Of a stretch of DNA of 64,000 bases, positions 1 through 64,000 are shown piece after piece (the stretch's first letter is position 1; each line of letters opens with the position of its first letter). Origin of the DNA: Cladocopium goreaui (taxonomy: Eukaryota > Sar > Dinophyceae > Suessiales > Symbiodiniaceae); contig CAMXCT020001679.1 in the NCBI GenBank assembly GCA_947184155.2, positions 32,501-96,500 on the forward strand, written 5' to 3'. The notes under the pieces were generated by a model that was not told the origin of the DNA, searched no databases, and saw only the letters and a list, made by a program, of their open reading frames with translations. The translations under genes and the position numbers were made by a program.

Positions 1-330
1 GCGGATTTGTTTTCCTGCCTTGCGCGGGTTTTTTCCCTCGGACGGGTTTTTTCCCGCCTCGGGCGGTTTTTACCCGCTGCCTCCAGAATGCATTTCTGCT
101 GCAAAGGTGCTTTTTTGCTGCTGCAAGGTGTTTTTTCTTGCTGCTTTGAATTTTTCCCGCTGCGAAGCATTTTTTGCTGACGTTTTTCTCCGCTGCAGAA
201 GCAGCTTTTTTCCGCTGCAGGGCGTTTTTTTCCTGCTGCCAAACGTAGTTTTTTCCGTTCCAATGTTTTTTTCCTGCTGCGAACCTGTGTTTTTCGCACG
301 CTGCGCGGAGACAAGAGGCTAGAGAACGTA
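1..330. repeat. Degenerate T-run / CTGC repeat
   Basis: Runs of five to seven T alternate with short CCCGCTGC or CTGCTGC blocks every 12-25 bases for the whole stretch. Reading frames through it give low-complexity Phe/Cys-rich peptides with no domain. I treat it as a degenerate minisatellite, not a gene. Confidence 0.75.
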
Positions 331-475
331 GAGTCATACATTTAGCGTTGGCAACTTGTAAGCTGCATAGCGCATGGACAAACAGGTGACAAAGGCGACC
401 AAACATTGAAACAACCGTCCGCGCTTGAAAAGTTGAACCGAGTAGCGGTGGACGCAGCGACATGTTTCAACGGTA

Positions 476-905
476 GTGGATACAAGCGAGAACGGCAAAA
501 AGAAGAAGAAAAAGCAGAAGAACGACAACAACTACAAGAACAACAACACAACAAGAACAACCACCACCACCGCTACCTCCACCACTACAACCTCCACCAT
601 CACCACCATTACCACCACCACCACCCGCAGCATGGGCAGCATGGACAATATGTGCAGCTTGCACGTGCCATGGAACGCATACAATGACTTTCCTCCGGGC
701 TGGATGACAACCATGGCGACGACAAGGACGACGACGACGCACAACAACCACAACACAACAACAACAACAACACACCAACACCACCAACAACAACAACAAC
801 AACCACAACAACCACAACGACAACGACAACGACGACAACGACAACGACAACGACAACAACAACGACAAGGACAAGGACAAGGACAACGACAACGACAACT
901 GGTCC
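476..905. repeat. CAA/CAC/ACG trinucleotide microsatellite
   Basis: A long interrupted array of CAA, CAC and CGA triplets. All six frames stay open and encode homopolymer-like Gln, Thr, His, Val or Leu strings, which is the expected artefact of a trinucleotide repeat. A short unique island lies near 640-720. Confidence 0.85.
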
Positions 906-940
906 TACCAGTTCAAATTGGCTTACAGGCATTATTCTTT

Positions 941-1013
941 CGACCTGGCTAAAGCAAGGCGTTGGACGGAAAACAGACTTTTTTCCGTCCAACGCCTTGC
1001 TTTCGCCAGGTCG
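941..1013. repeat. Perfect-type hairpin made of two R-tail sequences
   Basis: Two 30-bp arms (941-970 and 984-1013) are inverted copies with one mismatch, separated by 13 bases. The arm begins CGACCTGG and ends GTTGGACGGA, which is the same sequence that ends every R retroposon in this window (near 15398, 17074, 27608 and 28563). A further short tail copy follows to about 1040. This looks like two R-type 3' ends joined tail to tail, or a small foldback element built from them. Confidence 0.8.
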
Positions 1014-1040
1014 TTCAACACGTTGGACGGGAAAAAAGTC

Positions 1041-1598
1041 TGGGAGTGCAAGAACTGTGCATTGAGAAAAGGTTGTGAATTGTGCTCCCACTGTGCCTTA
1101 AATCCATCAATGACACCAAGTCTGTGCTGATTTCTTCTCTGCGTGGGGATGGGCGTGGAATCTTGAGGGTAGGGTGTCTTCCAGTGCATCCTGCACTTGG
1201 AAGGTTGGATGGAATGTTCGTGGTGGTGGACTCCAGACATCGAAAAACAGGATTCCGGGCAGGGTGTTACTTCGTGGTAGGGCCCAGCTCGTTCCAGCAG
1301 ATAAGAGCAAATCCAAAATGAGGTTGTGCTTGTTATCAAAGTTCCAGTTGAATTTTTTTCTGCAGTTGTTGTCGTTTTTCGGGTTCTCGTCTTCTCTGCC
1401 TTGTAGATGCGGAAAGGAAAAAGCAGAAAGGCCGTGGGTTTTTTGGAGGTGAATGGGCTTGCAGCTGGGCATTTGGCAATGTCTCCATGTTTATCACCGG
1501 TGCGCGGTTTTATTTCATAATTCAGAAAGCACATGGACAGAAGTTGTTGATGGTGAATGTGAAAATGAATGGGTGATCCTGGTTCAGGCTCTCTCCAG
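1041..1598. other. Unassigned sequence left of the inverted-repeat remnant
   Basis: No ORF with recognisable features on either strand. The minus strand has an open frame over part of it but no motif or ATG context that supports a gene. At 1599 it abuts the outermost piece of the left inverted-repeat arm. Confidence 0.4.
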
Positions 1599-1631
1599 CG
1601 CCGGGTCGCAACGAGAGTGGTGAAAAACAAA

Positions 1632-1636
1632 TAAAA
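1632..1636. repeat. Copia target-site duplication, left copy (TAAAA)
   Basis: The same TAAAA follows the 3' LTR at 14794-14798. Joining the flanks across the element restores a sequence that matches R copies near 27060 and 27860. Confidence 0.9.
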
Positions 1637-2819
1637 TGTGAAAATATGACATCTGTGAGGAGATGTCCGACATCTGTGGTGAGATGAATCCATTTGGTCT
1701 TTTCTCCATTGGAAGAACTGAATTTGGTTTTCATCTGATGATGAGCTCAACCGTGATGGTTGACATCGTATTTGCACGTTTCGTGTTTTGCACGTTTTAT
1801 TGGAGATAACGAAACCCAACAACGATATACTTGTCTTCTTTGAGTGTACTTTGATTGCACGGAGAACATCGTGAGGATTTGAATTTGTATAGTAACATGG
1901 AAATCAAACCATTTTCCATATCTTTCACTTTAGTTTTCGTCGACGAAGACCACGAAGTGTTCGAAGGAATCGTGAGAAGATCGTAGAATTCATTTTGGGA
2001 CTTCGGAAGAAGCGAAAGAAAACTTGTTTGGAAATTGATCGGAGAAGTTTAGTTGTTTTGCTTCTCAATGATGACGCGAGGCAACGTTCTGAAAGGGCAT
2101 CAGAACTGCAGGTGCTAACAAATCTGAGGAGACATCATGAATCATTGTTTGGTGATTGAAATGTTTCAAACAGTTTTCAAACACTAAACTTAATGGGGAG
2201 CCCCTTCCAATGGCTCCAGTTCTGTGACAAATTTCAACTCCCATTTTTGGAGCTGTTGTTTGGCCATTTTCGAATCCAAAAACAAAAACATTAAAAGCAC
2301 TTGAACATCTGTCATGGATGACATTCCAGCCGCTTTGCTGGCCGATGCTCACGTTGCTCCCTTCCCCTCATCGTGCACTATTTGAGTCTAGCAAAGTTCA
2401 TGCGCCTCGGTCCTTTAAAGTCTGACAGCTATAGCGATGACAAAACACAGCCTGTACAACTTCTCGTCAAACAAAGAAGCGGATCTCAAAGCGTAGACAG
2501 GCTTGCTGAAGCCCCGCAAAGCTTTGCACATGATTCAAAACACTGCAATCATCCGAACCCTCTCCTTCTCCCGGCCCAATAACCAAAGCGAATCCAACCG
2601 AAACAACAATCACAAGGCGCAATGCAAATCGTAGCCCAAGACAAACAAGCGGCTGACATGGGCTTAGAATACGCTAAAAACGCTTCATTGTCACAAAAGC
2701 AAGGTACTTGTCCAACATTGCCGCATGGGGGGGCAGGGGGCATTCTACGCCTCTACGCTTTCCTAACACTATTGCTGCCCCTCCAACCCAACTCACAGCA
2801 AACAGAAAGTGAAATACGC

Positions 2820-3140
2820 GCAGCGCTGTAGAATGCAGTGAAACGCGCACGGCGCTGTGAAACGCAGTGAAACGCCACAGTGAAACACAGCACGAAACGC
2901 GTGGTTAATTGGTAATTTACGACGTTTTCGTGCTTGCGGGAAGAAAAAAGCTAGGACTTTTTTGAATGGCACAGCCCTTGCTTCTTTACTTAAAAGCAAA
3001 ACATTGTAACTACAACGTTGCGCTGTGGTTTTCCACTGTGTGTTTCACGTGCGTTTCACGCCGTTACACAGCGCCGTGCGCGTTTTTCAATGTTGCGTTT
3101 CACTGCGTTTCACCCCAGCGCCGCGCGTCTTCACTGCAGC
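2820..3140. repeat. Internal foldback of GTGAAACGC-type repeats, unit A
   Basis: Short motifs of the type GCAGTGAAACGC and GCGCTGTGAAACG on the left are mirrored by GCGTTTCACTGC and CGTTTCACAGCGC on the right, giving a long imperfect stem-loop with a loop of about 110-180 bases. The same structure is repeated in unit B at 4498-4805. Confidence 0.8.
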
Positions 3141-3389
3141 CCAGAGTCTTGCCGTGCAAGTTCAATTCAAGCAACGTCCTGTAAATCTTCAACGCGTCTG
3201 GCGAGAACAACCCGAACTTGGAAAGAAAAGCTTGCAAACGATTGACTACAAGTCTTCTAGCCCAACTACGAGACACTGCTACGAGATGGTCTAAGATGCA
3301 GATGCCTGATAATCACGAGTAACAGCAACTCCGTTTTTAGCAGTCGGGCAAGCTGCCAAAACCAGGCCCACCAGCTGGGGCCTCCCCAG

Positions 3390-3842
3390 TGCAGGAACGC
3401 CGCAGCAGAATGCTATTTATGTGTCCTAAATTGCACTAAGCGAGACACACTTTGCCAACAGAGGGTTCAACCCAGAATTTAAAAACTTGCGCTTGCAAAT
3501 TATCAAATTCCGCTTTCGAATGCCAAGCAATACCTTCAAAAAACCACACAATGCGGCCTCCGTTTTGGGAGTCGTTTCTTGACCCCAAAATGGGGGCAAT
3601 CGCCACGCCTCATTTACTTTTGCAATAACAACGGCGCCGACTCCCATTTTGGGAGTCGCTTTCCGGCTCCCAAAATGGGAGCTAATTTTGAATCGTTTTT
3701 TCGTATTTCAATATAGACGTTGAAACGAAAACTTCTGGACCCACACTCAAAATAAAACCGAGCCATTCATCCTTTCAAAGTTTCAGAACATGCAACCAAA
3801 CATTCTTCCACAAGAGTCCAATCTTCTCACCAAAAAGACAGA
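3390..3842. other. Spacer between the two TIR units
   Basis: No gene is visible. At about 3560-3690 several 10-14-bp blocks of TTTTGGGAGTC and its complement (CTCCCAAAATGGGAG) alternate in both orientations, forming small nested hairpins. Confidence 0.6.
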
Positions 3843-4497
3843 CTGGGGAGGCCCCTTCCAATGGCTCCAGTTCTGTGACAAATTTCAACTCCCATTTTTG
3901 GAGCTGTTGTTTGGCCATTTTCGAATCCAAAAACAAAAACATTAAAAGCACTTGAACATCTGTCATGGATGACATTCCAGCCGCTTTGCTGGCCGATGCT
4001 CACATTGCTCCCTTCCCCTCATCGTGCAATGTTGTGGTACGCCGCAGAATGCGGACCACGACTATTTGAGTCTAGCAAAGTTCATGCGCCTCGGTCCTTT
4101 AAAGTCTGACAGCTACTGTGACAGCGATGACAAAACACAGCCTGTACAACTTCTCGTCAAACAAAGAAGCGGATCTCAAAGCGTAGACAGGCTTGCTGAA
4201 GCCCCGCAAAGCTTTGCACATGATTCAAAACATTGCAATCATCCGAACCCTCTCCTCTCCCGGCCCAATAACCGAATCCAACCGAAACAACAATCACAAG
4301 GCGCAATGCAAATCGTAGCCCAAGACAAACAAGCGGCTGACATGCTTAGAATACGCTAAAAACGCTTCATTGTCACAAAAGCAAGGTACTTGTCCAACAT
4401 TGCCGCATGGGGGGGCAGGGGGCATTCTACGCCTCTACGCTTTCCTAACACTATCGCTGCCCCTCCAACCCAACTCACAGCAAACAGAAAGTGAAAT

Positions 4498-4805
4498 ACG
4501 CGCAGCGCTGTAGAATGCAGTGAAACGCGCACGGCGCTGTGAAACGCAGTGAAACGCACAGTGAAACACAGCACGAAACGCGGTAATTTACGACGTTTCG
4601 TGCTTGCGGGAAGAAAAAAGCTAGGACTTTTTTGAATGCAGCAGCCCTTGCTTCTACTTAAAACGCAAAACATTGTAAATTACAACGTTTCGCGCTGTGT
4701 TTCACTGTGTGTTTCACTGTGCGTTTCACTGCGTTACACAGCGCCGTGCGCGTTTCACTGTGCGTTTCACTGCGTTTCACAGCGCCGCGCGTATTTCACT
4801 GCAGC
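4498..4805. repeat. Internal foldback of GTGAAACGC-type repeats, unit B
   Basis: Second copy of the unit A foldback. The arms at about 4500-4582 and 4686-4803 pair over long stretches of GTGAAACGC-like motifs. Confidence 0.8.
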
Positions 4806-5361
4806 CCAGAGTCTGCCGTGGCAAGTTTCCAATCAGCAACGCTATAAGATCTTCTTCTGGTCCTGTAAATCTTCAACGCGTCTGGCTTGGAAAGAAAAGC
4901 TTGCAAACGATTGACTACAAGTCTTCTAGCCCAACACTACGAGACACTGCTACGAGATGGTCTAAGATGCAGATGCCTGATAATCACGAGTAACAGCAAC
5001 TCCGTTTTTAGCAGTCGGGCAAGCTGCCAAAACCAGGCCCACCAGCTGGGGCCTCCCCAGTATTTAAACAAACAAACCATGTCTTGATGTAAAGACTTTT
5101 TGTGAGGACATGTGTTTTTGATCGCTTTTGTGAAAGTTAGCAGAAAGATGCTGACTGGCGACGCCGCATCATTTTTGTGTCAAGGCGTGACACACCAACA
5201 AGAACCATAGCGACATGAGCAAGATATGTTTCTGTTGCTTGTGTGTAAAAGTGGCTGAGCTCTGGGAGCGGTTGACTTGGTTGCGTGGACGGTTCTAGTG
5301 AGTTAAGGACGACGTCCTGGACGCTGACCCAAGGGTTTCGAAGGTTGCGGTACCTTCTGCA

Positions 5362-5379
5362 TGGTAGCGGAGCTGCCTG
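5362..5379 (+). promoter_or_regulatory. Primer binding site (initiator Met tRNA-like)
   Basis: TGGTAGCGGAGCTGCC starts at the base after the 5' LTR. TGGTAGCGGAGC is the complement expected for a tRNA ending GCTCCGCTACCA, consistent with initiator Met tRNA, the usual copia primer. The unrelated LTR element at 30473 has the same first 13 bases after its LTR (32022). Confidence 0.85.
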
Positions 5380-5399
5380 CTTGCTACGCGTAAGTAGGA

Positions 5400-6293
5400 A
5401 TGGATTCAGGTAGTGCAAGTCAAGGTGTGCAAGGTTGTCCTAGTCCTGGTATGGCTGAAAGAGGTGAAGGAAGTGGTACCGGAAATGGTGGTTGTAACCG
5501 TAGTGACGGATTGCCGCCAGTGCGAAGAACGCCTAGTCAGCAAGGTAGTGGATCTGGGATGGATGGACAAACACCTGAAGTAAGTAACATGCCCCAGCAG
5601 CAGCTACAGCAACAACAAGCAAATGTGTCACAGAACGTACACGGATTTGCGAGCACGACAAACCTGGATGCAGGTGGTCAGGTAGGTCCGGTGCAGGGAT
5701 GTCAGCAAGGAAATATCCCCGGAATGCAGGGACTGGGACCAGCATGGTTTGGTGCGCAATGGATTCCCCAACAACAAACGTTTATGCAACAGAATTCGCA
5801 AGCGCGTGTGCCAAGTTATGGTTGTGCGAGTATGCCTGGTGGACCAAGGTCTGGAGATTTTCCAAACTTAGGAGTGAACCCAATGAGTTGCCAAGGAAGC
5901 ATGCCGAGTGGCCTGGTTGGAGCGAGCTTGGGAGGTTTGACGCCTCAGGCGGCGCAGATCCAAGAGGTCATGGCCATGTTAGGTAGCACGAGTGAGGGAC
6001 AGTTACAGACAGTGCAGCAGCATATGCAAGATCGTTTTGTAACTATGCAACAGAGAAGAGGGGTTCCAGAAGTGTTTGGTGATGGTCTTGGTAGGGCAGC
6101 TGATTCGTCGTTTGTGACTCCGCAGCCATTTGATGTTTTGCCTGGTTTTGGTGTTCAACAATCAAATCATGGAAATTCACAGCAAGTGGATGTCTTCGCC
6201 AAAAGCGAAAAATGGTTGACACCGGCACCAACCAGTAGGAACTTGGAAGACAAGAGAAGAAGAGGTGTTAGGTTGGGCTGGCTATTTGGATGA
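5400..6293 (+). CDS. Copia gag, N-terminal Gly/Gln-rich part
   Basis: The ATG at 5400 lies 21 bases after the primer site and opens 297 codons. The product is rich in Gly, Gln, Ser and Pro with a Gln cluster near residue 64, and has no folded-domain signature, as in the N-terminal part of many gag proteins. The frame ends at 6293, but the sequence logic continues in the +1 frame from about 6265 (the next entry). The change lies in an AGAAGAAGAGG run near 6255-6265, so a one-base indel most likely broke a continuous gag-pol frame. A programmed frameshift is less likely because the gag core and zinc knuckles come after the break. Confidence 0.8.
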   Translation: MDSGSASQGVQGCPSPGMAERGEGSGTGNGGCNRSDGLPPVRRTPSQQGSGSGMDGQTPEVSNMPQQQLQQQQANVSQNVHGFASTTNLDAGGQVGPVQGCQQGNIPGMQGLGPAWFGAQWIPQQQTFMQQNSQARVPSYGCASMPGGPRSGDFPNLGVNPMSCQGSMPSGLVGASLGGLTPQAAQIQEVMAMLGSTSEGQLQTVQQHMQDRFVTMQQRRGVPEVFGDGLGRAADSSFVTPQPFDVLPGFGVQQSNHGNSQQVDVFAKSEKWLTPAPTSRNLEDKRRRGVRLGWLFG

Positions 6294-9200
6294 GTTGTCA
6301 TCCTGGGTAGCTGGTGGAAGTTTAGAATTTTCTGTAGAAATCCAGCATAGTAGCCGTTGGCCAGGTCCCATCAGATGGAGTGCTCTCAGTGGAGCACAAC
6401 AGGCAAGGTCTCGAAGACTTATGTCCATCTTAAAAGCTGCGTTTCACGACAACCCCAGGTGTGTGGCGTTGGTGAACGCTTTCAGTGAGGGTGTGGCACT
6501 ACATGGAGTAGGATCTAGTGACAGAGTGACAGTAGCAGTAAACCAACAAGCAAATGGGTTTGAACTGCTTAGGCAACTTACTCTTGAATTTTCTCTGAGG
6601 TCAAGATCCGAAGCGCTCTCACTAAGGACGCAGATTGCAGGGAAATCCTTTGTCCTGGCGGCGACACAGACATCGCCGAGTTCCTTGGTTAGTGATACTA
6701 TCAGGAGAATTGACTATGAAGCTGCAAGGTTCTTAAGGTTGCTAGGAACTCTCCCTATGCAGGTGGACGCCACAGGACTGAAGCTGACAGATTCTGACAT
6801 GCTAGTTGTTCTGTTGAAAAGCTTGCCTGAGACAGTGAAGAACTATGTTCTCCACCACAGCGGCGCAGACAATTACGAGTCCTACAGGAACGCTGCGATG
6901 CGTTGGGAAGAGCAACAACGCCTGTTTAGCGATTTTGAGACAGCAGGCCACAGCAAGAGATTGAGTTCCCTGGAGGGGAGTGTAGAGCATCATTCTCTTG
7001 ATGCCGAACTTGTAGATGCAGTGGAAGGCAGGTGCGGGAAGTGTGGCAGTCGGAAACACACTGCCCCAGGTTGTACCGCAGACATGAGCAAGATTCGGTG
7101 TTTTAGATGCGGTAAGATGGGACACATCAGCTTCAACTGCCCTGAGAGCAAGGAAGGTAAGGGTAGTGCAAGGACTGATGCTTGGAACCTTTCTCGTTCC
7201 AAAGGAAAGGGTGCTACCTTTAGGAGCAAAGGCAGTAGCAAAGGAAAAGGAAAGAAAGGCAAGTTGAATGAAGTTTCAGAGGATTGGACCGACTGGACTG
7301 CAGAGAGTTGGGACGATGATGACTATTGGTGGCATGACCAATGGCCGGAGAGCTGTGATGGTCAATGGGTAGTTTCGCAGACATGGTGGGACGATGGTTC
7401 TGGGTGGTATTGCGACGGGTATGGGTATACCTGGCAACAGGGACCAGTCCAAAGTGCGGAACCGAGTGCAAGTCACGACAATAAGTCTGATGTCCAAAAG
7501 ACTGGCAGTGTCGGCAGCATGATCATAAATCCTTTGTTGTTTGACATGACATGTGAAACCACTGGAGGTCTTAGGTTTGTGCATGAGCATGAGTTTGCTG
7601 ACATGGAAACCGAAAATAGGCTTGTGGTTGATTGCAAAGACTTTGAAAGTGAACTGGCTGACACGGGTTGTGTGCTGGCAAGAGGTTGCGACAGCTGTAC
7701 TCGTGAGTCAGAAGAAGAAGATGAACTGGCTGACATGGGTTGTGTGCTGGCAAGAGGTTGCGACAGCTGTACTCATGAGTCAGAAGAGAAAAATGAGCTG
7801 ACTGACACGGGTTGTGTGCTGGCAGGGAGCTGCGACAGCTGTACTCGTGAGTCAGAGGTAGTGGGAAGTGAACCGGCTGACATGGGTTGTGTGCTGGCAA
7901 GAGGTTGCGACAGCTGTACTCATGAGCCATGGTTTTGTGGTTTGAAGTGTGGAGATGAAGTTGGACTTGGTGATAGTTCCAGCTTGGAGACACGTTTTGT
8001 TAATGACCCCAGCCGAGACTTGTGTGCCACTGTACCGATGAAAGTCGTTTTGGTGCGTGCACATGATTGGTTTGATGACCACAGTGAGGTTTCGGTTGAA
8101 CAGCAGATCGAACCTGATTTTGAGTTTTTGCGACCTTTGCTTTCACAGGTCGCTGACAACACCGATGCTTCTTGGTGGCTTCTTGACTCTGGTGCATCCA
8201 CAAGTGTTTTGGCTGAATCGAACTTGTCAGCTTTCAGGTCAGTGCTGCAGGACAGTGAGGGATTAGGTAGTTACAAAGCTGCCAATGGATCCTCAGTCAA
8301 CATGTCAGGCACTGCTGAGATTGGAGTACAGATGCACATGTCAGGCACATCAGGTGATGATTGGTGTTGGAAGAAAGCACGTTTGAATGTTTTGGTGGGT
8401 TCCATCCGGCACAACATTTTGTCAATCACTTCATTGGCAGATTCGGGATGGAGATTCACACAAGGTCCAAAAGGTTTTGATTTGTTCCATGAAAAGCTTG
8501 GAATGCATTGTCTTGATGTTGCTTATTTTGCCAATTGTCCTTGGGTTCGTTTGTATCCCGATGTTGGTAGTAGTAGTGCATACAGGTCTGACTTGACTGT
8601 GAGTAACACTCATGACCTTTCTGTCGCAGCTGTGTCTGGAGGAGACGACAATGAACTGGCACGTCACCGGAGACAGGGACATATTCCATTCAATCCGAAT
8701 TGCTTGGAATGTGCCAAAGGTCGTTCCGTCTTTCAGCACAGAAGAGACAAAGGTGACAGGAAAGAGGTTTCTATTCAGGCCGATTTTGCATTTCTCAAGA
8801 CATCAGGCGAGATCGCCACAGACGAACTCCCAGGTTCGGTGAAGATCCTTGTGTTAACCGAGATGATGTCGAGGTGCATTGGCTATGTGGTGGTTGGAGA
8901 AGATGTCGAAGCAGCCAGGAGACAGATTGTTGTATGGCTCCAACATTTTGGGTTGACTTCGAAGGCAGTCTCCATTGACGTCCACACCGATAGCGAGAGG
9001 GCAGTGGGAGAGATCATTGGATCCTCCACTGGCCGATATACGTTCGCTATTCGGAGAGCCGCGCCACAACAACATCGATCAATTGGGTCGGCTGAACGAG
9101 CAGTTAGGGAATTAAAGGAATCCTTTTCTGTACTAAGGGCTGATCTGAATGCACAAGGGTTGGATGTCACGTTTTCACATGAGAATTTGGTTGATGTTTT

Positions 9201-9774
9201 GACGTATTTGGCTTTGTGCAACAACCATTTTTCAACATCACGAGGTTCAGACAGAAGTCCATTGGAAATGGTGTCAGGAAGGAAGTTATCCAAACCAGTT
9301 TCGACTTTGTTTGGTGCTCAGGTTTTGGCAGAAATTCCTGATTCAATTCGGCAGCATTCACCACTTTCAACAAGGAATGTTGAGTGTACTTTCATTCACA
9401 TGGGATTGGAACGAGGTCCAGTTGTGCAGGGTCTCATTCGTGTGGATGGCAAAGCTGAGTTGATGCGTTTTGTAGCTAGGAACATCAGGGCTATTTCACC
9501 TTTGAGATGGGATTTGAATTCGGGACAGGGAGTTTTGACTCAATTTGACACTGGGACTGTAGGTAGTAGACCCCAAATTGTGAATGACAGTGGAACTGCA
9601 CCAGCTGATATGAGTCAGCTACCTCCTGAAGAGTTGCGAAAGTTGAAAGGCCAGAGTTTGCCGGCACCTTCACAGCCCAAACTTGTCTTGCCAGAGTCCA
9701 GCAGTGTGAAGAAGAAATCTGGTGAGTTGCGTTTGGCGCCAGCAGTGCCATTGGCAAGATCAACGTTGTCGTGA
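6265..9774 (+). CDS. Copia gag core, zinc knuckles, protease and integrase
   Basis: Open frame of 1169 codons beginning at a GTG, so really a continuation of gag. Residues 1-250 are a helical gag core. Two zinc-binding motifs follow (CX2C...H...C, then a classic CX2CX4HX4C near residue 280). Trp/Asp- and Lys/Gly-rich linkers come next, then four tandem Cys-rich 23-residue repeats (about 463-554). The aspartic protease DSGAS is at D641. Integrase has an HHCC-like zinc region near residue 800-820 and a catalytic triad D840, D909, E944 (34 residues between the last two). The frame ends near 9774 and resumes in another frame, an indel. The tandem repeat is unusual for copia. Confidence 0.9.
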   Translation: MLGWAGYLDELSSWVAGGSLEFSVEIQHSSRWPGPIRWSALSGAQQARSRRLMSILKAAFHDNPRCVALVNAFSEGVALHGVGSSDRVTVAVNQQANGFELLRQLTLEFSLRSRSEALSLRTQIAGKSFVLAATQTSPSSLVSDTIRRIDYEAARFLRLLGTLPMQVDATGLKLTDSDMLVVLLKSLPETVKNYVLHHSGADNYESYRNAAMRWEEQQRLFSDFETAGHSKRLSSLEGSVEHHSLDAELVDAVEGRCGKCGSRKHTAPGCTADMSKIRCFRCGKMGHISFNCPESKEGKGSARTDAWNLSRSKGKGATFRSKGSSKGKGKKGKLNEVSEDWTDWTAESWDDDDYWWHDQWPESCDGQWVVSQTWWDDGSGWYCDGYGYTWQQGPVQSAEPSASHDNKSDVQKTGSVGSMIINPLLFDMTCETTGGLRFVHEHEFADMETENRLVVDCKDFESELADTGCVLARGCDSCTRESEEEDELADMGCVLARGCDSCTHESEEKNELTDTGCVLAGSCDSCTRESEVVGSEPADMGCVLARGCDSCTHEPWFCGLKCGDEVGLGDSSSLETRFVNDPSRDLCATVPMKVVLVRAHDWFDDHSEVSVEQQIEPDFEFLRPLLSQVADNTDASWWLLDSGASTSVLAESNLSAFRSVLQDSEGLGSYKAANGSSVNMSGTAEIGVQMHMSGTSGDDWCWKKARLNVLVGSIRHNILSITSLADSGWRFTQGPKGFDLFHEKLGMHCLDVAYFANCPWVRLYPDVGSSSAYRSDLTVSNTHDLSVAAVSGGDDNELARHRRQGHIPFNPNCLECAKGRSVFQHRRDKGDRKEVSIQADFAFLKTSGEIATDELPGSVKILVLTEMMSRCIGYVVVGEDVEAARRQIVVWLQHFGLTSKAVSIDVHTDSERAVGEIIGSSTGRYTFAIRRAAPQQHRSIGSAERAVRELKESFSVLRADLNAQGLDVTFSHENLVDVLTYLALCNNHFSTSRGSDRSPLEMVSGRKLSKPVSTLFGAQVLAEIPDSIRQHSPLSTRNVECTFIHMGLERGPVVQGLIRVDGKAELMRFVARNIRAISPLRWDLNSGQGVLTQFDTGTVGSRPQIVNDSGTAPADMSQLPPEELRKLKGQSLPAPSQPKLVLPESSSVKKKSGELRLAPAVPLARSTLS
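7651..7926 (+). repeat. Four 69-bp tandem repeats in the copia polyprotein
   Basis: Each unit encodes a variant of ELADxGCVLARGCDSCTxES, with three Cys per unit. The four copies keep frame and spacing, and differ at third positions and at alternating Thr/Met and Arg/His sites. They lie between gag and protease. Confidence 0.9.
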
Positions 9775-11939
9775 CTCCACAGGAAGTTCCAGCAGAGCCG
9801 TCTCGAGTTTCTGTCACTCCATCTCCTACGTCACCAGCAGATACTGCAGATGTAGCTATTGGTAGTCCTGAGAGTTCTGAAAGAACTTCACCTGACGTAT
9901 CACGTTTTGAACCGACTCGTCGATGTCCAGCATGTGAGAGTGGCATGGAAGCACCTGGTATTAGGCACAACAAGGAATGTAGAAAGCGTTTTGCTGAGTT
10001 TGAGGAACAACGGAGAAAGGAAAGACGTGTTGAACCTGCACTCTCTCAGGAGAGCCCTGTTGTCGTACCCCAGGTTCAGGTGCCAGTAGAAGAGGTCGAT
10101 GATGAAGAATTGGTAACAACACCTGAGTCCGCTCGGCGACAGCCGGAAACACAGGTTGAATACACCAGAAGGTTTAAAAGGAAAGCTGAAACCGACCGAG
10201 AACAGTTGGAAAGAGAGATCCGTGAAGATTCTGAGGAACTGCTTCAAACAAACATGGATTTTGATTGGTTTTGGGTTGGTAGTGGTGAGCCTGTGTTGGT
10301 TGCGAGTTTGGGTACACTTGAAGGTCCAGCGTCTTTTGCTCCGGCAACATCTCCAGAAATGTTTTCTGGTTCTCTTGATTCTGTTTGTTTCAATCGAGGC
10401 AATGAGCATGATTTTGTGAAGATGCGTCTTGGAGGTCAAGATGTCTTGGTTTGGAAACCGGACAGCATCATAGATGACCAGAGTTTGCAAGAGCTTGATT
10501 TGGAACAAGGTTTCAAAGGTATGCAAGAGGAGGTTAGGAACTTGGAACACTGCAAAACTGGCCGCATCATTACCCAGTCAGAACTGGACGACATGAAGAA
10601 GGCTGTTCCGAACCTTCGTTTGATCCAGTCAAGGTGGGTTGCAGCTTACAAAAGCAGTGAGAGGGTTCGAACCAGGATTGTTGCGAAAGACTTCAATCGT
10701 GGCTCCTCAGCTAGATCTTTGGGATTTAGTAGTCCTACCCCTTCGATTGAAAGTGTTCATTTGGTGCTTGCAATGGCAGCGACACGGAAGATGCTTTTGC
10801 GTGCATTGGACGTGAGTCATGCCTTCATGCATAGCCCATTGGGAACCGGTGTACATGTTGTCTTGAAAATGCCGTTGTCGATTAGCTTTCCATCAGGTGA
10901 AGCGACCTACTATTTGCTTGAAAAGGCATTGAACGGGTTACGTGATGCTTCACTGGCATGGTTGCAGCTTTTGACATTTACGGTTGAACATGTAGGCCTT
11001 TGGTCTGATTCGCTGGAACCATGTGTGTATGGTGGACAGATCGTGAAGGATGGTCATGAAATTGGGTTTTGTTTGTGTGTGGTGTATGTTGATGACATCT
11101 TGTTGTTGTCGACCACTAAGGAAGCCGAAGAACATGTGGTTGCAACTTTGTCGTCTGTAGTGCCTGTGAAGACAACTGGAGAGATCGGAGAAGAGGGAGG
11201 ATCCCTGACCTTTATTGGTCGTGTTATCAAAAGGGAAAGAGATTCCTCTGAGATCACTCTGGGTGTTGATCCACATTATCTTGACTCTACGTTTCTGGAT
11301 TATGGTGTTACTCGTGGGTCTGAGAATGTTCCTGACATTTCGGGACATCTTGAGAAAACACTCACGGATAGCAACTTTCAGAAACCTTTGTCAGATGAAG
11401 CATACTCACGCTTCAGAAAGGCGTTGGGAAAATTGCTTTGGTTGTCACAGGTGCGTCATGATTTGAAGACATGGATGTCTGTTCTTGGGACACAGCAAGC
11501 GAAACCGATGCACGGAACTGAACAAGCATTGAAAGCAGTTTTGAGGTTCTTGTATGTTGACATGCATGCATGCTTGTGTTTACCAAGCAGAGATGAGACC
11601 ATCATGAGTCAGGTTGATGATACTCAACTGAGATCAGTCCATCTTCACTCCTTCAGCGATGCTTCACATGCGCCGTACCGTTTTAACAACCGCAAAGGTG
11701 TTAGCGGTGGAGCTGTTTTCTTTGAGAGGTCCTTGGTAAGGTCTCTGAGCCGACAGCAACAAGCTTTGAGCTTGAGTTCATGTGAGGCAGAGCTCTATGG
11801 TTTGCAATCAGTGTGTCAAGAAAGTGTTGCGTTTGGAAGACTGGTTCACCGTCTTCTGTTTGCACTTCATGAGATCGATGAGCCAGAAGAAGTTGTGATT
11901 TGGCTGGAGAGGATTCAAGCTCCGCATTGCAACTTGTGA
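9771..11939 (+). CDS. Copia reverse transcriptase and RNase H (N-terminal part)
   Basis: The frame is open from 9771 (GTG; continuous in sense with the preceding frame) for 722 codons. A charged linker covers about residues 1-280. Copia RT follows with a VAKDFN motif, the A-box LDVSHAFMHS region near 345-355 and YVDD at 439-442. RNase H follows with SFSDASHA (D630) and SSCEAEL. The frame stops at 11939 just where the next RNase H block should come. That block is found in another frame from about 11924, which indicates an indel. RT copies the element RNA in its particle; RNase H degrades the template. Confidence 0.93.
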   Translation: MTPQEVPAEPSRVSVTPSPTSPADTADVAIGSPESSERTSPDVSRFEPTRRCPACESGMEAPGIRHNKECRKRFAEFEEQRRKERRVEPALSQESPVVVPQVQVPVEEVDDEELVTTPESARRQPETQVEYTRRFKRKAETDREQLEREIREDSEELLQTNMDFDWFWVGSGEPVLVASLGTLEGPASFAPATSPEMFSGSLDSVCFNRGNEHDFVKMRLGGQDVLVWKPDSIIDDQSLQELDLEQGFKGMQEEVRNLEHCKTGRIITQSELDDMKKAVPNLRLIQSRWVAAYKSSERVRTRIVAKDFNRGSSARSLGFSSPTPSIESVHLVLAMAATRKMLLRALDVSHAFMHSPLGTGVHVVLKMPLSISFPSGEATYYLLEKALNGLRDASLAWLQLLTFTVEHVGLWSDSLEPCVYGGQIVKDGHEIGFCLCVVYVDDILLLSTTKEAEEHVVATLSSVVPVKTTGEIGEEGGSLTFIGRVIKRERDSSEITLGVDPHYLDSTFLDYGVTRGSENVPDISGHLEKTLTDSNFQKPLSDEAYSRFRKALGKLLWLSQVRHDLKTWMSVLGTQQAKPMHGTEQALKAVLRFLYVDMHACLCLPSRDETIMSQVDDTQLRSVHLHSFSDASHAPYRFNNRKGVSGGAVFFERSLVRSLSRQQQALSLSSCEAELYGLQSVCQESVAFGRLVHRLLFALHEIDEPEEVVIWLERIQAPHCNL

Positions 11940-12841
11940 GATCCATGGATGTGCCACGACGTTCGCGACATATTGAAATAAGATTGCATTGGTTACGAGA
12001 GTAGATGAGAGAGGGTTTGTTGAAATTGAGACACAGGAGTGGTGTTGAAAATCCAGCAGATCTTTTCACTAAATGTTTGAGTGCCAAAGCTTTCTATAAA
12101 CATCGATATGCTCTTGGGATTGTTGTACCAGATGGTTTGACAGCTGAGTTGGCAGAACTTCGTGAGCTGAGTGTGTTGCAGCAAGTGTTGACTCAGGGTT
12201 CTTCAATTGCGATTGTGGAACTGTGTTGTTCGGAACATTCGAACTTGAGAAAAGTCTGTGAAGTTTCAAAGGTCCCATACATTGGTGTAGTTGCTAAGGT
12301 GCAGAGTTCTGGAACGTTGAGTCGTGTAGCTGTTTGCATTCGACAGTGGAAGAACTCGTCATGTCCACCTTGGGTGCATATTCATGCATCGACTCCTTGT
12401 GGAAGTGGAAGTCCGCTTCGCAATTTCAATCCGGACTCAGTCACTGAAAAGGACCAAGAATGGGATGAGATCATCAACGCGATTGGTGGTTACTTCAAAC
12501 ATGCAGACTCATGTTCGTTTGAGCTTCCAGAACGAAATACCATTTGGTCCCGACCTGAGACAGTGAATCTTTTGCAGAGTTTTGACATGAGGCATGAGGC
12601 TTTGGTGAGGTTGTGCAAGACTGGATGTCAGAACAAGGATGGTATTCCGATTGGAAAGACATTGAAGTTTGTTTCCAATTCAGCTTGGTTTGCATTAAAT
12701 CTTCACTCCAAACTTTCAACATGCACATGTCAGACTCATGCAGAACTTTATCAAATCAACTATACTGAAACAGCGTTTTACAACCGAAAGTTGGCAAGAT
12801 ACATTTTGATTGCAGTCAAACATGCTTCGAAGAAGAGTTGA
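11924..12841 (+). CDS. Copia RNase H C-terminus fused to a methyltransferase-like domain
   Basis: The frame reads from about 11924, meets a single TAG at 12002-12004, and continues from the ATG at 12005 to 12841 (278 codons). The start has the copia-terminal motif GVENPADLFTKCL. From about 12190 a Rossmann-like segment follows, with IVELCCSEHSNL (compare motif I, the S-adenosylmethionine site) and HASTPCGSGSPLRNF (compare the PC motif of cytosine-5 methyltransferases), then a SFELP...IW block. I infer a methyltransferase-like fold. The PC motif lacks the classic PPCQ, so activity is uncertain. This tail is extra to a standard copia polyprotein. Confidence 0.8.
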
Positions 12842-13179
12842 GTTTGCCGTTTGAAAGGGGGCCCTGTGACAGAGAGAGAGAGACAGAAGTTGGTACCATG
12901 TTTCATTCCGTTTCATTTCTGTTTGCACGTTGTTTTAAACAAACGTTGCCAAAGACAAACAAGAGTTTTCACGATGTTTCATCTTGTGCAGAGTTTTGTT
13001 GCGCGATGCTGTAAGATGCAGTGTGTGTGCGCAGTGCAGAACAATCTGAAAGGCCACTGATCCTATCACACTTGTGATGGCGGTTCGACACTTCGTTTCA
13101 CGTTCTAGGTTGATTGCTCCTAAGAGTTTAGCCACAGTCTAGTGCTTTTTCACTACCGGACGCGGTTTGGTTTGTAGCC
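12842..13179 (+). other. Spacer between pol and the accessory ORF
   Basis: It has a short GAGAGAGAGA run near 12870 and no ORF I can defend. It may serve as the leader of the downstream accessory ORF. Confidence 0.4.
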
Positions 13180-13761
13180 ATGGCCAAGTCTGGATGGACA
13201 GATGAGGATGAGAAGGCTTTGCTTGCTCTTCTTCAGAAGAAGTGGCACAGTGAGAATTCAGGGTCAGGCTATGCAGCCGGATCCAGTATTTTGACTCCTT
13301 TGGAGAGTCAAGGAGCAATGTCAGATGGAAGCAAGCGACTTCGTGAGGCTCTGGATGATGATGAATTCGATTTGATTTCTTCAGCAGCTGAACCTTTGAG
13401 TGCACAGTTGCCTGTCATGCCTATCCCAATCTTTCCTGGGATTGCCGACAAGGTCCTTGATCAGCTTACTGCTGATTTGGTGCCTGAAGGAATGAGTTTT
13501 CGAGATTGGAGCAGAACGAAGTTTGCATTTGGGAAGTTTGCCAATGAAGGCAAAACATACCGTGAGGTATATGTCGATGATGAGATGGCAGGATATTGCA
13601 AATGGAGTATGTGTCACCTGGGAAACAAGAGTACGAGTCCAATTGCAAAGGATTGGTATTCTTTTCTCTGCGCATGCAAGGTTGCGGAGGACTCTGGAAA
13701 GGTTGGAAAGCCAAAGGGTTGCTTCACTGGAACTTCAGTGCAGAGGCAGCTGGGTGATTGA
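13180..13761 (+). CDS. Accessory protein between copia pol and the 3' LTR
   Basis: An intact ORF of 193 codons with a good ATG (GCCATGGCC) lies where some LTR elements carry an extra gene. The N-terminus, GWTDEDEKALLALLQKKW, resembles the first helix of a Myb/SANT-type fold. Residues about 115-170 (FGKFANEGKTYREVY...YCKW...DWYSFLCACK) resemble the short fold seen at the C-terminus of exodeoxyribonuclease-X-like and related dinoflagellate proteins. Both assignments rest on pattern recall. The ORF is undisturbed although gag-pol is broken several times, which could mean it is short enough to have escaped, or is under selection. It may bind DNA. Confidence 0.65.
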   Translation: MAKSGWTDEDEKALLALLQKKWHSENSGSGYAAGSSILTPLESQGAMSDGSKRLREALDDDEFDLISSAAEPLSAQLPVMPIPIFPGIADKVLDQLTADLVPEGMSFRDWSRTKFAFGKFANEGKTYREVYVDDEMAGYCKWSMCHLGNKSTSPIAKDWYSFLCACKVAEDSGKVGKPKGCFTGTSVQRQLGD

Positions 13762-13930
13762 GAATATCTTCATTGGTGCAAAGGCGAGGAAAAGACTATG
13801 AGCTGGTTGTCCATTGGATGGTGGACAACGGGACAATTCGTATCATATGTATTGACCTGTTAAGCTTTAGCGACACGTGCTGAAGTCTGGATGGGTTACA
13901 GCGTATACCTATGGAATGGAGTTCATCTCA

Positions 13931-13938
13931 AAAGGGGG
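13931..13938 (+). promoter_or_regulatory. Copia polypurine tract
   Basis: AAAGGGGG immediately precedes the TGTGAAAA start of the 3' LTR, the expected plus-strand priming site. Confidence 0.85.
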
Positions 13939-14793
13939 TGTGAAAATATGACATCTGTGAGGAGATGTCCGACATCTGTGGTGAGATGAATCCATTTGGT
14001 CTTTTCTGCATTGGAAGAAGTGAATTTGGTTTTCATCTTGATGATGAGCTCAACCGTGATGGTTGACATCGTATTTGCACGTTTCGTGTTTTGCACGTTT
14101 TATTGGAGATGACGAAACCCAACAACGATATACTTTTCGTCTTCTTTGAGTACTTTGATTGCACGGAGAACATCGTGAGGATTTGAATTTGTATAGTAAC
14201 ATGGAAAATCAAACCATTTTCCATATCTTTCACTTTAGTTTTCGTCGACGAAGACCACGAAGTGTACGAAGGAATCGTGAGAAGATCGTAGAATTCATTT
14301 TGTGACTTCGGAAGAAGGAACTTTGTTTGACATTGATCGGAGAAGTTTAGTTTGTTTTGTCTCTCAATGATGATAGCGAGAGCAACGTTCTGAAAGGCAT
14401 TCAGAACTGCAGTTGCTAACAAATCTGAGGGAGACATCATGAATCATGTTTTGGTGCTTGAAATGTTTCAACAGTTTTCAAACACTCAAACTTATTTAAA
14501 CAAACAAACCATGTCTTGATGTAAAGACTTTTTGTGACGACATGTGTTTTTGATCGCTTTTGTGAAAGTTAGCAGAAAGATGCTGACTGGCGACTCCGCA
14601 TCATTTTTGTGTCAAGGCGTGACACACCAACAAGAACCATAGCGACATGAGCAAGATATGTTTCTGTTGCTTGTGTGTAAAAGTGGCTGAGCTCTGGGAG
14701 CGGTTGACTTGGTTGCGTGGACGGTTCTAGTGAGTTAAGGACGACGTCCTGGACGCTGACCCAAGGGTTTCGAAGGTTGCGGTACCTTCTGCA
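13939..14793 (+). repeat. Copia 3' LTR (855 bp)
   Basis: An intact LTR from TGTGAAAA to TTCTGCA. It matches the two separated halves of the 5' LTR but with many substitutions and small indels (for example around 14140 and 14310-14340), so the insertion is not recent. It ends at the TAAAA target duplication. Confidence 0.93.
14353..14440 (+). repeat. Conserved stem-loop block in the LTR
   Basis: Arms AGCAAC/GTTGCT enclose a second stem GTTCTGAA/TTCAGAAC. A closely similar block occurs in the 5' LTR (about 2065-2147) and inside the unrelated LTR element at 37721-37800, where nearly the same stems are kept. Sharing across families suggests a functional RNA or DNA structure or a captured fragment. 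Confidence 0.7.
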
Positions 14794-14798
14794 TAAAA

Positions 14799-15559
14799 GG
14801 TGAAACAGGAGGTGAGGCATGATCTATTGTGAGAAATGACAGCAGTAGCTACGGCATTCAGGGCGCACTCAGAGTCCGCTCAGTAGTTCTTTTCCAAGCA
14901 TCATCATCATTGGGAGCTGTAGGGCACCCTTGCAGTGCATGCAGCTTTCAAGACTGATCCAATGCGATCGAATTAGCGATGATCGCCAGCTCGACAGCAT
15001 TGATGCAGGCTTGCAAGCGTGGAGCCTTCAGCGGTCAACAAATGTATGCGCTGCAGTCAATTGTCTTCGGTGCGATCGGTTGACCATGGTTGCGCCATTC
15101 TTTGGATGACACATAAGATGTCATCATATGGAACTCCCACTGCTGGTTGCAATCCTTTCTCTGTCTTTTTTGGCTGGTTTTTGGTGTTGGTTGTTTGTTT
15201 TGGTTTGTTTGTTCTTTTTTGGTTTGTTTTGTCTATGATGGGATTGCTCACTGGACTTTGTATTGGTCCACTACCAGCTCTTTTGAGACTGCCGACCAAT
15301 TTGACGGCCTTGCAAGCAAATTACAATTCAGCTTTTCTGCTGCGGTTGAACGTGTGTAACGACCTGGCGAAAGCCATGAAGGCGTTGGACGGAAAAAAGG
15401 CTCAGTCACATTGATACAGAGATGCGAGCGTTTTTCCCTGGACAGAGACCAGGTCTGTCATCGAAGTGTTCAGCCGAGGTCCTGGACGGGCAACTTGTGT
15501 TAGCTGTATTGCGGTCCTCTGTCGGGTAGTGTTGTACGCTCGCTTGCATGAGCTGTAGC
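14799..15559 (-). repeat. Left inverted-repeat arm of the helicase unit, interrupted
   Basis: Read on the minus strand, 15559-15403 matches 26606-26765, 15091-14794 matches 26766-27070, and (across the copia insertion) 1636-1599 matches on to about 27110. About 500 bp of arm is thus shared with the right side in inverted orientation. The arm holds the 3' part of the small ORF at 26232, the second small ORF and the first 100 bp of an R retroposon. It is interrupted by the copia element and by a truncated R copy (15092-15398). The inner end at 15559 touches the G-rich direct repeat exactly. Confidence 0.8.
15092..15398 (+). mobile_element. R retroposon, 5'-truncated copy
   Basis: It matches the 3' half of the R copies at 27009 and 27811 and ends with the R tail (CGACCTGGCGAAAGCC ... 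GTTGGACGG) plus A-run. Compared with the right inverted-repeat arm, it replaces only one or two bases, with no clear target duplication. Confidence 0.75.
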
Positions 15560-15606
15560 GGGAGAAAAGGGGAGGGGGGACATAGTAACCACTAATTGTA
15601 TCTAGT
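15560..15606 (+). repeat. G-rich direct repeat, left copy
   Basis: GGGAGAAAAGGGGAGGGGGG is followed by ACATAGTAACC and, 12 bases on, TCTAGTTT. A similar order (GGGAGGAAGGGGGAGGGGGG, GTAACAC, then ATCTAGTT) is at 26152-26215 in the same orientation. The two copies bracket the helicase unit and could be its terminal direct repeats. The G-runs could also form a quadruplex. Confidence 0.55.
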
Positions 15607-16062
15607 TTGACAGGAGAGTCGTACCCACCTGAACTGCGGGATGTAATTCAGCCGCGCCTTGATCAGCTTAACCTTCCCAGCCCACTAAGCGGTCACAGCC
15701 TCCGGCTCCACCGAAGCCAAACAGATGGATGGAACGACCCCAAGAGAAACAGACCGTGCAAGCACCTCAAGAACCTGCTCGACAGGACCCGAAGGGAACT
15801 CAGAAAACCCCGCAGCGGTCGCTGATCAAGAAAGGCAATATATGGAATTGCAAGCAGTTTTTGCCCAAATGAGACAACGAACGATCGCAGAAAGCCGACC
15901 AACATCCCACACAGCCCCAAACACCCACTAGCTTGCCGGCCGCAAGCCCGCAAATTACAGGAGAAGCCGACACCACCGTACCATCTAAATCCAGTACAGA
16001 TACGGCGGCAGCGGCTCAGTTCACCAAGAGAGCCATCGGCCCCCAAGGTCAGTGCACAATCA
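15607..16062 (+). other. 5' part of the unit, broken gag-like reading frames
   Basis: Three short overlapping frames (for example 15725-15931 with an Ala/Gln-rich helix near its end, and an open frame from 15933) cover this stretch. Composition is rich in Pro, Ser and Thr. I suspect one degraded ORF that continued into the next entry, but the frame changes prevent a firm model. Confidence 0.4.
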
Positions 16063-16118
16063 TTGTTCAACCAGAGACCAGCACCACCGTCACCGCCAGC
16101 CACACGTCAACCAGAGAG

Positions 16119-16146
16119 GGATACCCCGGGTACCGGTGCGTTATCC
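16119..16146. repeat. GGTACC-centred hairpin 1
   Basis: CCCCGGGTACCGG lies between GGATA and TATCC, giving a short stem-loop. It shares its centre with the four hairpins that flank the large ORFs (17705, 17816, 26001, 26073). Confidence 0.5.
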
Positions 16147-16407
16147 ACACACTCCCCTCATCCCACAGCGCAAATCAGCAGCAGCCTCCGAAACCGGAGC
16201 AACTTAGTGGACAAGGAGATACCGACAGAGGGATCCACGCCTGTTGACACACCAACCGAATCGCCAGACACGCAAGCTAGTGACACCGTTGTTGCTAGTA
16301 GCTCTGAACCTGCCTGCAAAACCGGCCAGGAGGTTGACCTCTTTGCAGCGGACATTCCTACATTGCAGAACCTGCAGAGAGCAGCCAGTGAGAAAGCGCA
16401 CCACGAA

Positions 16408-17074
16408 CCGTAGCCTCGCTGTCATTTTCACCTTAGATCATGTTTCACTCTCCTGTTTCACTGCGGTAGTTTTTCTCACCACTTTCATTGCGACCCGGCG
16501 TTGTCGGTGTTTGCTTCAAAGTGTCAGGGTGAATGTCATGCCGTGAAGGCTGCTCTTTGTGATCTCGGGGATCCTGGCTGGGGGGATCCCTGGTTTCCGC
16601 ATTGAGCTTTGTTGCTTCCTGCACCCTCCCAAGTGGCCCATGGTTTTTTTTGTGGTTGGTCGTGGTGTTGTTTATTTTTATGGGCCTGCGTCCACATGGC
16701 ACACAAGTTGTCATTTGCATGCGCTGAGATGATATTAAGCTATCACCCCTTGCCTCATTTGATCTTTTTCACCCCATAACTGGTAACTGTCACGTCACTG
16801 CTTGGTGGTTTGTGTTGGTGTTTGTTTTGTTTGTTTGTGTGGGTTTTTGTTTTAGTGTTTTGCTGTTTTGTTTGCTTGTGGTTTGTGTGTTTTTTGCTCC
16901 CAATGATCGTGACAGTTCATAGGACTATGTATAGGTCCTCCACCAGTTTACTTTTGCGGCCACTACAGTATCGGCCTTGCGTGACTTAATTAAACAATTA
17001 ATCCCAAATGCAACATGCTTTGAAACATGTTGAACGACCTGGCGAAAGCCATACGGCGTTGGACGGGAAAAAAA
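16408..17074 (+). mobile_element. R1: short non-LTR retroposon with an 18-bp target duplication
   Basis: GAGAAAGCGCACCACGAA occurs on both sides (16390-16407 and 17075-17092). The 667-bp insert starts CCGTAGCC, has a palindromic GGGATCC...GGATCCC block near 16568-16590 and T/G-rich middle parts, and ends with the R tail and an A-run. No coding capacity, so it depends on another element's machinery (LINE-type target-primed reverse transcription is implied by the tail and long duplication). Confidence 0.88.
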
Positions 17075-17704
17075 GAGAAAGCGCACCACGAAACGCGACT
17101 AGCCAGTGCCCGTCAGAACCTATGGCGTATCACGAAACACCTCAAGACAATACAAGATGGCCAGGAACCAGATACTCCTCAGGCTTCGCCGATCGTAGAT
17201 GTAGAAATGGAAATCATTGATTGAGTGAACTTGCAGCCACCTAGCACGGAGTGCATATGACTGCTCTGAGATCACCCGATCAGTGCCGGCTTATGTTGTC
17301 GCCATACTCCACAGTTGCGCCAAGAGAAAAGCAGTTGAGTGCCAGGGTGTTACCCCCCAAAACTTGTTGGACTTTTAGGGGCTTACCAACTCAATATGAC
17401 CCCCCCAAAGTAGTGTAAGGGGATTTCTATTGGTGTACGTCACTTGTTTGGTCTTGTCAGGCTTGTGTCCCATGTCCTTCCGTCTCCGGTCATTTGAATC
17501 CTCCTTTCGTTGGTGCTGATGCATTGTTAGTGAAGAATGCTTCCAACATCTGTAATTGTATAATGTGTTTCTCACTGCAGCTTTTGCGGCTCTACTAGTT
17601 TCTATAGCTAGATCAGCCATAAGCCACGCAATTCGCATCTCAAGGCGATAGATAAGCTTCAATCTGTGTTTTTAAAACTCCACTTGAATTGGCCCTGCAA
17701 CGAG

Positions 17705-17738
17705 AACCCCCGACCCCGGGTACCGGGTGTTCGGGGTT
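17705..17738. repeat. GGTACC-centred hairpin 2
   Basis: AACCCCCGACCCCGGGTACC is followed by its near-complement, giving a strong GC-rich stem with a GGTACC centre. Confidence 0.75.
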
Positions 17739-17815
17739 TCCCTAGCTCCGCTGATTCATTGGTAACATTTGAACCCTACCGCCTTGATAGTCTTTCACAG
17801 TCTTAGTTGTACACT

Positions 17816-17850
17816 GGGAACCTGACACCGGGTACCGGTTGTTCAGGGTT
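17816..17850. repeat. GGTACC-centred hairpin 3
   Basis: AACCTGACACCGGGTACC is followed by GGTTGTTCAGGGTT, an imperfect inverted copy. It ends about 15 bases before the ATG at 17865, so it could act on translation or on a nucleoprotein complex. Confidence 0.7.
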
Positions 17851-17864
17851 ACGCCCACGCCAGA

Positions 17865-19367
17865 ATGATACAGCAGCTCATGACAGCAAATAGATTCATT
17901 TCCTTGGCGACGGATGACCCTGACGACTCGGATACAGACATAGAGCCAACGGTGCCATGCATCACAGAAAAAACCCGCGAGGATGCGTCAGCTGACAGTG
18001 ACCAATCGATCTACTTCGATGCTCTAGAGGCTGATGATGACACTCCCTACTTCCTACAAGGAACTGAGCCTCCCCCAAGAGAGGAGTGGGAAATTGCCGC
18101 GCCCATTGACTTCTCCGATGTCCAGGGCATCCTGCGAATAAGCCACCAACTGGACGAACTCTTCCTGTCGGAGAAAGAGATTGAAACCCCACTTGGTATG
18201 GATGACATTAAGCAGAATTGGAAGTGGGCAGACGTAGGCTCCCGTCGAATGCCTCGAGCACCCCTGACATACCCAACAGTGATGGTGGACGACGGGAATG
18301 GAATCCGCCGCCCCGTAGCCAGCCAGGTCCATCACAGGACACTCTTCCAGTGGATTGTAGACAACCTCTCATGGGTATCGCGGTATGACACTGTCTATGT
18401 CTTTGTGGACAACCGCACGCTGTCAGGAACTAATCCTCCTGACTACTGGCAGTATTTTGCACCATGGACCAAAGGCAGATGTGCAGTCACTGGACCTTAC
18501 CGAGAAAAAACAACTGCTATCCACATTCCCATCAACGCTAATACAGGTTTGCATCAGGTCCATTATACCTGGGTTGGTGCTGCGGTCCTAGAGGCTCTGT
18601 GCTTAGTCTTTCCCACTGTGAACTTTGCACTCACGGACTCTGATTGTGTGCCCACCTCGCTCTTTGAGATAGCCGAACTGGTCAATCTCATGACAGATAA
18701 GGCGAGCAGAGCCGAGGCAATGCAGCACTATACTATGGCCAGTTCCAGCCAATGCCCGCCGGCAGTCCTGCTCACAACCGAAGCAAAAGCAGAACTCAAT
18801 GCTGGATTGATTATAGTTACAGGACATGCTCCGACCTGCGCAACAGATGTCGATATGGACCAGGAAACCCCAGATGCTAGCATGCCACCAAGCGATGCCG
18901 CCGGCTCCACTGCGAGTGATGCGCGTGCCCTTAAAGCAAGACGAATAGTCCATCCAGCCAACAGCAGATCGGCGGACGAATGGGTCATCGCACTTTGCAA
19001 CAGTCGAGCCAATTTCCTAGCCACCACAGCTGTGCCAGAAGACCCTGCGGAAGCGATAAGAGGTGGACTAGTTCTTACCCCTTTACTTGGATGTAAGGCC
19101 AGAACCCCACTAGACTGGACACATGCCTGGGCAATGCTAGGTGAATGGGCTGGAATCATTGCATTCCCTACCCCTGAGCAAGGAGAATGGCCGCGTCACG
19201 GAGATGGTCGCTACTTACGGCCGGATTTGTCCAGCGAACCCCGCCCTTCCTCACATGGGCCCGTCCCATCTTCGAACAGGGAGCACTCTCCCCCATGTCT
19301 GTCTTCCCGGCCAACTTCCCCATACTCTGCCTCCCGGGGGACAAGCTATTCCAAAGCAAGGAGTTAG
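17865..19367 (+). CDS. Unit ORF A: large protein with a DxD (GT-A-like) motif
   Basis: ATG at 17865, 500 codons. Residues 1-90 are acidic and probably disordered. From about 90 to 420 the protein looks folded. The block AVLEALCLVFPTVNFALTDSDC has a DSD at 258-260 after a hydrophobic strand, the arrangement of a metal/nucleotide-sugar DxD site in GT-A glycosyltransferases, followed by LFEIAELV. I call this GT-A-like only tentatively. The last 55 residues (from about 19200) look frame-shifted, because the following frame (19187-19558) reads as better protein. Functional partner proteins are likely the next two ORFs on the same strand. Confidence 0.65.
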   Translation: MIQQLMTANRFISLATDDPDDSDTDIEPTVPCITEKTREDASADSDQSIYFDALEADDDTPYFLQGTEPPPREEWEIAAPIDFSDVQGILRISHQLDELFLSEKEIETPLGMDDIKQNWKWADVGSRRMPRAPLTYPTVMVDDGNGIRRPVASQVHHRTLFQWIVDNLSWVSRYDTVYVFVDNRTLSGTNPPDYWQYFAPWTKGRCAVTGPYREKTTAIHIPINANTGLHQVHYTWVGAAVLEALCLVFPTVNFALTDSDCVPTSLFEIAELVNLMTDKASRAEAMQHYTMASSSQCPPAVLLTTEAKAELNAGLIIVTGHAPTCATDVDMDQETPDASMPPSDAAGSTASDARALKARRIVHPANSRSADEWVIALCNSRANFLATTAVPEDPAEAIRGGLVLTPLLGCKARTPLDWTHAWAMLGEWAGIIAFPTPEQGEWPRHGDGRYLRPDLSSEPRPSSHGPVPSSNREHSPPCLSSRPTSPYSASRGTSYSKARS

Positions 19368-19558
19368 ATAATGGGTACAGCCTTCCACCCGTAGTACATG
19401 CCTTCCATGGGAGCAAAGTCGGCCTCGGACAAAAGCTCCAACAGTGGCAAAGTAAAGGGCTGCAACCACTTGCCGTTTCGCTCATAGGGGTTGACGAGGC
19501 ACCCCGCTATGGACACACCCCACAGGCTGCGATTTCGTCAGAGGAAGTAAATTGGTAG
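19187..19558 (+). CDS. C-terminal continuation of ORF A in another frame
   Basis: This 123-codon frame has a balanced composition and looks folded (SVFPANFPILCLPGDKLFQ and GYSLPPVVHAFHGSKVG). It overlaps the poor-quality tail of ORF A and ends just inside the start of the next frame, which is itself open upstream of 19552. I infer that ORFs A and B were once one frame, now broken by two indels near 19190-19215 and 19500-19558. Introns or programmed shifts cannot be ruled out. Confidence 0.55.
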   Translation: MAASRRWSLLTAGFVQRTPPFLTWARPIFEQGALSPMSVFPANFPILCLPGDKLFQSKELDNGYSLPPVVHAFHGSKVGLGQKLQQWQSKGLQPLAVSLIGVDEAPRYGHTPQAAISSEEVNW

Positions 19559-21549
19559 CAAAACCACACGTCGGACGACAGCGCAGCCTTACCAAGACGC
19601 AAGTATTGCTGCTCCAAAGCCTTTGGACGCCAGTGGAAGTCCCTAATTACAACAACGACCACACACCCTGGCCCCAGACCTGCCAGACCGCCCACGTCCT
19701 CTGCGGACAGCAAGCTAGCCTCCAACTGCCCACTGCCCAGATCCTCCCTCTTCTTGAGGCACTGCAAAAACGACTAGGAATTGACCCTAGCAATGCAGAA
19801 CTGGCCATTAACGAAGTTCTTGCCAGCCATGCCGATCCTCAATACACTGATTGGAAGATCATTATCATGGATAACACTACCTGGCAACTCAATCCCACTG
19901 ACCCAGGGTCCCTGGATGTTCAGTGCACTGGATTGGGTGGAGGAGAACTCGACGAAGAGTGGGATGTACTGCTAGCTTGCAGAAAGGAAGCACATGTTTA
20001 CGGACCATCTCTCAGCAAGCAGGATGATTGGAATGCGAGAGCTGGCACAATTGCAGGAACCGCCCACACACAAGAATACTTGTTACTGCATATAGCCATG
20101 TTCCCAATTGGTGCCCACACCTGGTGCCATGTTCTCGGAGTGCCCGACGCCCACCAACTGCAAGCACAGATCATCAGCCGTGCCATGAAACTCCTACGTT
20201 TCTGTCCCATCACCCCGGCGCACAGGAAACCACCATGGCCAGGGTACAAGCACGGCCTGCGACTCTTTACCAAACTGCTGGTTGCGCATCCATTGGTCGG
20301 AGTGTGCCTGCCCCCCGAAATCCGTTCTGTGGAGTATCTCAAATTAACAGGTTACATGGTAGGCTCCCTCTTCATTCGAGGGCACAGTGCAGGCTCGTAT
20401 GCAGGAATGGTATGGGAAACCATCCTTGCTGAATTCCCAGACATTGAAGGCAAAACAGTTCTAGCAGCCATTGCTCTGCCGCCATCGCTCCTAACGACAC
20501 ACAGACTGTCCCATCACCGACAGGTACACCTCATCCACCATGCAGATGATCGACTGTGCGTCTGGAACCCGTCCAATCAAGACATGAGGCTGCTCCAACA
20601 ACAGGGGTTCACAATCACACACATCACAGGGTGGCGAGTATACCTAGGCACTGCCCAACACAACTACCCGCACTGGACACGAGTTACCCTTCCAGAGGGA
20701 CGACAGGACATAGTACAGTTGGAGAGTACCCCAGGGGTGCTTCCCTTTGAAGTCTACTCACAAGCCCCCCTGCGGTTGATATCATGGTGCAGCTTTGAAC
20801 TCCCACAGGCAGCTAAGCGTCTCCTTCGTGAGTTAGCAATGATGTGCGAGTTGCCAGAGACCACAACCCAGGCACTAGTCAGCCATATTGCCATACACAA
20901 CTCACAGGTACGAACGGAGCAAGATGCAACTCAATATTTGGCCTCATTGGCGACAGTCAGCATTGCGTCCAGGGCCAAATTGCTCACTTATACAACCATG
21001 GTTCAACACTTCCTTGGCACCCTACAACTGCCTATGGCTGTCTACATGCTAGACTACTATCTGCCAATGCTCAGCCCCAATGAAGGCTACAATGAGACGG
21101 GGCTTACAATGCAGAGTGCTGGACCAATTCGTGAACCATGGCAACCAATTGCATTCGAATTTCTTTTCAAAGGCAGTGAGTTTGGTCACTGGAGAGTTAA
21201 AGGAGGACAGGATGCATTCGCGTTCCGACACCCGAGCCTAGGCCAAACAGAAGTCTTCAGCCTCCTGGCAAGTGAGGCACACCACCACAAAGTTAGCCCC
21301 ATAGGCACGGGAAGACTTGTTGCAATGGTAGGAACCACAGATGCTCCAGCGAGCGACGTCAGAAACCTGCAAATCCTTTTTGGGCTAGTCCTTGCCATCA
21401 CGCCACGCTCATCCAAAAGTAAGGATGAACTGCCTGCCACCCGAATACACAGGCAGTGCAACCCCAGATCCATTGAAGTAGCTTTTCTCTCAGGGCCAGC
21501 CATCGACTTCTTTGCCCAAGAACAACTCCTGGTACTTCAAGACTGGTAG
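19552..21549 (+). CDS. Unit ORF B: protein with an alpha/beta-hydrolase domain
   Basis: 665 codons counted from a TTG; the frame is open further upstream, so the true start is not here. Around residues 245-380 it shows an alpha/beta-hydrolase core: the nucleophile elbow GHSAGS with Ser279 after a strand (VGSLFIR), an acid candidate at Asp332/Asp333 after LIHH, and His370 or His374 in AQHNYPHW. Spacing and order fit a Ser-Asp-His triad, so an esterase, lipase or peptidase activity is plausible. The remaining parts are unrecognised. The frame ends at a TAG (21547-21549) and continues in the same phase into the helicase ORF, so B and C probably formed one polyprotein. Confidence 0.72.
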   Translation: MVAKPHVGRQRSLTKTQVLLLQSLWTPVEVPNYNNDHTPWPQTCQTAHVLCGQQASLQLPTAQILPLLEALQKRLGIDPSNAELAINEVLASHADPQYTDWKIIIMDNTTWQLNPTDPGSLDVQCTGLGGGELDEEWDVLLACRKEAHVYGPSLSKQDDWNARAGTIAGTAHTQEYLLLHIAMFPIGAHTWCHVLGVPDAHQLQAQIISRAMKLLRFCPITPAHRKPPWPGYKHGLRLFTKLLVAHPLVGVCLPPEIRSVEYLKLTGYMVGSLFIRGHSAGSYAGMVWETILAEFPDIEGKTVLAAIALPPSLLTTHRLSHHRQVHLIHHADDRLCVWNPSNQDMRLLQQQGFTITHITGWRVYLGTAQHNYPHWTRVTLPEGRQDIVQLESTPGVLPFEVYSQAPLRLISWCSFELPQAAKRLLRELAMMCELPETTTQALVSHIAIHNSQVRTEQDATQYLASLATVSIASRAKLLTYTTMVQHFLGTLQLPMAVYMLDYYLPMLSPNEGYNETGLTMQSAGPIREPWQPIAFEFLFKGSEFGHWRVKGGQDAFAFRHPSLGQTEVFSLLASEAHHHKVSPIGTGRLVAMVGTTDAPASDVRNLQILFGLVLAITPRSSKSKDELPATRIHRQCNPRSIEVAFLSGPAIDFFAQEQLLVLQDW

Positions 21550-21636
21550 CTTGCCTCTGGCCAAAGCCTGGAACCCATCGATGCTACCGTTCAGGGGGAC
21601 GGAGGCCCACTCCCAGGCACCTTTTTCCTCCATACT

Positions 21637-24600
21637 ATGTGGATGTTTGGATGCACCAAGCCCACCAGAGAGGTAACTGCTGTCGCGCAGACTCCCCCCT
21701 GCAGGTACCACCTTGGCCTAGGCATCTATAATGTCCAAACAGCAGTTGAAGGAATGGATGGCAACAAACGATCACACTTGCTACATTTGTGCGGGCAGTT
21801 GCTACGCCTGGTCCTTATCCCATGTCATGTGGAGGGCGAACCCCATCAATGGACCCACACAACTGCACTTTCCTTCGCTGCCGAACTAGACGGACATGTC
21901 TTGGGCACGCTATGTGCAGTGACAATGGCGTTACTCACCAATCGGCTAGACCTGTGTATTCAAGGACTCTTTGGTGCAGGCAAGTCAAAATCGATGGCAG
22001 TCCTCATCCTTGCCTTGATTGAAATCGACACCACTGACAGCCTTAAGATATTGTTTATATGTAAGGAAAACTCAGGCACTCGATCCTTTGCTGACCTGCT
22101 CCTATGGCTCGACCCCCCGTCGGGGGTGTTTGGGCGCATAGGTAGGTTGGTGGGGGACCAAGAACGTAACAAGAGCAGTTATTCCCATACCAGATTCGAT
22201 ATTCATCCGAGAGAAAGAAGGCAAATGCTGAACAAGTGCCAGCTAGTGTTGGCTACAGGGGGTACGGTAGCTCAGGATCTCACCATGCAATGGTCCACGC
22301 TAGGAGGCTTCATGCAAGAGCTTTCCCTCATGGTCATTGATGAAGGTCAACAATATGGCACTGACCGGGAAATTGCAGTCATCAGCCTGATGAGGCAACA
22401 ACCCCTAGTCCTGTGGACGGGAGATTCAGAGCAGACGCCAGGAGGCATTGATCGTGCAGCCCGTAACGCTAAACGATCCCGACAACTCCTCTTATCCAAA
22501 AAACATGGGCTGCGAAGTGACCGAAATTATTATATGCCAGCCAATTTAGCAGATGCAATGATCCGGCTATTGGACGGCTCATCCAATGAAGGTCTAACTA
22601 CCCTCAGCCAAATCCTCCGTCGAGGCCAGCACACGTTCAGTCAGCTATGGACAAGCCAACTCTCGCCACAAGCTACCGAAGACCTAAAGGCGGCCAATGC
22701 TGTCCTTCCAGGCCTGAGAGCACAATTTCAAGCAGCCCAGCCACATGAGCAAAGACAACCCCCCACATTCGTGGACGCAGAACTACTGGCAGGCACAACA
22801 GTCAACTTTCCACGGTCCCTGGTGCGCCTTGCCTGGATGTTGCAGCATGCCGCTACCCTCCTACCCATGGCCGGTGACATACAAGCGGTTTTAAACTCTC
22901 AGACCGCCGGAGTGAGCGACATCCATGCCTGGGGATTGATGCTCCCGTCTAGCTCAAGAGTTAGTCCTGTGACATACCATTCAGTAGTAGCAGTTAGATA
23001 CCCTGATCTCTGCAGACTCATCAACGACATGTGGGAACTGGGAAGTTTTGCCTCCGGAGGACTTCCAGACCGGCCACCGGGGTTCCAGTTCGTGCTTTGG
23101 GACACCAATGCTAGAATTAATGGGCTAGTAGCGACAGACTTAGAGACGCTCGTGTCAGAGGTGCTTTCCCCCTTCCCCAGGAATGCCGGATTTGCCGATG
23201 GGCTGTTCGTAATGACCACTGCAACAGATCACAAGAATAACTTGAACCGTTCAGTGCTTAAGAAGGATTATGCCCGCACTCTCCGTGTTGAAACAATAGC
23301 CAACTCAGCAGGAGGAACAGCACAAGTAGCAATCGTAGCCCAGCCCAGTATTGGATTCCTGAACACGAAATACTACTCCAATGGTTCCCCTACGGAGGAT
23401 ACGGAAGACTGCCTTGGCCGAATCACTGTCGGACTCACCCGTTCAAAATCCTTGACCCTGTTGGTCTCCCCGTTAGACATGATGGGGCTTATGGGCATGG
23501 CTCAGGTGGTCGCGACCATAGCATATGGCATCCGGGGCCTTCGAAGAGGGGAGACGACATGGGAATGGCCTGACTTCGATGCCAACCCAGAACAGGAGAA
23601 TCTTGCACAGATGAGTAGATGGTCGCTGAATTCAACACCCGCATGGGAATTCCCTCCCCTCGCAATCGCCAACCAATACCAGGACCAGCAAACCAACGAG
23701 GTGAAGCGAGCGAGATACCGTCTGATATTGGTTCGAGGGTCAGATCTTGGCTGGCTGAACAGAGATCGCCTCCAAGAAGTCAAGACAGGCCTAGCAGTTC
23801 AACATAAATGGATTCCTGTTCAGAATCTCCCGTTCGCGGAAGTTGTCCTGTATGCCTATGCGGCTGATCGCACACCCTTTCCCACATATGTATGCCTGCC
23901 TTCAGGATTGTACAAGGCGCGTACTGGGCAAGTTGTGGCGCAGACCGGCCCAGATCAGGAAATCCTGCCTTTGTCAGGTATCTACTTCTTTGATGGATGG
24001 CGGGTACACCCAACGCTACCAATCCCCGGCCACCTGCCACGCACTAAAGAAGCGCCAGTCCAAGATATCGCTCTGACTGCACCTGCACCTGGTACAGAAC
24101 CTACTCGGTCGCCGGAGGAAGAAGCGAGAGACATCCTTGCTACAGCTGCTAAGAATCAGGCCGAAGATGGGCCAAACACAAGGAGGGCAGCAGTCCGCGC
24201 ATGCAAGTACTTAAGGGCTATGGTCAACCAATATGAGTCCACCATACAAGAAGTGCACAAGGCGGCCCGCATCCACACACAAATGAGCAAGGGCACAGCA
24301 GGGGCAACTGCAGATTATCGACCCCAAGGAGGGGCGCTTCCAGTAATATCCCCAGAACTAACTTCAGAGTTACTGCATTGCTTATCCACGCTACCCGACC
24401 CATGGCCCCTGGCTAAGATCACGATCGATATGGAGAAACCAAGCCAGTGGGTTTCCAAATTGTGCCGACTCTACTTTGCTGACGAATATGCCAGGCGAAC
24501 AGTCGGACTGCCCTCGCCTACACATGTCCCAGACATTGAGGCAGCGCTCCAGGCGGTCCAGAAAACCCTCCCAAAGCTCGAAGCAAGGATGATTGAATTT

Positions 24601-25992
24601 TTGGCCGAATGGTTAGTCACCTTTCTGATACCAGCAACGCACGTATTGGAAGTGAGGGCACCTCATCTTTCCTTTATGTTGCTCAAAGAATACTGGTTTA
24701 GAGAACTATACCTCGGCCTAAAAGTCACAGCATCGTTTGACCGCTCCGAATCATACACGCGAGTCATAGATGGTCAAGTGAGATGCATCACTCCTGAAAT
24801 TAAGCCGCAGAACCTGCAGGTCATCTGGAACGTTCAGTTTATCACTGTTTTTGTGCCGGCATGGATGATCCCTCCTGTCTACCACAGCCTGCGCAGGGAA
24901 AGCATCAAGAACGCAAGTTCCGCCAGTGCAATAGGTGTCCAGTCGGTCCGCCCCACCTGGTTTGAAGACATCGCAGTACCAAAAGAGACCGCGCCTCAAC
25001 CAAACCAAGAGCAGCCCCAACCGCTACACGGTCTTAAATTAGTCATCAAGGAAGAGGTGCTACCGATGAAAGACCAACCGGAATTCCCAGCACTTGCATT
25101 ACTGGCCGCGCGTGGTTTGCTCGCACCAGATACATGGAAGTGCAAACGTGCGCAGGTCAGCCTCAAGGCAACAATTGATGTCCCTATGCTAGGCACAATC
25201 ATCGAGCAAAATGGTGATGGACTTCTAGAAGACTCCCACATGCCAGTGGGATGGCCACTGCACATCGATGGTGCCGTTAGGCAATGTTGTATTCACCGAT
25301 CTGCGACCCACCAAGAACTTGATGACATGCTGAAAGAATATGACATGAAAAGAGATTCAGTTGAAATAAACCATGACGCACCCCAATGGTCTCACAACGC
25401 AGTATGGAACAGAAGGTATATGGAACCGAAGACAGGATACACGCTGCGGCAACTCTGGGCTGATTCCGAGCCAGCCATTGGGCAGAAATCTTCCCCTTCT
25501 TATGACATCAAAGAGGGTGACATTTTACGTGCAGTAGCTGCTATCACAAACCTGCCGTCTTCCACGCTGCCTGACAGTCCCTTCATCCGTGCATTGGGGA
25601 CACCAGCAGCTCAAAAGGCCCCACCACAAACTGGCACCCTGGCGCAAAGAGCACTGGAGGAATGGGAACGCACCCTGTGTGAAAACAAGGCGGTGGCAAT
25701 TCTTGCACAGATGCAAGCCGGCCGGCCGGCCCTCATCCAGAAAGATGGCGGAGAAATGCTCATTGCCATTGTCCTTGACAGGCCACTGGCGGAAGCGAAG
25801 GCACTAGTGGACGACCCTGCAGCTTTCACTCGCGAAATGACTAGGATCCTGATTGCAAAGCAAAGCCATCCACTTATCGCGCAAATGATTAAACCAGCAG
25901 GAAATGGTGACCCACCCCCCGCAAATAGCACAGCCAGTGGCACCGGCAGCCACGAACACCCCAGCGCCAGTCAGCCCGTGCAGTTCCAGTAG
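21637..25992 (+). CDS. Unit ORF C: UPF1-like superfamily 1 helicase, 1451 codons
   Basis: The frame is open from just after the TAG at 21547 to 25992. Helicase motifs in order: Walker A GLFGAGKS at 110-117, motif II VIDEGQQ (D235, E236, Q238), motif III WTGDSEQ (262-266), and motif VI GRITVGLTRSKS (R595, R602). The DE-x-QQ and GLTRSK forms are closest to UPF1-type SF1 helicases, not to the Pif1 type of Helitrons. About 800 further residues after the helicase are unrecognised, with a Pro/Glu-rich linker near 820-850. No RT, RdRp, Rep or transposase motif is seen. The ORF is intact over 4.3 kb, much longer than the other broken frames nearby. Confidence 0.88.
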   Translation: MWMFGCTKPTREVTAVAQTPPCRYHLGLGIYNVQTAVEGMDGNKRSHLLHLCGQLLRLVLIPCHVEGEPHQWTHTTALSFAAELDGHVLGTLCAVTMALLTNRLDLCIQGLFGAGKSKSMAVLILALIEIDTTDSLKILFICKENSGTRSFADLLLWLDPPSGVFGRIGRLVGDQERNKSSYSHTRFDIHPRERRQMLNKCQLVLATGGTVAQDLTMQWSTLGGFMQELSLMVIDEGQQYGTDREIAVISLMRQQPLVLWTGDSEQTPGGIDRAARNAKRSRQLLLSKKHGLRSDRNYYMPANLADAMIRLLDGSSNEGLTTLSQILRRGQHTFSQLWTSQLSPQATEDLKAANAVLPGLRAQFQAAQPHEQRQPPTFVDAELLAGTTVNFPRSLVRLAWMLQHAATLLPMAGDIQAVLNSQTAGVSDIHAWGLMLPSSSRVSPVTYHSVVAVRYPDLCRLINDMWELGSFASGGLPDRPPGFQFVLWDTNARINGLVATDLETLVSEVLSPFPRNAGFADGLFVMTTATDHKNNLNRSVLKKDYARTLRVETIANSAGGTAQVAIVAQPSIGFLNTKYYSNGSPTEDTEDCLGRITVGLTRSKSLTLLVSPLDMMGLMGMAQVVATIAYGIRGLRRGETTWEWPDFDANPEQENLAQMSRWSLNSTPAWEFPPLAIANQYQDQQTNEVKRARYRLILVRGSDLGWLNRDRLQEVKTGLAVQHKWIPVQNLPFAEVVLYAYAADRTPFPTYVCLPSGLYKARTGQVVAQTGPDQEILPLSGIYFFDGWRVHPTLPIPGHLPRTKEAPVQDIALTAPAPGTEPTRSPEEEARDILATAAKNQAEDGPNTRRAAVRACKYLRAMVNQYESTIQEVHKAARIHTQMSKGTAGATADYRPQGGALPVISPELTSELLHCLSTLPDPWPLAKITIDMEKPSQWVSKLCRLYFADEYARRTVGLPSPTHVPDIEAALQAVQKTLPKLEARMIEFLAEWLVTFLIPATHVLEVRAPHLSFMLLKEYWFRELYLGLKVTASFDRSESYTRVIDGQVRCITPEIKPQNLQVIWNVQFITVFVPAWMIPPVYHSLRRESIKNASSASAIGVQSVRPTWFEDIAVPKETAPQPNQEQPQPLHGLKLVIKEEVLPMKDQPEFPALALLAARGLLAPDTWKCKRAQVSLKATIDVPMLGTIIEQNGDGLLEDSHMPVGWPLHIDGAVRQCCIHRSATHQELDDMLKEYDMKRDSVEINHDAPQWSHNAVWNRRYMEPKTGYTLRQLWADSEPAIGQKSSPSYDIKEGDILRAVAAITNLPSSTLPDSPFIRALGTPAAQKAPPQTGTLAQRALEEWERTLCENKAVAILAQMQAGRPALIQKDGGEMLIAIVLDRPLAEAKALVDDPAAFTREMTRILIAKQSHPLIAQMIKPAGNGDPPPANSTASGTGSHEHPSASQPVQFQ

Positions 25993-26000
25993 TCTCATGC

Positions 26001-26027
26001 GGCCAACGTGGGGTACCCACGGTTGCC
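26001..26027. repeat. GGTACC-centred hairpin 4
   Basis: GGCCAACGTGGGGTACCCAC followed by GGTTGCC forms a near-perfect stem, starting 9 bases after the helicase stop codon. Confidence 0.75.
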
Positions 26028-26072
26028 ACACATAACAGGGAACCACTGTGCAGACAGGTGTAGATAGGTGCT

Positions 26073-26098
26073 GTCACCATGGGGTACCCATGGTTGAC
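26073..26098. repeat. GGTACC-centred hairpin 5
   Basis: GTCACCATGGGGTACCCATG followed by GTTGAC is a near-perfect palindrome. Together with hairpin 4 it mirrors the pair upstream of ORF A. Confidence 0.75.
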
Positions 26099-26151
26099 TC
26101 CTGCTTTGTGAAGCTGACGAGGTGGCAAGCTTGCCTTTGTAACTATGGTAA

Positions 26152-26215
26152 GGGAGGAAGGGGGAGGGGGGCAATTGTAACACTTTTAATAGGCCACTAC
26201 ATATATATCTAGTTA
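26152..26215 (+). repeat. G-rich direct repeat, right copy
   Basis: It matches the order of elements at 15560-15606 in the same orientation (G-rich tract, GTAAC, ATCTAGTT) with a few extra bases. Confidence 0.55.
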
Positions 26216-26231
26216 CTGGTAGCGTAGGACG

Positions 26232-26759
26232 ATGTCAAAGTACATCAAGCCATGGCGCCCGTCGCTGTTTTGCTCAGCACAATCCAGTACCTTCACTGCT
26301 CGAATGCCGCCTGGCCATATGAGTACAGCGCAACCGAGTGAATTGGCATGCCTGCTTCAAGAACCCCAGAGTCACAATGAGGCACAGGATCTCCTCCTTT
26401 TGCAGGACTATGTTTGCAGACTGACGCACACCCTCAGAACACTGGAAGACACCCATGCCTTATTGCAACAAACAGAACTCCTTGCAGGCGTTATCAACGA
26501 GCAAGATTGCAGAGACATTCGCACAGCCTGCTGTTGCATAAGGAGTCTGCGCATTCGTGTAGAGGCCCGTGCCAATGTTACAGAACGTGAAGTTATAAGT
26601 CGACAGCTACAGCTCATGCAAGCGAGCTTACAACATTACCCGACAGAGGACCTCAACACAGCTGACACAAGTTGCCTGTCCAGAACCTCGGCTGAACACT
26701 TTGATGATAGACCTGGTCCCTGTTCAGAGGAAAACGCTCGCATTCCTGTATCAATGTGA
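26232..26759 (+). CDS. Small helical protein, ORF D
   Basis: ATG at 26232, 175 codons. Residues about 45-140 form a strongly helical, Leu/Arg/Glu-rich stretch (LLLLQDYVCRLTHTLRTLED, later SLRIRVEARANV), suggesting a coiled-coil bundle. The same helical segment is repeated as a fragment at 27609-27810, and the C-terminal part is repeated inverted in the left arm (15403-15559). Not recognised as a known family. The multiple copies suggest it belongs to a mobile element. Confidence 0.55.
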   Translation: MSKYIKPWRPSLFCSAQSSTFTARMPPGHMSTAQPSELACLLQEPQSHNEAQDLLLLQDYVCRLTHTLRTLEDTHALLQQTELLAGVINEQDCRDIRTACCCIRSLRIRVEARANVTEREVISRQLQLMQASLQHYPTEDLNTADTSCLSRTSAEHFDDRPGPCSEENARIPVSM

Positions 26760-27110
26760 CTAAGCCAGCTACCATGGCCAACCGACCGCATCAAATGCAA
26801 TTGGTTGCAACACCTGCTAAGTTGACCGCTCGAGCAGCTCTACGCTTGCAAGCCTGCATCAATGCTGTCGAGCTAGCGATCATCGCTAACTCGATCGCAT
26901 TGGATTCAGTTTTGAAAGCGGTATGCACCGCAAGAGTGCACTACAGCTCCCAATGATGATGATGCTTGGAAAAGAACAACTGAGCGGACTCTGAGTGTGC
27001 CCTGAGTGCCGTAGCTATTGCTGTCATTTTCACCTTAGATCTTGTTTCACCTTCCTGTTTCACCCTTTTTTCGTTTCTCACCACTCTCGTTGCGACCCGG
27101 CGTTGTCGGT
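26606..27110 (+). repeat. Right inverted-repeat arm of the helicase unit
   Basis: Inverted counterpart of the left arm (15559-15403, 15091-14794, 1636-1599). It begins inside ORF D, includes the small ORF at 26774, and runs into the first 100 bp of the R2 retroposon. Confidence 0.8.
26774..26956 (+). CDS. Small helical protein, ORF E
   Basis: ATG at 26774 (ACCATGGCC context), 60 codons. It follows the ORF D stop by 14 bases. The product is mostly one amphipathic helix region (AALRLQACINAVELAIIANSIALDSVLKAV). It lies inside the inverted repeat, and its left copy is partly degraded. Function unknown. Confidence 0.4.
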   Translation: MANRPHQMQLVATPAKLTARAALRLQACINAVELAIIANSIALDSVLKAVCTARVHYSSQ

Positions 27111-27608
27111 GTTTGCTTCGAAGTGCCTGGGTGTAATGTCATGCCTGAACGGCTGCTCTTTGTGATCTCGGGGATCCTGGCTGGGGGGATCCCTGGTTTC
27201 CGCATGGAGCTTTGTTGCTTCTCTCACCCACCAACGTGGCCCTTTGGTGTGTTTTGTGTTTGTTCTGTTTTGTTTCTTGTTTTGGGCCATTCTCAGAATG
27301 ACACACAAGATGTCATCATGCATGTAATTCCCATTGCTGGTTGCGATCCCACTTCTCTCTGTCGTTTTTGTTTGGCTTTTGTTTTGGTTGTGTGTTTTTC
27401 CTGTTTTTGCTTTGTTGTTTTTGGTTTGCTTTCTTGTCTGTTCTCTTGCTGGGACAGTTTCTGGACTGCGTACTGGTCCACAACCGGCACTTTTGTGGCT
27501 TTCGACAAATTGACAGCCCTGCATGTAAACTACAATTCACCTGTTTGCCGCGATTGAATGTGTGTAACGACCTGGCGGAAGCCATGAAGGCGTTGGACGG
27601 GAAAAAAA
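27009..27608 (+). mobile_element. R2: R retroposon, near full length
   Basis: It starts CCGTAGCT, shares the GGGATCC...GGATCCC block, the ACACAAGATGTCATCATGCA block and the R tail with A-run, about 600 bp. The same boundary between ORF E flank and R start is found in the left inverted arm, so R was already joined to this sequence before the inverted copies arose. No clear target duplication. Confidence 0.75.
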
Positions 27609-27810
27609 GCAATAAGGCACAAGATCTCCTACGCTTGCAAGAATATGTTTGCAAACTGACGCACACCCAAAGGACACTGGAAGACACCTATGCCTTGTTG
27701 CAACAAACAGAAGGTCCTTGCAGGCGTAAGACAAGATTGCAGAGCCATACGCACGGCTTGCTGTTCCCTAAACAGTCTGCGCATCCGTGTAGAGGCCCGG
27801 GCCAATGTAA
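27609..27810 (+). pseudogene. ORF D fragment between R2 and R3
   Basis: It encodes a close variant of ORF D residues 47-117 (AQDLLRLQEYVCKLTHTQRT..., later SLRIRVEARANV) with a frameshift in the middle near 27715. Confidence 0.7.
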
Positions 27811-28563
27811 CCGCAGCTACTGCTGTCTCTTCTCACACTAGATCATGTCTCACCTCCTGTTTCACCGTTTATTCGTTTTTCACCACTCTCGTTGCGACCC
27901 GGCGTTTTCGGTGTTTGTTTCGAAGTGCCAGGGTGAATGTCATGCCTGAACAGGCGACCCGATGGCTCAGTTGGTATGGCGTTGGTCTTGCCAGCGCTGA
28001 CAGACTGCCGGTGGTGGTTCGAATCCCTGCTGGTCCACTCGGGAGTCTCAAGTGCGACCCGCCGAAAGGCAACGGGCGCCGACCACAAAAAAAGGTGAAT
28101 GTCATGCCTGAACGGCTGCTCTCTGTGATCTCGGGGATCCTGGCTGGGGGGATCCCTGGCTTCCGTTTGAGCTGTGTTGCTTTTCACCCTCTTACCTGGC
28201 CCCTTTTTGTGTTTCTGTGTTTTCTCTGTTTTGCTTCTTTTTCGGTGGCCATTCTCATAATGACACACAAGATGTCATCATGCATGTTATTCCCATTGCT
28301 GGTAGCGATCCCACCCCTCTGTGTTCTGTTTGGTTTGGTTTGGTTGTGGTTGTGTGTTTTTTTGTTTGTTTGTTTCTTTTTTGGTTTGGTTTGATTTTGA
28401 TGGGATTGCTCACTGGACTGTGTATTGGTCCATTGCCAGCGCTTTTGAGGCTATCGACGAAATGACGGCCTTGCATGCCAATTTACAATTCATCTTTTTT
28501 GCTGCGGTTGAACGTGTGTAACGACCTGGCGAAAGCCATGAAGGTGTTGGACGGAAAAAAAAA
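27811..28563 (+). mobile_element. R3: R retroposon carrying a SINE insertion
   Basis: It starts CCGCAGCTACTGCTGTC and ends with the R tail and a run of A. Without the SINE and one target copy it is about 591 bp, matching R2. R copies with the same start point support a defined full-length family of about 0.6 kb. Confidence 0.82.
27952..28093 (+). mobile_element. tRNA-derived SINE with a 20-bp target duplication
   Basis: GGTGAATGTCATGCCTGAAC flanks it exactly (27932-27951 and 28094-28113). The head is tRNA-like with a pol III A box TGGCTCAGTTGG (27963-27974) and a B box GGTTCGAATCC (28016-28026). A short tRNA-unrelated body and an A-run follow. Length 142 bp. The perfect duplication implies a recent insertion into R3. 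Confidence 0.93.
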
Positions 28564-28589
28564 GAAGTGCCCTTTTGGAATGATCGATC

Positions 28590-30472
28590 AATTTCTTCTC
28601 ACGATTTGATTTGAAGATGAATGCGAGACCCTGACTCTACTTGGTGTTGAACCTCAATCTTTGTTGGATCTTGGACTGTTGGTAGTTGATGAGAGCGGTG
28701 ATGTTGTATTTGGACAGGAAGAATTTGGTGTGACAGGTTTGCGATGAGATTCCTGAGTCCAAACTTTCGAGCTCTTCAAATCCAATGGTCTTACGCCAGA
28801 CGATGGAGGACAGCAGATTGAAATACCCGAAGTTGAACCTGGTGAGGAAATCCAAGCTCCAGAAGTTGAACTTCAAGCAGAACAGGAAATGTTGGTTATC
28901 AATGATGATTTGGTGGTGACACCCAGTTCCACCATGCAGCTCTTGCGTGATGCTTGCAGGTGGCTTGGTGTATGTGTCATTCGAACAAAAGCTGTCAGAA
29001 AGATCAACAATCAATGGGATGCTGAACTTATCCTTGGTCTTACTGATGGACCTTTGGACTTCTTCGGACACAAACCAGCGGTGAGAGCCAAACAGAAATT
29101 CATCGCTTTGAAGATCGATGAGGAAGCTGAAGCAGTTCGTGACCAAGTTCTTTCAGATGGGTACTCTGTTTCAGAAGCTCTTGACGCTGGTGATGTTGCT
29201 CAACAACATAGTTTGGCACAGGTGAATGCTTGGGAGAACGTTGGATTGGATGATGTTTCGGATACAGATGGACAACAAGTGATGTTTGAGCAAGGTGGGG
29301 CTGTGTCACCAAGCATGTTGAAAGCCCCAGTCACTCGGTCCTGTTGCAGACAGTGATGAAGATGTGGAGATTCCATCTGGTTCTTGCAAACATCCCTCCA
29401 GCACTCCTTTGAATGACGAGCGTGCCAAGATGCAAAAGATGGGTGACGATCCAGCTATTATCCCAAGAGCAAAGTGCCAAGTTTGAGAGCAAAGTGAATC
29501 AAGTGGCAGACATTGAGATTTGTCACAACGATGAGATGGATGAGTTCACAGGTGATTTGGAGAATTGTTTTCAATATCCTGACCTTGAGGATGAATACAT
29601 AGCACAACATGGTGAAGGAGAAGGCCCACCAGACGTGAGCCAAGAGCTTGATGAACGCGCAATCCTTGATGAGCTTGAGAAGTTACGCATGGAGGTCATC
29701 AGACCTGTTACCCTTTCTCCAGAAGAGACTGCAAAAGAAAACACAGTGGATACAACGTTGGTATTTGACTGGCGTTTCAGAGGCAATGCTTGGATCAGAA
29801 GGTGCCGAGTAGTGGCTCGAGAATAAAACTTCAGCCACTGATGAAAACAACTTTGCCCCTACATCAGCCTTTCTGCGAGGATGTTGCTGGTCTTTGCGTT
29901 GATTTACAACCTCTCGGTGACTTCACTTGACATTTCGGATGCATTTTTGATGGTGCCTCAAACAGATGAGATGTATGTTGAGATTTCTCAAGGTAAATCT
30001 GAGACTCATTGGCGTTTGCTTCGTTGTCTTCCAGGCCAACGAAATGGAGCATTAAAATGGCATCAACACTTTGCATCCATTTGTGAAAGCGCAGGATTGG
30101 TACCATTCCCTGGATCACCAACAGTGATGCGACACAAACAAGTTTGTCTTTGTGAACGTCCATGTGGACGACATTCTCCTAGCTGTTTGCCAGGTGATGT
30201 AGAATGGTCCAAAAGCACAATTGGAGCCACATTGAAGATGAAAGTCGATGGGCCCCATTTGCCGGCCAGTGAAGAGCAACTCATGTAGTTGAAAAAGAGG
30301 ATCACTATGAGAGGATGGAATCCTCATACAGCCAAATGCAATGTATGTTCCAAAGCTGGTTTCAATGATGAAGGTGAGCGCAAGACGCAAGAAGGGCCTC
30401 CCATACCATGCAACATTGGAGCTTACAGTGCTGGCAGCACTGAAACACCTGACTTCCCATCTTGATGGGACG
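28590..30472 (+). pseudogene. Copia element 2: decayed integrase-RT linker and RT
   Basis: Broken frames in order encode an acidic linker (28610-29340), another linker segment (29413-29750) that ends in an RT start with LVFDWRFRG and RRCRVVARE (to 29826), the RT core LDISDAFLMVPQ (29881 onward), and after a frameshift near 30130 a HVDDILLA-type catalytic box. Stops and shifts occur about every 400 bp. The sequence stops at 30472 where the large LTR element is inserted, and the RNase H continues at 42975. Confidence 0.85.
30468..30472. repeat. Target duplication GGACG, left copy
   Basis: GGACG recurs at 42970-42974 after the 3' LTR. Joining the flanks restores copia 2 between RT and RNase H. 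Confidence 0.88.
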
Positions 30473-32021
30473 TATGGAAATTTGACGCCCTATGGGAGCA
30501 CCCTTTGGGTAAGGGTGAAGCGACATGCCATTCATCGTGGTTGTATAGTTTTATGCACAGAAGATACGTGGAAGGCTACTACAAGAGTTCATCGCTTACA
30601 CATGACGCGAATGGCAGAGAACACTCTACTTGTTGCGGAAGGAATCTGTGTATTTGACCTAGAGGTTGGTCACAATATTCTATTAGTCTTTGGACTTATC
30701 ATTCTCTGACATCCTGAGATGTCATTGATCAGTGTTGACCTGAATGTAGCGTATTGAGCAGTTCTACATCTTATTCTGGATTCTACTTGAGTCTGGTACA
30801 GCTTATTGCTTGAGCTGAAGACACCTACATTGGTTCGACATTGAGATTTCCTATTGTGTCTTCGACACTGAGAAGTTTATTCTCTCCAAGTGATGAGAAC
30901 ACAGCTAGAAACTCTTGGAGAAGAGTTTAAGTTAGCTGGAAATATCTGATGGAGAGAACCTAGTATACTTTGAGTCTTGGACCTTGAGATGCATTGGCAT
31001 TGTGAGGACAATGGCCACATTTGCTCATCTTATTTGTCTGAGAGTTTTGTGATGAGATGTTTCGGTATTGTGAGGACAATACCTACATCATCGTCATCGT
31101 GACCTAGGATCATACACTTGATCGACTTTGGTTATCTCTATGAGGGCGACATTGTTTTGAGACGACTTTGGTCTACATTGTGGATTGGCTATTACAGTGG
31201 TCGAAAGACTTCAGCGATACAACTGTATTTGGCTGACCTACATTGACAATGTCGAACAGAACATTCTATTCTACATTAAGGTTTGAAGCTGTGAGATGCT
31301 ATCTCTATGTGGAAAGCTGATTTGGAGAAGGAACGTTGTGTTCTGACTATGTTTTGTATTCAGAAGAAGGTTGTACAGATACCTTGTGTGAATCACTTCG
31401 TTCTTGAGAAGTTAGCCAGCAAGCTGACTAATGAGCTGGTTATTCACGTTTGGATGAGAACCAGTTTGATTTGAGAACTTTTGGAAGTGTTTCGATGTTT
31501 TTGAATTCATCTAGTGAAATTGAGTTTTGTAGACTTGTAGCAGCTGGAATAGTTTCAACAGACCTTTCTTTGAAGAACTTGAGGTTTGTTAACTGGAAAC
31601 CTGGAATCGAGTTTACCAGTTGAGACATCGGCTCGAAGGACTGGTGTCAGAAGTTCATTTAATGAACAAGAGCTGCTGTGTCACTTAACTTGACATAAGA
31701 CAGACCTACAGAGGGATTACTTTTCCTCCTTTGCTTCTTGTTTTATCTTGTTTTGTTTGTTTGTTGTGTTTGTGTTTCCCTGTGACTGATCGTGTTGCGT
31801 CTGGAGCGAAAAGAAGAGGCTTGACGTCAGCATGTGGGAGTCGAGGGTGAAACAGTCTTCTTGACACGGTATTGCTTTAGTTTAATTAGGTTTGTGAATT
31901 TACGCTCTGCGCTTGTATTTGGTGTGCGTGGTTGACGTACGCGTCTGCCTGCGTAGTTCTGTAGGAATTTTGATGAAGCGTTAGATCTGACCGCAGATCT
32001 GTGCACGGCGCTTTTTTCACA
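30473..32021 (+). repeat. 5' LTR of the non-autonomous element
   Basis: It runs from TATGGAAATTTGACG to TTTTTTCACA and matches 41391-42969. A palindrome AGATCT-GACCGC-AGATCT lies near its 3' end. Compared with the 3' LTR it lacks 30 bases after about 31123. Confidence 0.92.
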
Positions 32022-32034
32022 TGGTAGCGGAGCT
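32022..32034 (+). promoter_or_regulatory. Primer binding site
   Basis: TGGTAGCGGAGCT starts at the base after the LTR, identical over 13 bases to the copia primer site at 5362. Confidence 0.85.
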
Positions 32035-32750
32035 CTACGGAGCTACCCACACCATTCTCCGCTGACCCTTGTTGCAGTGTACTAAGGACGCCATCTAAGG
32101 TGAAGCTGAGATCGTTTGTACTGAGCTCCTAGGTTTTCGCGAGATCTGTGTTGAGCTTGTACTAAGGTTCTGAAGTGATCACTAGGTTGGTACATTGCTG
32201 ATGTAAAGTCAAGGGCATCGAAGGGCTTGAGTAATCTTGATTTAGGTGATGTGTTTTGTTTCACTTCATTTTTGTGGCATGTTGGCTGTAAGGTCATTTG
32301 TTGAAGGTGACTTGTCAATTGATTGCCTGAAACGACATGTTTTCGAAATGATTGTGAGTATCTCGACAGGCTGAGGTTGGGAGTGAGTCCTGGAGACACA
32401 AGTGAGGTGTTTGGACAAGTGGAAGCTCCGACAACTTGCCTGGAGATGAGCATTGAGAATATCTCGACAGGCTGAGGTTGGGAGTAGTAGGTCCTGGAGA
32501 CACAAGTGAGGTGTTTGGACAAGTGAGAGCTCCGACAACTTGCCTGGAGATAAGCGGAGAGAAGTAGGTAAGATTGGTAGGTTGAAGCTGGGAGTAGGTC
32601 CTGGAGACACAAGTGAGGTGTTTGGACAATGAGGACTCCGACAACTGGCCTAGAAGTCTTTGAATGTAAAAGTTGAGAAACCACTGGATTGTGATTGGAA
32701 CCGAAGCGTTTAAGCTCAAGAAAAATATCGCCATTTGATCTGTACTAAGG
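32035..32750 (+). other. Leader with three imperfect tandem repeats
   Basis: A unit of about 100 bp (CTCGACAGGCTGAGG ... GGAGACACAAGTGAGG ... CTCCGACAACTTGCC) occurs three times at 32361-32650. It could be a packaging or recombination region. No ORF is supported. Confidence 0.7.
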
Positions 32751-33044
32751 ATGGACAATCGCCGCAACACCCAACCGTTACGGGAGGCAGTAGAAGACCA
32801 ACTCATTGGCTGGATTATCGGTTTAGAGAGGGTGACAAGTGTCTTGAGGCTGGTGCAGACTCTGATCGTTCTCTTGGAATGGCTTTTGCCGTTGCTGGAA
32901 GATGTTCGTTTGAGTGCGAACCAGCGAGACATCATAGCGATGTTCCGTGACCATCTCAGAGATTTGGAAGCCGAAATGCAGAGGCAGGCTTGTGAGATGC
33001 GTGAGCATATCTTAGGCAGATACCACAGGGCACTGCAAGGTTGA
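32751..33044 (+). CDS. Small helical ORF of the non-autonomous element
   Basis: ATG at 32751, 97 codons. The product has a hydrophobic helix (GLERVTSVLRLVQTLIVLLE) followed by an amphipathic helix with many Arg/Glu (DHLRDLEAEMQRQACEMREH). It may be a small membrane or oligomerising protein. Not recognised. Confidence 0.4.
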   Translation: MDNRRNTQPLREAVEDQLIGWIIGLERVTSVLRLVQTLIVLLEWLLPLLEDVRLSANQRDIIAMFRDHLRDLEAEMQRQACEMREHILGRYHRALQG

Positions 33045-35129
33045 AATACCTGTGACCCCAATGTTGTATGAGAGATGTGGTAGATATAGGCGATGGAGTT
33101 CCTGACAGTAGTGGTAAGCGTGAGAAAAATAGGTGAAAACGACCGAGTTGCGTTGCATGTGAGATTTGCATTTTTGTGTGAAAAGTTTGGTGACTTTGGC
33201 AAAGAAAGCCTGGAGAGTCACTAGAGAAAGTGTTGTGGTGACTTTGGCAAAGAGAGCCTGGAGAGTCACTAGGAAAGCTGGGTGATTTTGGCAAAGAGAG
33301 CCTGGAGAATCACTAGAAGCGTTGAAAGGAAATTAGAAAAGTATTATGAAAAAAAAAGGTTACATCTCGACAGGTTGGTCAGGTTGTAGTTGATCCTGGA
33401 CGCACGGAGTGCACAGTGCGTGGTGCTACTGAGCCTGGCGTCATGCCTGGAGATGGTAGTTAGAAAGAGAAACTTTGGCATGAGAACCTGGAGGGTCGAG
33501 TTTGCTTTGTCAGTGACCTTGGTTTATTTGCCACATTTGTGAGATAAAGATGTGAGTAGTTGAGCACCTGAGGTTCGATAGTGTGCAGGAACAGTGGGGC
33601 TTGACGGATGTTTGCACTGACTGGTGACCTTGAGACTGAAGCCTGAAGCAGTTCGGTTTTGCCTGGCAGTTTAGGTACTGGAGTGCTGAGAGAGAGAGAA
33701 ATAGGAACCGTCATGGCACTGAAGGCACAGTGGAACTTGGTGTTGAGGTTGTTGGTTGACAACGGACTGTGAGTAAGAATGGCCAGGGTGAACTTTGTTT
33801 GACTGTTTGGGAATGTTGGTTTTGATTCTCAGATGCATCAGGTAGTATTCATGGTTTTGAACTGCAGTTGTGCTTGCGTTTGATTGGAACATGTAGTGAG
33901 TCATTGGAGACGGCCTGTACTGTGTAGGAAGTGGAAACTGTTTTATGAGACTTGCAACGAAACAAGAAACTTTTATTGAGAATTTGTTTTTCATGTTTTT
34001 TGTATGGAACCTGCACAGTTGTTTAGGGTCGCAGGCAGGTCAGGTATGACTTACGTTGAGTGGATTGTTGCAGTTTGTTTTTGTGAAACCTGGAACGGAT
34101 GTAGTAGTAAAGACCGGGACAGATGCAGAGAAAGTACATTGAACCCTGAGACAGGCAGGTACTCTGGAGTTGTTGTCATACTGACTGAGCTTTGTGTGAA
34201 GATAACCTGAATGGCAGTTTTTCTCTTTTGGCTTAGAGCAGCTATACCGTAGCATATCTCTCGAAATGAATGGCTGAGTTTGGGGACATCTGCAAGTCAA
34301 TCTTGGCTGTGAAATGGACCTGATCATCTTTTCGATGATGATTGCCAGCGTCATTTGCCTACGTTGGGCGTGGCACTTTCTTTGGTAGTTTGCGAACAAG
34401 ATGGATTTGGTGTTGTTGACCCTGGAGGGTTTCCTTTGCGAACCTTGGGTCGTGTTGATTGGACATCTTGTACTACCAGACTTTGCAGAGTATCCTGAGA
34501 GATGAGTAGAACGGTAGTGTAGTTTTGCGTTGGCGTGTTGCTCAGAGTGAAAAGCAAAAGAGGGAATCTGGGATTTGAGATTTGCAATTGAATTGAAAGA
34601 GTTTTGACTTACAACAAAAGAAAGAAATGGGCTGGATGGCAGAGGCGCTGCATAGGTCCATAGGGAACTGGACGGCAGAGGCGACGAGACGATCTGCATA
34701 GGTTCCAAAAGGAAAGAAAGGTTGTAGGAAGTCAAAACGTGGACTAGATTGCAAGACGTTGCAAGGTTCACACATGAGCTGGGTTGCAGACGTGCATAGG
34801 CTCAGATAACAGATTAAGTCAGAAAGAAAGAGATAGGGAGCTGGACGGCAGAGGCGACGAGACGATCTGCATAGGTTCCATAAACGTGAAACTGACGTGA
34901 AATGAATGTAAATGTGACGTCAGTTCGGCGCTCGACATACTGTCCAAGTGGGAGACGAAGTATGGAGCTGTGTATTCTGTTGGACTTGACTTGACCTCTT
35001 GTTTGGACTTCTCATGCCTGTATAGGTTCCATTCCATTTTTGCTGTTTTACTATAAGACAACTTTGGCTCAGTGTTTTGCATTTCACCTGCCCTAACGAC
35101 CGCTTCGAGATCCTTTGGCATCAACGGCA
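33045..35129 (+). other. Internal region with short tandem repeats, no ORF
   Basis: Three 48-bp units with GACTTTGGCAAAGAGAGCC and CTGGAGAGTCACTAG lie at 33189-33316. A GACGGCAGAGGCGACGAGAC block occurs twice (34669 and 34842). Otherwise I see no coding support on either strand. Confidence 0.55.
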
Positions 35130-35504
35130 ATGGAATCCATTCGTCTTTGGTTGGCTCTGACTCCTAAGCAGTTTGAGGACTTGAACAATGGCAAGGAGAT
35201 CCAGCCTGACGAATATTCCAAACGGTTTGGGCTACGAAAAGACCCTGTGGCTGCCGTTGAGCGTGCGCAGTACTTCAATGATTGGACGCCAGAAGGTCCC
35301 AAAGGTGAGTTCTGTGCCAAGGATTATGTCCTGGTTGAGGTCGAATTGACCGCCATTGGCTATCTCCAGAAGGCCGAGGCGGGGATCCTTCTGAAGTACA
35401 AGCCCAACGAATATCGTTGGCAAGGCACTATGAAAGCTTTGGAATTCGACGAGAATGGCAACTTGTTGTACAAGTTTGCCGCGGACGCTCACAAGATCGT
35501 CTGA
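35130..35504 (+). CDS. Unrecognised 124-codon protein in the non-autonomous element
   Basis: The ATG at 35130 is the best start (the frame is open a little upstream). Product composition is that of a folded protein: MESIRLWLALTPKQFEDLN, then a Tyr/Lys-rich middle and an ALEFDENGNLLYKFAADA end. It lies in the same strand and element as the next ORF. It could be an element protein or a captured host gene. Intact in a recently inserted element. Confidence 0.55.
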   Translation: MESIRLWLALTPKQFEDLNNGKEIQPDEYSKRFGLRKDPVAAVERAQYFNDWTPEGPKGEFCAKDYVLVEVELTAIGYLQKAEAGILLKYKPNEYRWQGTMKALEFDENGNLLYKFAADAHKIV

Positions 35505-36194
35505 GTGGGCAGGTCTCCTCCCAATGCATAGGTTTTTGTAGTGGTTCCAGGCCGGGTGGTAGTGCTAGGCTTGGAAGCCGCCGACAGCTGCGAGGAGAAA
35601 TGCAAAAGCTGCGACGAAAGAGCTGTCAAGCTGAGATTGGAGTGGAATAACAATTTTGAGATGTCTTGGAAGTTTTTGATGACACGCCTATTGTCAATTT
35701 AGGAATCTAAAGGTTTTGGACGATTTCGGACTGAACAGAATTTGGACTTGTGAGACCGAGCTTGAGCAGTTTCGATATTAGCTGTCATGAGTTTTGCACT
35801 GTTTTCATTTTTGCTGCATGACATGTCTATGGGTTTTGTGCGCAGAAACCACTGTGATCTGTTTTGCAGTCATGTGAAGGGTTGAGCATGGATTGACAGT
35901 TGGATGTGAGTTTTTTTGCATGTTTGCATCGGTCTGCATTATTTTTGTTTTGTCTGAGACATTGAAGTTTGGTTGATCACATATTACCTGTCAAGATGTG
36001 CGGCACGCATCTTGGGGTAGTAGTGAGTGTGATCTTTGTCGGAAGTGTGGATCATCTGTTAAGGTGTGCGTCACACACCTTAGGGTGAGAAGAAGTGAGT
36101 TTGTAGTTTTGGTGAATGGTTGATCTTGATATCTGGTTGCATTGTCAATGCAAGTTGGAATGCAAGATTGGAATGTGAAGTTGGGACGCAGAGT
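35505..36194 (+). other. Spacer between the two ORFs
   Basis: T/G-rich, with two related 35-base hairpin blocks at 35992-36025 and 36062-36095 built around GTGTGCGGCACGCATCTTGG and GTGTGCGTCACACACCTTAG. No ORF. Confidence 0.5.
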
Positions 36195-37361
36195 ATGCCC
36201 AAGCTGTATCTTGGCCCGGGTCTCTCCCAACGGGTACATCAAGCTCTCACTCGACGTCTTGAGAGTTTTATGGCGGGTGCATCAATGGCAGGTAGCCCTG
36301 AGTTTCCTCTTTTGGAGAATCCGCCAGCTCATGGGCATGGAGAGACTGGGGAAGCTGCATCTGCTGCAGGATCTGAACAAGGCGATCAAGCAGTGGCTCA
36401 CCAAGAGGAAGGTAGCAAGTCGCCTTTGGAACGGCCAGGCGAGGATGAAGATCGATCCCGTTCGCCTAGGCTGAGGGTTCCAGAACCGGATCCCAACAAT
36501 CCAGCAGACCTCATGGCATCCTGCACCACCCTTGCCATCGGTGTTACTTCGATGATTGGAGCTTTGAAGAATTCCAGCAAGAAGTTGGAGATCCTTATCA
36601 ACAACTCTCAAACGCTCCAACATGATCTTTGCCGCAGCCTGGAGACCGTGGGCACCGCAGTGACGAATATGAGTCGAGCGGTGGAGTCATTGACGGCTGG
36701 GGTCAGTTATAACACTGGCAGAGTCGGAGCCGTTTGCGGCGAGTATCAAAAGTTGAAGAAACACTTAGAGTGGGCTCTTGACCGAAGTTTGAGTGAGATC
36801 ACCAAAGAAAGTACAAAGAGAAAATCCGAAAGTGGAAAGGAGATGAAAGAGGTGATGAATCAACTCTTCGAATCGATGGAGCGCCTGCAAGAAAACATGA
36901 GAGCAGTGGCTGACAGGTTGGAAGTCGTACAAGGCCCAGCAGGTCGAGAGAAAGAGGCCGAATTCGGCCCTCCAGTAGCTCCTACAGGGCCTGTTGTGGC
37001 TCCAACTACATCGGCCATGACGTCGGCGACCAATACGTCCCTTCCACATGGGATCTTGCCTCCTCCGGCAGTGCCTCCTATGAGGCCACCAATGGTGCCA
37101 ACACCACCGACGTTGCCTGTGGTGGTGTTCGCAGGGTACAGTCCTGCCAAGATGAGTGAGCAGCCGATGACATTTCCGGCGAACCTTGAGGTGCCGGCGG
37201 TCAAAACGCCCGCGTGCCAAGTCATCGACGAGGCTACGAGCACCTTGCGGTGTTGTTCGCCGACAACACGACACAATCCGGCAACCGGAACAGCCGCATT
37301 TGCGCCACTAGGATACGTCGTAATCAAAAATACTAGCGATTACCGACGTTTGTATCCTTAG
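36195..37361 (+). CDS. Gag-like coiled-coil protein of the non-autonomous element
   Basis: The frame is open from 36120; ATGs at 36195 and 36270 are the likeliest starts. The product has a Ser/Glu/Arg-rich disordered part, then a helical region of about 150 residues (from LMASCTTLAIGVTSMIG to ENMRAVADRLEVVQ) likely to form a coiled coil, then a Pro/Thr/Val-rich tail. No zinc knuckle or enzyme motif. Its order after the primer site and its composition resemble a gag or particle protein, but this is inference. It is intact, as expected for a young insertion. Confidence 0.6.
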   Translation: MPKLYLGPGLSQRVHQALTRRLESFMAGASMAGSPEFPLLENPPAHGHGETGEAASAAGSEQGDQAVAHQEEGSKSPLERPGEDEDRSRSPRLRVPEPDPNNPADLMASCTTLAIGVTSMIGALKNSSKKLEILINNSQTLQHDLCRSLETVGTAVTNMSRAVESLTAGVSYNTGRVGAVCGEYQKLKKHLEWALDRSLSEITKESTKRKSESGKEMKEVMNQLFESMERLQENMRAVADRLEVVQGPAGREKEAEFGPPVAPTGPVVAPTTSAMTSATNTSLPHGILPPPAVPPMRPPMVPTPPTLPVVVFAGYSPAKMSEQPMTFPANLEVPAVKTPACQVIDEATSTLRCCSPTTRHNPATGTAAFAPLGYVVIKNTSDYRRLYP

Positions 37362-38390
37362 GTATGGTGGTGTACCATGGAATTCGGAGGCACCCAAATG
37401 CACCTCTTGTGAAAGCGAGAGAATAGTTGGCTATCTTTTCTCCTTGGAGCGGTTTTAGCCAGCTCGAGGTTCACTCGTTTTGTGACAGGATGGTATGCTG
37501 TGGACATTTGTGCACATAGTGCAGCCTGAGTTCAGAGGCCGAGCGCGAGTTTAAAAGGTAGGGCTATGCTGATTGGAACAACTTGGAATTGAACTGTCTT
37601 GGGACAGAAATTCTGAGAGCATTGTGAAGCTTGCGTTGTGTCGAGAGTGAAAGCGGATGCTTTCCAGACATGTTTACATGTTGTCAGTAGGTTAAAGGTA
37701 TTTGAAGTTTTCATGGGTCTCTCAATGACGATGGCGAGAGCAACGTTCTTGAAGGCATTCAGAACTTGGAGTTGCTAACAGATCTGAGGGAGACATCATG
37801 AAGAAAGGTTGATGTTGTTTTGATTGGACTTGATGTTGTTGGACATGGTTTGAACTAGTATGTTCATGTCTTGATGTCTGCGTTCTCGTGTTCTGTTTTG
37901 GAGTTTACCCATGTATATGTGTTTCAGTAAGTTTGTCATGGCACATGATGAGAACCTGGGAAGAATCTCAGACGGAATCTGAGTCTAACTAATTGGAAAA
38001 TCTTCCGGGGGAATCTGATGCCATGATTGCAGACACATTACACTTTCATGTCATGATATGGACTTAAACAAGATATATCACACCTTCGAGATCATTAGGA
38101 TGGATCAGACGTTGAAAGGGGGATAGCGAGCATGGTGCCGATCTTAGCTAGTCTGAACCCTGACTGTGAACGATTTTCATTCAGAGCGTTTTGAATTCGT
38201 TGTGCAGTGACTGTGAACTTTACTTCACTTGCTTTGAATTTGAGATGGGTTGCATGAGTGATATTATTTCACTTTCGTTTTCTTTTCATACGCCTGCCTT
38301 GTACGCGAAGGTGCGGATTAGCTGAAACAGTTGGCCTTTGTTTTCGCGTTGACTCCGATCGTGTGACGTTAGGTTTCGTCTTGGGTCTCG
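37362..38390 (+). other. Non-coding stretch with a copia-LTR-like block
   Basis: The 37721-37800 block is closely similar to 14353-14440 of the copia LTR, including the paired stems. A purine run TTGAAAGGGGGATAG lies at 38114. No ORF. Confidence 0.6.
37721..37800 (+). repeat. Conserved stem-loop block shared with the copia LTR
   Basis: Keeps the AGCAAC/GTTGCT and TTCAGAAC stems seen in the copia LTR although the surrounding sequence differs. Confidence 0.7.
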
Positions 38391-40855
38391 TGTGTGTGTG
38401 TGTAACATCTGAATAGATGTAAAACTTCTTTTCTCTCTCTTTTTCTTCCTTTGTCCTCTCCCTTTCTAATTCTAAATTAAATTTAATGCAGGGGGGTGCA
38501 GAGCACAGTGGAGACTGCACCCAACGAAGCTATCCACTTGTGCTGGAAGCAGAGTCTGATCAACTCTGTGTACCTGCAAAATTTGGTTTCAACTGTTGAT
38601 CAAGCTGTACTTCATGTGACTCCTTTATTAATCTAACGATCTAGGCTGGTTTGCATGTTTCAGGATTCAGTTCCTGACGGATCATATAATGATCCATTCT
38701 TGTCTAGTGTGATTTCCATGGTGGCTCCGACATGGTGTCATGGAGCCATTTGAGGCAACCCTCTTCAGGGTGAGTGTTGACAGTCCTGAATTCTGAATTC
38801 ACACATTTTAATTTAGTAATTCGTTTAAGTAAAGTGCAACAGTCAGCCTTTCGGTTTTGCACCTCTTTCAAGAGTCCCGCTGCTCCTGCGGTCCCTTGTG
38901 AAACCTGTGGAATGCATTCCTTACAGAGTGAAGTCGTTCTGAACCGCCAGAAACTCCATTTTTATTGCTGTAGCCACTTTTGCAGCGTCATTGCATCATG
39001 TCACGACATTTGAATCAGGCAGGCACACGTCTTGCAGGTGTGGTGATTCTTTCTCTTGATGGTTGTCTGGTGAGGTTAAACATTTTGTGCATCTAATTCG
39101 ATGGAACTTGGAAGCTGTTTTATGCCATTGCGGCACGACTTGACCACGGTCCCGGTGCAGGGAGTAATCGCACGACATTTTAGGCATTTAGGGACTGAAT
39201 CCTGTTTATAATTAATTGTTTTGGTTTTCCTGTCGGTCATCAACTAGTCCCCCATTTGGTCCCTAATTCTCCCCGCGTGCCTCTCCGTAATGTGTCGTGG
39301 GGTTTAGGTGTGTGCGCTGTTTTTGTCAGGTCCGTTTCGCCGTGTAGGTTGGTTCCGGAGGTCCGTCTGTTCCCCTCCCCCCCCTGCGCTGTTTTTGGCC
39401 GTTTGCCCTTCGTGTGTCCGCTTTTTTCTTCCTCTTGCCTTTCAGGGTTGACCCGGCTCCGGCCGGGTGTGTGTGTGTAACATCTGAATAGATGTAAAAC
39501 TTCTTTTCTCTCTCTTTTTCTTCCTTTGTCCTCTCCCTTTCTAATTCTAAATTAAATTTAATGCAGGGGGGTGCAGAGCACAGTGGAGACTGCACCCAAC
39601 GAAGCTATCCACTTGTGCTGGAAGCAGAGTCTGATCAACTCTGTGTACCTGCAAAATTTGGTTTCAACTGTTGATCAAGCTGTACTTCATGTGACTCCTT
39701 TATTAATCTAACGATCTAGGCTGGTTTGCATGTTTCAGGATTCAGTTCCTGACGGATCATATAATGATCCATTCTTGTCTAGTGTGATTTCCATGGTGGC
39801 TCCGACATGGTGCCATGGAGCCATTTGAGGCAACCCTCTTCAGGGTGAGTGTTGGCAGTCCTGAATTCTGAATTCACACATTTTAATTTAGTAATTCGTT
39901 TAAGTAAAGTGCAACAGTCAGCCTTTCGGTTTTGCACCTCTTTCAAGAGTCCCGCTGCTCCTGCGGTCCCTTGTGAAACCTGTGGAATGCATTCCTTACA
40001 GAGTGAAGTCGTTCTGAACCGCCAGAAACTCCATTTTTATTGCTGTAGCCACTTTTGCAGCGTCATTGCATCATGTCACGACATTTGAATCAGGCAGGCA
40101 CACGTCTTGCAGGTGTGGTGATTCTTTCTCTTGATGGTTGTCTGGTGAGGTTAAACATTTTGTGCATCTAATTCGATGGAACTTGGAAGCTGTTTTATGC
40201 CATTGCGGCACGACTTGACCACGGTCCCGGTGCAGGGAATAATCGCACGACATTTTAGGCATTTAGGGACTGAATCCTGTTTATAATTACTTGTTTTGGT
40301 TTTGTCGGCATCAACTAGTCCCCCATTGGTCCCTAATTCTCCCCGCGTGCCTCTCCGTAATGTGTCGTGGGGTTTAGGTGTGTGCGCTGTTTTTGTCAGG
40401 TCCGTTTCGCCGTGTAGGTTGGTTCCGGAGGTCCGTCTGTTCCCCTCCCCCCCCTGCGCTGTTTTTGGCCGTTTGCCCTTCGTGTGTCCGCTTTTTTCTT
40501 CCTCTTGCCTTTCAGGGTTGACCCGGCTCCGGCCGGGTGTGTGTGTGTAACATCTGAATAGATGTAAAACTTCTTTTCTCTCTCTTTTTCTTCCTTTGTC
40601 CTCTCCCTTTCTAATTCTAAATTAAATTTAATGCAGGGGGGTGCAGAGCACAGTGGAGACTGCACCCAACGAAGCTATCCACTTGTGCTGGAAGCAGAGT
40701 CTGATCAACTCTGTGTACCTGCAAAATTTGGTTTCAACTGTTGATCAAGCTGTACTTCATGTGACTCCTTTATTAATCTAACGATCTAGGCTGGTTTGCA
40801 TGTTTCAGGATTCAGTTCCTGACGGATCATATAATGATCCATTCTTGTCTAGTGT
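38391..40855. repeat. Tandem array of a 1.07-kb unit (2.3 copies)
   Basis: Units begin GTGTGTGTAACATCTGAATAG and repeat at spacings of about 1075 and 1070 bp (38391, about 39466, about 40538). The third copy stops at 40855. The copies differ only at scattered positions. Each holds a pyrimidine tract followed by TTTAATGCAG and a C-run. ORFs of 60-89 codons recur in each copy but show no domain. Confidence 0.9.
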
Positions 40856-41014
<159 letters not shown>

Positions 41015-41381
41015 GTAGGAAGACAACAGCACTGTAGATACATCGTTATTGACGCCATGGTTTATCCGAAGAACTGGATTTGAAAGACGAGCTTAGTACT
41101 GGAAAGACCTCAGGAGTCTTTGGACTGAATCTGGTATTCCTACATCTGGTTTTCGCGACAGAGAAGATTTTGAATTTGGAAGTTACGATATTATGCATGA
41201 ATCGAACGAGATGAGTTTTGGATGATGCTTTATCATCTACTTTGTGTTTTGGAAGACGTGTTCTTCTTTGGCTATCTTTTGATCATGAATGTGATCTGGA
41301 ACATGAACATTTTTCTGCGGATCATCGAATACTATTGGTATCCGTACATGACAGTGATGTGAGTGGATGAGATGTCATGTC
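41015..41381 (+). other. Spacer before the 3' LTR
   Basis: No ORF or repeat seen. It ends in the GTCGAAAGGG purine tract. Confidence 0.5.
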
Positions 41382-41388
41382 GAAAGGG
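41382..41388 (+). promoter_or_regulatory. Polypurine tract of the non-autonomous element
   Basis: GAAAGGG directly precedes the TG-TATGG start of the 3' LTR. Confidence 0.75.
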
Positions 41389-41390
41389 TG

Positions 41391-42969
41391 TATGGAAATT
41401 TGACGCCCTATGGGAGCACCCTTTGGGTAAGGGTGAAGCGACATGCCATTCATCGTGGTTGTATAGTTTTATGCACAGAAGATACGTGGAAGGCTACTAC
41501 AAGAGTTCATCGCTTACACATGACGCGAATGGTAGAGAACACTCTACTTGTTGCGGAAGGAATCTGTGTATTTGACCTAGAGGTTGGTCACAATATTCTA
41601 TTAGTCTTTGGACTTATCATTCTCTGACATCCTGAGATGTCATTGATCAGTGTTGACCTGAATGTAGCGTATTGAGCAGTTCTACATCTTATTCTGGATT
41701 CTACTTGAGTCTGGTACAGCTTATTGCTTGAGCTGAAGACACCTACATTGGTTCGACATCGAGATTTCCTATTGTGTCTTCGACACTGAGAAGTTTATTC
41801 TCTCCAAGTGATGAGAACACAGCTAGAAACTCTTGGAGAAGAGTTTAAGTTAGCTGGAAATATCTGATGGAGAGAACCTAGTATACTTTGAGTCTTGGAC
41901 CTTGAGATGCATTGGCATTGTGAGGACAATGGCCACATTTGCTCATCTTATTTGTCTGAGAGTTTTGTGATGAGATGTTTCGGTATTGTGAGGACAATAC
42001 CTACATCATCGTCATCGTGACCTAGGATCATACACTTGATCTTATGGTGTGCGTTTTATCGTTCCTGAGAAGACTTTGGTTATCTCTATGAGGGCGACAT
42101 TGTTTTGAGACGACTTTGGTCTACATTGTGGATTGGCTATTACAGTGGTCGAAAGACTTCAGCGATACAACTGTATTTGGCTGACCTACATTGACAATGT
42201 CGAACAGAACATTCTATTCTACATTAAGGTTTGAAGCTGTGAGATGCTATCTCTATGTGGAAAGCTGATTTGGAGAAGGAACGTTGTGTTCTGACTATGT
42301 TTTGTATTCAGAAGAAGGTTGTACAGATACCTTGTGTGAATCACTTCGTTCTTGAGAAGTTAGCCAGCAAGCTGACTAATGAGCTGGTTATTCACGTTTG
42401 GATGAGAACCAGTTTGATTTGAGAACTTTTGGAAGTGTTTCGATGTTTTTGAATTCATCTAGTGAAATTGAGTTTTGTAGACTTGTAGCAGCTGGAATAG
42501 TTTCAACAGACCTTTCTTTGAAGAACTTGAGGTTTGTTAACTGGAAACCTGGAATCGAGTTTACCAGTTGAGACATCGGCTCGAAGGACTGGTGTCAGAA
42601 GTTCATTTAATGAACAAGAGCTGCTGTGTCACTTAACTTGACATAAGACAGACCTACAGAGGGATTACTTTTCCTCCTTTGCTTCTTGTTTTGTCTTGTT
42701 TTGTTTGTTTGTTGTGTTTGTGTTTCCCTGTGACTGATCGTGTTGCGTCTGGAGCGAAAAGAAGAGGCTTGACGTCAGCATGTGGGAGTCGAGGGTGAAA
42801 CAGTCTTCTTGACACGGTATTGCTTTAGTTTAATTAGGTTTGTGAATTTACGCTCTGCGCTTGTATTTGGTGTGCGTGGTTGACGTACGCGTCTGCCTGC
42901 GTAGTTCTGTAGGAATTTTGATGAAGCGTTAGATCTGACCGCAGATCTGTGCACGGCGCTTTTTTCACA
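41391..42969 (+). repeat. 3' LTR of the non-autonomous element
   Basis: It matches 30473-32021 with an additional 30 bases near 42040-42069. It ends TTTTTCACA and is followed by GGACG. Confidence 0.92.
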
Positions 42970-42974
42970 GGACG

Positions 42975-43575
42975 CCTGACAGTGGAATCCTTCTGAAAAC
43001 AACAGAGGAAGGAAAGACTTTGAGTGATTTCTGGAGGAATGACGACCTGGTCTAAAATGAAACAACAATCCCAGTATGGTCAGCAGAAGGTCGTTTTACT
43101 CTGGAAGCTTTCAGTGACAGCTCATGGGCTGATTGCCGAACAACAAGAAGGAGCACAAGCTCTGGCCTCATTTTCTTGAATGGAGCCCTGGTTACGAGCA
43201 TATGCAGGACTCAGGCTTCAGTGGCACTTTCAAGCTGTGAACTTTACGCTGCAAATGGATTGATGGTGGAATGCATCCTTTTATCCCGTTTGTGCAAGTT
43301 CCTAGCTGGTAATGAAAGTGAGACAAGCAATGAGGTGGTGCAACAGAGGCTTTTCATGGATTCGTCTTCGGCATTAGCATTGATCCGCAGAACTGGAACA
43401 GGGAGATTGAAACACATCCAGATCAAGCAGTTTTATTTGCAAAATTTGCTGCGGACTGGTGTATTTTTCAGTTTTCAAAATCAGTACCAAAATCAACCCT
43501 GGAGATCTCAACACGAAACGTCTCAGTGGAGAACGCAGGAAGTTCTTGGGAAGACTCATTGGACATCGCTCGTGT
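42975..43575 (+). pseudogene. Copia element 2: RNase H part
   Basis: Broken frames encode AFSDSSWADCRTTRRSTSSG (start of copia RNase H), SSCELYAANGLMVE (the Glu box), MDSSSALALIRRTG (the third Asp box) and the closing segment INPGDLNTKRLS. The order continues directly from the RT part at 30472, confirming a single element split by the nested insertion. Confidence 0.88.
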
Positions 43576-44520
43576 GAATGTTGCAGCAGCTTCCCAATCT
43601 CCTTGTTCTTCAGCTTGAGCGCGTCGGTTTTGCAACGAAGCCAGCGCATTCTGAAGTCGAAGTTGGTTGGCCTGAGAAAAGGCCAGCATTCGGTCATGAT
43701 CATGTTCATCTCTATCTCCAAAGTGGATTGTCGCCCACTCACTGGATCGGAGATTCCCCCTGATCTGACTCCAAATAGCGTCTCCTGCGATCTTCTTGAG
43801 TTTCTTCATCCATGTTGATGTCTTCGTCCAGCTCAGACTCTCGAACTGCACAATCAACTTGATGACCATTGAGATTTGGGGTTCCACATAAGGTTCTTCC
43901 AATGCTGCAAGCGCTCTAACTGGGTACTGGCCACCAGTCAGATACTCGTCCAAACTCTCGTAGACACCCTCCATGTCGGTCATGAAGTCACCTTGCTGAT
44001 TGGATTCCCTAAACCTGTCATGCAAATAACAGATCTCTCGGCGAAGCATCCACCAGGCTAGCTGATCAGCAATCGAAACCTGCAAGCCATCAATGCCGGA
44101 GCATGGCGAATTGTCACCACCCGTATCCATTCGTATCGCTTCCAAATGACAGGTCCTGATAGGAGAAATACCACTCCAGCAACCAATAAAAGCGTTCCCA
44201 TGATCTGCGCCACCAGGAAGACAAACTTCATGACATAGTATGTGCAGCCGGTACTTGTAGCAACTGTCCATTCTGCCAGTGTCCACAAAACCAGTTGCAC
44301 GCCATCGCTGTTGGTCTCATCCACGTCTCCACCTGTCACAGATCCATGATCCAAAGGGACAAGGACCTTGCTCCGAGATTCCAGGTCATGGTGTTGACGT
44401 TCATGGCGCTGTTGGCGCTGGTGGCAGCTGATGGTGGTGGCAACGACCAACTTGGGGCGCTTGGCATGGCTGAGTCCTTTGTGAACATGCCTGAGGAACC
44501 CGAGGCTGAAGATCGCCACA
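43560..44520 (-). pseudogene. Minus-strand ORF remnant with a membrane segment
   Basis: Two frames overlap. The upstream one (44519-44060) encodes a membrane segment (YYVMKFVFLVAQIMGTLLLV) followed by VIWKRYEWIRV. The downstream one (44140-43560) encodes a long helical region with LRREICYLHDRFRESNQQGD, ANQLRLQNALASLQNRRAQA and GDWEAAATFTRAMSNE. A frameshift near 44120 would join them. I do not recognise the family; it could be a host gene piece or a retroelement product. Its 3' end overlaps the copia 2 remnant. Confidence 0.5.
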
Positions 44521-45230
44521 TGGTAGGCTGCAGAAAATTCGAAGCCTATGATTTAGGCGATGCTGGACGTCATGGAGAAGGTCAACAAGGAGTTCAGCAA
44601 ACGATATGGACAGGTATGCATACATGGACAAGTACAACAAATGGATGGATGAATGTGATCACATGGAAAAGTACAACAAGCCCATGGACAAGCCTAGGCA
44701 GTGAAAGAGATAGCAGTCAAAGAGATATGGCATGGGCATGCGTACGCAGAAGTTGGAGTGAGATGGTGCACCAGACTGGCAAGTGGTACAGTCTTGACAA
44801 TGGAGAAGCCTGGAACTTGGTGAACGAGAACTTGGTAAAAGAGATTGAGCCCAATGACAAGCACGGCAATTTGAACCACTTCTTGGAGATGAATGAGATG
44901 AATGAGTAGGACATGATGGACTATGAGCAGCACTTGGTGTTCGACAAGTTCAAGGTGTTCGATGGAGCATGGTTCTTGGTGAACATCAACGACAAGCTTG
45001 GCTTTGCACATTGCTTGGACTACATCGACCTCAAGATCTTCGAGCATCACTACATGAACAACTACGTGGACACGGTCTTCAATGGTTGGCAGTGCTTGGT
45101 GAAGTATGTCTTCAAGGTCAGTATCTTGCATCATTGGGCTTGCCCAATGTGTCTATGCGGAACTCTGCGTTGGTCGGGTGGTGGTGGGGTTGTGGAAGGT
45201 CTCTTGCCAAGTTGGAAGTTCCACTTCTAA
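44521..45230 (+). other. Weak ORFs, Met/Asp/Lys-rich
   Basis: Open frames at 44295-44909 and 44913-45230 encode peptides rich in Trp, Met, Asp and Lys from a region with many TGGACAAGTACAACA-like words. Composition is biased by this repeat. I cannot assign function, and would not call a gene with confidence. Confidence 0.3.
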
Positions 45231-45674
45231 ACTTCCTTCCTTTCGGTCCAGTTGGACATTCTTGCAATTCACTGGCAACGTTTATTTCTTCAGGCTGATG
45301 ACGTTTCAATTTGGATGTCTTGGATTTTCAGTTTTCGAATTGGCAGTTGCTTTCCAGTGCGTTGAGTTCTTTTCAGTCGCTGCTTCATTTTCGATGTGTT
45401 GATTTTCTGTGCTGTCATTTTCACAGTTTGATTTGATCTGCTCCTGAATGTCTCGACAGTTCATGGTTTTACGATTCAAGTTTATTTTCAGTGATGTGGC
45501 ATTTCGACAAATTCTTGCAGGTTCACTCAAACATTGCGTTGTCACTTCATTGGAGTTCAAGGTCATTACGTATTCTCTGAAGCTCTGGCTTTGAAATTTT
45601 CTGAAGGTAGTGGGGCGCTTTGCCTTTCCAACAAATGGTTGGACGTAGGTAGGTAGGGAGCCGGCTCCGGCGCC
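45231..45674 (+). other. T-rich leader upstream of YR1
   Basis: Repeated TTTTCAGTT words but no ORF with support. Probably the 5' untranslated part of the YR element. Confidence 0.4.
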
Positions 45675-46494
45675 ATGGAAGAGTGGTGGCCCAATTTGAA
45701 TGAAGGGATTCTTTCTCATTTGCAGCGGGTTTTCGTGACTCCTCTTCGTTTAGATGCTGCTTTTGACAATGATGAAGAAATTGCCATTTTACTCGAATCC
45801 GAATTCCCTGACATTCTTCCTGAAGATGTGCTGGATTCAGTTGCAGTCTTGTCACAGTGGAAGGAGGAGATGGCCAGGCCTTTGAAGCGCGCACGTGCAG
45901 GCTCACCCGTACAAGTGCAATTTGCATACTTGAGATGCATGTCAAACAGAAGCAGAAGAGATACAGAGAAGATCCTGCTGATGCTCGGACAAAGAGGTAT
46001 GAATCGGAGCGCAGGAAGTACTCGAATTTGCTGGCTCAGATCATCATCCAAGCCGGGCTCCCTATCGCTGAGCTTGTGAGAACGCTGGAGGACCCTCGGA
46101 GTGGCTGGTTGCATTTGTTTGCTGCAAGGCGTGGGAACACCCTGAAGAATAGTTACAAAGTTTGGAAGCCGTTTGAACAGTGGTTGGAATGGAACCGTGG
46201 GTACCTTTATCCCAAAGGGGTCAGGGATGCCATCGACTATTTGCAGCATAGAGTGGATGACGGTTGTGGGAAGACAGTTCCGCAATCATTGCATGCGGCC
46301 ATTTCTTTGATCGAACAGCTCGGGAGAGTCCCCAGTGATGTCAGGATCTCAGAGGATCCATTGTGGATTGGACACATCAAGTCCTGGGCGGCGGAGTTGG
46401 CAGAAGATGCAGCACCCAGGAAGCCTGCTGAGATGTATACAGTTATGACATTCTTACAGCCACAGCCTGAGGGTTCCAAATATTTATTTTTATC

Positions 46495-46745
46495 AAAAAA
46501 TTATCCCATCACCTGTTGAAAAATTATCCCTAGTACGTTTTGGAAATATCAAAAAAATATCACAGCTTGTGTTGGAAATATCAAAAAATTATCCCAAGTA
46601 TGTGTTGGAATTATCAGAAATTTATCCCATGTATGTGTTGAATTTATTAACAATTTATCCCCTGTATGTGTTCGAATTATCAAAGAATTATCCGAAGTAT
46701 ATATTGGAATTATTAAACATTTATCCCGAGTATGTCTTGGTTGCA
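46495..46745. repeat. 37-bp tandem repeats in the TIR element
   Basis: About seven imperfect units of the form TTGGAATTATCAAAAA-TTATCCC-GTATGTG. Confidence 0.85.
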
Positions 46746-46804
46746 ATGTTAACTATTACAAAAATAAAACTGGATAGCGACAGATTACCTGTTGGCGGCT
46801 GGGG

Positions 46805-48446
46805 TGCCCAAAGTCCATGTACATTGCAGCCTTGCGCTGTTCAAACCTTGGGAGAGTCACCTTCAGCACGTTTGCCAGGATGATTTGCTGACAAAGAAAT
46901 TTTCGTAGGATGGAGGCTGGTGTCCTGAGAGGACAAACAGAATGATAAAAAAATGATAATTTTTTCAGAATGATAAAAACAATGATAAAAAAATGATAAT
47001 TTTTTGATGATTTTTTGATGATTTTTGAAGGTTTTGCTTCAAAAGAGAAAATCAAGCAAAACCCTAGGAAATCATCAAAAAATCATCAAAAAATCATCGT
47101 TTTGCTTGAAAAAACAAAGAAAACTTGCCAAAATCTGGATGTTCATTGTTTTTCCAACAAAACGATGATTTTTTGATGATTTTTTGATAATTTTTTGATG
47201 ATGTTTGAAGGTTTTGCTTCAAAAGAGAAAATCAAACAAAACCTAGGAAATCATCAAAAAATCATCAAAAAATCATCGTTTGGCTTGAAAAAACCAAGAA
47301 AACTTGCCAAAATCTTGGATTTTCATTGTTTTTCCAGCAAAACGATGATTTTTTGATGATTTTTTGATGATTTTTGAAGGTTTTGTTTCAAAAGAGAAAA
47401 TCAAACAAAACCTAGGAAATCATCAAAAAATCATCAAAAAATCATCGTTTTGCTTGAAAAAACCAAGAAAACTTGCCAAAATCTTGGATTTTCAAAATTT
47501 TTCCAGCAAAACGATGATTTTTTGATGAATCAAACAAAAAAACCTAGGAAATCATCAAAAAATCATCAAAAAATCATCGTTTTGCTTGAAAAAACCAAGA
47601 AAACTTGCCAAAATCTTGGATTTTCAAAATTTTTCCAGCAAAACGATGATTTTTTGATGATTTTTTGATGATTTCCTAGGTTTTGTTTGATTTTCTCTTT
47701 TGAAGCAAAACCTTCAAAAATCATCAAAAAATTATCAAAAAATCATCGTTTTGCTGGAAAAACAATGAACATCCAAGATTTTGGCAAGTTTTCTTGTTTT
47801 TTTCAAGCAACCCGATGATTTTTTGATGATTTTTTGATGATTTTTTGATGATTTCCTAGGTTTTGTAAATCATCAAAAAATCATCAAAAAATCATCAAAA
47901 AATCATCGTTTTGCTGGAAAAACCTTGAAAAACCAAGATTTTGGCAAGTTTTCTGGGTTTTTTCAAGCAAAACGATGATTTTTTGATGATTTCCTAGGTT
48001 TTGTTTGATTTTCTCTTTTGAAGCAAAACCTTCAAAAATCATCAAAAAATCATCAAAAAATATCAAAAAATCATCAAAAAATCATCGTTTTGCTGGAAAA
48101 ACCATGAAAATCCAAGATTTTGGCAAGTTTTCTTGGTTTTTTCAAGCAAAACGATGATTTTTTGATGATTTGTTGATGATTTCCTAGGGTTTTGCTTGAT
48201 TTTCTCTTTTGAAGCAAAACTTTCAAAAATCATCAAAAAATCATCAAAAAAATATCATTTTTTTATCATTGTTTTTATCATTCTGAAAAAATTATCATTT
48301 TTTTATCATTCTGTTTGTCCTCTCAGGACACCAGCCTCCATCCTACGAAAATTTCTTTGTCAGCAAATCATCCTGGCAAACGTGCTGAAGGTGACTCTCC
48401 CAAGGTTTGAACAGCGCAAGGCTGCAATGTACATGGACTTTGGGCA
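46805..48446. repeat. Palindrome of about 1.6 kb built of nested inverted repeats
   Basis: Left arm from 46805 and right arm to 48446 are inverted copies, pairing from the outer 120-bp exon-like segment inward through several units of about 175 bp (GAAGGTTTTGCTTCAAAAG, CCTAGGAAATCATC, CATCGTTTTGCTTG, AACTTGCCAAAATC). The centre is near 47625. DNA of this type should extrude as a cruciform or give a long double-stranded RNA. Confidence 0.88.
48325..48446 (+). other. Exon-like segment in the palindrome arm
   Basis: After a T-rich tract and CCTCTCAG (a 3' splice-like site), an open stretch encodes a plausible peptide (ILRKFLCQQIILANVLKVTL and PRFEQRKAAMYMDFGH). The inverted copy at 46780-46925 extends further and ends CCAACAG-GTAATC, a 5' splice-like site. 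It may be a captured exon; the parent gene is unknown. Confidence 0.45.
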
Positions 48447-50112
48447 CATGATGCCAAGACATCTAGAATCTAGAATCTAGATCTAATTGATTCTGCTATG
48501 GAGGTTGCCTTGCCCCATGGCCATATGTAGGGGTATTGAGGTTTTGAGGTTTTAACCAAAACCTGGATGGACTTAGTACTTGGTAAGCTCGTATGGCTAC
48601 TGTATGTGATACTAAAAATCAAATGGTGATAATTCTGGAAAGCTCAAATGATAAAAAGCATGATAATCCTGAAACGCTCATATGATTAAGAAATGATAAT
48701 TCTTGAGCTGGGCAAGGATAAAAAAACAATAATTTTGGAAACCTTAAAGAACAAAAAATGATAATTGTTCTCAAACAGATGATGTTTTTTGATAATTTTG
48801 AGGAAGCCAAAATGATAAAAAAATGATAAAATAATTGTTTTTCAATTTCCAGCCCGTGGCTGGCCACGCAAGTCATAAGTATACAGTTGCAATGTTGATT
48901 TCTTTGGAGCTGACCATTGTTGACGAAGCTGAACAGCTGTACACCCGTGCACTCTCCTGGATTGTTTTGTGCATGGTCTGGGGGGCGATGAGATGTGATG
49001 ACATGCAATCCGCATTGCCTCACAGGTCTGTTTTATCCAACTTTGGATTGCGTTTGGTCTTGGGGCGCTCGAAAACAACAGGCCCTGATAAGCCCCAGAA
49101 GGAGGTGTCGGTCCACGTGCTGAGGACCACTTCGTTGACTGGGGAGGATTGGCTGAAGGTGGGTTTTGACATTTGGTCTGCAGACCCTTTCAATTACAAG
49201 CGTGATTACATGGTGATGGAGCCCAACAAAGGATGGGATGGAGTGAAAAGGAAGTTCTTGGCCCCTGCTGGACTGAGCAGTGCAGTCTCCAAGCTCCTTG
49301 GAGGCCTTGCAGTCCCGCGGAGAACCGCCCTGGGCTGGGAACTGATGCCGGCCCAGCATTTGCTGCCGGATGGGCTTGAGTCATTTTTCAGTGGGCACAG
49401 TCCACGGAACTTTGTGACTTCGGTGGCTGCAGCCTTGGGTTTTTCCAAGGACGAGCGGGCATACCTTGGAAGATGGAGCATGGGGATGGTGTCCTCTGAG
49501 GAGTATGTGCGCACCTCCCGTCAGGTGATTTTCAAGATCCAGGAGGCCGTCAACAAGTCCCTGGTTGATGGATCAGGGGACCCATTTTACGAAGATGAGA
49601 CCATTGGCAAGCTTTGTGAGTTTGCCTCAGCATCTGGGGCAAATCCCAATCGAATTAAGAAGAGGCACTCGGTGCTGGTGTATGGAGTACCTGGTGGATC
49701 TCCCTGTCTTGGTGGAGTTTACCCAACGCTTCAGGTGTTGCCGGAAGATTGGGATGAGAATGATGACAGAGACGGCACCGAGATGGACCTGGCAGAAAAG
49801 GTCGCTTCGCATGCTGCAAAGGAGGCATTGGCATCACAGCATTTGGGGAAGTATTTCATCACCATTTCTCGGAGGACAGCGCTCCGACGGTTGCACATGG
49901 CTGGATGTTTTGTGAAGCCCGATCGGTGCTGTGAAGTTTCTTTCATGGATGAGGTCCAGCAGGACTCTTTTGATGCAATCTGTCAGGCTTGCAAGAAGAG
50001 GATGATGGCTGAGTGTGGAAAGGACCCGCCAGAGATGTCCACATCCACGGCATCGTCTTCTTCGACGGCGTCAGTGCTCAGCGCCGGCGGTCAGCCAGTT
50101 GGAGAGAGTTAG

Positions 50113-50616
50113 AACGCTTGCTTTGTTTCATTCAGGTTGCCCCTCTCTGGCTTCCAGTTTGGCTTAGATGGGCCATTGATCCAGTCGGCATTCTTCCATG
50201 GTGAGGAAAAACAGTGGCGGCTGTAGGTGTCAATCGTTTTCAGTTGAGACTGTCTTGCCAATTTGACACTTCAGTTTGCCATTCTGTCATTTCAGTTGCA
50301 ACCACGTTTAGACGTGGTGAATTGTCATGGACTTGTATGTCCTTGCACATGGCTCAGACCTAAGGGTGCCATCCAGGTTTCAACAAGCACGTTAAGACGG
50401 GCTGTTACATGTGCATTCCATTTTTCAATTATTGGTCTCTTTTTGCATTTTCCTCAGCTTGTGCTTTCATTTCAGTTTCAACTGTCAGGGCTAATTGGAT
50501 TCAGGTTTCAGTTGTTTGGCTTGGACCTCAATCGGCGTTTTAATGTCGCTTTTGCAGTTGGTTGTTGCACATTGTAGGATCCTTCAACTGCTCTAGGGCC
50601 TCCTGTCACGGTCGCA
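50113..50616 (+). other. Spacer between YR1 and the gag-like gene
   Basis: T-rich with many TTTCAG words. No ORF with support. Confidence 0.4.
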
Positions 50617-51858
50617 ATGGACCCTGCTGCTCAGAGAGAGTTTGTCAAGGATCACATGGATTCAGATCTGCAGTTTATACTTGGTGACAGCGGTGTTTCC
50701 CTGCTTAATCAGGTTGCAATTGCGAGGCACTACGGAACACTCAGGAAGTTCAACGCGTTGGGGGACGACAGAGCGGCGATTAGGACAGCTTGTTTGCAAG
50801 ATTTTGCCATCAGTCCTGATAGCCCTGAAAGCAGGTCACAGATTGCTTCAATCGTTTCTTCTTGGGAGACAGCGAAAGAGTATCTTGCAAAAGAACTGGA
50901 ACTGAGAGCGGAGGCCAAGGTGCTTGGACAACCTAGGATTCTCCAGATCCACGAACGTCAGGCGATGCTGAGGGCTGTCGAGGCCTCACATGGGGCTTTG
51001 GGGGATTCAGAATGTCCGGCTGCTGACTATTTGAGTTTGAAGGCAGAAGAAACAGAGGCAAACGAACCCACTGCCTCACCATTAGATGAGATCATCAGCA
51101 AGCTTGCTTCAGCGAGCTCCTCCATTCAATCAACTGTTGATGGCACAGGCCATATACGGGTTACACGTACCAAGACGAAGTCGAAGATGCCATCTACGAC
51201 TGAAGAATACCGTAAGGTGATGAAAGTTGAGATGTTCTCATGGTTGGCAATGGCATCAAGGTACAAATCAAAGCACTGGCTTCATGGACTCACTGCAGAT
51301 CCTTTCTTGAAGTTTGTTGAGTATGTGTTGGGAGATCGGGTGTACGGTATCCAGATACCAACATCGGAAGGGGCACAACAGAAGCTCCGCCCTGACTGGG
51401 CAATTGTGCTGGCCTATGGGCAGAAACTCCGGAAGGAGGCTATGAGGCGAGTTATGGAGGGCCACACACTTGCCGACGCTCTCAACTCAGTAATCAAAGA
51501 TGCAGACTTGAAAGAAGCTTATTTCACAACCCCTGTTGCTTTGAAGGCCTCACTGAGTGACGCACAACCCAACAAATGGCAGAGGTTCAATTCAAAGGGT
51601 TCTTTCAGCGGCAAGTCTTCTCCAAGTTTTGCCAAAGGCAAAGGGAAGGGCAAGGGAAAATCCAAGTCCTCGAATCAGGCTGACAGTCGTTTGAAAGGGC
51701 TCAATTTGGCTTGGCGTACACCTGACAACAGGGAATTATGCTTCGCGTGGAACTCAGGGGATTGCCCAGGCACTTGTGGAAGAGTTCATCAATGTCGTGT
51801 CAAGGGCTGCTATGCTGGTCATAAAGCGATAGAACACAAGCAGAAGAAGGACTCTTGA
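50617..51858 (+). CDS. Gag-like protein of YR element 1, with CCCH-type zinc motif
   Basis: ATG at 50617, 413 codons. The N-terminal 170 residues are helical and partly coiled (SSWETAKEYLAKELELRAEAK). A central globular part has WLAMASRYKSKHWLHG and RPDWAIVLAYGQKLRKEAMR. A basic Lys/Gly-rich linker (KGKGKGKGKSKSS) precedes a Cys/His cluster, CFAWNSGDCPGTCGRVHQC...CYAGH, of the CCCH zinc-finger kind. This layout suits a nucleic-acid-binding particle protein. It ends at a TGA (51856-51858) that is in phase with the following methyltransferase-like frame, which has no other stop between, so the two may be read through as one product. Confidence 0.75.
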   Translation: MDPAAQREFVKDHMDSDLQFILGDSGVSLLNQVAIARHYGTLRKFNALGDDRAAIRTACLQDFAISPDSPESRSQIASIVSSWETAKEYLAKELELRAEAKVLGQPRILQIHERQAMLRAVEASHGALGDSECPAADYLSLKAEETEANEPTASPLDEIISKLASASSSIQSTVDGTGHIRVTRTKTKSKMPSTTEEYRKVMKVEMFSWLAMASRYKSKHWLHGLTADPFLKFVEYVLGDRVYGIQIPTSEGAQQKLRPDWAIVLAYGQKLRKEAMRRVMEGHTLADALNSVIKDADLKEAYFTTPVALKASLSDAQPNKWQRFNSKGSFSGKSSPSFAKGKGKGKGKSKSSNQADSRLKGLNLAWRTPDNRELCFAWNSGDCPGTCGRVHQCRVKGCYAGHKAIEHKQKKDS

Positions 51859-52716
51859 CAGAAAACAGGTGCAGCTGTTGTTGACTCCGCTGCACCAACA
51901 ACTCCTAGTTGCAAGGCGCCTCCATCAGAGGTCCCATGCGTCAAGGTGATGTATCTTTTCGCAGGGGCAAGGCGCCACTCAGATGTTGCAGCTTGCCTGA
52001 GGCAAGCCGAGGCCTCAGGGAATATCAAGTTAATTCTCAAAGAATTTGACATTGAGCGTTCCCCTGACCATGATCTCACCAATGTTGCTTTGTGGACCGA
52101 GATTCTTGAAACTCTTGATGAGGGTTCCTGGTTCATCATTGTGTCACCGCCCTGCAACACTTTCAGCAGGGCAAGATTTCAACGGCGCCATCCAGGCCCG
52201 AGACCAGTGCGAACGAAGGCATGGCCCAGGGGATTTCCATGGTTGAGCAATGCAAACAAACAGAAGGTTGCCGAAGCAAATTTTTTCGTTGATAAATGTA
52301 TTGAAGCCTGCGAGCGTGCTGCCAATTCCAATGGGTTTTTCATTTTGGAACATCCAGAAGATTTGGGAGTTGTTGATGATGAGCATCCTGGCTCTATTTG
52401 GCAGTGGCCAGAAATTTTGGAGCTCATTCCCAAATGCAATGCTTGTTGTTTTGCGATCCATCAATGTAGGTTTGGGGCCATTACACCCAAGCCGACACGT
52501 TTGTTGACCAATTTGCAAGTTTCTGATTCTCGCTGTCACATGTCGCTGCCAAAATTTGATCGGTCTGGTTTTTACAAAGGGCCACTGCCACGGAAATGTG
52601 GCCACCGTCATTCACATACTTTGATTGGAAAGACTGGCACTAGATGGAACACAAGCCCAAGTGCAGCATACCCGCCACAGATGTGTCAATTTCTTGCTAA
52701 GGGTGCCCTCCGTTGA
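51859..52716 (+). CDS. Cytosine methyltransferase-like protein of YR element 1
   Basis: Open in phase with the gag-like ORF from just after its TGA; the globular part starts at about 51946 (VMYLFAGARRHSDVAACL). Motif I-like LFAG, motif IV-like VSPPCNTFSRAR with the PPC Cys nucleophile, EHPEDLG (compare ENV of motif VI), and the TPKPTRLLTN block appear in the usual order. I infer a C5-type DNA methyltransferase fold, modified. DIRS elements of other organisms usually carry a Dam-like adenine methylase (DPPY), which this is not. It ends KGALR-TGA in the conserved boundary sequence. Confidence 0.78.
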   Translation, partial: QKTGAAVVDSAAPTTPSCKAPPSEVPCVKVMYLFAGARRHSDVAACLRQAEASGNIKLILKEFDIERSPDHDLTNVALWTEILETLDEGSWFIIVSPPCNTFSRARFQRRHPGPRPVRTKAWPRGFPWLSNANKQKVAEANFFVDKCIEACERAANSNGFFILEHPEDLGVVDDEHPGSIWQWPEILELIPKCNACCFAIHQCRFGAITPKPTRLLTNLQVSDSRCHMSLPKFDRSGFYKGPLPRKCGHRHSHTLIGKTGTRWNTSPSAAYPPQMCQFLAKGALR

Positions 52717-52731
52717 GGTACGAAAAAGGAT
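52702..52731 (+). repeat. Conserved YR-element boundary motif, copy 1
   Basis: AGGGTGCCCTCCGTTGAGG plus TACGAAAAAGG also occurs at 62638-62667, and a shorter version (GTGCCCTCAGTTGAGG) at 57432. Here it contains the methyltransferase stop; the overlapping frame PSVEVRKR is open and corresponds to the start of the RT frame in element 2 (PSVEVNSD). Confidence 0.7.
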
Positions 52732-52736
52732 AAACC

Positions 52737-53068
52737 TTTATTTAACATGGACTTCTGTTTCTACTTTGGAACTTTGGTTACAAAGAGAAACGGCAACCCG
52801 TAACCTGCCCCCTAATTATTGTAACAAAACCTTCTGATTGCCATGCTCCTTTTTTTAAACAGAACAGTGAGAAACTGTTGCCTCAATCGACAAGGAACTG
52901 TTTGTAAAACAAACAAAACAACGTGGGTTGCAAAACAGTTGCAACAACTTGATACCAACTACAAACAGGTTGTGACTGAATCTTTGTTTGTGGTTGCCTT
53001 TTTGGTTTCAAGTTGGTTGGGTGCGTGTTTTGCCAACGGTGGGCGAAATTTCGAGTTGGGGGCGACCC
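52737..53068 (+). other. Spacer at the junction of the two YR elements
   Basis: A/T-rich, with AAACAGA-type words. The RT expected after the methyltransferase of element 1 is absent here, so element 1 is truncated or overrun by element 2. Confidence 0.45.
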
Positions 53069-53425
53069 ATGGATCTTCGCCAAGTGCCATCGCTGTCCAC
53101 ACAGCAGTTGTTGGCTTTTGCCCTCGCAATCTTGTGCGAGTTGGGTAAACGTCTTGGCCTCCCCTTCACGGTGTCGGCAGACATCGGTAACCCTGAGGTG
53201 GCTGATGAGGCTGCCAGATCCCCAGGTGATCCGACAGTGGCATCAGCAGCCTCTTCACTTGGAGCTTCCTCGTCAACCCCAGCGCCGGCCATACCATCGC
53301 CAGCAACACCACCAGGTCCTCGACAAGGGTGCCTTTTCCTTTGCCCTGTGCGTGATTGCAACAATCTTTGCTGCAAAACCTCACCTCACCAGCAGCACGT
53401 ATGCGCATATCACAGTTGGTACTAA
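53069..53425 (+). CDS. N-terminal Cys/His-rich ORF of YR element 2
   Basis: ATG at 53069 (CCCATGGATC), 118 codons. It has a hydrophobic helix (QQLLAFALAILCELGKRLGL), an Ala/Ser/Pro linker and a Cys/His cluster CLFLCPVRDCNNLCC...H...HVCAYH that probably binds zinc. It looks like the N-terminal zinc-binding part that precedes YR in this element type. The frame is shifted from the following ORF, probably by an indel near 53430. Confidence 0.55.
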   Translation: MDLRQVPSLSTQQLLAFALAILCELGKRLGLPFTVSADIGNPEVADEAARSPGDPTVASAASSLGASSSTPAPAIPSPATPPGPRQGCLFLCPVRDCNNLCCKTSPHQQHVCAYHSWY

Positions 53426-53459
53426 TACACCGTTCACACTGCAATCACGGTGTCCACTG

Positions 53460-55205
53460 ATGAGTGATGTACCGAACAACAGTTTTGAAACTTTTGCACA
53501 CATGGTTGATACGGGATGGATCACGGAGTGTGCAGATCTCAGTGGAACCAGGCCGAGTAACAGTTCTGGTATTTACCATTTCTATGACTCAGGTAGCTGT
53601 GACCTGACAGGTTTTTACGGAGGTGCAGCCTGTGGTTCCGACCTTTCAGATGACGATGTGGTAGATGCCAAGGAGTTTGACATTGCATGCGGCCTAGATT
53701 TATCTGCAGAAAGTTGTGATTATGATATGTCAGACATTTCCTGGAAGCATGCCCATTTTTCTGATCAACAGGTGGCAAACGGTCCTGTGGGTTCAAACGT
53801 TGATATTTGCGTTGATGCAGCTTTTTACATGAGACCTGTCGATCCCTCGAAGGCCCTGAGCTTAAAGGTATCAACTGGCAATTTCACACATGAGGATATT
53901 GTGGTCATCAAGTCCGACCAGTTTATGCAAGAAGAGAGAAAGTCACTTTTGCAATGTAGTTTGGAACGTGGGTTGGTTGCCCTATCTGATTTCAATACAA
54001 AGACAATCATCAGGATGCAGCTTGATTGTGAGTTGACGGAGCTTGGAAATTCAACTTTGCTTGCAGACAATTTCAGGGGACGTGCACCAGCAACCCTGTT
54101 GGGAAGGGTAAGGTCAGTGGAGAAGATGTACACTAATTTTGGTTTAGGAGGCTTCCCACCTGATGAGCCCTTAGTTCACCAGTTTTTCACTGCAGAGAGG
54201 AAACAGGACGCCACACCTTCGTGTTTGAAAGGGTTCTTGGAAGCGTTGAGCTTTTGTTTGCATGTGCTATTCGTGGACCAACTTGGACAGGTTGTTCAGA
54301 GCCACAGGTGCCAGGAAACTACAACTGCAGATGTGTCCAAGATGATTTCCCAGGCATATTCATTGAAGGTCGATGAGTGGCAGATGTTGCGTACAAAGTT
54401 TTGCACTGGGGAAACATGTGACAGGATCTTCTCAGGTGCAATCTTATTTGCAGTGTGCTCCAAGGACCGGTGGTCAGATCATATGTACTGTACTGAAGTG
54501 CTACGGGACCATGACGACATCAAGGCTTTGAGGTTCATTGAGGGGCACATTACCTCGCATGAAACCATGAGATCAGAAATGTTTATATACAGATTTTTGC
54601 CGCTGACGGCGCCTGCATTTAGGGTGAGCAGTGACTGTTGGCCTGAACAATGGATGGCAAACAGACACAGTGATGGTGTTAGGCTCACCCCTTTTCATAC
54701 GATCATGCCAGCTTCCAACCACGAGGGCTGCCTGACACAGAGGTTGCAGCTTGGTGACCATGCTGGAAGCGGAACTGGTTTGAAGATGGTACACACCTAT
54801 TCTAGGGATGCCTCTTCAGAGTCGTCGGCAGAACTTGTAGTGGTCCATGAAGCTATCAGGGTTGGCAGATTCTTGCCAGATTCAACACGAAGTGGGCGTT
54901 TTGTCCACCAGGGCATGACGACAACTGATAGATCAGCAAAACCCATGCCGTCAGGCAGAGAGGAGCTGAGAGCAGTTGTGGACATTAACCTGGTAGATGA
55001 AAAGTCAGGGAGCGAGAGTGGTCAAGAAATTGGCACCAGCTCAAGTGACAGCAGCTCGCAGGAAGAGTTTCCGGAGGGACAGAAGAAGCGTAAGCTTTAC
55101 AATCCACCAGAACCACCTGAGGGCTGTGTCCTTTGGCAGCATTCCCGATTGATGACGCTGCGCCCAGCGCCCCATGACTTCGAACGAGTTTCATGTGCAA
55201 CATGA
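53460..55205 (+). CDS. YR2: tyrosine recombinase of element 2, catalytic core partly deleted
   Basis: ATG at 53460; the frame is open upstream but that part is not convincing. The first 200 residues are acidic. Then an N-terminal core-binding region (ATLLGRVRSVEKMYTNFGLG ...) and the first catalytic block AVCSKDRWSDHM with the conserved Arg follow. LTPFHTIMPA comes next. The HxxR part is missing: the sequence jumps to LGDHAGSG and MVHTYSRD, which holds the Tyr. The length is close to normal but the core lacks one box, so it is likely inactive. A Ser/Glu-rich C-terminus follows. Confidence 0.75.
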   Translation: MSDVPNNSFETFAHMVDTGWITECADLSGTRPSNSSGIYHFYDSGSCDLTGFYGGAACGSDLSDDDVVDAKEFDIACGLDLSAESCDYDMSDISWKHAHFSDQQVANGPVGSNVDICVDAAFYMRPVDPSKALSLKVSTGNFTHEDIVVIKSDQFMQEERKSLLQCSLERGLVALSDFNTKTIIRMQLDCELTELGNSTLLADNFRGRAPATLLGRVRSVEKMYTNFGLGGFPPDEPLVHQFFTAERKQDATPSCLKGFLEALSFCLHVLFVDQLGQVVQSHRCQETTTADVSKMISQAYSLKVDEWQMLRTKFCTGETCDRIFSGAILFAVCSKDRWSDHMYCTEVLRDHDDIKALRFIEGHITSHETMRSEMFIYRFLPLTAPAFRVSSDCWPEQWMANRHSDGVRLTPFHTIMPASNHEGCLTQRLQLGDHAGSGTGLKMVHTYSRDASSESSAELVVVHEAIRVGRFLPDSTRSGRFVHQGMTTTDRSAKPMPSGREELRAVVDINLVDEKSGSESGQEIGTSSSDSSSQEEFPEGQKKRKLYNPPEPPEGCVLWQHSRLMTLRPAPHDFERVSCAT

Positions 55206-55760
55206 TGGTTGGGCCCTTACATGCAAAGAGCAATATGACAATCCGGTATGACTCACCGGTCTGCAAATTGTGTGTGGGCGCCACCAAACCCAAAGGCGAA
55301 GCTGGCATTGATGGAAGATTCAATGCAGCGAGAGCCGAGAGGAGAGTAAAAAAGGTGTTGCCGATTTTTCGTTCGAATTTCATTCATATGTTTCATATGG
55401 CTGACTGCAATTGATCATTTGTTCTAAATTTTTAGACACAATTGCAGTGGCATGTTGAGAACGCTTGGAGAAAACATGCAGAAGGGTCGCACGGGACACA
55501 TCAAATTGAGTTTGTTTGTCGCCGTGGACCAAAGGCCGCAGCCAGAGAAATTTTCCAGTTTGATTTCTGACAGACTTCAGACTTGATCCAGGGTTCATCT
55601 AATGTCATACTGCAGGTGGGACCCTCGGATTGAACTTAAGTTTGGGAGGTCAGAGCGATTTGTTTCTGAATTGATTTCAAGTGGATAGTTTCATAATTTT
55701 CATGCATGAGAGTTCATTCAAGTTTGCATTCAGCTTTGACTTTTGACCTCGTTGCAAGCC
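55206..55760 (+). other. Spacer between YR2 and gag-like gene 2
   Basis: T-rich; no ORF with support. Similar in length to 50113-50616. Confidence 0.45.
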
Positions 55761-57002
55761 ATGACACTGATTGATAGCACTGCTTCGTTTGAGAAACGGT
55801 GCGCGGGTGTCGACGAGTCCGGAGCTTTGCTGGAAGGGTTGAAGAGCCAAGGGGTGAGATGTTTTTCAGTTTTGGCATTCACCATTGGTACGCCTCAGAC
55901 TGCACCATCAGATAAACAATATGATGAGTTAGCAGCCAAGATTTTTGGAGCTGATCCCACCCTAGGGCAAGTGTCAAGTTTGAGACGTTTGCACTTTGAG
56001 GCCACAACTTTGATTGTAGCTTCGCTGAATGAACAGGTCAAATCAGATTCGGCAGATCCAGGTACTCTGGTCAAAAAACTGCCAGCGGCTGAGAAACAGG
56101 CACGGTTGGAGAAGCAACAAGAGCGGCTCTCAGGTTTGAAATTGGTTGGAGAGCTAGCTCCAAGTCATCAGCTACTGGATCTAGTGAATTCAATCTTGGA
56201 GAGTGGGGCCATCATTTGGGTAGCTCCTTCCCGATGCTCAAAAAGAGACGATGAAATCCATGCCAATATCAAGCCCAGCTCAGCAACAGTGCAGGTCGAG
56301 AACTCAACATTGAAGTTGGCCCAGGTACCGGTGACAACAACGGCAGACGTTGGCACGGAACTTAAGCTTTGCTGGGCGTATCAACGCCGTGGATTAGCCT
56401 TTGACAACTGTAGACTTTTGGACTGGCATATACATGAGGTCTGGGTGCAGTATTTGTTAAGCGCTATGGCACGTGATTACCCGGCAGGTTACAGTCCAGT
56501 CAAGTGCGAACAGGTGATCAAAGCAGATCGTGAACTATGGACAATCCTGGCACAGGAGTACAAGGAAACATTGAAACCAACAAATGACGTGCCTGCCCTG
56601 AACCAGGCCTTCAAAGGACTGACAACGGACCCCAGGGTGACAATGTACTTGCTGCCAGTACCTTCCTCAGTGCCGAAAGTGTCAACTGCAACGACAGCAG
56701 GGCCACCAAAGGCTCCACCGGCTGTAAAGCCACAGCAAGGGCAAGGAATAAACAAAAAACGGAAGTTGACCAGGGCACAGAAAGGTTGTCCACAAGAGCT
56801 CAAGGACTTTGACCTGAAGTTCAGTCAAGGAACCGTCAACGGCCCAATTTGTTGGGATTACAATTTGAAAGCCGGTTGCCCGAATGAGACATCAAGTCAA
56901 ATTGGCTTCAGTAGATGCAAACGAGGTTATCATGTTTGTGCCAATTGCCACAAGCCAGGTCACAGTGTTGCAACCTGTAGGTCTTTGAAAACTAAGGCTT
57001 GA
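55761..57002 (+). CDS. Gag-like protein of YR element 2, with zinc knuckle
   Basis: ATG at 55761, 413 codons (the frame is open slightly upstream). Features in order: a helical N-terminus, the block RRLHFEATTLIVASLNEQVK...LPAAEKQARLEKQQERLSGL typical of this gag-like family, a globular middle (LSAMARDYPAGYSPVKCEQV), a Pro/Lys linker, and a Cys-rich end CWDYNLKAGC...CKRGYHVCANCHKPGHSVATC whose last part is a CX2CX4HX4C knuckle. Intact, whereas its neighbours are broken. Confidence 0.8.
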   Translation: MTLIDSTASFEKRCAGVDESGALLEGLKSQGVRCFSVLAFTIGTPQTAPSDKQYDELAAKIFGADPTLGQVSSLRRLHFEATTLIVASLNEQVKSDSADPGTLVKKLPAAEKQARLEKQQERLSGLKLVGELAPSHQLLDLVNSILESGAIIWVAPSRCSKRDDEIHANIKPSSATVQVENSTLKLAQVPVTTTADVGTELKLCWAYQRRGLAFDNCRLLDWHIHEVWVQYLLSAMARDYPAGYSPVKCEQVIKADRELWTILAQEYKETLKPTNDVPALNQAFKGLTTDPRVTMYLLPVPSSVPKVSTATTAGPPKAPPAVKPQQGQGINKKRKLTRAQKGCPQELKDFDLKFSQGTVNGPICWDYNLKAGCPNETSSQIGFSRCKRGYHVCANCHKPGHSVATCRSLKTKA

Positions 57003-57071
57003 TGGGAAGGCCCAGACTCTGCACATAAGAGGATACGTCTGAATGATTCTGACAATTCATGTGATTCAGTG

Positions 57072-57445
57072 ATGGATTCCAATGCAGATCAGGGACCACA
57101 GTTTTTGCAGATTTTCCAGCGGCACAGCAAACAGCAGCGCCGCAACAAGTGTTACACCAAATTTTCAGGTATGGGACTGCAGGATTTGCTTGTGGTAGAA
57201 ATTTGTGCAGGGAGTGCACGGCAGACGAAAACGGTGAGAGCAAAGGGCATGCGAGGCTTGGAGAGTTGGAGCAAACAGGGTTGTGAGACCCCTGTCAACG
57301 ACTACGCTAGTGTTGGAAACCCTTGAAAAGGAAACCCCACGCTGCACATGTGCCAAAGGAGTGACCACTCGAACCTGGTACACAATGTGTACCAGCTCCG
57401 AATGGCCAAACCCAGGGCACCAGGACAAGTCTTGGAGGGTGGGTG
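57072..57445 (+). pseudogene. Methyltransferase-like gene of YR element 2, deleted in the middle
   Basis: ATG at 57072 opens 84 codons with the motif I region DLLVVEICAGSARQTKTVRA, then a stop at 57324-57326. A short piece of the C-terminus (ending GALS-TGA in the boundary motif at 57432-57447) follows in another frame. The motif IV region with PPC is missing. Position corresponds exactly to the intact gene at 51946-52716. Confidence 0.7.
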
Positions 57446-58083
57446 CCCTCAGTTGAGGTGAATTCTGACCTGGCGGATCAACTAAAAGCGGAAGAGTCGA
57501 AGTTACGGTACATGATGCCGGACCACATCAAGGAGCTCATGAGTGGAAAGCGCTGCTTGGAAAGCGCCTTGCGTTGTGGGCGAAAATGCTCGCAGATCTC
57601 AACAAGACCAAAAGCAGAGGTTGTGGAATTGAAATCATGGTCCTGGACTTGACCTTAGAACCTGATCTGCGCATTTTGATGAAACTGTTGCGCTCTGAGT
57701 CAAATCGTATTGCGTTGGTTTTTATTTCTCATGTGAAATCTACCATAATTTGCACGAGCAAGGCAATGCGAAGCACTTGACACAATTTCAGAGATACGTT
57801 TTTGATGCACTTCCACGCTCCTCCGCTCTTAAACCGTTGGTTGCAGAATATTTTGTAGAAGTTGCCCATGGACCCACGGGTCAAAGATTGTTTCTCGACA
57901 GCTCTTATCTTGGGAAAACTTTCGGGTCGAGATGGCAGACAAACTAGAGTTGGAAAGCTGGCTTGACAAGGAGACGATGGTCCAGAACAGATGGTCTGGT
58001 TGGACCCTTGCCAGGGTTGGGATGGCAAATGTGTGGCAAGGGGTTTGGAATTTATCAAGGCGGAAGACACGAGTAATAGATGA
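57443..58083 (+). pseudogene. RT N-terminal region of YR element 2, frame-broken
   Basis: Starts in the boundary motif with PSVEVNSDLADQLKAEESKL and continues in shifting frames: LADLNKTKSRGCGIEIMVLD, TLMH-type helices (FHAPPLLNRWLQ), then PQPDRW at the next entry. At least three frame changes and stops occur. The order is that of the RT polyprotein of DIRS-like elements. Confidence 0.65.
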
Positions 58084-59148
58084 TTGTCCAGTTTGCGGCC
58101 TCAACCAGACCGTTGGCTTATAGGAACGTTTGTTCTGCAGGCGGTTGACCAGATGTGTACAATGTTGTGCTGGAGCCTGAAGCGTGCGATGCCGGGGAAA
58201 CACCCTCCTATTGTTGGGAGGACTTTCGACTTGAAGTCCGCATACAAACAGTTTGGGTTGAGGACAGAAGACAGATATCTCATCAGAATTGCAACAGTTG
58301 ATCCCAGTGAAGGCAAGCCCATTCTTTGTGGACTGGACGCTCTCCCCTTCGAAGGGGTCGGATCGGTGGCGGGATTTTTGCATGTCTCATTGGCCACTTG
58401 GTTTGTGGATGTGGCAGGTTTGAAATTATGCTGGACAGGGTACTGTGACGATTTCACCACCCTCTCTAGATCAGAGTTGCAAAACCACACAGCCTGGGTG
58501 GTGGACAGCTTGTTCGGCCTCCTTGGTCTAGACTATGCCCGTGAGGGAGCTAAAGCGCCGGAATTCTCTGCCATTTTTGAGATGCGGGGAGTGCTAGTGG
58601 ATACTTCTAGGGCTCAGCAGGGCGAGGTAGCAGTGGGCCACACAGCTGAAGGAAGCTCGAGTTGGGCCAAGCTTGGAAGAGACACTTTCAAACAAGAAGT
58701 TGTCTACAAAGATGGCGGAGAGGTTGTTAGGGCGTATGGTCTTTTACGAGTGTTTAGCAGCAGGTCACACAACAAACTTGCTTCTCAAAAACTTGGGAAG
58801 CTTTGCAGGTCACAGAGGTTCGTCGAAGACCTCACTGAGGATAATTGTGGCACTATCCTTGCTCTAAGGAATAGAGTCGAGAATGCGGAACCAATTGTGA
58901 TTTCACCAAAACTTTTTGGAACATGGTTTGTGTTTACAGATGGTGCTTGTGAGACAAGTGAGGATGGAGGAAAGTTTGGAGGAGTGGGCGGCGTTTTGGT
59001 TTCAGCAAATTGGACCTACTTACAACACTTGGAATGCGGGTACCAGAAGACTGGATGCAGATCTTACGTCAGTACTCGTCACGTACCGTCCATGAACTTG
59101 AAGTGTTGCCCGACCTCATCTCCTTTCAAGTTTGGTCCCACTTTTTGA
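58084..59148 (+). CDS. Reverse transcriptase and RNase H start of YR element 2
   Basis: Open for 354 codons from an internal TTG. RT box A is TFDLKSAYKQF (D49), box B GSVAGFL, and box C YCDDF at 120-123. The box order and FDLKSAYKQ form match YR (DIRS-like) retroelements, not copia. From about 58670 to 58870 the correct frame is another one (LLGRMVFYECLAAGHTTNLL), so one pair of indels lies there. RNase H begins VFTDGACE (D286). The last 30 residues after GGVLVSAN are shifted out of frame. Confidence 0.85.
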   Translation: MSSLRPQPDRWLIGTFVLQAVDQMCTMLCWSLKRAMPGKHPPIVGRTFDLKSAYKQFGLRTEDRYLIRIATVDPSEGKPILCGLDALPFEGVGSVAGFLHVSLATWFVDVAGLKLCWTGYCDDFTTLSRSELQNHTAWVVDSLFGLLGLDYAREGAKAPEFSAIFEMRGVLVDTSRAQQGEVAVGHTAEGSSSWAKLGRDTFKQEVVYKDGGEVVRAYGLLRVFSSRSHNKLASQKLGKLCRSQRFVEDLTEDNCGTILALRNRVENAEPIVISPKLFGTWFVFTDGACETSEDGGKFGGVGGVLVSANWTYLQHLECGYQKTGCRSYVSTRHVPSMNLKCCPTSSPFKFGPTF

Positions 59149-59501
59149 GGGGAGCACAGGAACTTAATTACACAGACAATGACTCTTGTCGCTTTGCTTT
59201 GATGAACGGGGTTGGAAAGACCCGGTCGCCCGACGACTTGTCGCCTCAATCATGGAACGTGAATATGCCCTTCAAACCAAGTTATGGTACGGCCGGGTAC
59301 CGAGCCACAGCAATCCTTCTGATGATCCGAGCCGTGGAGCTTTCGATGCCCTGGTTGCGAGAGGTAGCCAGTGTGTTGGCATCCCTTGGTGCGAGTTGTT
59401 GTCTTGCCTACCATCCCAAATGGGGGAGAGGACGGGGTAATGCGACAACAGCCCCGTGGTGTGAAAATGAAGGAGTCCGATTCACATGCCAGCTTGCTTG
59501 A
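59010..59501 (+). pseudogene. RNase H C-terminal part of YR element 2
   Basis: Frames here give VHELEVLPDLISFQVW (the Glu box) and NYTDNDSCRFALMNG (the Asp box). A third frame (59186-59440) gives MEREYALQTKLWYGRVPSHSNPSDDPSRG, the closing box. All RNase H boxes are present but spread over three frames. Confidence 0.75.
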
Positions 59502-59690
59502 TTTTTTGTTTTGATTTTCAGTGATGTGACGTTCGGTTGCTGTGTTGTTTCGTGGTTTTGTCGGGCATTGATGTTTTTGGCGATTCGACGATGGCGTATG
59601 GCGATGCGTATTGATAACATAGACCCGGGCAAGCCGGCGGCGGAAGTTTCCCAAACATAAATGACCTATAGTTCAAAGACACCCTGTCCC
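59502..59690 (+). other. 3' end region of YR element 2
   Basis: No ORF; probably the element's untranslated end. The exact terminus is not visible. Confidence 0.35.
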
Positions 59691-61010
59691 GACCGTGTCC
59701 TTCCCTCGACACTCCACACCTCACACTGCACACTGCACTCTTCGCACTCCAAACTTCAAACTTCACACTCCACACTTCACACTCCACTCTTCTCACTTCT
59801 CACTTCTCACTGCTTCCTTCACACTCCAAACCTCACACTTCACACTTCACACTGCACACTTCACACTGCACACTTCACACTTCACAGTCCACACTTCACA
59901 CTTCACACTTCACAGTCCACACTTCACACTTCACACTTCACAGTCCACACTTCTCACTTCTCACTTCGCACTTCACACTTCACACTTCACACTCCACATT
60001 TCACACTTCTCACTTCTCACTTCTCACTGCTTCCTTCACACTCCAAACTTCACACTTCACACTTCACACTCCACATTTCACACTTTTCACTTCTCACTGC
60101 TTCCTTCACACTCCAAACTTCACACTTCACACTTCACACTTCTCACTTCGCACTTCACACTCCACACTTCACAGTCCACACTTCACACTTCTCACTTCTC
60201 ACTGCTTCCTTCCCACTCCAAACTTCACACTCCAAAACTCACACTTCACACTTCTCACTTCGCACTTCGCACTCCACACTTCACTCACACTTCACTCACA
60301 CTTCACACTTCACAGTCCACACTTCACACTTCTCACTGCTTCCTTCACACTCCAAACCTCACACTTCACACTTCACACTGCGCTCTTCGCACTCCACACT
60401 TCACAGTCCACACTTCACACTTCTCACTTCACACTTCTCACTTCACACTTCTCACTTCTCACTGCTTCCTTCACACTCCAAACTTCACACTTCTCACTTC
60501 GCACTTCACACTCCACACTTCACAGTCCACACTTCACACTTCTCACTTCTCACTGCTTCCTTCCCACTCCAAACTTCACACTCCAAACTTCACACTTCAC
60601 ACTTCTCACTTCGCACTTCACACTTCTCGCTGCTTCCTTCACACTCCAAACTTCACACTTCTCACTTCGCACTTCACACTCCACACTTCTCACTGCTGCC
60701 TTCACACTCCAAACCTCACACTTCACACTTCACACTCACTCTTCGCACTCCAAACTTAAACTTCACACTCCACACTTCACACTTCCCACTGCTTCCTTCA
60801 CACTGTACACTTCACACTGCACTCTTCACACTCCACACTTCACACTGCACCCTTTGCACTCCAAACTTCACACTCCACACTTCACAGTCCGCACTTCACA
60901 CTTCTCACTTCTCACTGCTTCCTTCACACTCCAAACTTCACACTTCACACTGCACTCTTCACGCCCCACATTTCACACTACACTCTTCACACTCCACAGT
61001 TCATCTCATC
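59690..61010. repeat. Minisatellite of CTTCACA / CTTCTCA heptamers
   Basis: About 1.3 kb of 7-bp units (CTTCACA, CTTCTCA, CTCCACA, CTCCAAA), arranged in higher-order blocks with CACTGCTTCCTTC as a recurring marker. Long open frames through it are Ser/His/Thr repeats and not genes. Confidence 0.95.
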
Positions 61011-61254
61011 TGAGCTCTTCTCACCTTATCCCAGCTCATCTCTTCTCATTTCGTCCCTTCTCATATGTCATCTATTAAGCTTTCATTAATCAATTCCCAG
61101 CACTACTACTAATCACTGTCGAACCCTTGATGCACCTACTCCAATACGATTTACGAAGTCCAGTTGCAAAAGACAATAGTATTACGCATGCAGCCGCGGC
61201 ACCAAGCAACCTTGACGCAGCCATTACAATGCGATCTGCAGAGACTGAGTTGCA

Positions 61255-61354
61255 NNNNNNNNNNNNNNNNNNNNNNNNNNNNNNNNNNNNNNNNNNNNNN
61301 NNNNNNNNNNNNNNNNNNNNNNNNNNNNNNNNNNNNNNNNNNNNNNNNNNNNNN
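61255..61354. other. Assembly gap of 100 N
   Basis: Exactly 100 N, the usual filler for a gap of unknown size. It lies between repeats, so the true distance is uncertain. Confidence 0.99.
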
Positions 61355-61885
61355 AAAACATAGGGTTTCGTGCATCTGTTATCTCTCAAAAACGCATTTC
61401 GTGCGAGACTTCCTTCAAAACTCCATCGGCAACTCCTCCACCAGCACCACTTGCAATCCCATTTACAGTGAGGGAACGATCCTAGAGTTGCAAATCACAA
61501 TTGAATTCCATCGGCAACTCATCCACCAGCACCACTTGCAACCCCATTTACAATGCGGGAACGATCCTACAGTTGCAAATCACAATGGAATTCTGTCGAC
61601 CACACATGCACGAAAAACAGTTGAAACCCCCATTTACAATGCGGAACCGATCCGACCATGATCCGAGCATATCCGACCATGATCCGACCACACACGAGAC
61701 CGTCTCGCACCCGTCGCACCGCAGAGGTAGATCATCGAGGTTCGGGGACGCACTTTGTCTGGAAAAACATAGGGTTTCGTGCATCTGCTATCTCTCAAAA
61801 ACGCATTTCGTGCGAGACTTCCTTCAAAACTCCATCGGCAACTCATCCACCAGCACCACTTGCAATCCCATTTGCATTGCGGGAA
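61355..61885. repeat. Repeat pair around the gap
   Basis: The block AACATAGGGTTTCGTGCATC ... CACCACTTGCAATCCC at 61357-61475 recurs at 61767-61885. Within the first copy a unit of about 84 bp (CATCGGCAACTC ... CACAATTGAATTC) is tandemly doubled at 61422-61595. No coding support. Confidence 0.85.
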
Positions 61886-61894
61886 CAATCAATG

Positions 61895-62445
61895 CCCTAA
61901 CTAACTCTTTCTGTGACTAACCCTTTCCCTGACGAACTCTTTCCTTGATTAACTCTTTCTTTGACTACCTCGTATATCCTGACTAACTCTTTCTTTGACT
62001 ACCTTTTTCCCTGACTAACTGTTTCTTTGACTAACTCTTTCCCTGACTAACTCTTTCTTTGACTAACTCTTTCTTTGACGAACTCTTTCTTTGACTAACT
62101 TTTTCCCTGACTAACTCTTTCTTTGACTAACTCTTTCCCTGACTAACTCTTTCTTTGACTAACTCTTTCCCTGGCTAACTGTTCTTTGACTAACTCTTTC
62201 TTTGACTAACTCTTTCTTTGACTAACTTTTTCCCTGACTAACTGTTTCTTTGACTAACTCTTTCCCTGACTAACTCTTTCTTTGACTAACTCTTTCCCTG
62301 GCTAACTGTTCTTTGACTAACTCTTTCTTTGACTAACTCTTTCCCTGACTAACTGTTTCTTTGACTAACTCTTTCCCTGACTAACTGTTTCTTTGACTAA
62401 CTCTTTCTTTGACTAACTCTTTCTTTGACTAACTCTTTCTTTGAC
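61895..62445. repeat. 16-bp satellite TTTGACTAACTCTTTC
   Basis: About 34 tandem units with variants CCCTGACTAACTCTTT. Uniform length and low divergence. Confidence 0.95.
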
Positions 62446-63134
62446 ATTCTAAAAGTCCGTAACACGGAAGTTTCTCCCACTAAACTTCCTTTGATCATAT
62501 GTATATTAGTTTTATAAACTCTGTATGATATCCACGGTTGTGTACCCTTTTGCATAATAGTATGTTAAGGGTATTGCGTGCGTCGGCAGGTGTGGAGGTT
62601 TTGTGTGGCAGGTTGGTTGCCTCTGTCCTAGTTAAATAAGGGTGCCCTCCGTTGAGGTACGAAAAAGGATGGTGCATCTCCCTGTAAGGGATAAAACTGT
62701 CTTTATTTGTTTTCACAGTGCCACCCTAGGCACGGAAGCGAAAATCAGAACCCCACACTGACGTTCTTCCTGGTGTCAACAAACAAACTGTTGAACTCCG
62801 TTTTGGAAACAATTTTTATACCTTTGATTGACCTGCTCTTGAATCTCCAAAGAGAAACATGTCAATCTTCATACAGTTTACTCAGAATGTCTCCTTCAGT
62901 CGTAGACGGTGTCTTGTTAAATTCTGGAATCTATATTCTTAACATCCATACGATGCTAAAATAAACAACACATAATCTTGTGTCCTAAAAGAACCTGAAC
63001 AAACAAACGCATGTTTGTGACCCTGTTTCAATCTTGGACATTTTTCTATCTCATTCCGTGCAGCTCTGGCTGGGCGGGTTGGAGGGTTTAGAAATTTTTT
63101 CTAGCCCCATGCTGCGTGAGAGTCGGGGGTAGCA
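62446..63134 (+). other. Upstream region of YR3 with the boundary motif
   Basis: No gene except the short conserved motif at 62638-62667. The frame PSVEVRKRM continues about 35 codons after it and ends in a stop. The rest is A/T-rich leader. Confidence 0.5.
62638..62667 (+). repeat. Conserved YR-element boundary motif, copy 2
   Basis: Same 30 bases as at 52702-52731, again a few hundred bases upstream of a YR gene. It could mark the left end of these elements (a terminal repeat) or be a leftover from a preceding element's methyltransferase end. Confidence 0.7.
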
Positions 63135-64000
63135 ATGGACGTACAGTTGGACTGCGAAAGAGCCAGTTCTTCTGATGCTCAACTGGAAGACTCGGAAGGG
63201 TCCAACCCTCGAAGCAGTGTGGCACCTTTTGAAGCCAGAGCCCAAAGCGACATGCTCTCCAGAATGCATCCTGTACTTTTTGATGCTTGGTTACGTTTGC
63301 AGAGATCCATGGTTTCATCACCTTCAAGAACGCCTTTGGTTGACATTTTGTCACCCTCTTGGATCAAGACTGACAAATGGCTTGTTCCAGTAACAGTTAT
63401 GCCGCAGGACGCTGATGGTGCTTTGAAAGCTGCTGGATTGGCTACGAAGATGGCAGCCGACCGACTGAGACACACTCAGCTGGTTAAAACTGATGATCAC
63501 GTGCACTGGGAAGCAATGAAGAAGTTCAAGGCGCTGCTCCTAGGTGATCCAGCCGCTACAAAGCTTGGACGTTACCTTGCAGCAGGTGTCAGCCTTTTGA
63601 CAGATGAGGCTGGCTGGTCTCAGTTTATCAACGATGCGTTTGCCGGGATAGAGGTGGCCACTCTTGCTAAAAGGGCCACCACCCTATGGAGGTTCCACAA
63701 CTGGAGCATTGACAATGGCTTGGGACCTGCGGTTTGCGCAACAGAGAGTGTCATTTACAGATACTTGCAATTTTTGAAGGAATGTGGATCCCCTGCAACA
63801 GGTTCGTCTTTCCTCCAAGCCTGGACTTTCCTGCATGACCACGTGGGTCTTTTGAGTCAGGGCTTGGACGTGTTGTCTTCAAGAGTGAGGGGAGCGGCAC
63901 AGGCCCTGTGTCTGCAAAAGAAGCCCCTCAAGCAGGCATACCCACTGACGGTGCTGATGATTGTAGCCTTGGAAAACATGACCAACCTTGCGCCCTATGA
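63135..64000 (+). CDS. YR3: N-terminal part of a third tyrosine recombinase, runs off the window
   Basis: ATG at 63135; the frame is open for 288 codons to the last base. The first 115 residues are variable. From about residue 145 a core-binding type helical domain follows (TKLGRYLAAGVSLLTDEAGW, KRATTLWRFHNWSIDNGLGP, YRYLQFLKECGSPATG). It ends QAYPLTVLMIVALENMTN, the position where YR1 has MYTVAMLISLELTI, just before the catalytic Arg. It matches the layout of YR1 before the catalytic domain, so the catalytic part should lie just beyond the window. Confidence 0.75.
   Translation, partial: MDVQLDCERASSSDAQLEDSEGSNPRSSVAPFEARAQSDMLSRMHPVLFDAWLRLQRSMVSSPSRTPLVDILSPSWIKTDKWLVPVTVMPQDADGALKAAGLATKMAADRLRHTQLVKTDDHVHWEAMKKFKALLLGDPAATKLGRYLAAGVSLLTDEAGWSQFINDAFAGIEVATLAKRATTLWRFHNWSIDNGLGPAVCATESVIYRYLQFLKECGSPATGSSFLQAWTFLHDHVGLLSQGLDVLSSRVRGAAQALCLQKKPLKQAYPLTVLMIVALENMTNLAPY

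Follow-up and report, generated by a model that had tools for sequence, protein, structure and literature searches.

LINEs are normally compact. APE-type LINEs with RNase H encode endonuclease (EN), reverse transcriptase (RT) and RNase H in one ORF, end in poly(A), and leave 5'-truncated copies and SINE families that have the tail in common with them. Helitrons are large helicase-bearing elements of another kind, with a Pif1-type helicase and Rep, and with neither RT nor poly(A). Accessory enzymes are already known from LINEs. The SymbioLINE-Dnmt elements of dinoflagellates are reported to carry an accessory DNA methyltransferase under purifying selection, located in ORF1 upstream of the RT (PMC5890265). 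In insect TRAS/R1 and Jockey LINEs the accessory domain is an SF1 RNA helicase described as originating from plus-RNA viruses (PMC6338049). Terminons, giant Penelope-like elements of rotifers, reach up to 40 kb and combine an RT with accessory enzymes including GDSL esterases; they are reported to be without endonuclease, to end in telomeric repeats and to have many 5'-truncated copies (PMC6431247).

The locus described here lies in a stretch of 64,000 nucleotides, which was analysed as a whole and is called the window. It contains three large ORFs on one strand, A, B and C. We consider it very likely that they belong to an inactive copy of a giant APE-type LINE, estimated at about 22.8 kb, of which 5' truncation has left the 3' part (15609-27608). 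The element resembles the APE-type LINEs with RNase H in all the features given above, and its domain order is I/R1-like. It differs from them in its size of about 22.8 kb and in having a multi-enzyme polyprotein of about 2,735 aa, a middle ORF, an additional ORF (D) and a domain that follows RNase H. With SymbioLINE-Dnmt it has in common that a dinoflagellate LINE carries an accessory enzyme under purifying selection, but here the helicase, glycosyltransferase (GT)-like and hydrolase-like parts are downstream of the RT when the element is read from ORF2 on. An SF1 helicase as accessory domain is also reported for the insect LINEs, whereas the motifs of the giant LINE look UPF1-like and belong to a separate polyprotein with further domains. 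It is, like the Terminons, a giant retroelement with RT, accessory enzymes and many truncated copies; in contrast to them it has an APE endonuclease and plain poly(A) ends inside contigs without telomeric repeats, and the Terminon/Penelope-like reading was rejected. A literature search, mostly of open-access texts, found no LINE of such size or with such a polyprotein, and the size together with the A-B-C polyprotein would be the new part.

The preliminary description of this DNA, made from the sequence alone, had delimited an unclassified unit without RT at 15560-26215. Other copies set the bounds at 15609-27608, and the fuller ones encode endonuclease, RT and RNase H upstream on the same strand. 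The absence of RT holds for the window copy, because it is 5'-truncated, but not for the element. The features of the locus are as follows.

14795..15608, minus strand: left flank, not an element end
14795-15559, minus strand: inverted fragment of the LINE 3' region, from repeat comparison
15094-15398: 305-bp 5'-truncated SINE-like insertion within the inverted LINE fragment
15560-15608, minus strand: further rearranged scrap in the left flank
15609..27608, plus strand: giant LINE copy, 3' part, decayed, with one SINE-like insertion inside, from homology to other copies
15609..16407, resuming at 17075-17224, plus strand: end part of the middle ORF (N/E; P/S/Q-rich), 5'-truncated and interrupted by the SINE-like insertion; the frame is uninterrupted in copies free of it
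16408..17074, plus strand: SINE-like insertion sharing the LINE 3' tail, absent from L002-L005, L007 and L008
16390-16407 and 17075-17092, plus strand: perfect 18-bp target-site duplication GAGAAAGCGCACCACGAA of the SINE-like insertion
17865..19229, plus strand: A, GT-A-like part of the polyprotein (DxD 258-260, later NAG 312-314), from relatives and motifs
17865-19367, plus strand: full reach of the A ORF, but with its end part in a shifted frame
19495..21546, plus strand: B, hydrolase-like part (GHSAGS Ser298, Asp352, His389/393), from motifs; then TAG at 21547-21549
21550..25989, plus strand: C, SF1 (UPF1-like) helicase by its motifs at residues 142, 264, 291, 587 and 627
within 21550..25989, plus strand: C-terminal part of C, about 800 aa, no assigned domain
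26232..26756, plus strand: ORF D, 175 aa, kept across subfamilies, without known domain
26760..27608, plus strand: 3' UTR and poly(A) tail
27006-27608, plus strand: part of the LINE tail that coincides with the body of the SINE-like family
27811..28562, plus strand: further tail/SINE-like copy, from repeat comparison
27951-28093: small insertion between 20-bp direct repeats, inside the tail/SINE-like copy 27811..28562

The ORFs are present at 17865-19367, 19552-21549 and 21637-25992, as first reported, and B and C indeed share one phase, interrupted by one TAG (stop to stop, B spans 19495-21549 and C 21550-25992). The polyprotein suggested from this arrangement is borne out and includes A, since relatives such as P0017 (1,999 aa) and P0024 (2,236 aa) have A, a linker of about 90 aa, B and C in this order in one frame. 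In the window copy, A and B are separated by two frame changes and B and C by the TAG, so it is a decayed copy. The longest A-B-C frame has about 2,740 aa, and that of contig C1040 has 2,735 aa.

A search of about 5.8 billion predicted proteins gave 113 relatives for C and 140 for A (120 of these listed), in both cases scored among the 8,000 candidates sharing most words, and single database clusters related to C have up to 2,345 members. In the 1.17-Gb genome of the window (G000), C was scored at 32 of 5,706 first-look candidate places, which are unverified as copies. There is no stop in the match at 27 of the 32 places, and at nine the frame extends to 2,600 aa or more, eight of them stop-free. 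The unit is thus a repeated element, as opposed to a set of unrelated single-copy host genes, and the host-gene reading is excluded. The 21-nt dinoflagellate spliced leader has 172 exact copies in this genome (0 for the reversed control), and a dinoflagellate genome is supported by these copies. No relict of it was found in the window with up to 3 mismatches, nor any 14-base piece in 71 loci.

The motifs pointed out for A, B and C are all at their places and conserved, with gapped rows set aside in the counts that follow. In A, the DxD aspartates are conserved in 94 of 95 (D258) and 91 of 94 (D260) relatives, and N312 of the later NAG in 86 of 90; a DxD with a later NAG is a pattern known from GT-A enzymes. 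The serine of GHSAGS in B, initially numbered 279, is residue 298 counted from 19495 and is conserved in 57 of 58 relatives, D352 in 63 of 64 and H389 in 66 of 68, so that Ser, Asp and His come in hydrolase order. At the level of motifs, A thus appears GT-A-like and B alpha/beta-hydrolase-like. No Pfam GT-A or alpha/beta-hydrolase family reaches the cut-off for A, B or their relatives, and there is one weak Glyco_transf_34 match (E 0.076) among 25 relatives of A. C has the motifs GAGKS, DEGQQ, GDSEQ, AGGTA and GLTRSK, all conserved in relatives (K145 in 82/83, D264 in 83/83, R631 in 65/67). Walker A, the DE box, motif III (GDxxQ) and the TR of motif VI are all present, and support the predicted assignment of C to the SF1 helicases. 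The wording of the motifs resembles that of UPF1-like SF1 helicases, and single relatives of C match AAA_19 (6e-5), AAA_30 (3e-4) and DEAD (6.5e-5). For the window ORFs themselves, searches against Pfam, NCBIfam and PHROGs gave almost nothing (DEAD on C at E 0.0013, below the cut-off) and no transposase. PDB sequence and profile searches with A, B, C and ORF2 gave nothing useful; a Prp8 match at E 0.35 was taken as chance. A, B, C and their relatives have no Rep or Pif1 match in the profile searches, in line with the lack of a Helitron Rep signal noted earlier. The giant LINE shares with Helitrons that it is large and bears a helicase but shows none of these signals, and a Helitron was rejected.

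Five copies (L002-L005 and L007) match the window from 15609 on and have no left arm in the preceding 1.5 kb, while L006 has a match of only 105 bp to this arm, by way of a SINE-like copy. The sequence upstream of 15609 is common to all six loci shown; homology to other copies begins at this position because the window copy stops there. At the right end, 16 out of 18 copies finish at the poly(A) at 27608 with a GGCGTTGGACGG-A(n) tail, and the other two (L018, L019) end before it. Beyond 27608 the flanks are as a rule unrelated, but those of L020 and L022 consist of a further family fragment. In G000, a 35-base stretch of the tail has 592 exact occurrences, against 0 for its reversed control. 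Copy starts are scattered over many places, i.e. the 5' truncation is variable, and there are no LTRs. The exact tail, the poly(A) and the continuation upstream are features of poly(A)-type retroposition.

Target-site duplications were found for one of six LINE copies (20 bp) and one of six SINE-like copies (18 bp). The LINE copy, L015, has its start at 25340 and lies within an older copy of the tail, with the 20-bp duplication on either side. When its flanks are joined, they give a continuous alignment with the uninterrupted tail of the window over 601 aligned positions (81%), by which the empty site is restored. L016, L023, L024, L027 and L028, which have both ends in view, show no target-site duplication (best chance match 7 bases), and neither do the five other SINE-like copies. 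Several right-end matches that start near 26217 were considered as a fixed truncation point or a spliced transcript; this was rejected, as short stretches from 8 of these matches reveal two other subfamilies whose upstream sequence is related. As a separate observation, three truncated copies (L016, L027, L028) start nearly together at 26066-26078, beside the palindrome CCATGGGGTACCCATGG, perhaps an RT stop.

Upstream of 15609, other copies contain a small ORF (L033:9227-9979) and, farther up, a long one. The C-terminal part of the latter, ORF2, has the RNase H-like motifs FDGSC, AEIMACL, QGDILPV and ANGIADDLAG, in a region with profile matches below the cut-off (RVT_3 E 0.016, RNase_H E 0.1). 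The end of ORF2 (L043:1-2130) includes, after RNase H, a conserved extra domain with VWLHDGFLVAPPPP / VWLHDGFLVAPPPPEHM, which has no Pfam match. In the copy on C506, an RT precedes the RNase H part (RVT_1 E 2.7e-14, above the cut-off) and is itself preceded by an endonuclease remnant (L071). The RT has 209 relatives, and PF00078 occurs together with the endonuclease family PF03372 in 7 of the 120 listed. Among 1,143 candidates in G000, 67 RT places were scored; 64 of these match without a stop, and at 21 the frame reaches 2,060 aa or more, the maximum being 2,097. ORF2 thus has about 2,095 aa, with an APE-type endonuclease, RT, RNase H and the extra C-terminal domain. The gene order of the fuller copies, a composite across copies, is ORF2, middle ORF (N/E), A-B-C polyprotein, ORF D and poly(A) tail.

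Several observations connect EN-RT with A-B-C. In the protein P0059, the endonuclease of the LINE (81% to P0302, 76% to P0254) is fused to residues 358-684 of B and 1-365 of C, and in P0244 its RT (91% to C506) is fused to residues 244-337 of C; these fusions look like two different internal deletions inside one unit. The copies C938 and C5799 share a stretch of 8,452 bp at 97% identity, which begins below ORF2 and reaches the end of B; in C938 the end of ORF2 lies upstream of this stretch. The region 15609-15800 recurs at 15 further places, distributed over 14 contigs, and seven of these contigs are also among the at least 40 ORF2-end matches listed. In six of the seven (C938, C506, C24, C1920, C94, C14) the ORF2 end is upstream on the same strand, about 4.3-13.3 kb away, and in the seventh (C32) it is about 60 kb off on the other strand. 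The lists of RT places (67) and C places (32) have four contigs in common (C1040, C3402, C1495, C1299). In all four the RT is upstream of C on the same strand, at start-to-start distances of 15.1, 15.4, 17.3 and 24.2 kb, and by simple arithmetic about 0.02 RT-C pairs within 25 kb would be expected by chance. On C6058 an ORF2-end match and a C match are on opposite strands; the arrangement there and on C32 (for the 15609 region) is wrong, and therefore the two parts are separate copies on these contigs. EN-RT and A-B-C would accordingly form one transposing unit, as a composite across several copies.

On C1040 both the ORF2 frame (2,094 aa) and the A-B-C frame (2,735 aa) are open, and 19,495 bp separate the start of the RT query from the end of C. 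To this are added about 1,650 bp for the upstream part of ORF2, derived with the help of its length, and the 1,619 bp that lie between C and the poly(A) in the window. The resulting estimate of the full length is about 22.8 kb without the 5' UTR, by arithmetic on coordinates of different copies.

A-B-C might instead be a large non-autonomous retroposon, with a borrowed 3' tail and dependent on a separate LINE for its movement, and with EN-RT nearby through nesting or in a different subfamily. A SINE-like family with the same tail does exist, and at 28 of the 32 listed C places no RT place was found on the same contig; this absence means little, because it was judged only among the places listed. 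The agreement in order and strand on the four RT/C contigs and on six of the seven contigs with the 15609 region, the two different in-frame fusions of EN or RT to B-C or C, and the 8,452-bp identity between C938 and C5799 from below ORF2 to the end of B all speak against such a retroposon, which we regard as very unlikely.

Inverted repeats, one of 161 bp (90%) and one of about 300 bp (86%), also flank the ORFs, so that the unit could be imagined as a DNA transposon, about 12 kb in length and bounded by long terminal inverted repeats at 14795-15559 and 26606-27068. In independent copies these repeats (14795-15559 versus 27068-26606) are not ends and were rejected as such: the left arm is absent from L002-L005 and L007, copies continue upstream of 15609, and the 3' end is at the poly(A), 540 bp past the right arm. 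With no transposase found either, we give this reading practically no weight. Somewhat less far-fetched, though still extremely improbable, is a retroposed RNA virus or virus-like replicon, the DNA copy having been made by host LINEs. A long polyprotein with an SF1 helicase and a poly(A) end would fit it, and insect LINEs are reported to contain SF1 helicases that stem from viruses (PMC6338049). Against it, no RdRp was found, A-B-C is linked to an RT ORF of its own, and neither viral contigs (searched by peptide patterns) nor phages gave a match, both collections being poor in protist RNA viruses. An old viral origin of single A-B-C domains is possible. Returning to the giant LINE, the window copy is 5'-truncated, SINE-interrupted and decayed.

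Selection was assessed from differences at codon positions 1/2/3. In the C tail (15 rows), changes found in at least 3 rows are distributed 10/5/51 and rare ones 38/28/82. For ORF D (20 rows) the shared changes are 5/9/15 and the rare ones 21/19/34, a moderate selection signal; in the 3' UTR (20 rows) the corresponding numbers are 25/12/21 and 45/38/48. When the window is compared with C5799, A differs by 9/9/23, B by 13/6/34 and C by 17/17/93; with C938 the numbers are 9/13/30, 12/10/39 and 42/42/108, respectively. The middle ORF shows a weak bias (11/9/13 and 11/7/20), and dN/dS in the ORF2 end is 0.08-0.28 in 21 pairs of seven frames, one of which (L053) has one stop. A, B and C are under purifying selection; from the codon-position bias, they were kept while the family multiplied.

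The following mechanism is proposed. A long mRNA would be bound by the ORF2 protein, the endonuclease would nick the target and the RT would copy from the tail, i.e. by target-primed reverse transcription. Most cDNAs would stop early and give 5'-truncated copies such as the one in the window, and the SINE-like family would use the LINE tail. The most likely role of the helicase is to remove RNA or RNA-DNA structure, allowing a cDNA of more than 20 kb to be completed; it would thereby assist reverse transcription or second-strand synthesis. For the GT-like and hydrolase-like parts, the least certain step, a probable role is the modification of nucleic acid or proteins, belonging to either the element or the host. 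Dinoflagellate DNA reportedly contains 5-hydroxymethyluracil (PMC11071213), and because of this base a nucleic-acid glycosyltransferase would be thinkable. The more specific proposal would be a LINE lineage of more than 20 kb that needs a 2.7-kaa polyprotein for retrotransposition, where the helicase completes the cDNA and the GT-A-like domain glycosylates nucleic acid, e.g. 5-hydroxymethyluracil, marking or shielding the element. In this full form we consider it unlikely.

If a LINE of about 22.8 kb maintains a multi-enzyme polyprotein under selection, this would extend both the known size and the known cargo of target-primed retrotransposition, and would offer a natural system to ask how an RT completes so long a cDNA. 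The element also explains an abundant, unannotated protein family, that of the large clusters related to C.

Some further observations concern repeats and rearrangements. The small insertion at 27951-28093 has a tRNA-like look, and its 20-bp direct repeats are GGTGAATGTCATGCCTGAAC; ARAGORN finds no tRNA in the surrounding region 27800-28300, and no Rfam family is found anywhere in the window. In the copy on C938 (L040/L041) a 521-bp segment matching 24476-24996 of the window is inverted in place. A Copia-like LTR retroelement at 5061-14794, with 302-bp LTRs that are 99.3% identical, adjoins the left arm, and in L016 a related LTR end adjoins the truncated LINE copy at 26075. The direct repeat of 1.58 kb at 30472-32021 and 41390-42969 (97.9% identical, 10.9 kb apart) is probably another LTR element. 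At 38389-40856 a unit of about 1.07 kb is repeated in tandem about three times, with about 99% identity, and a large imperfect palindrome of AAATCATC/GATGATTT arrays, with 359-nt arms of 96% identity, is located at 46804-48447.
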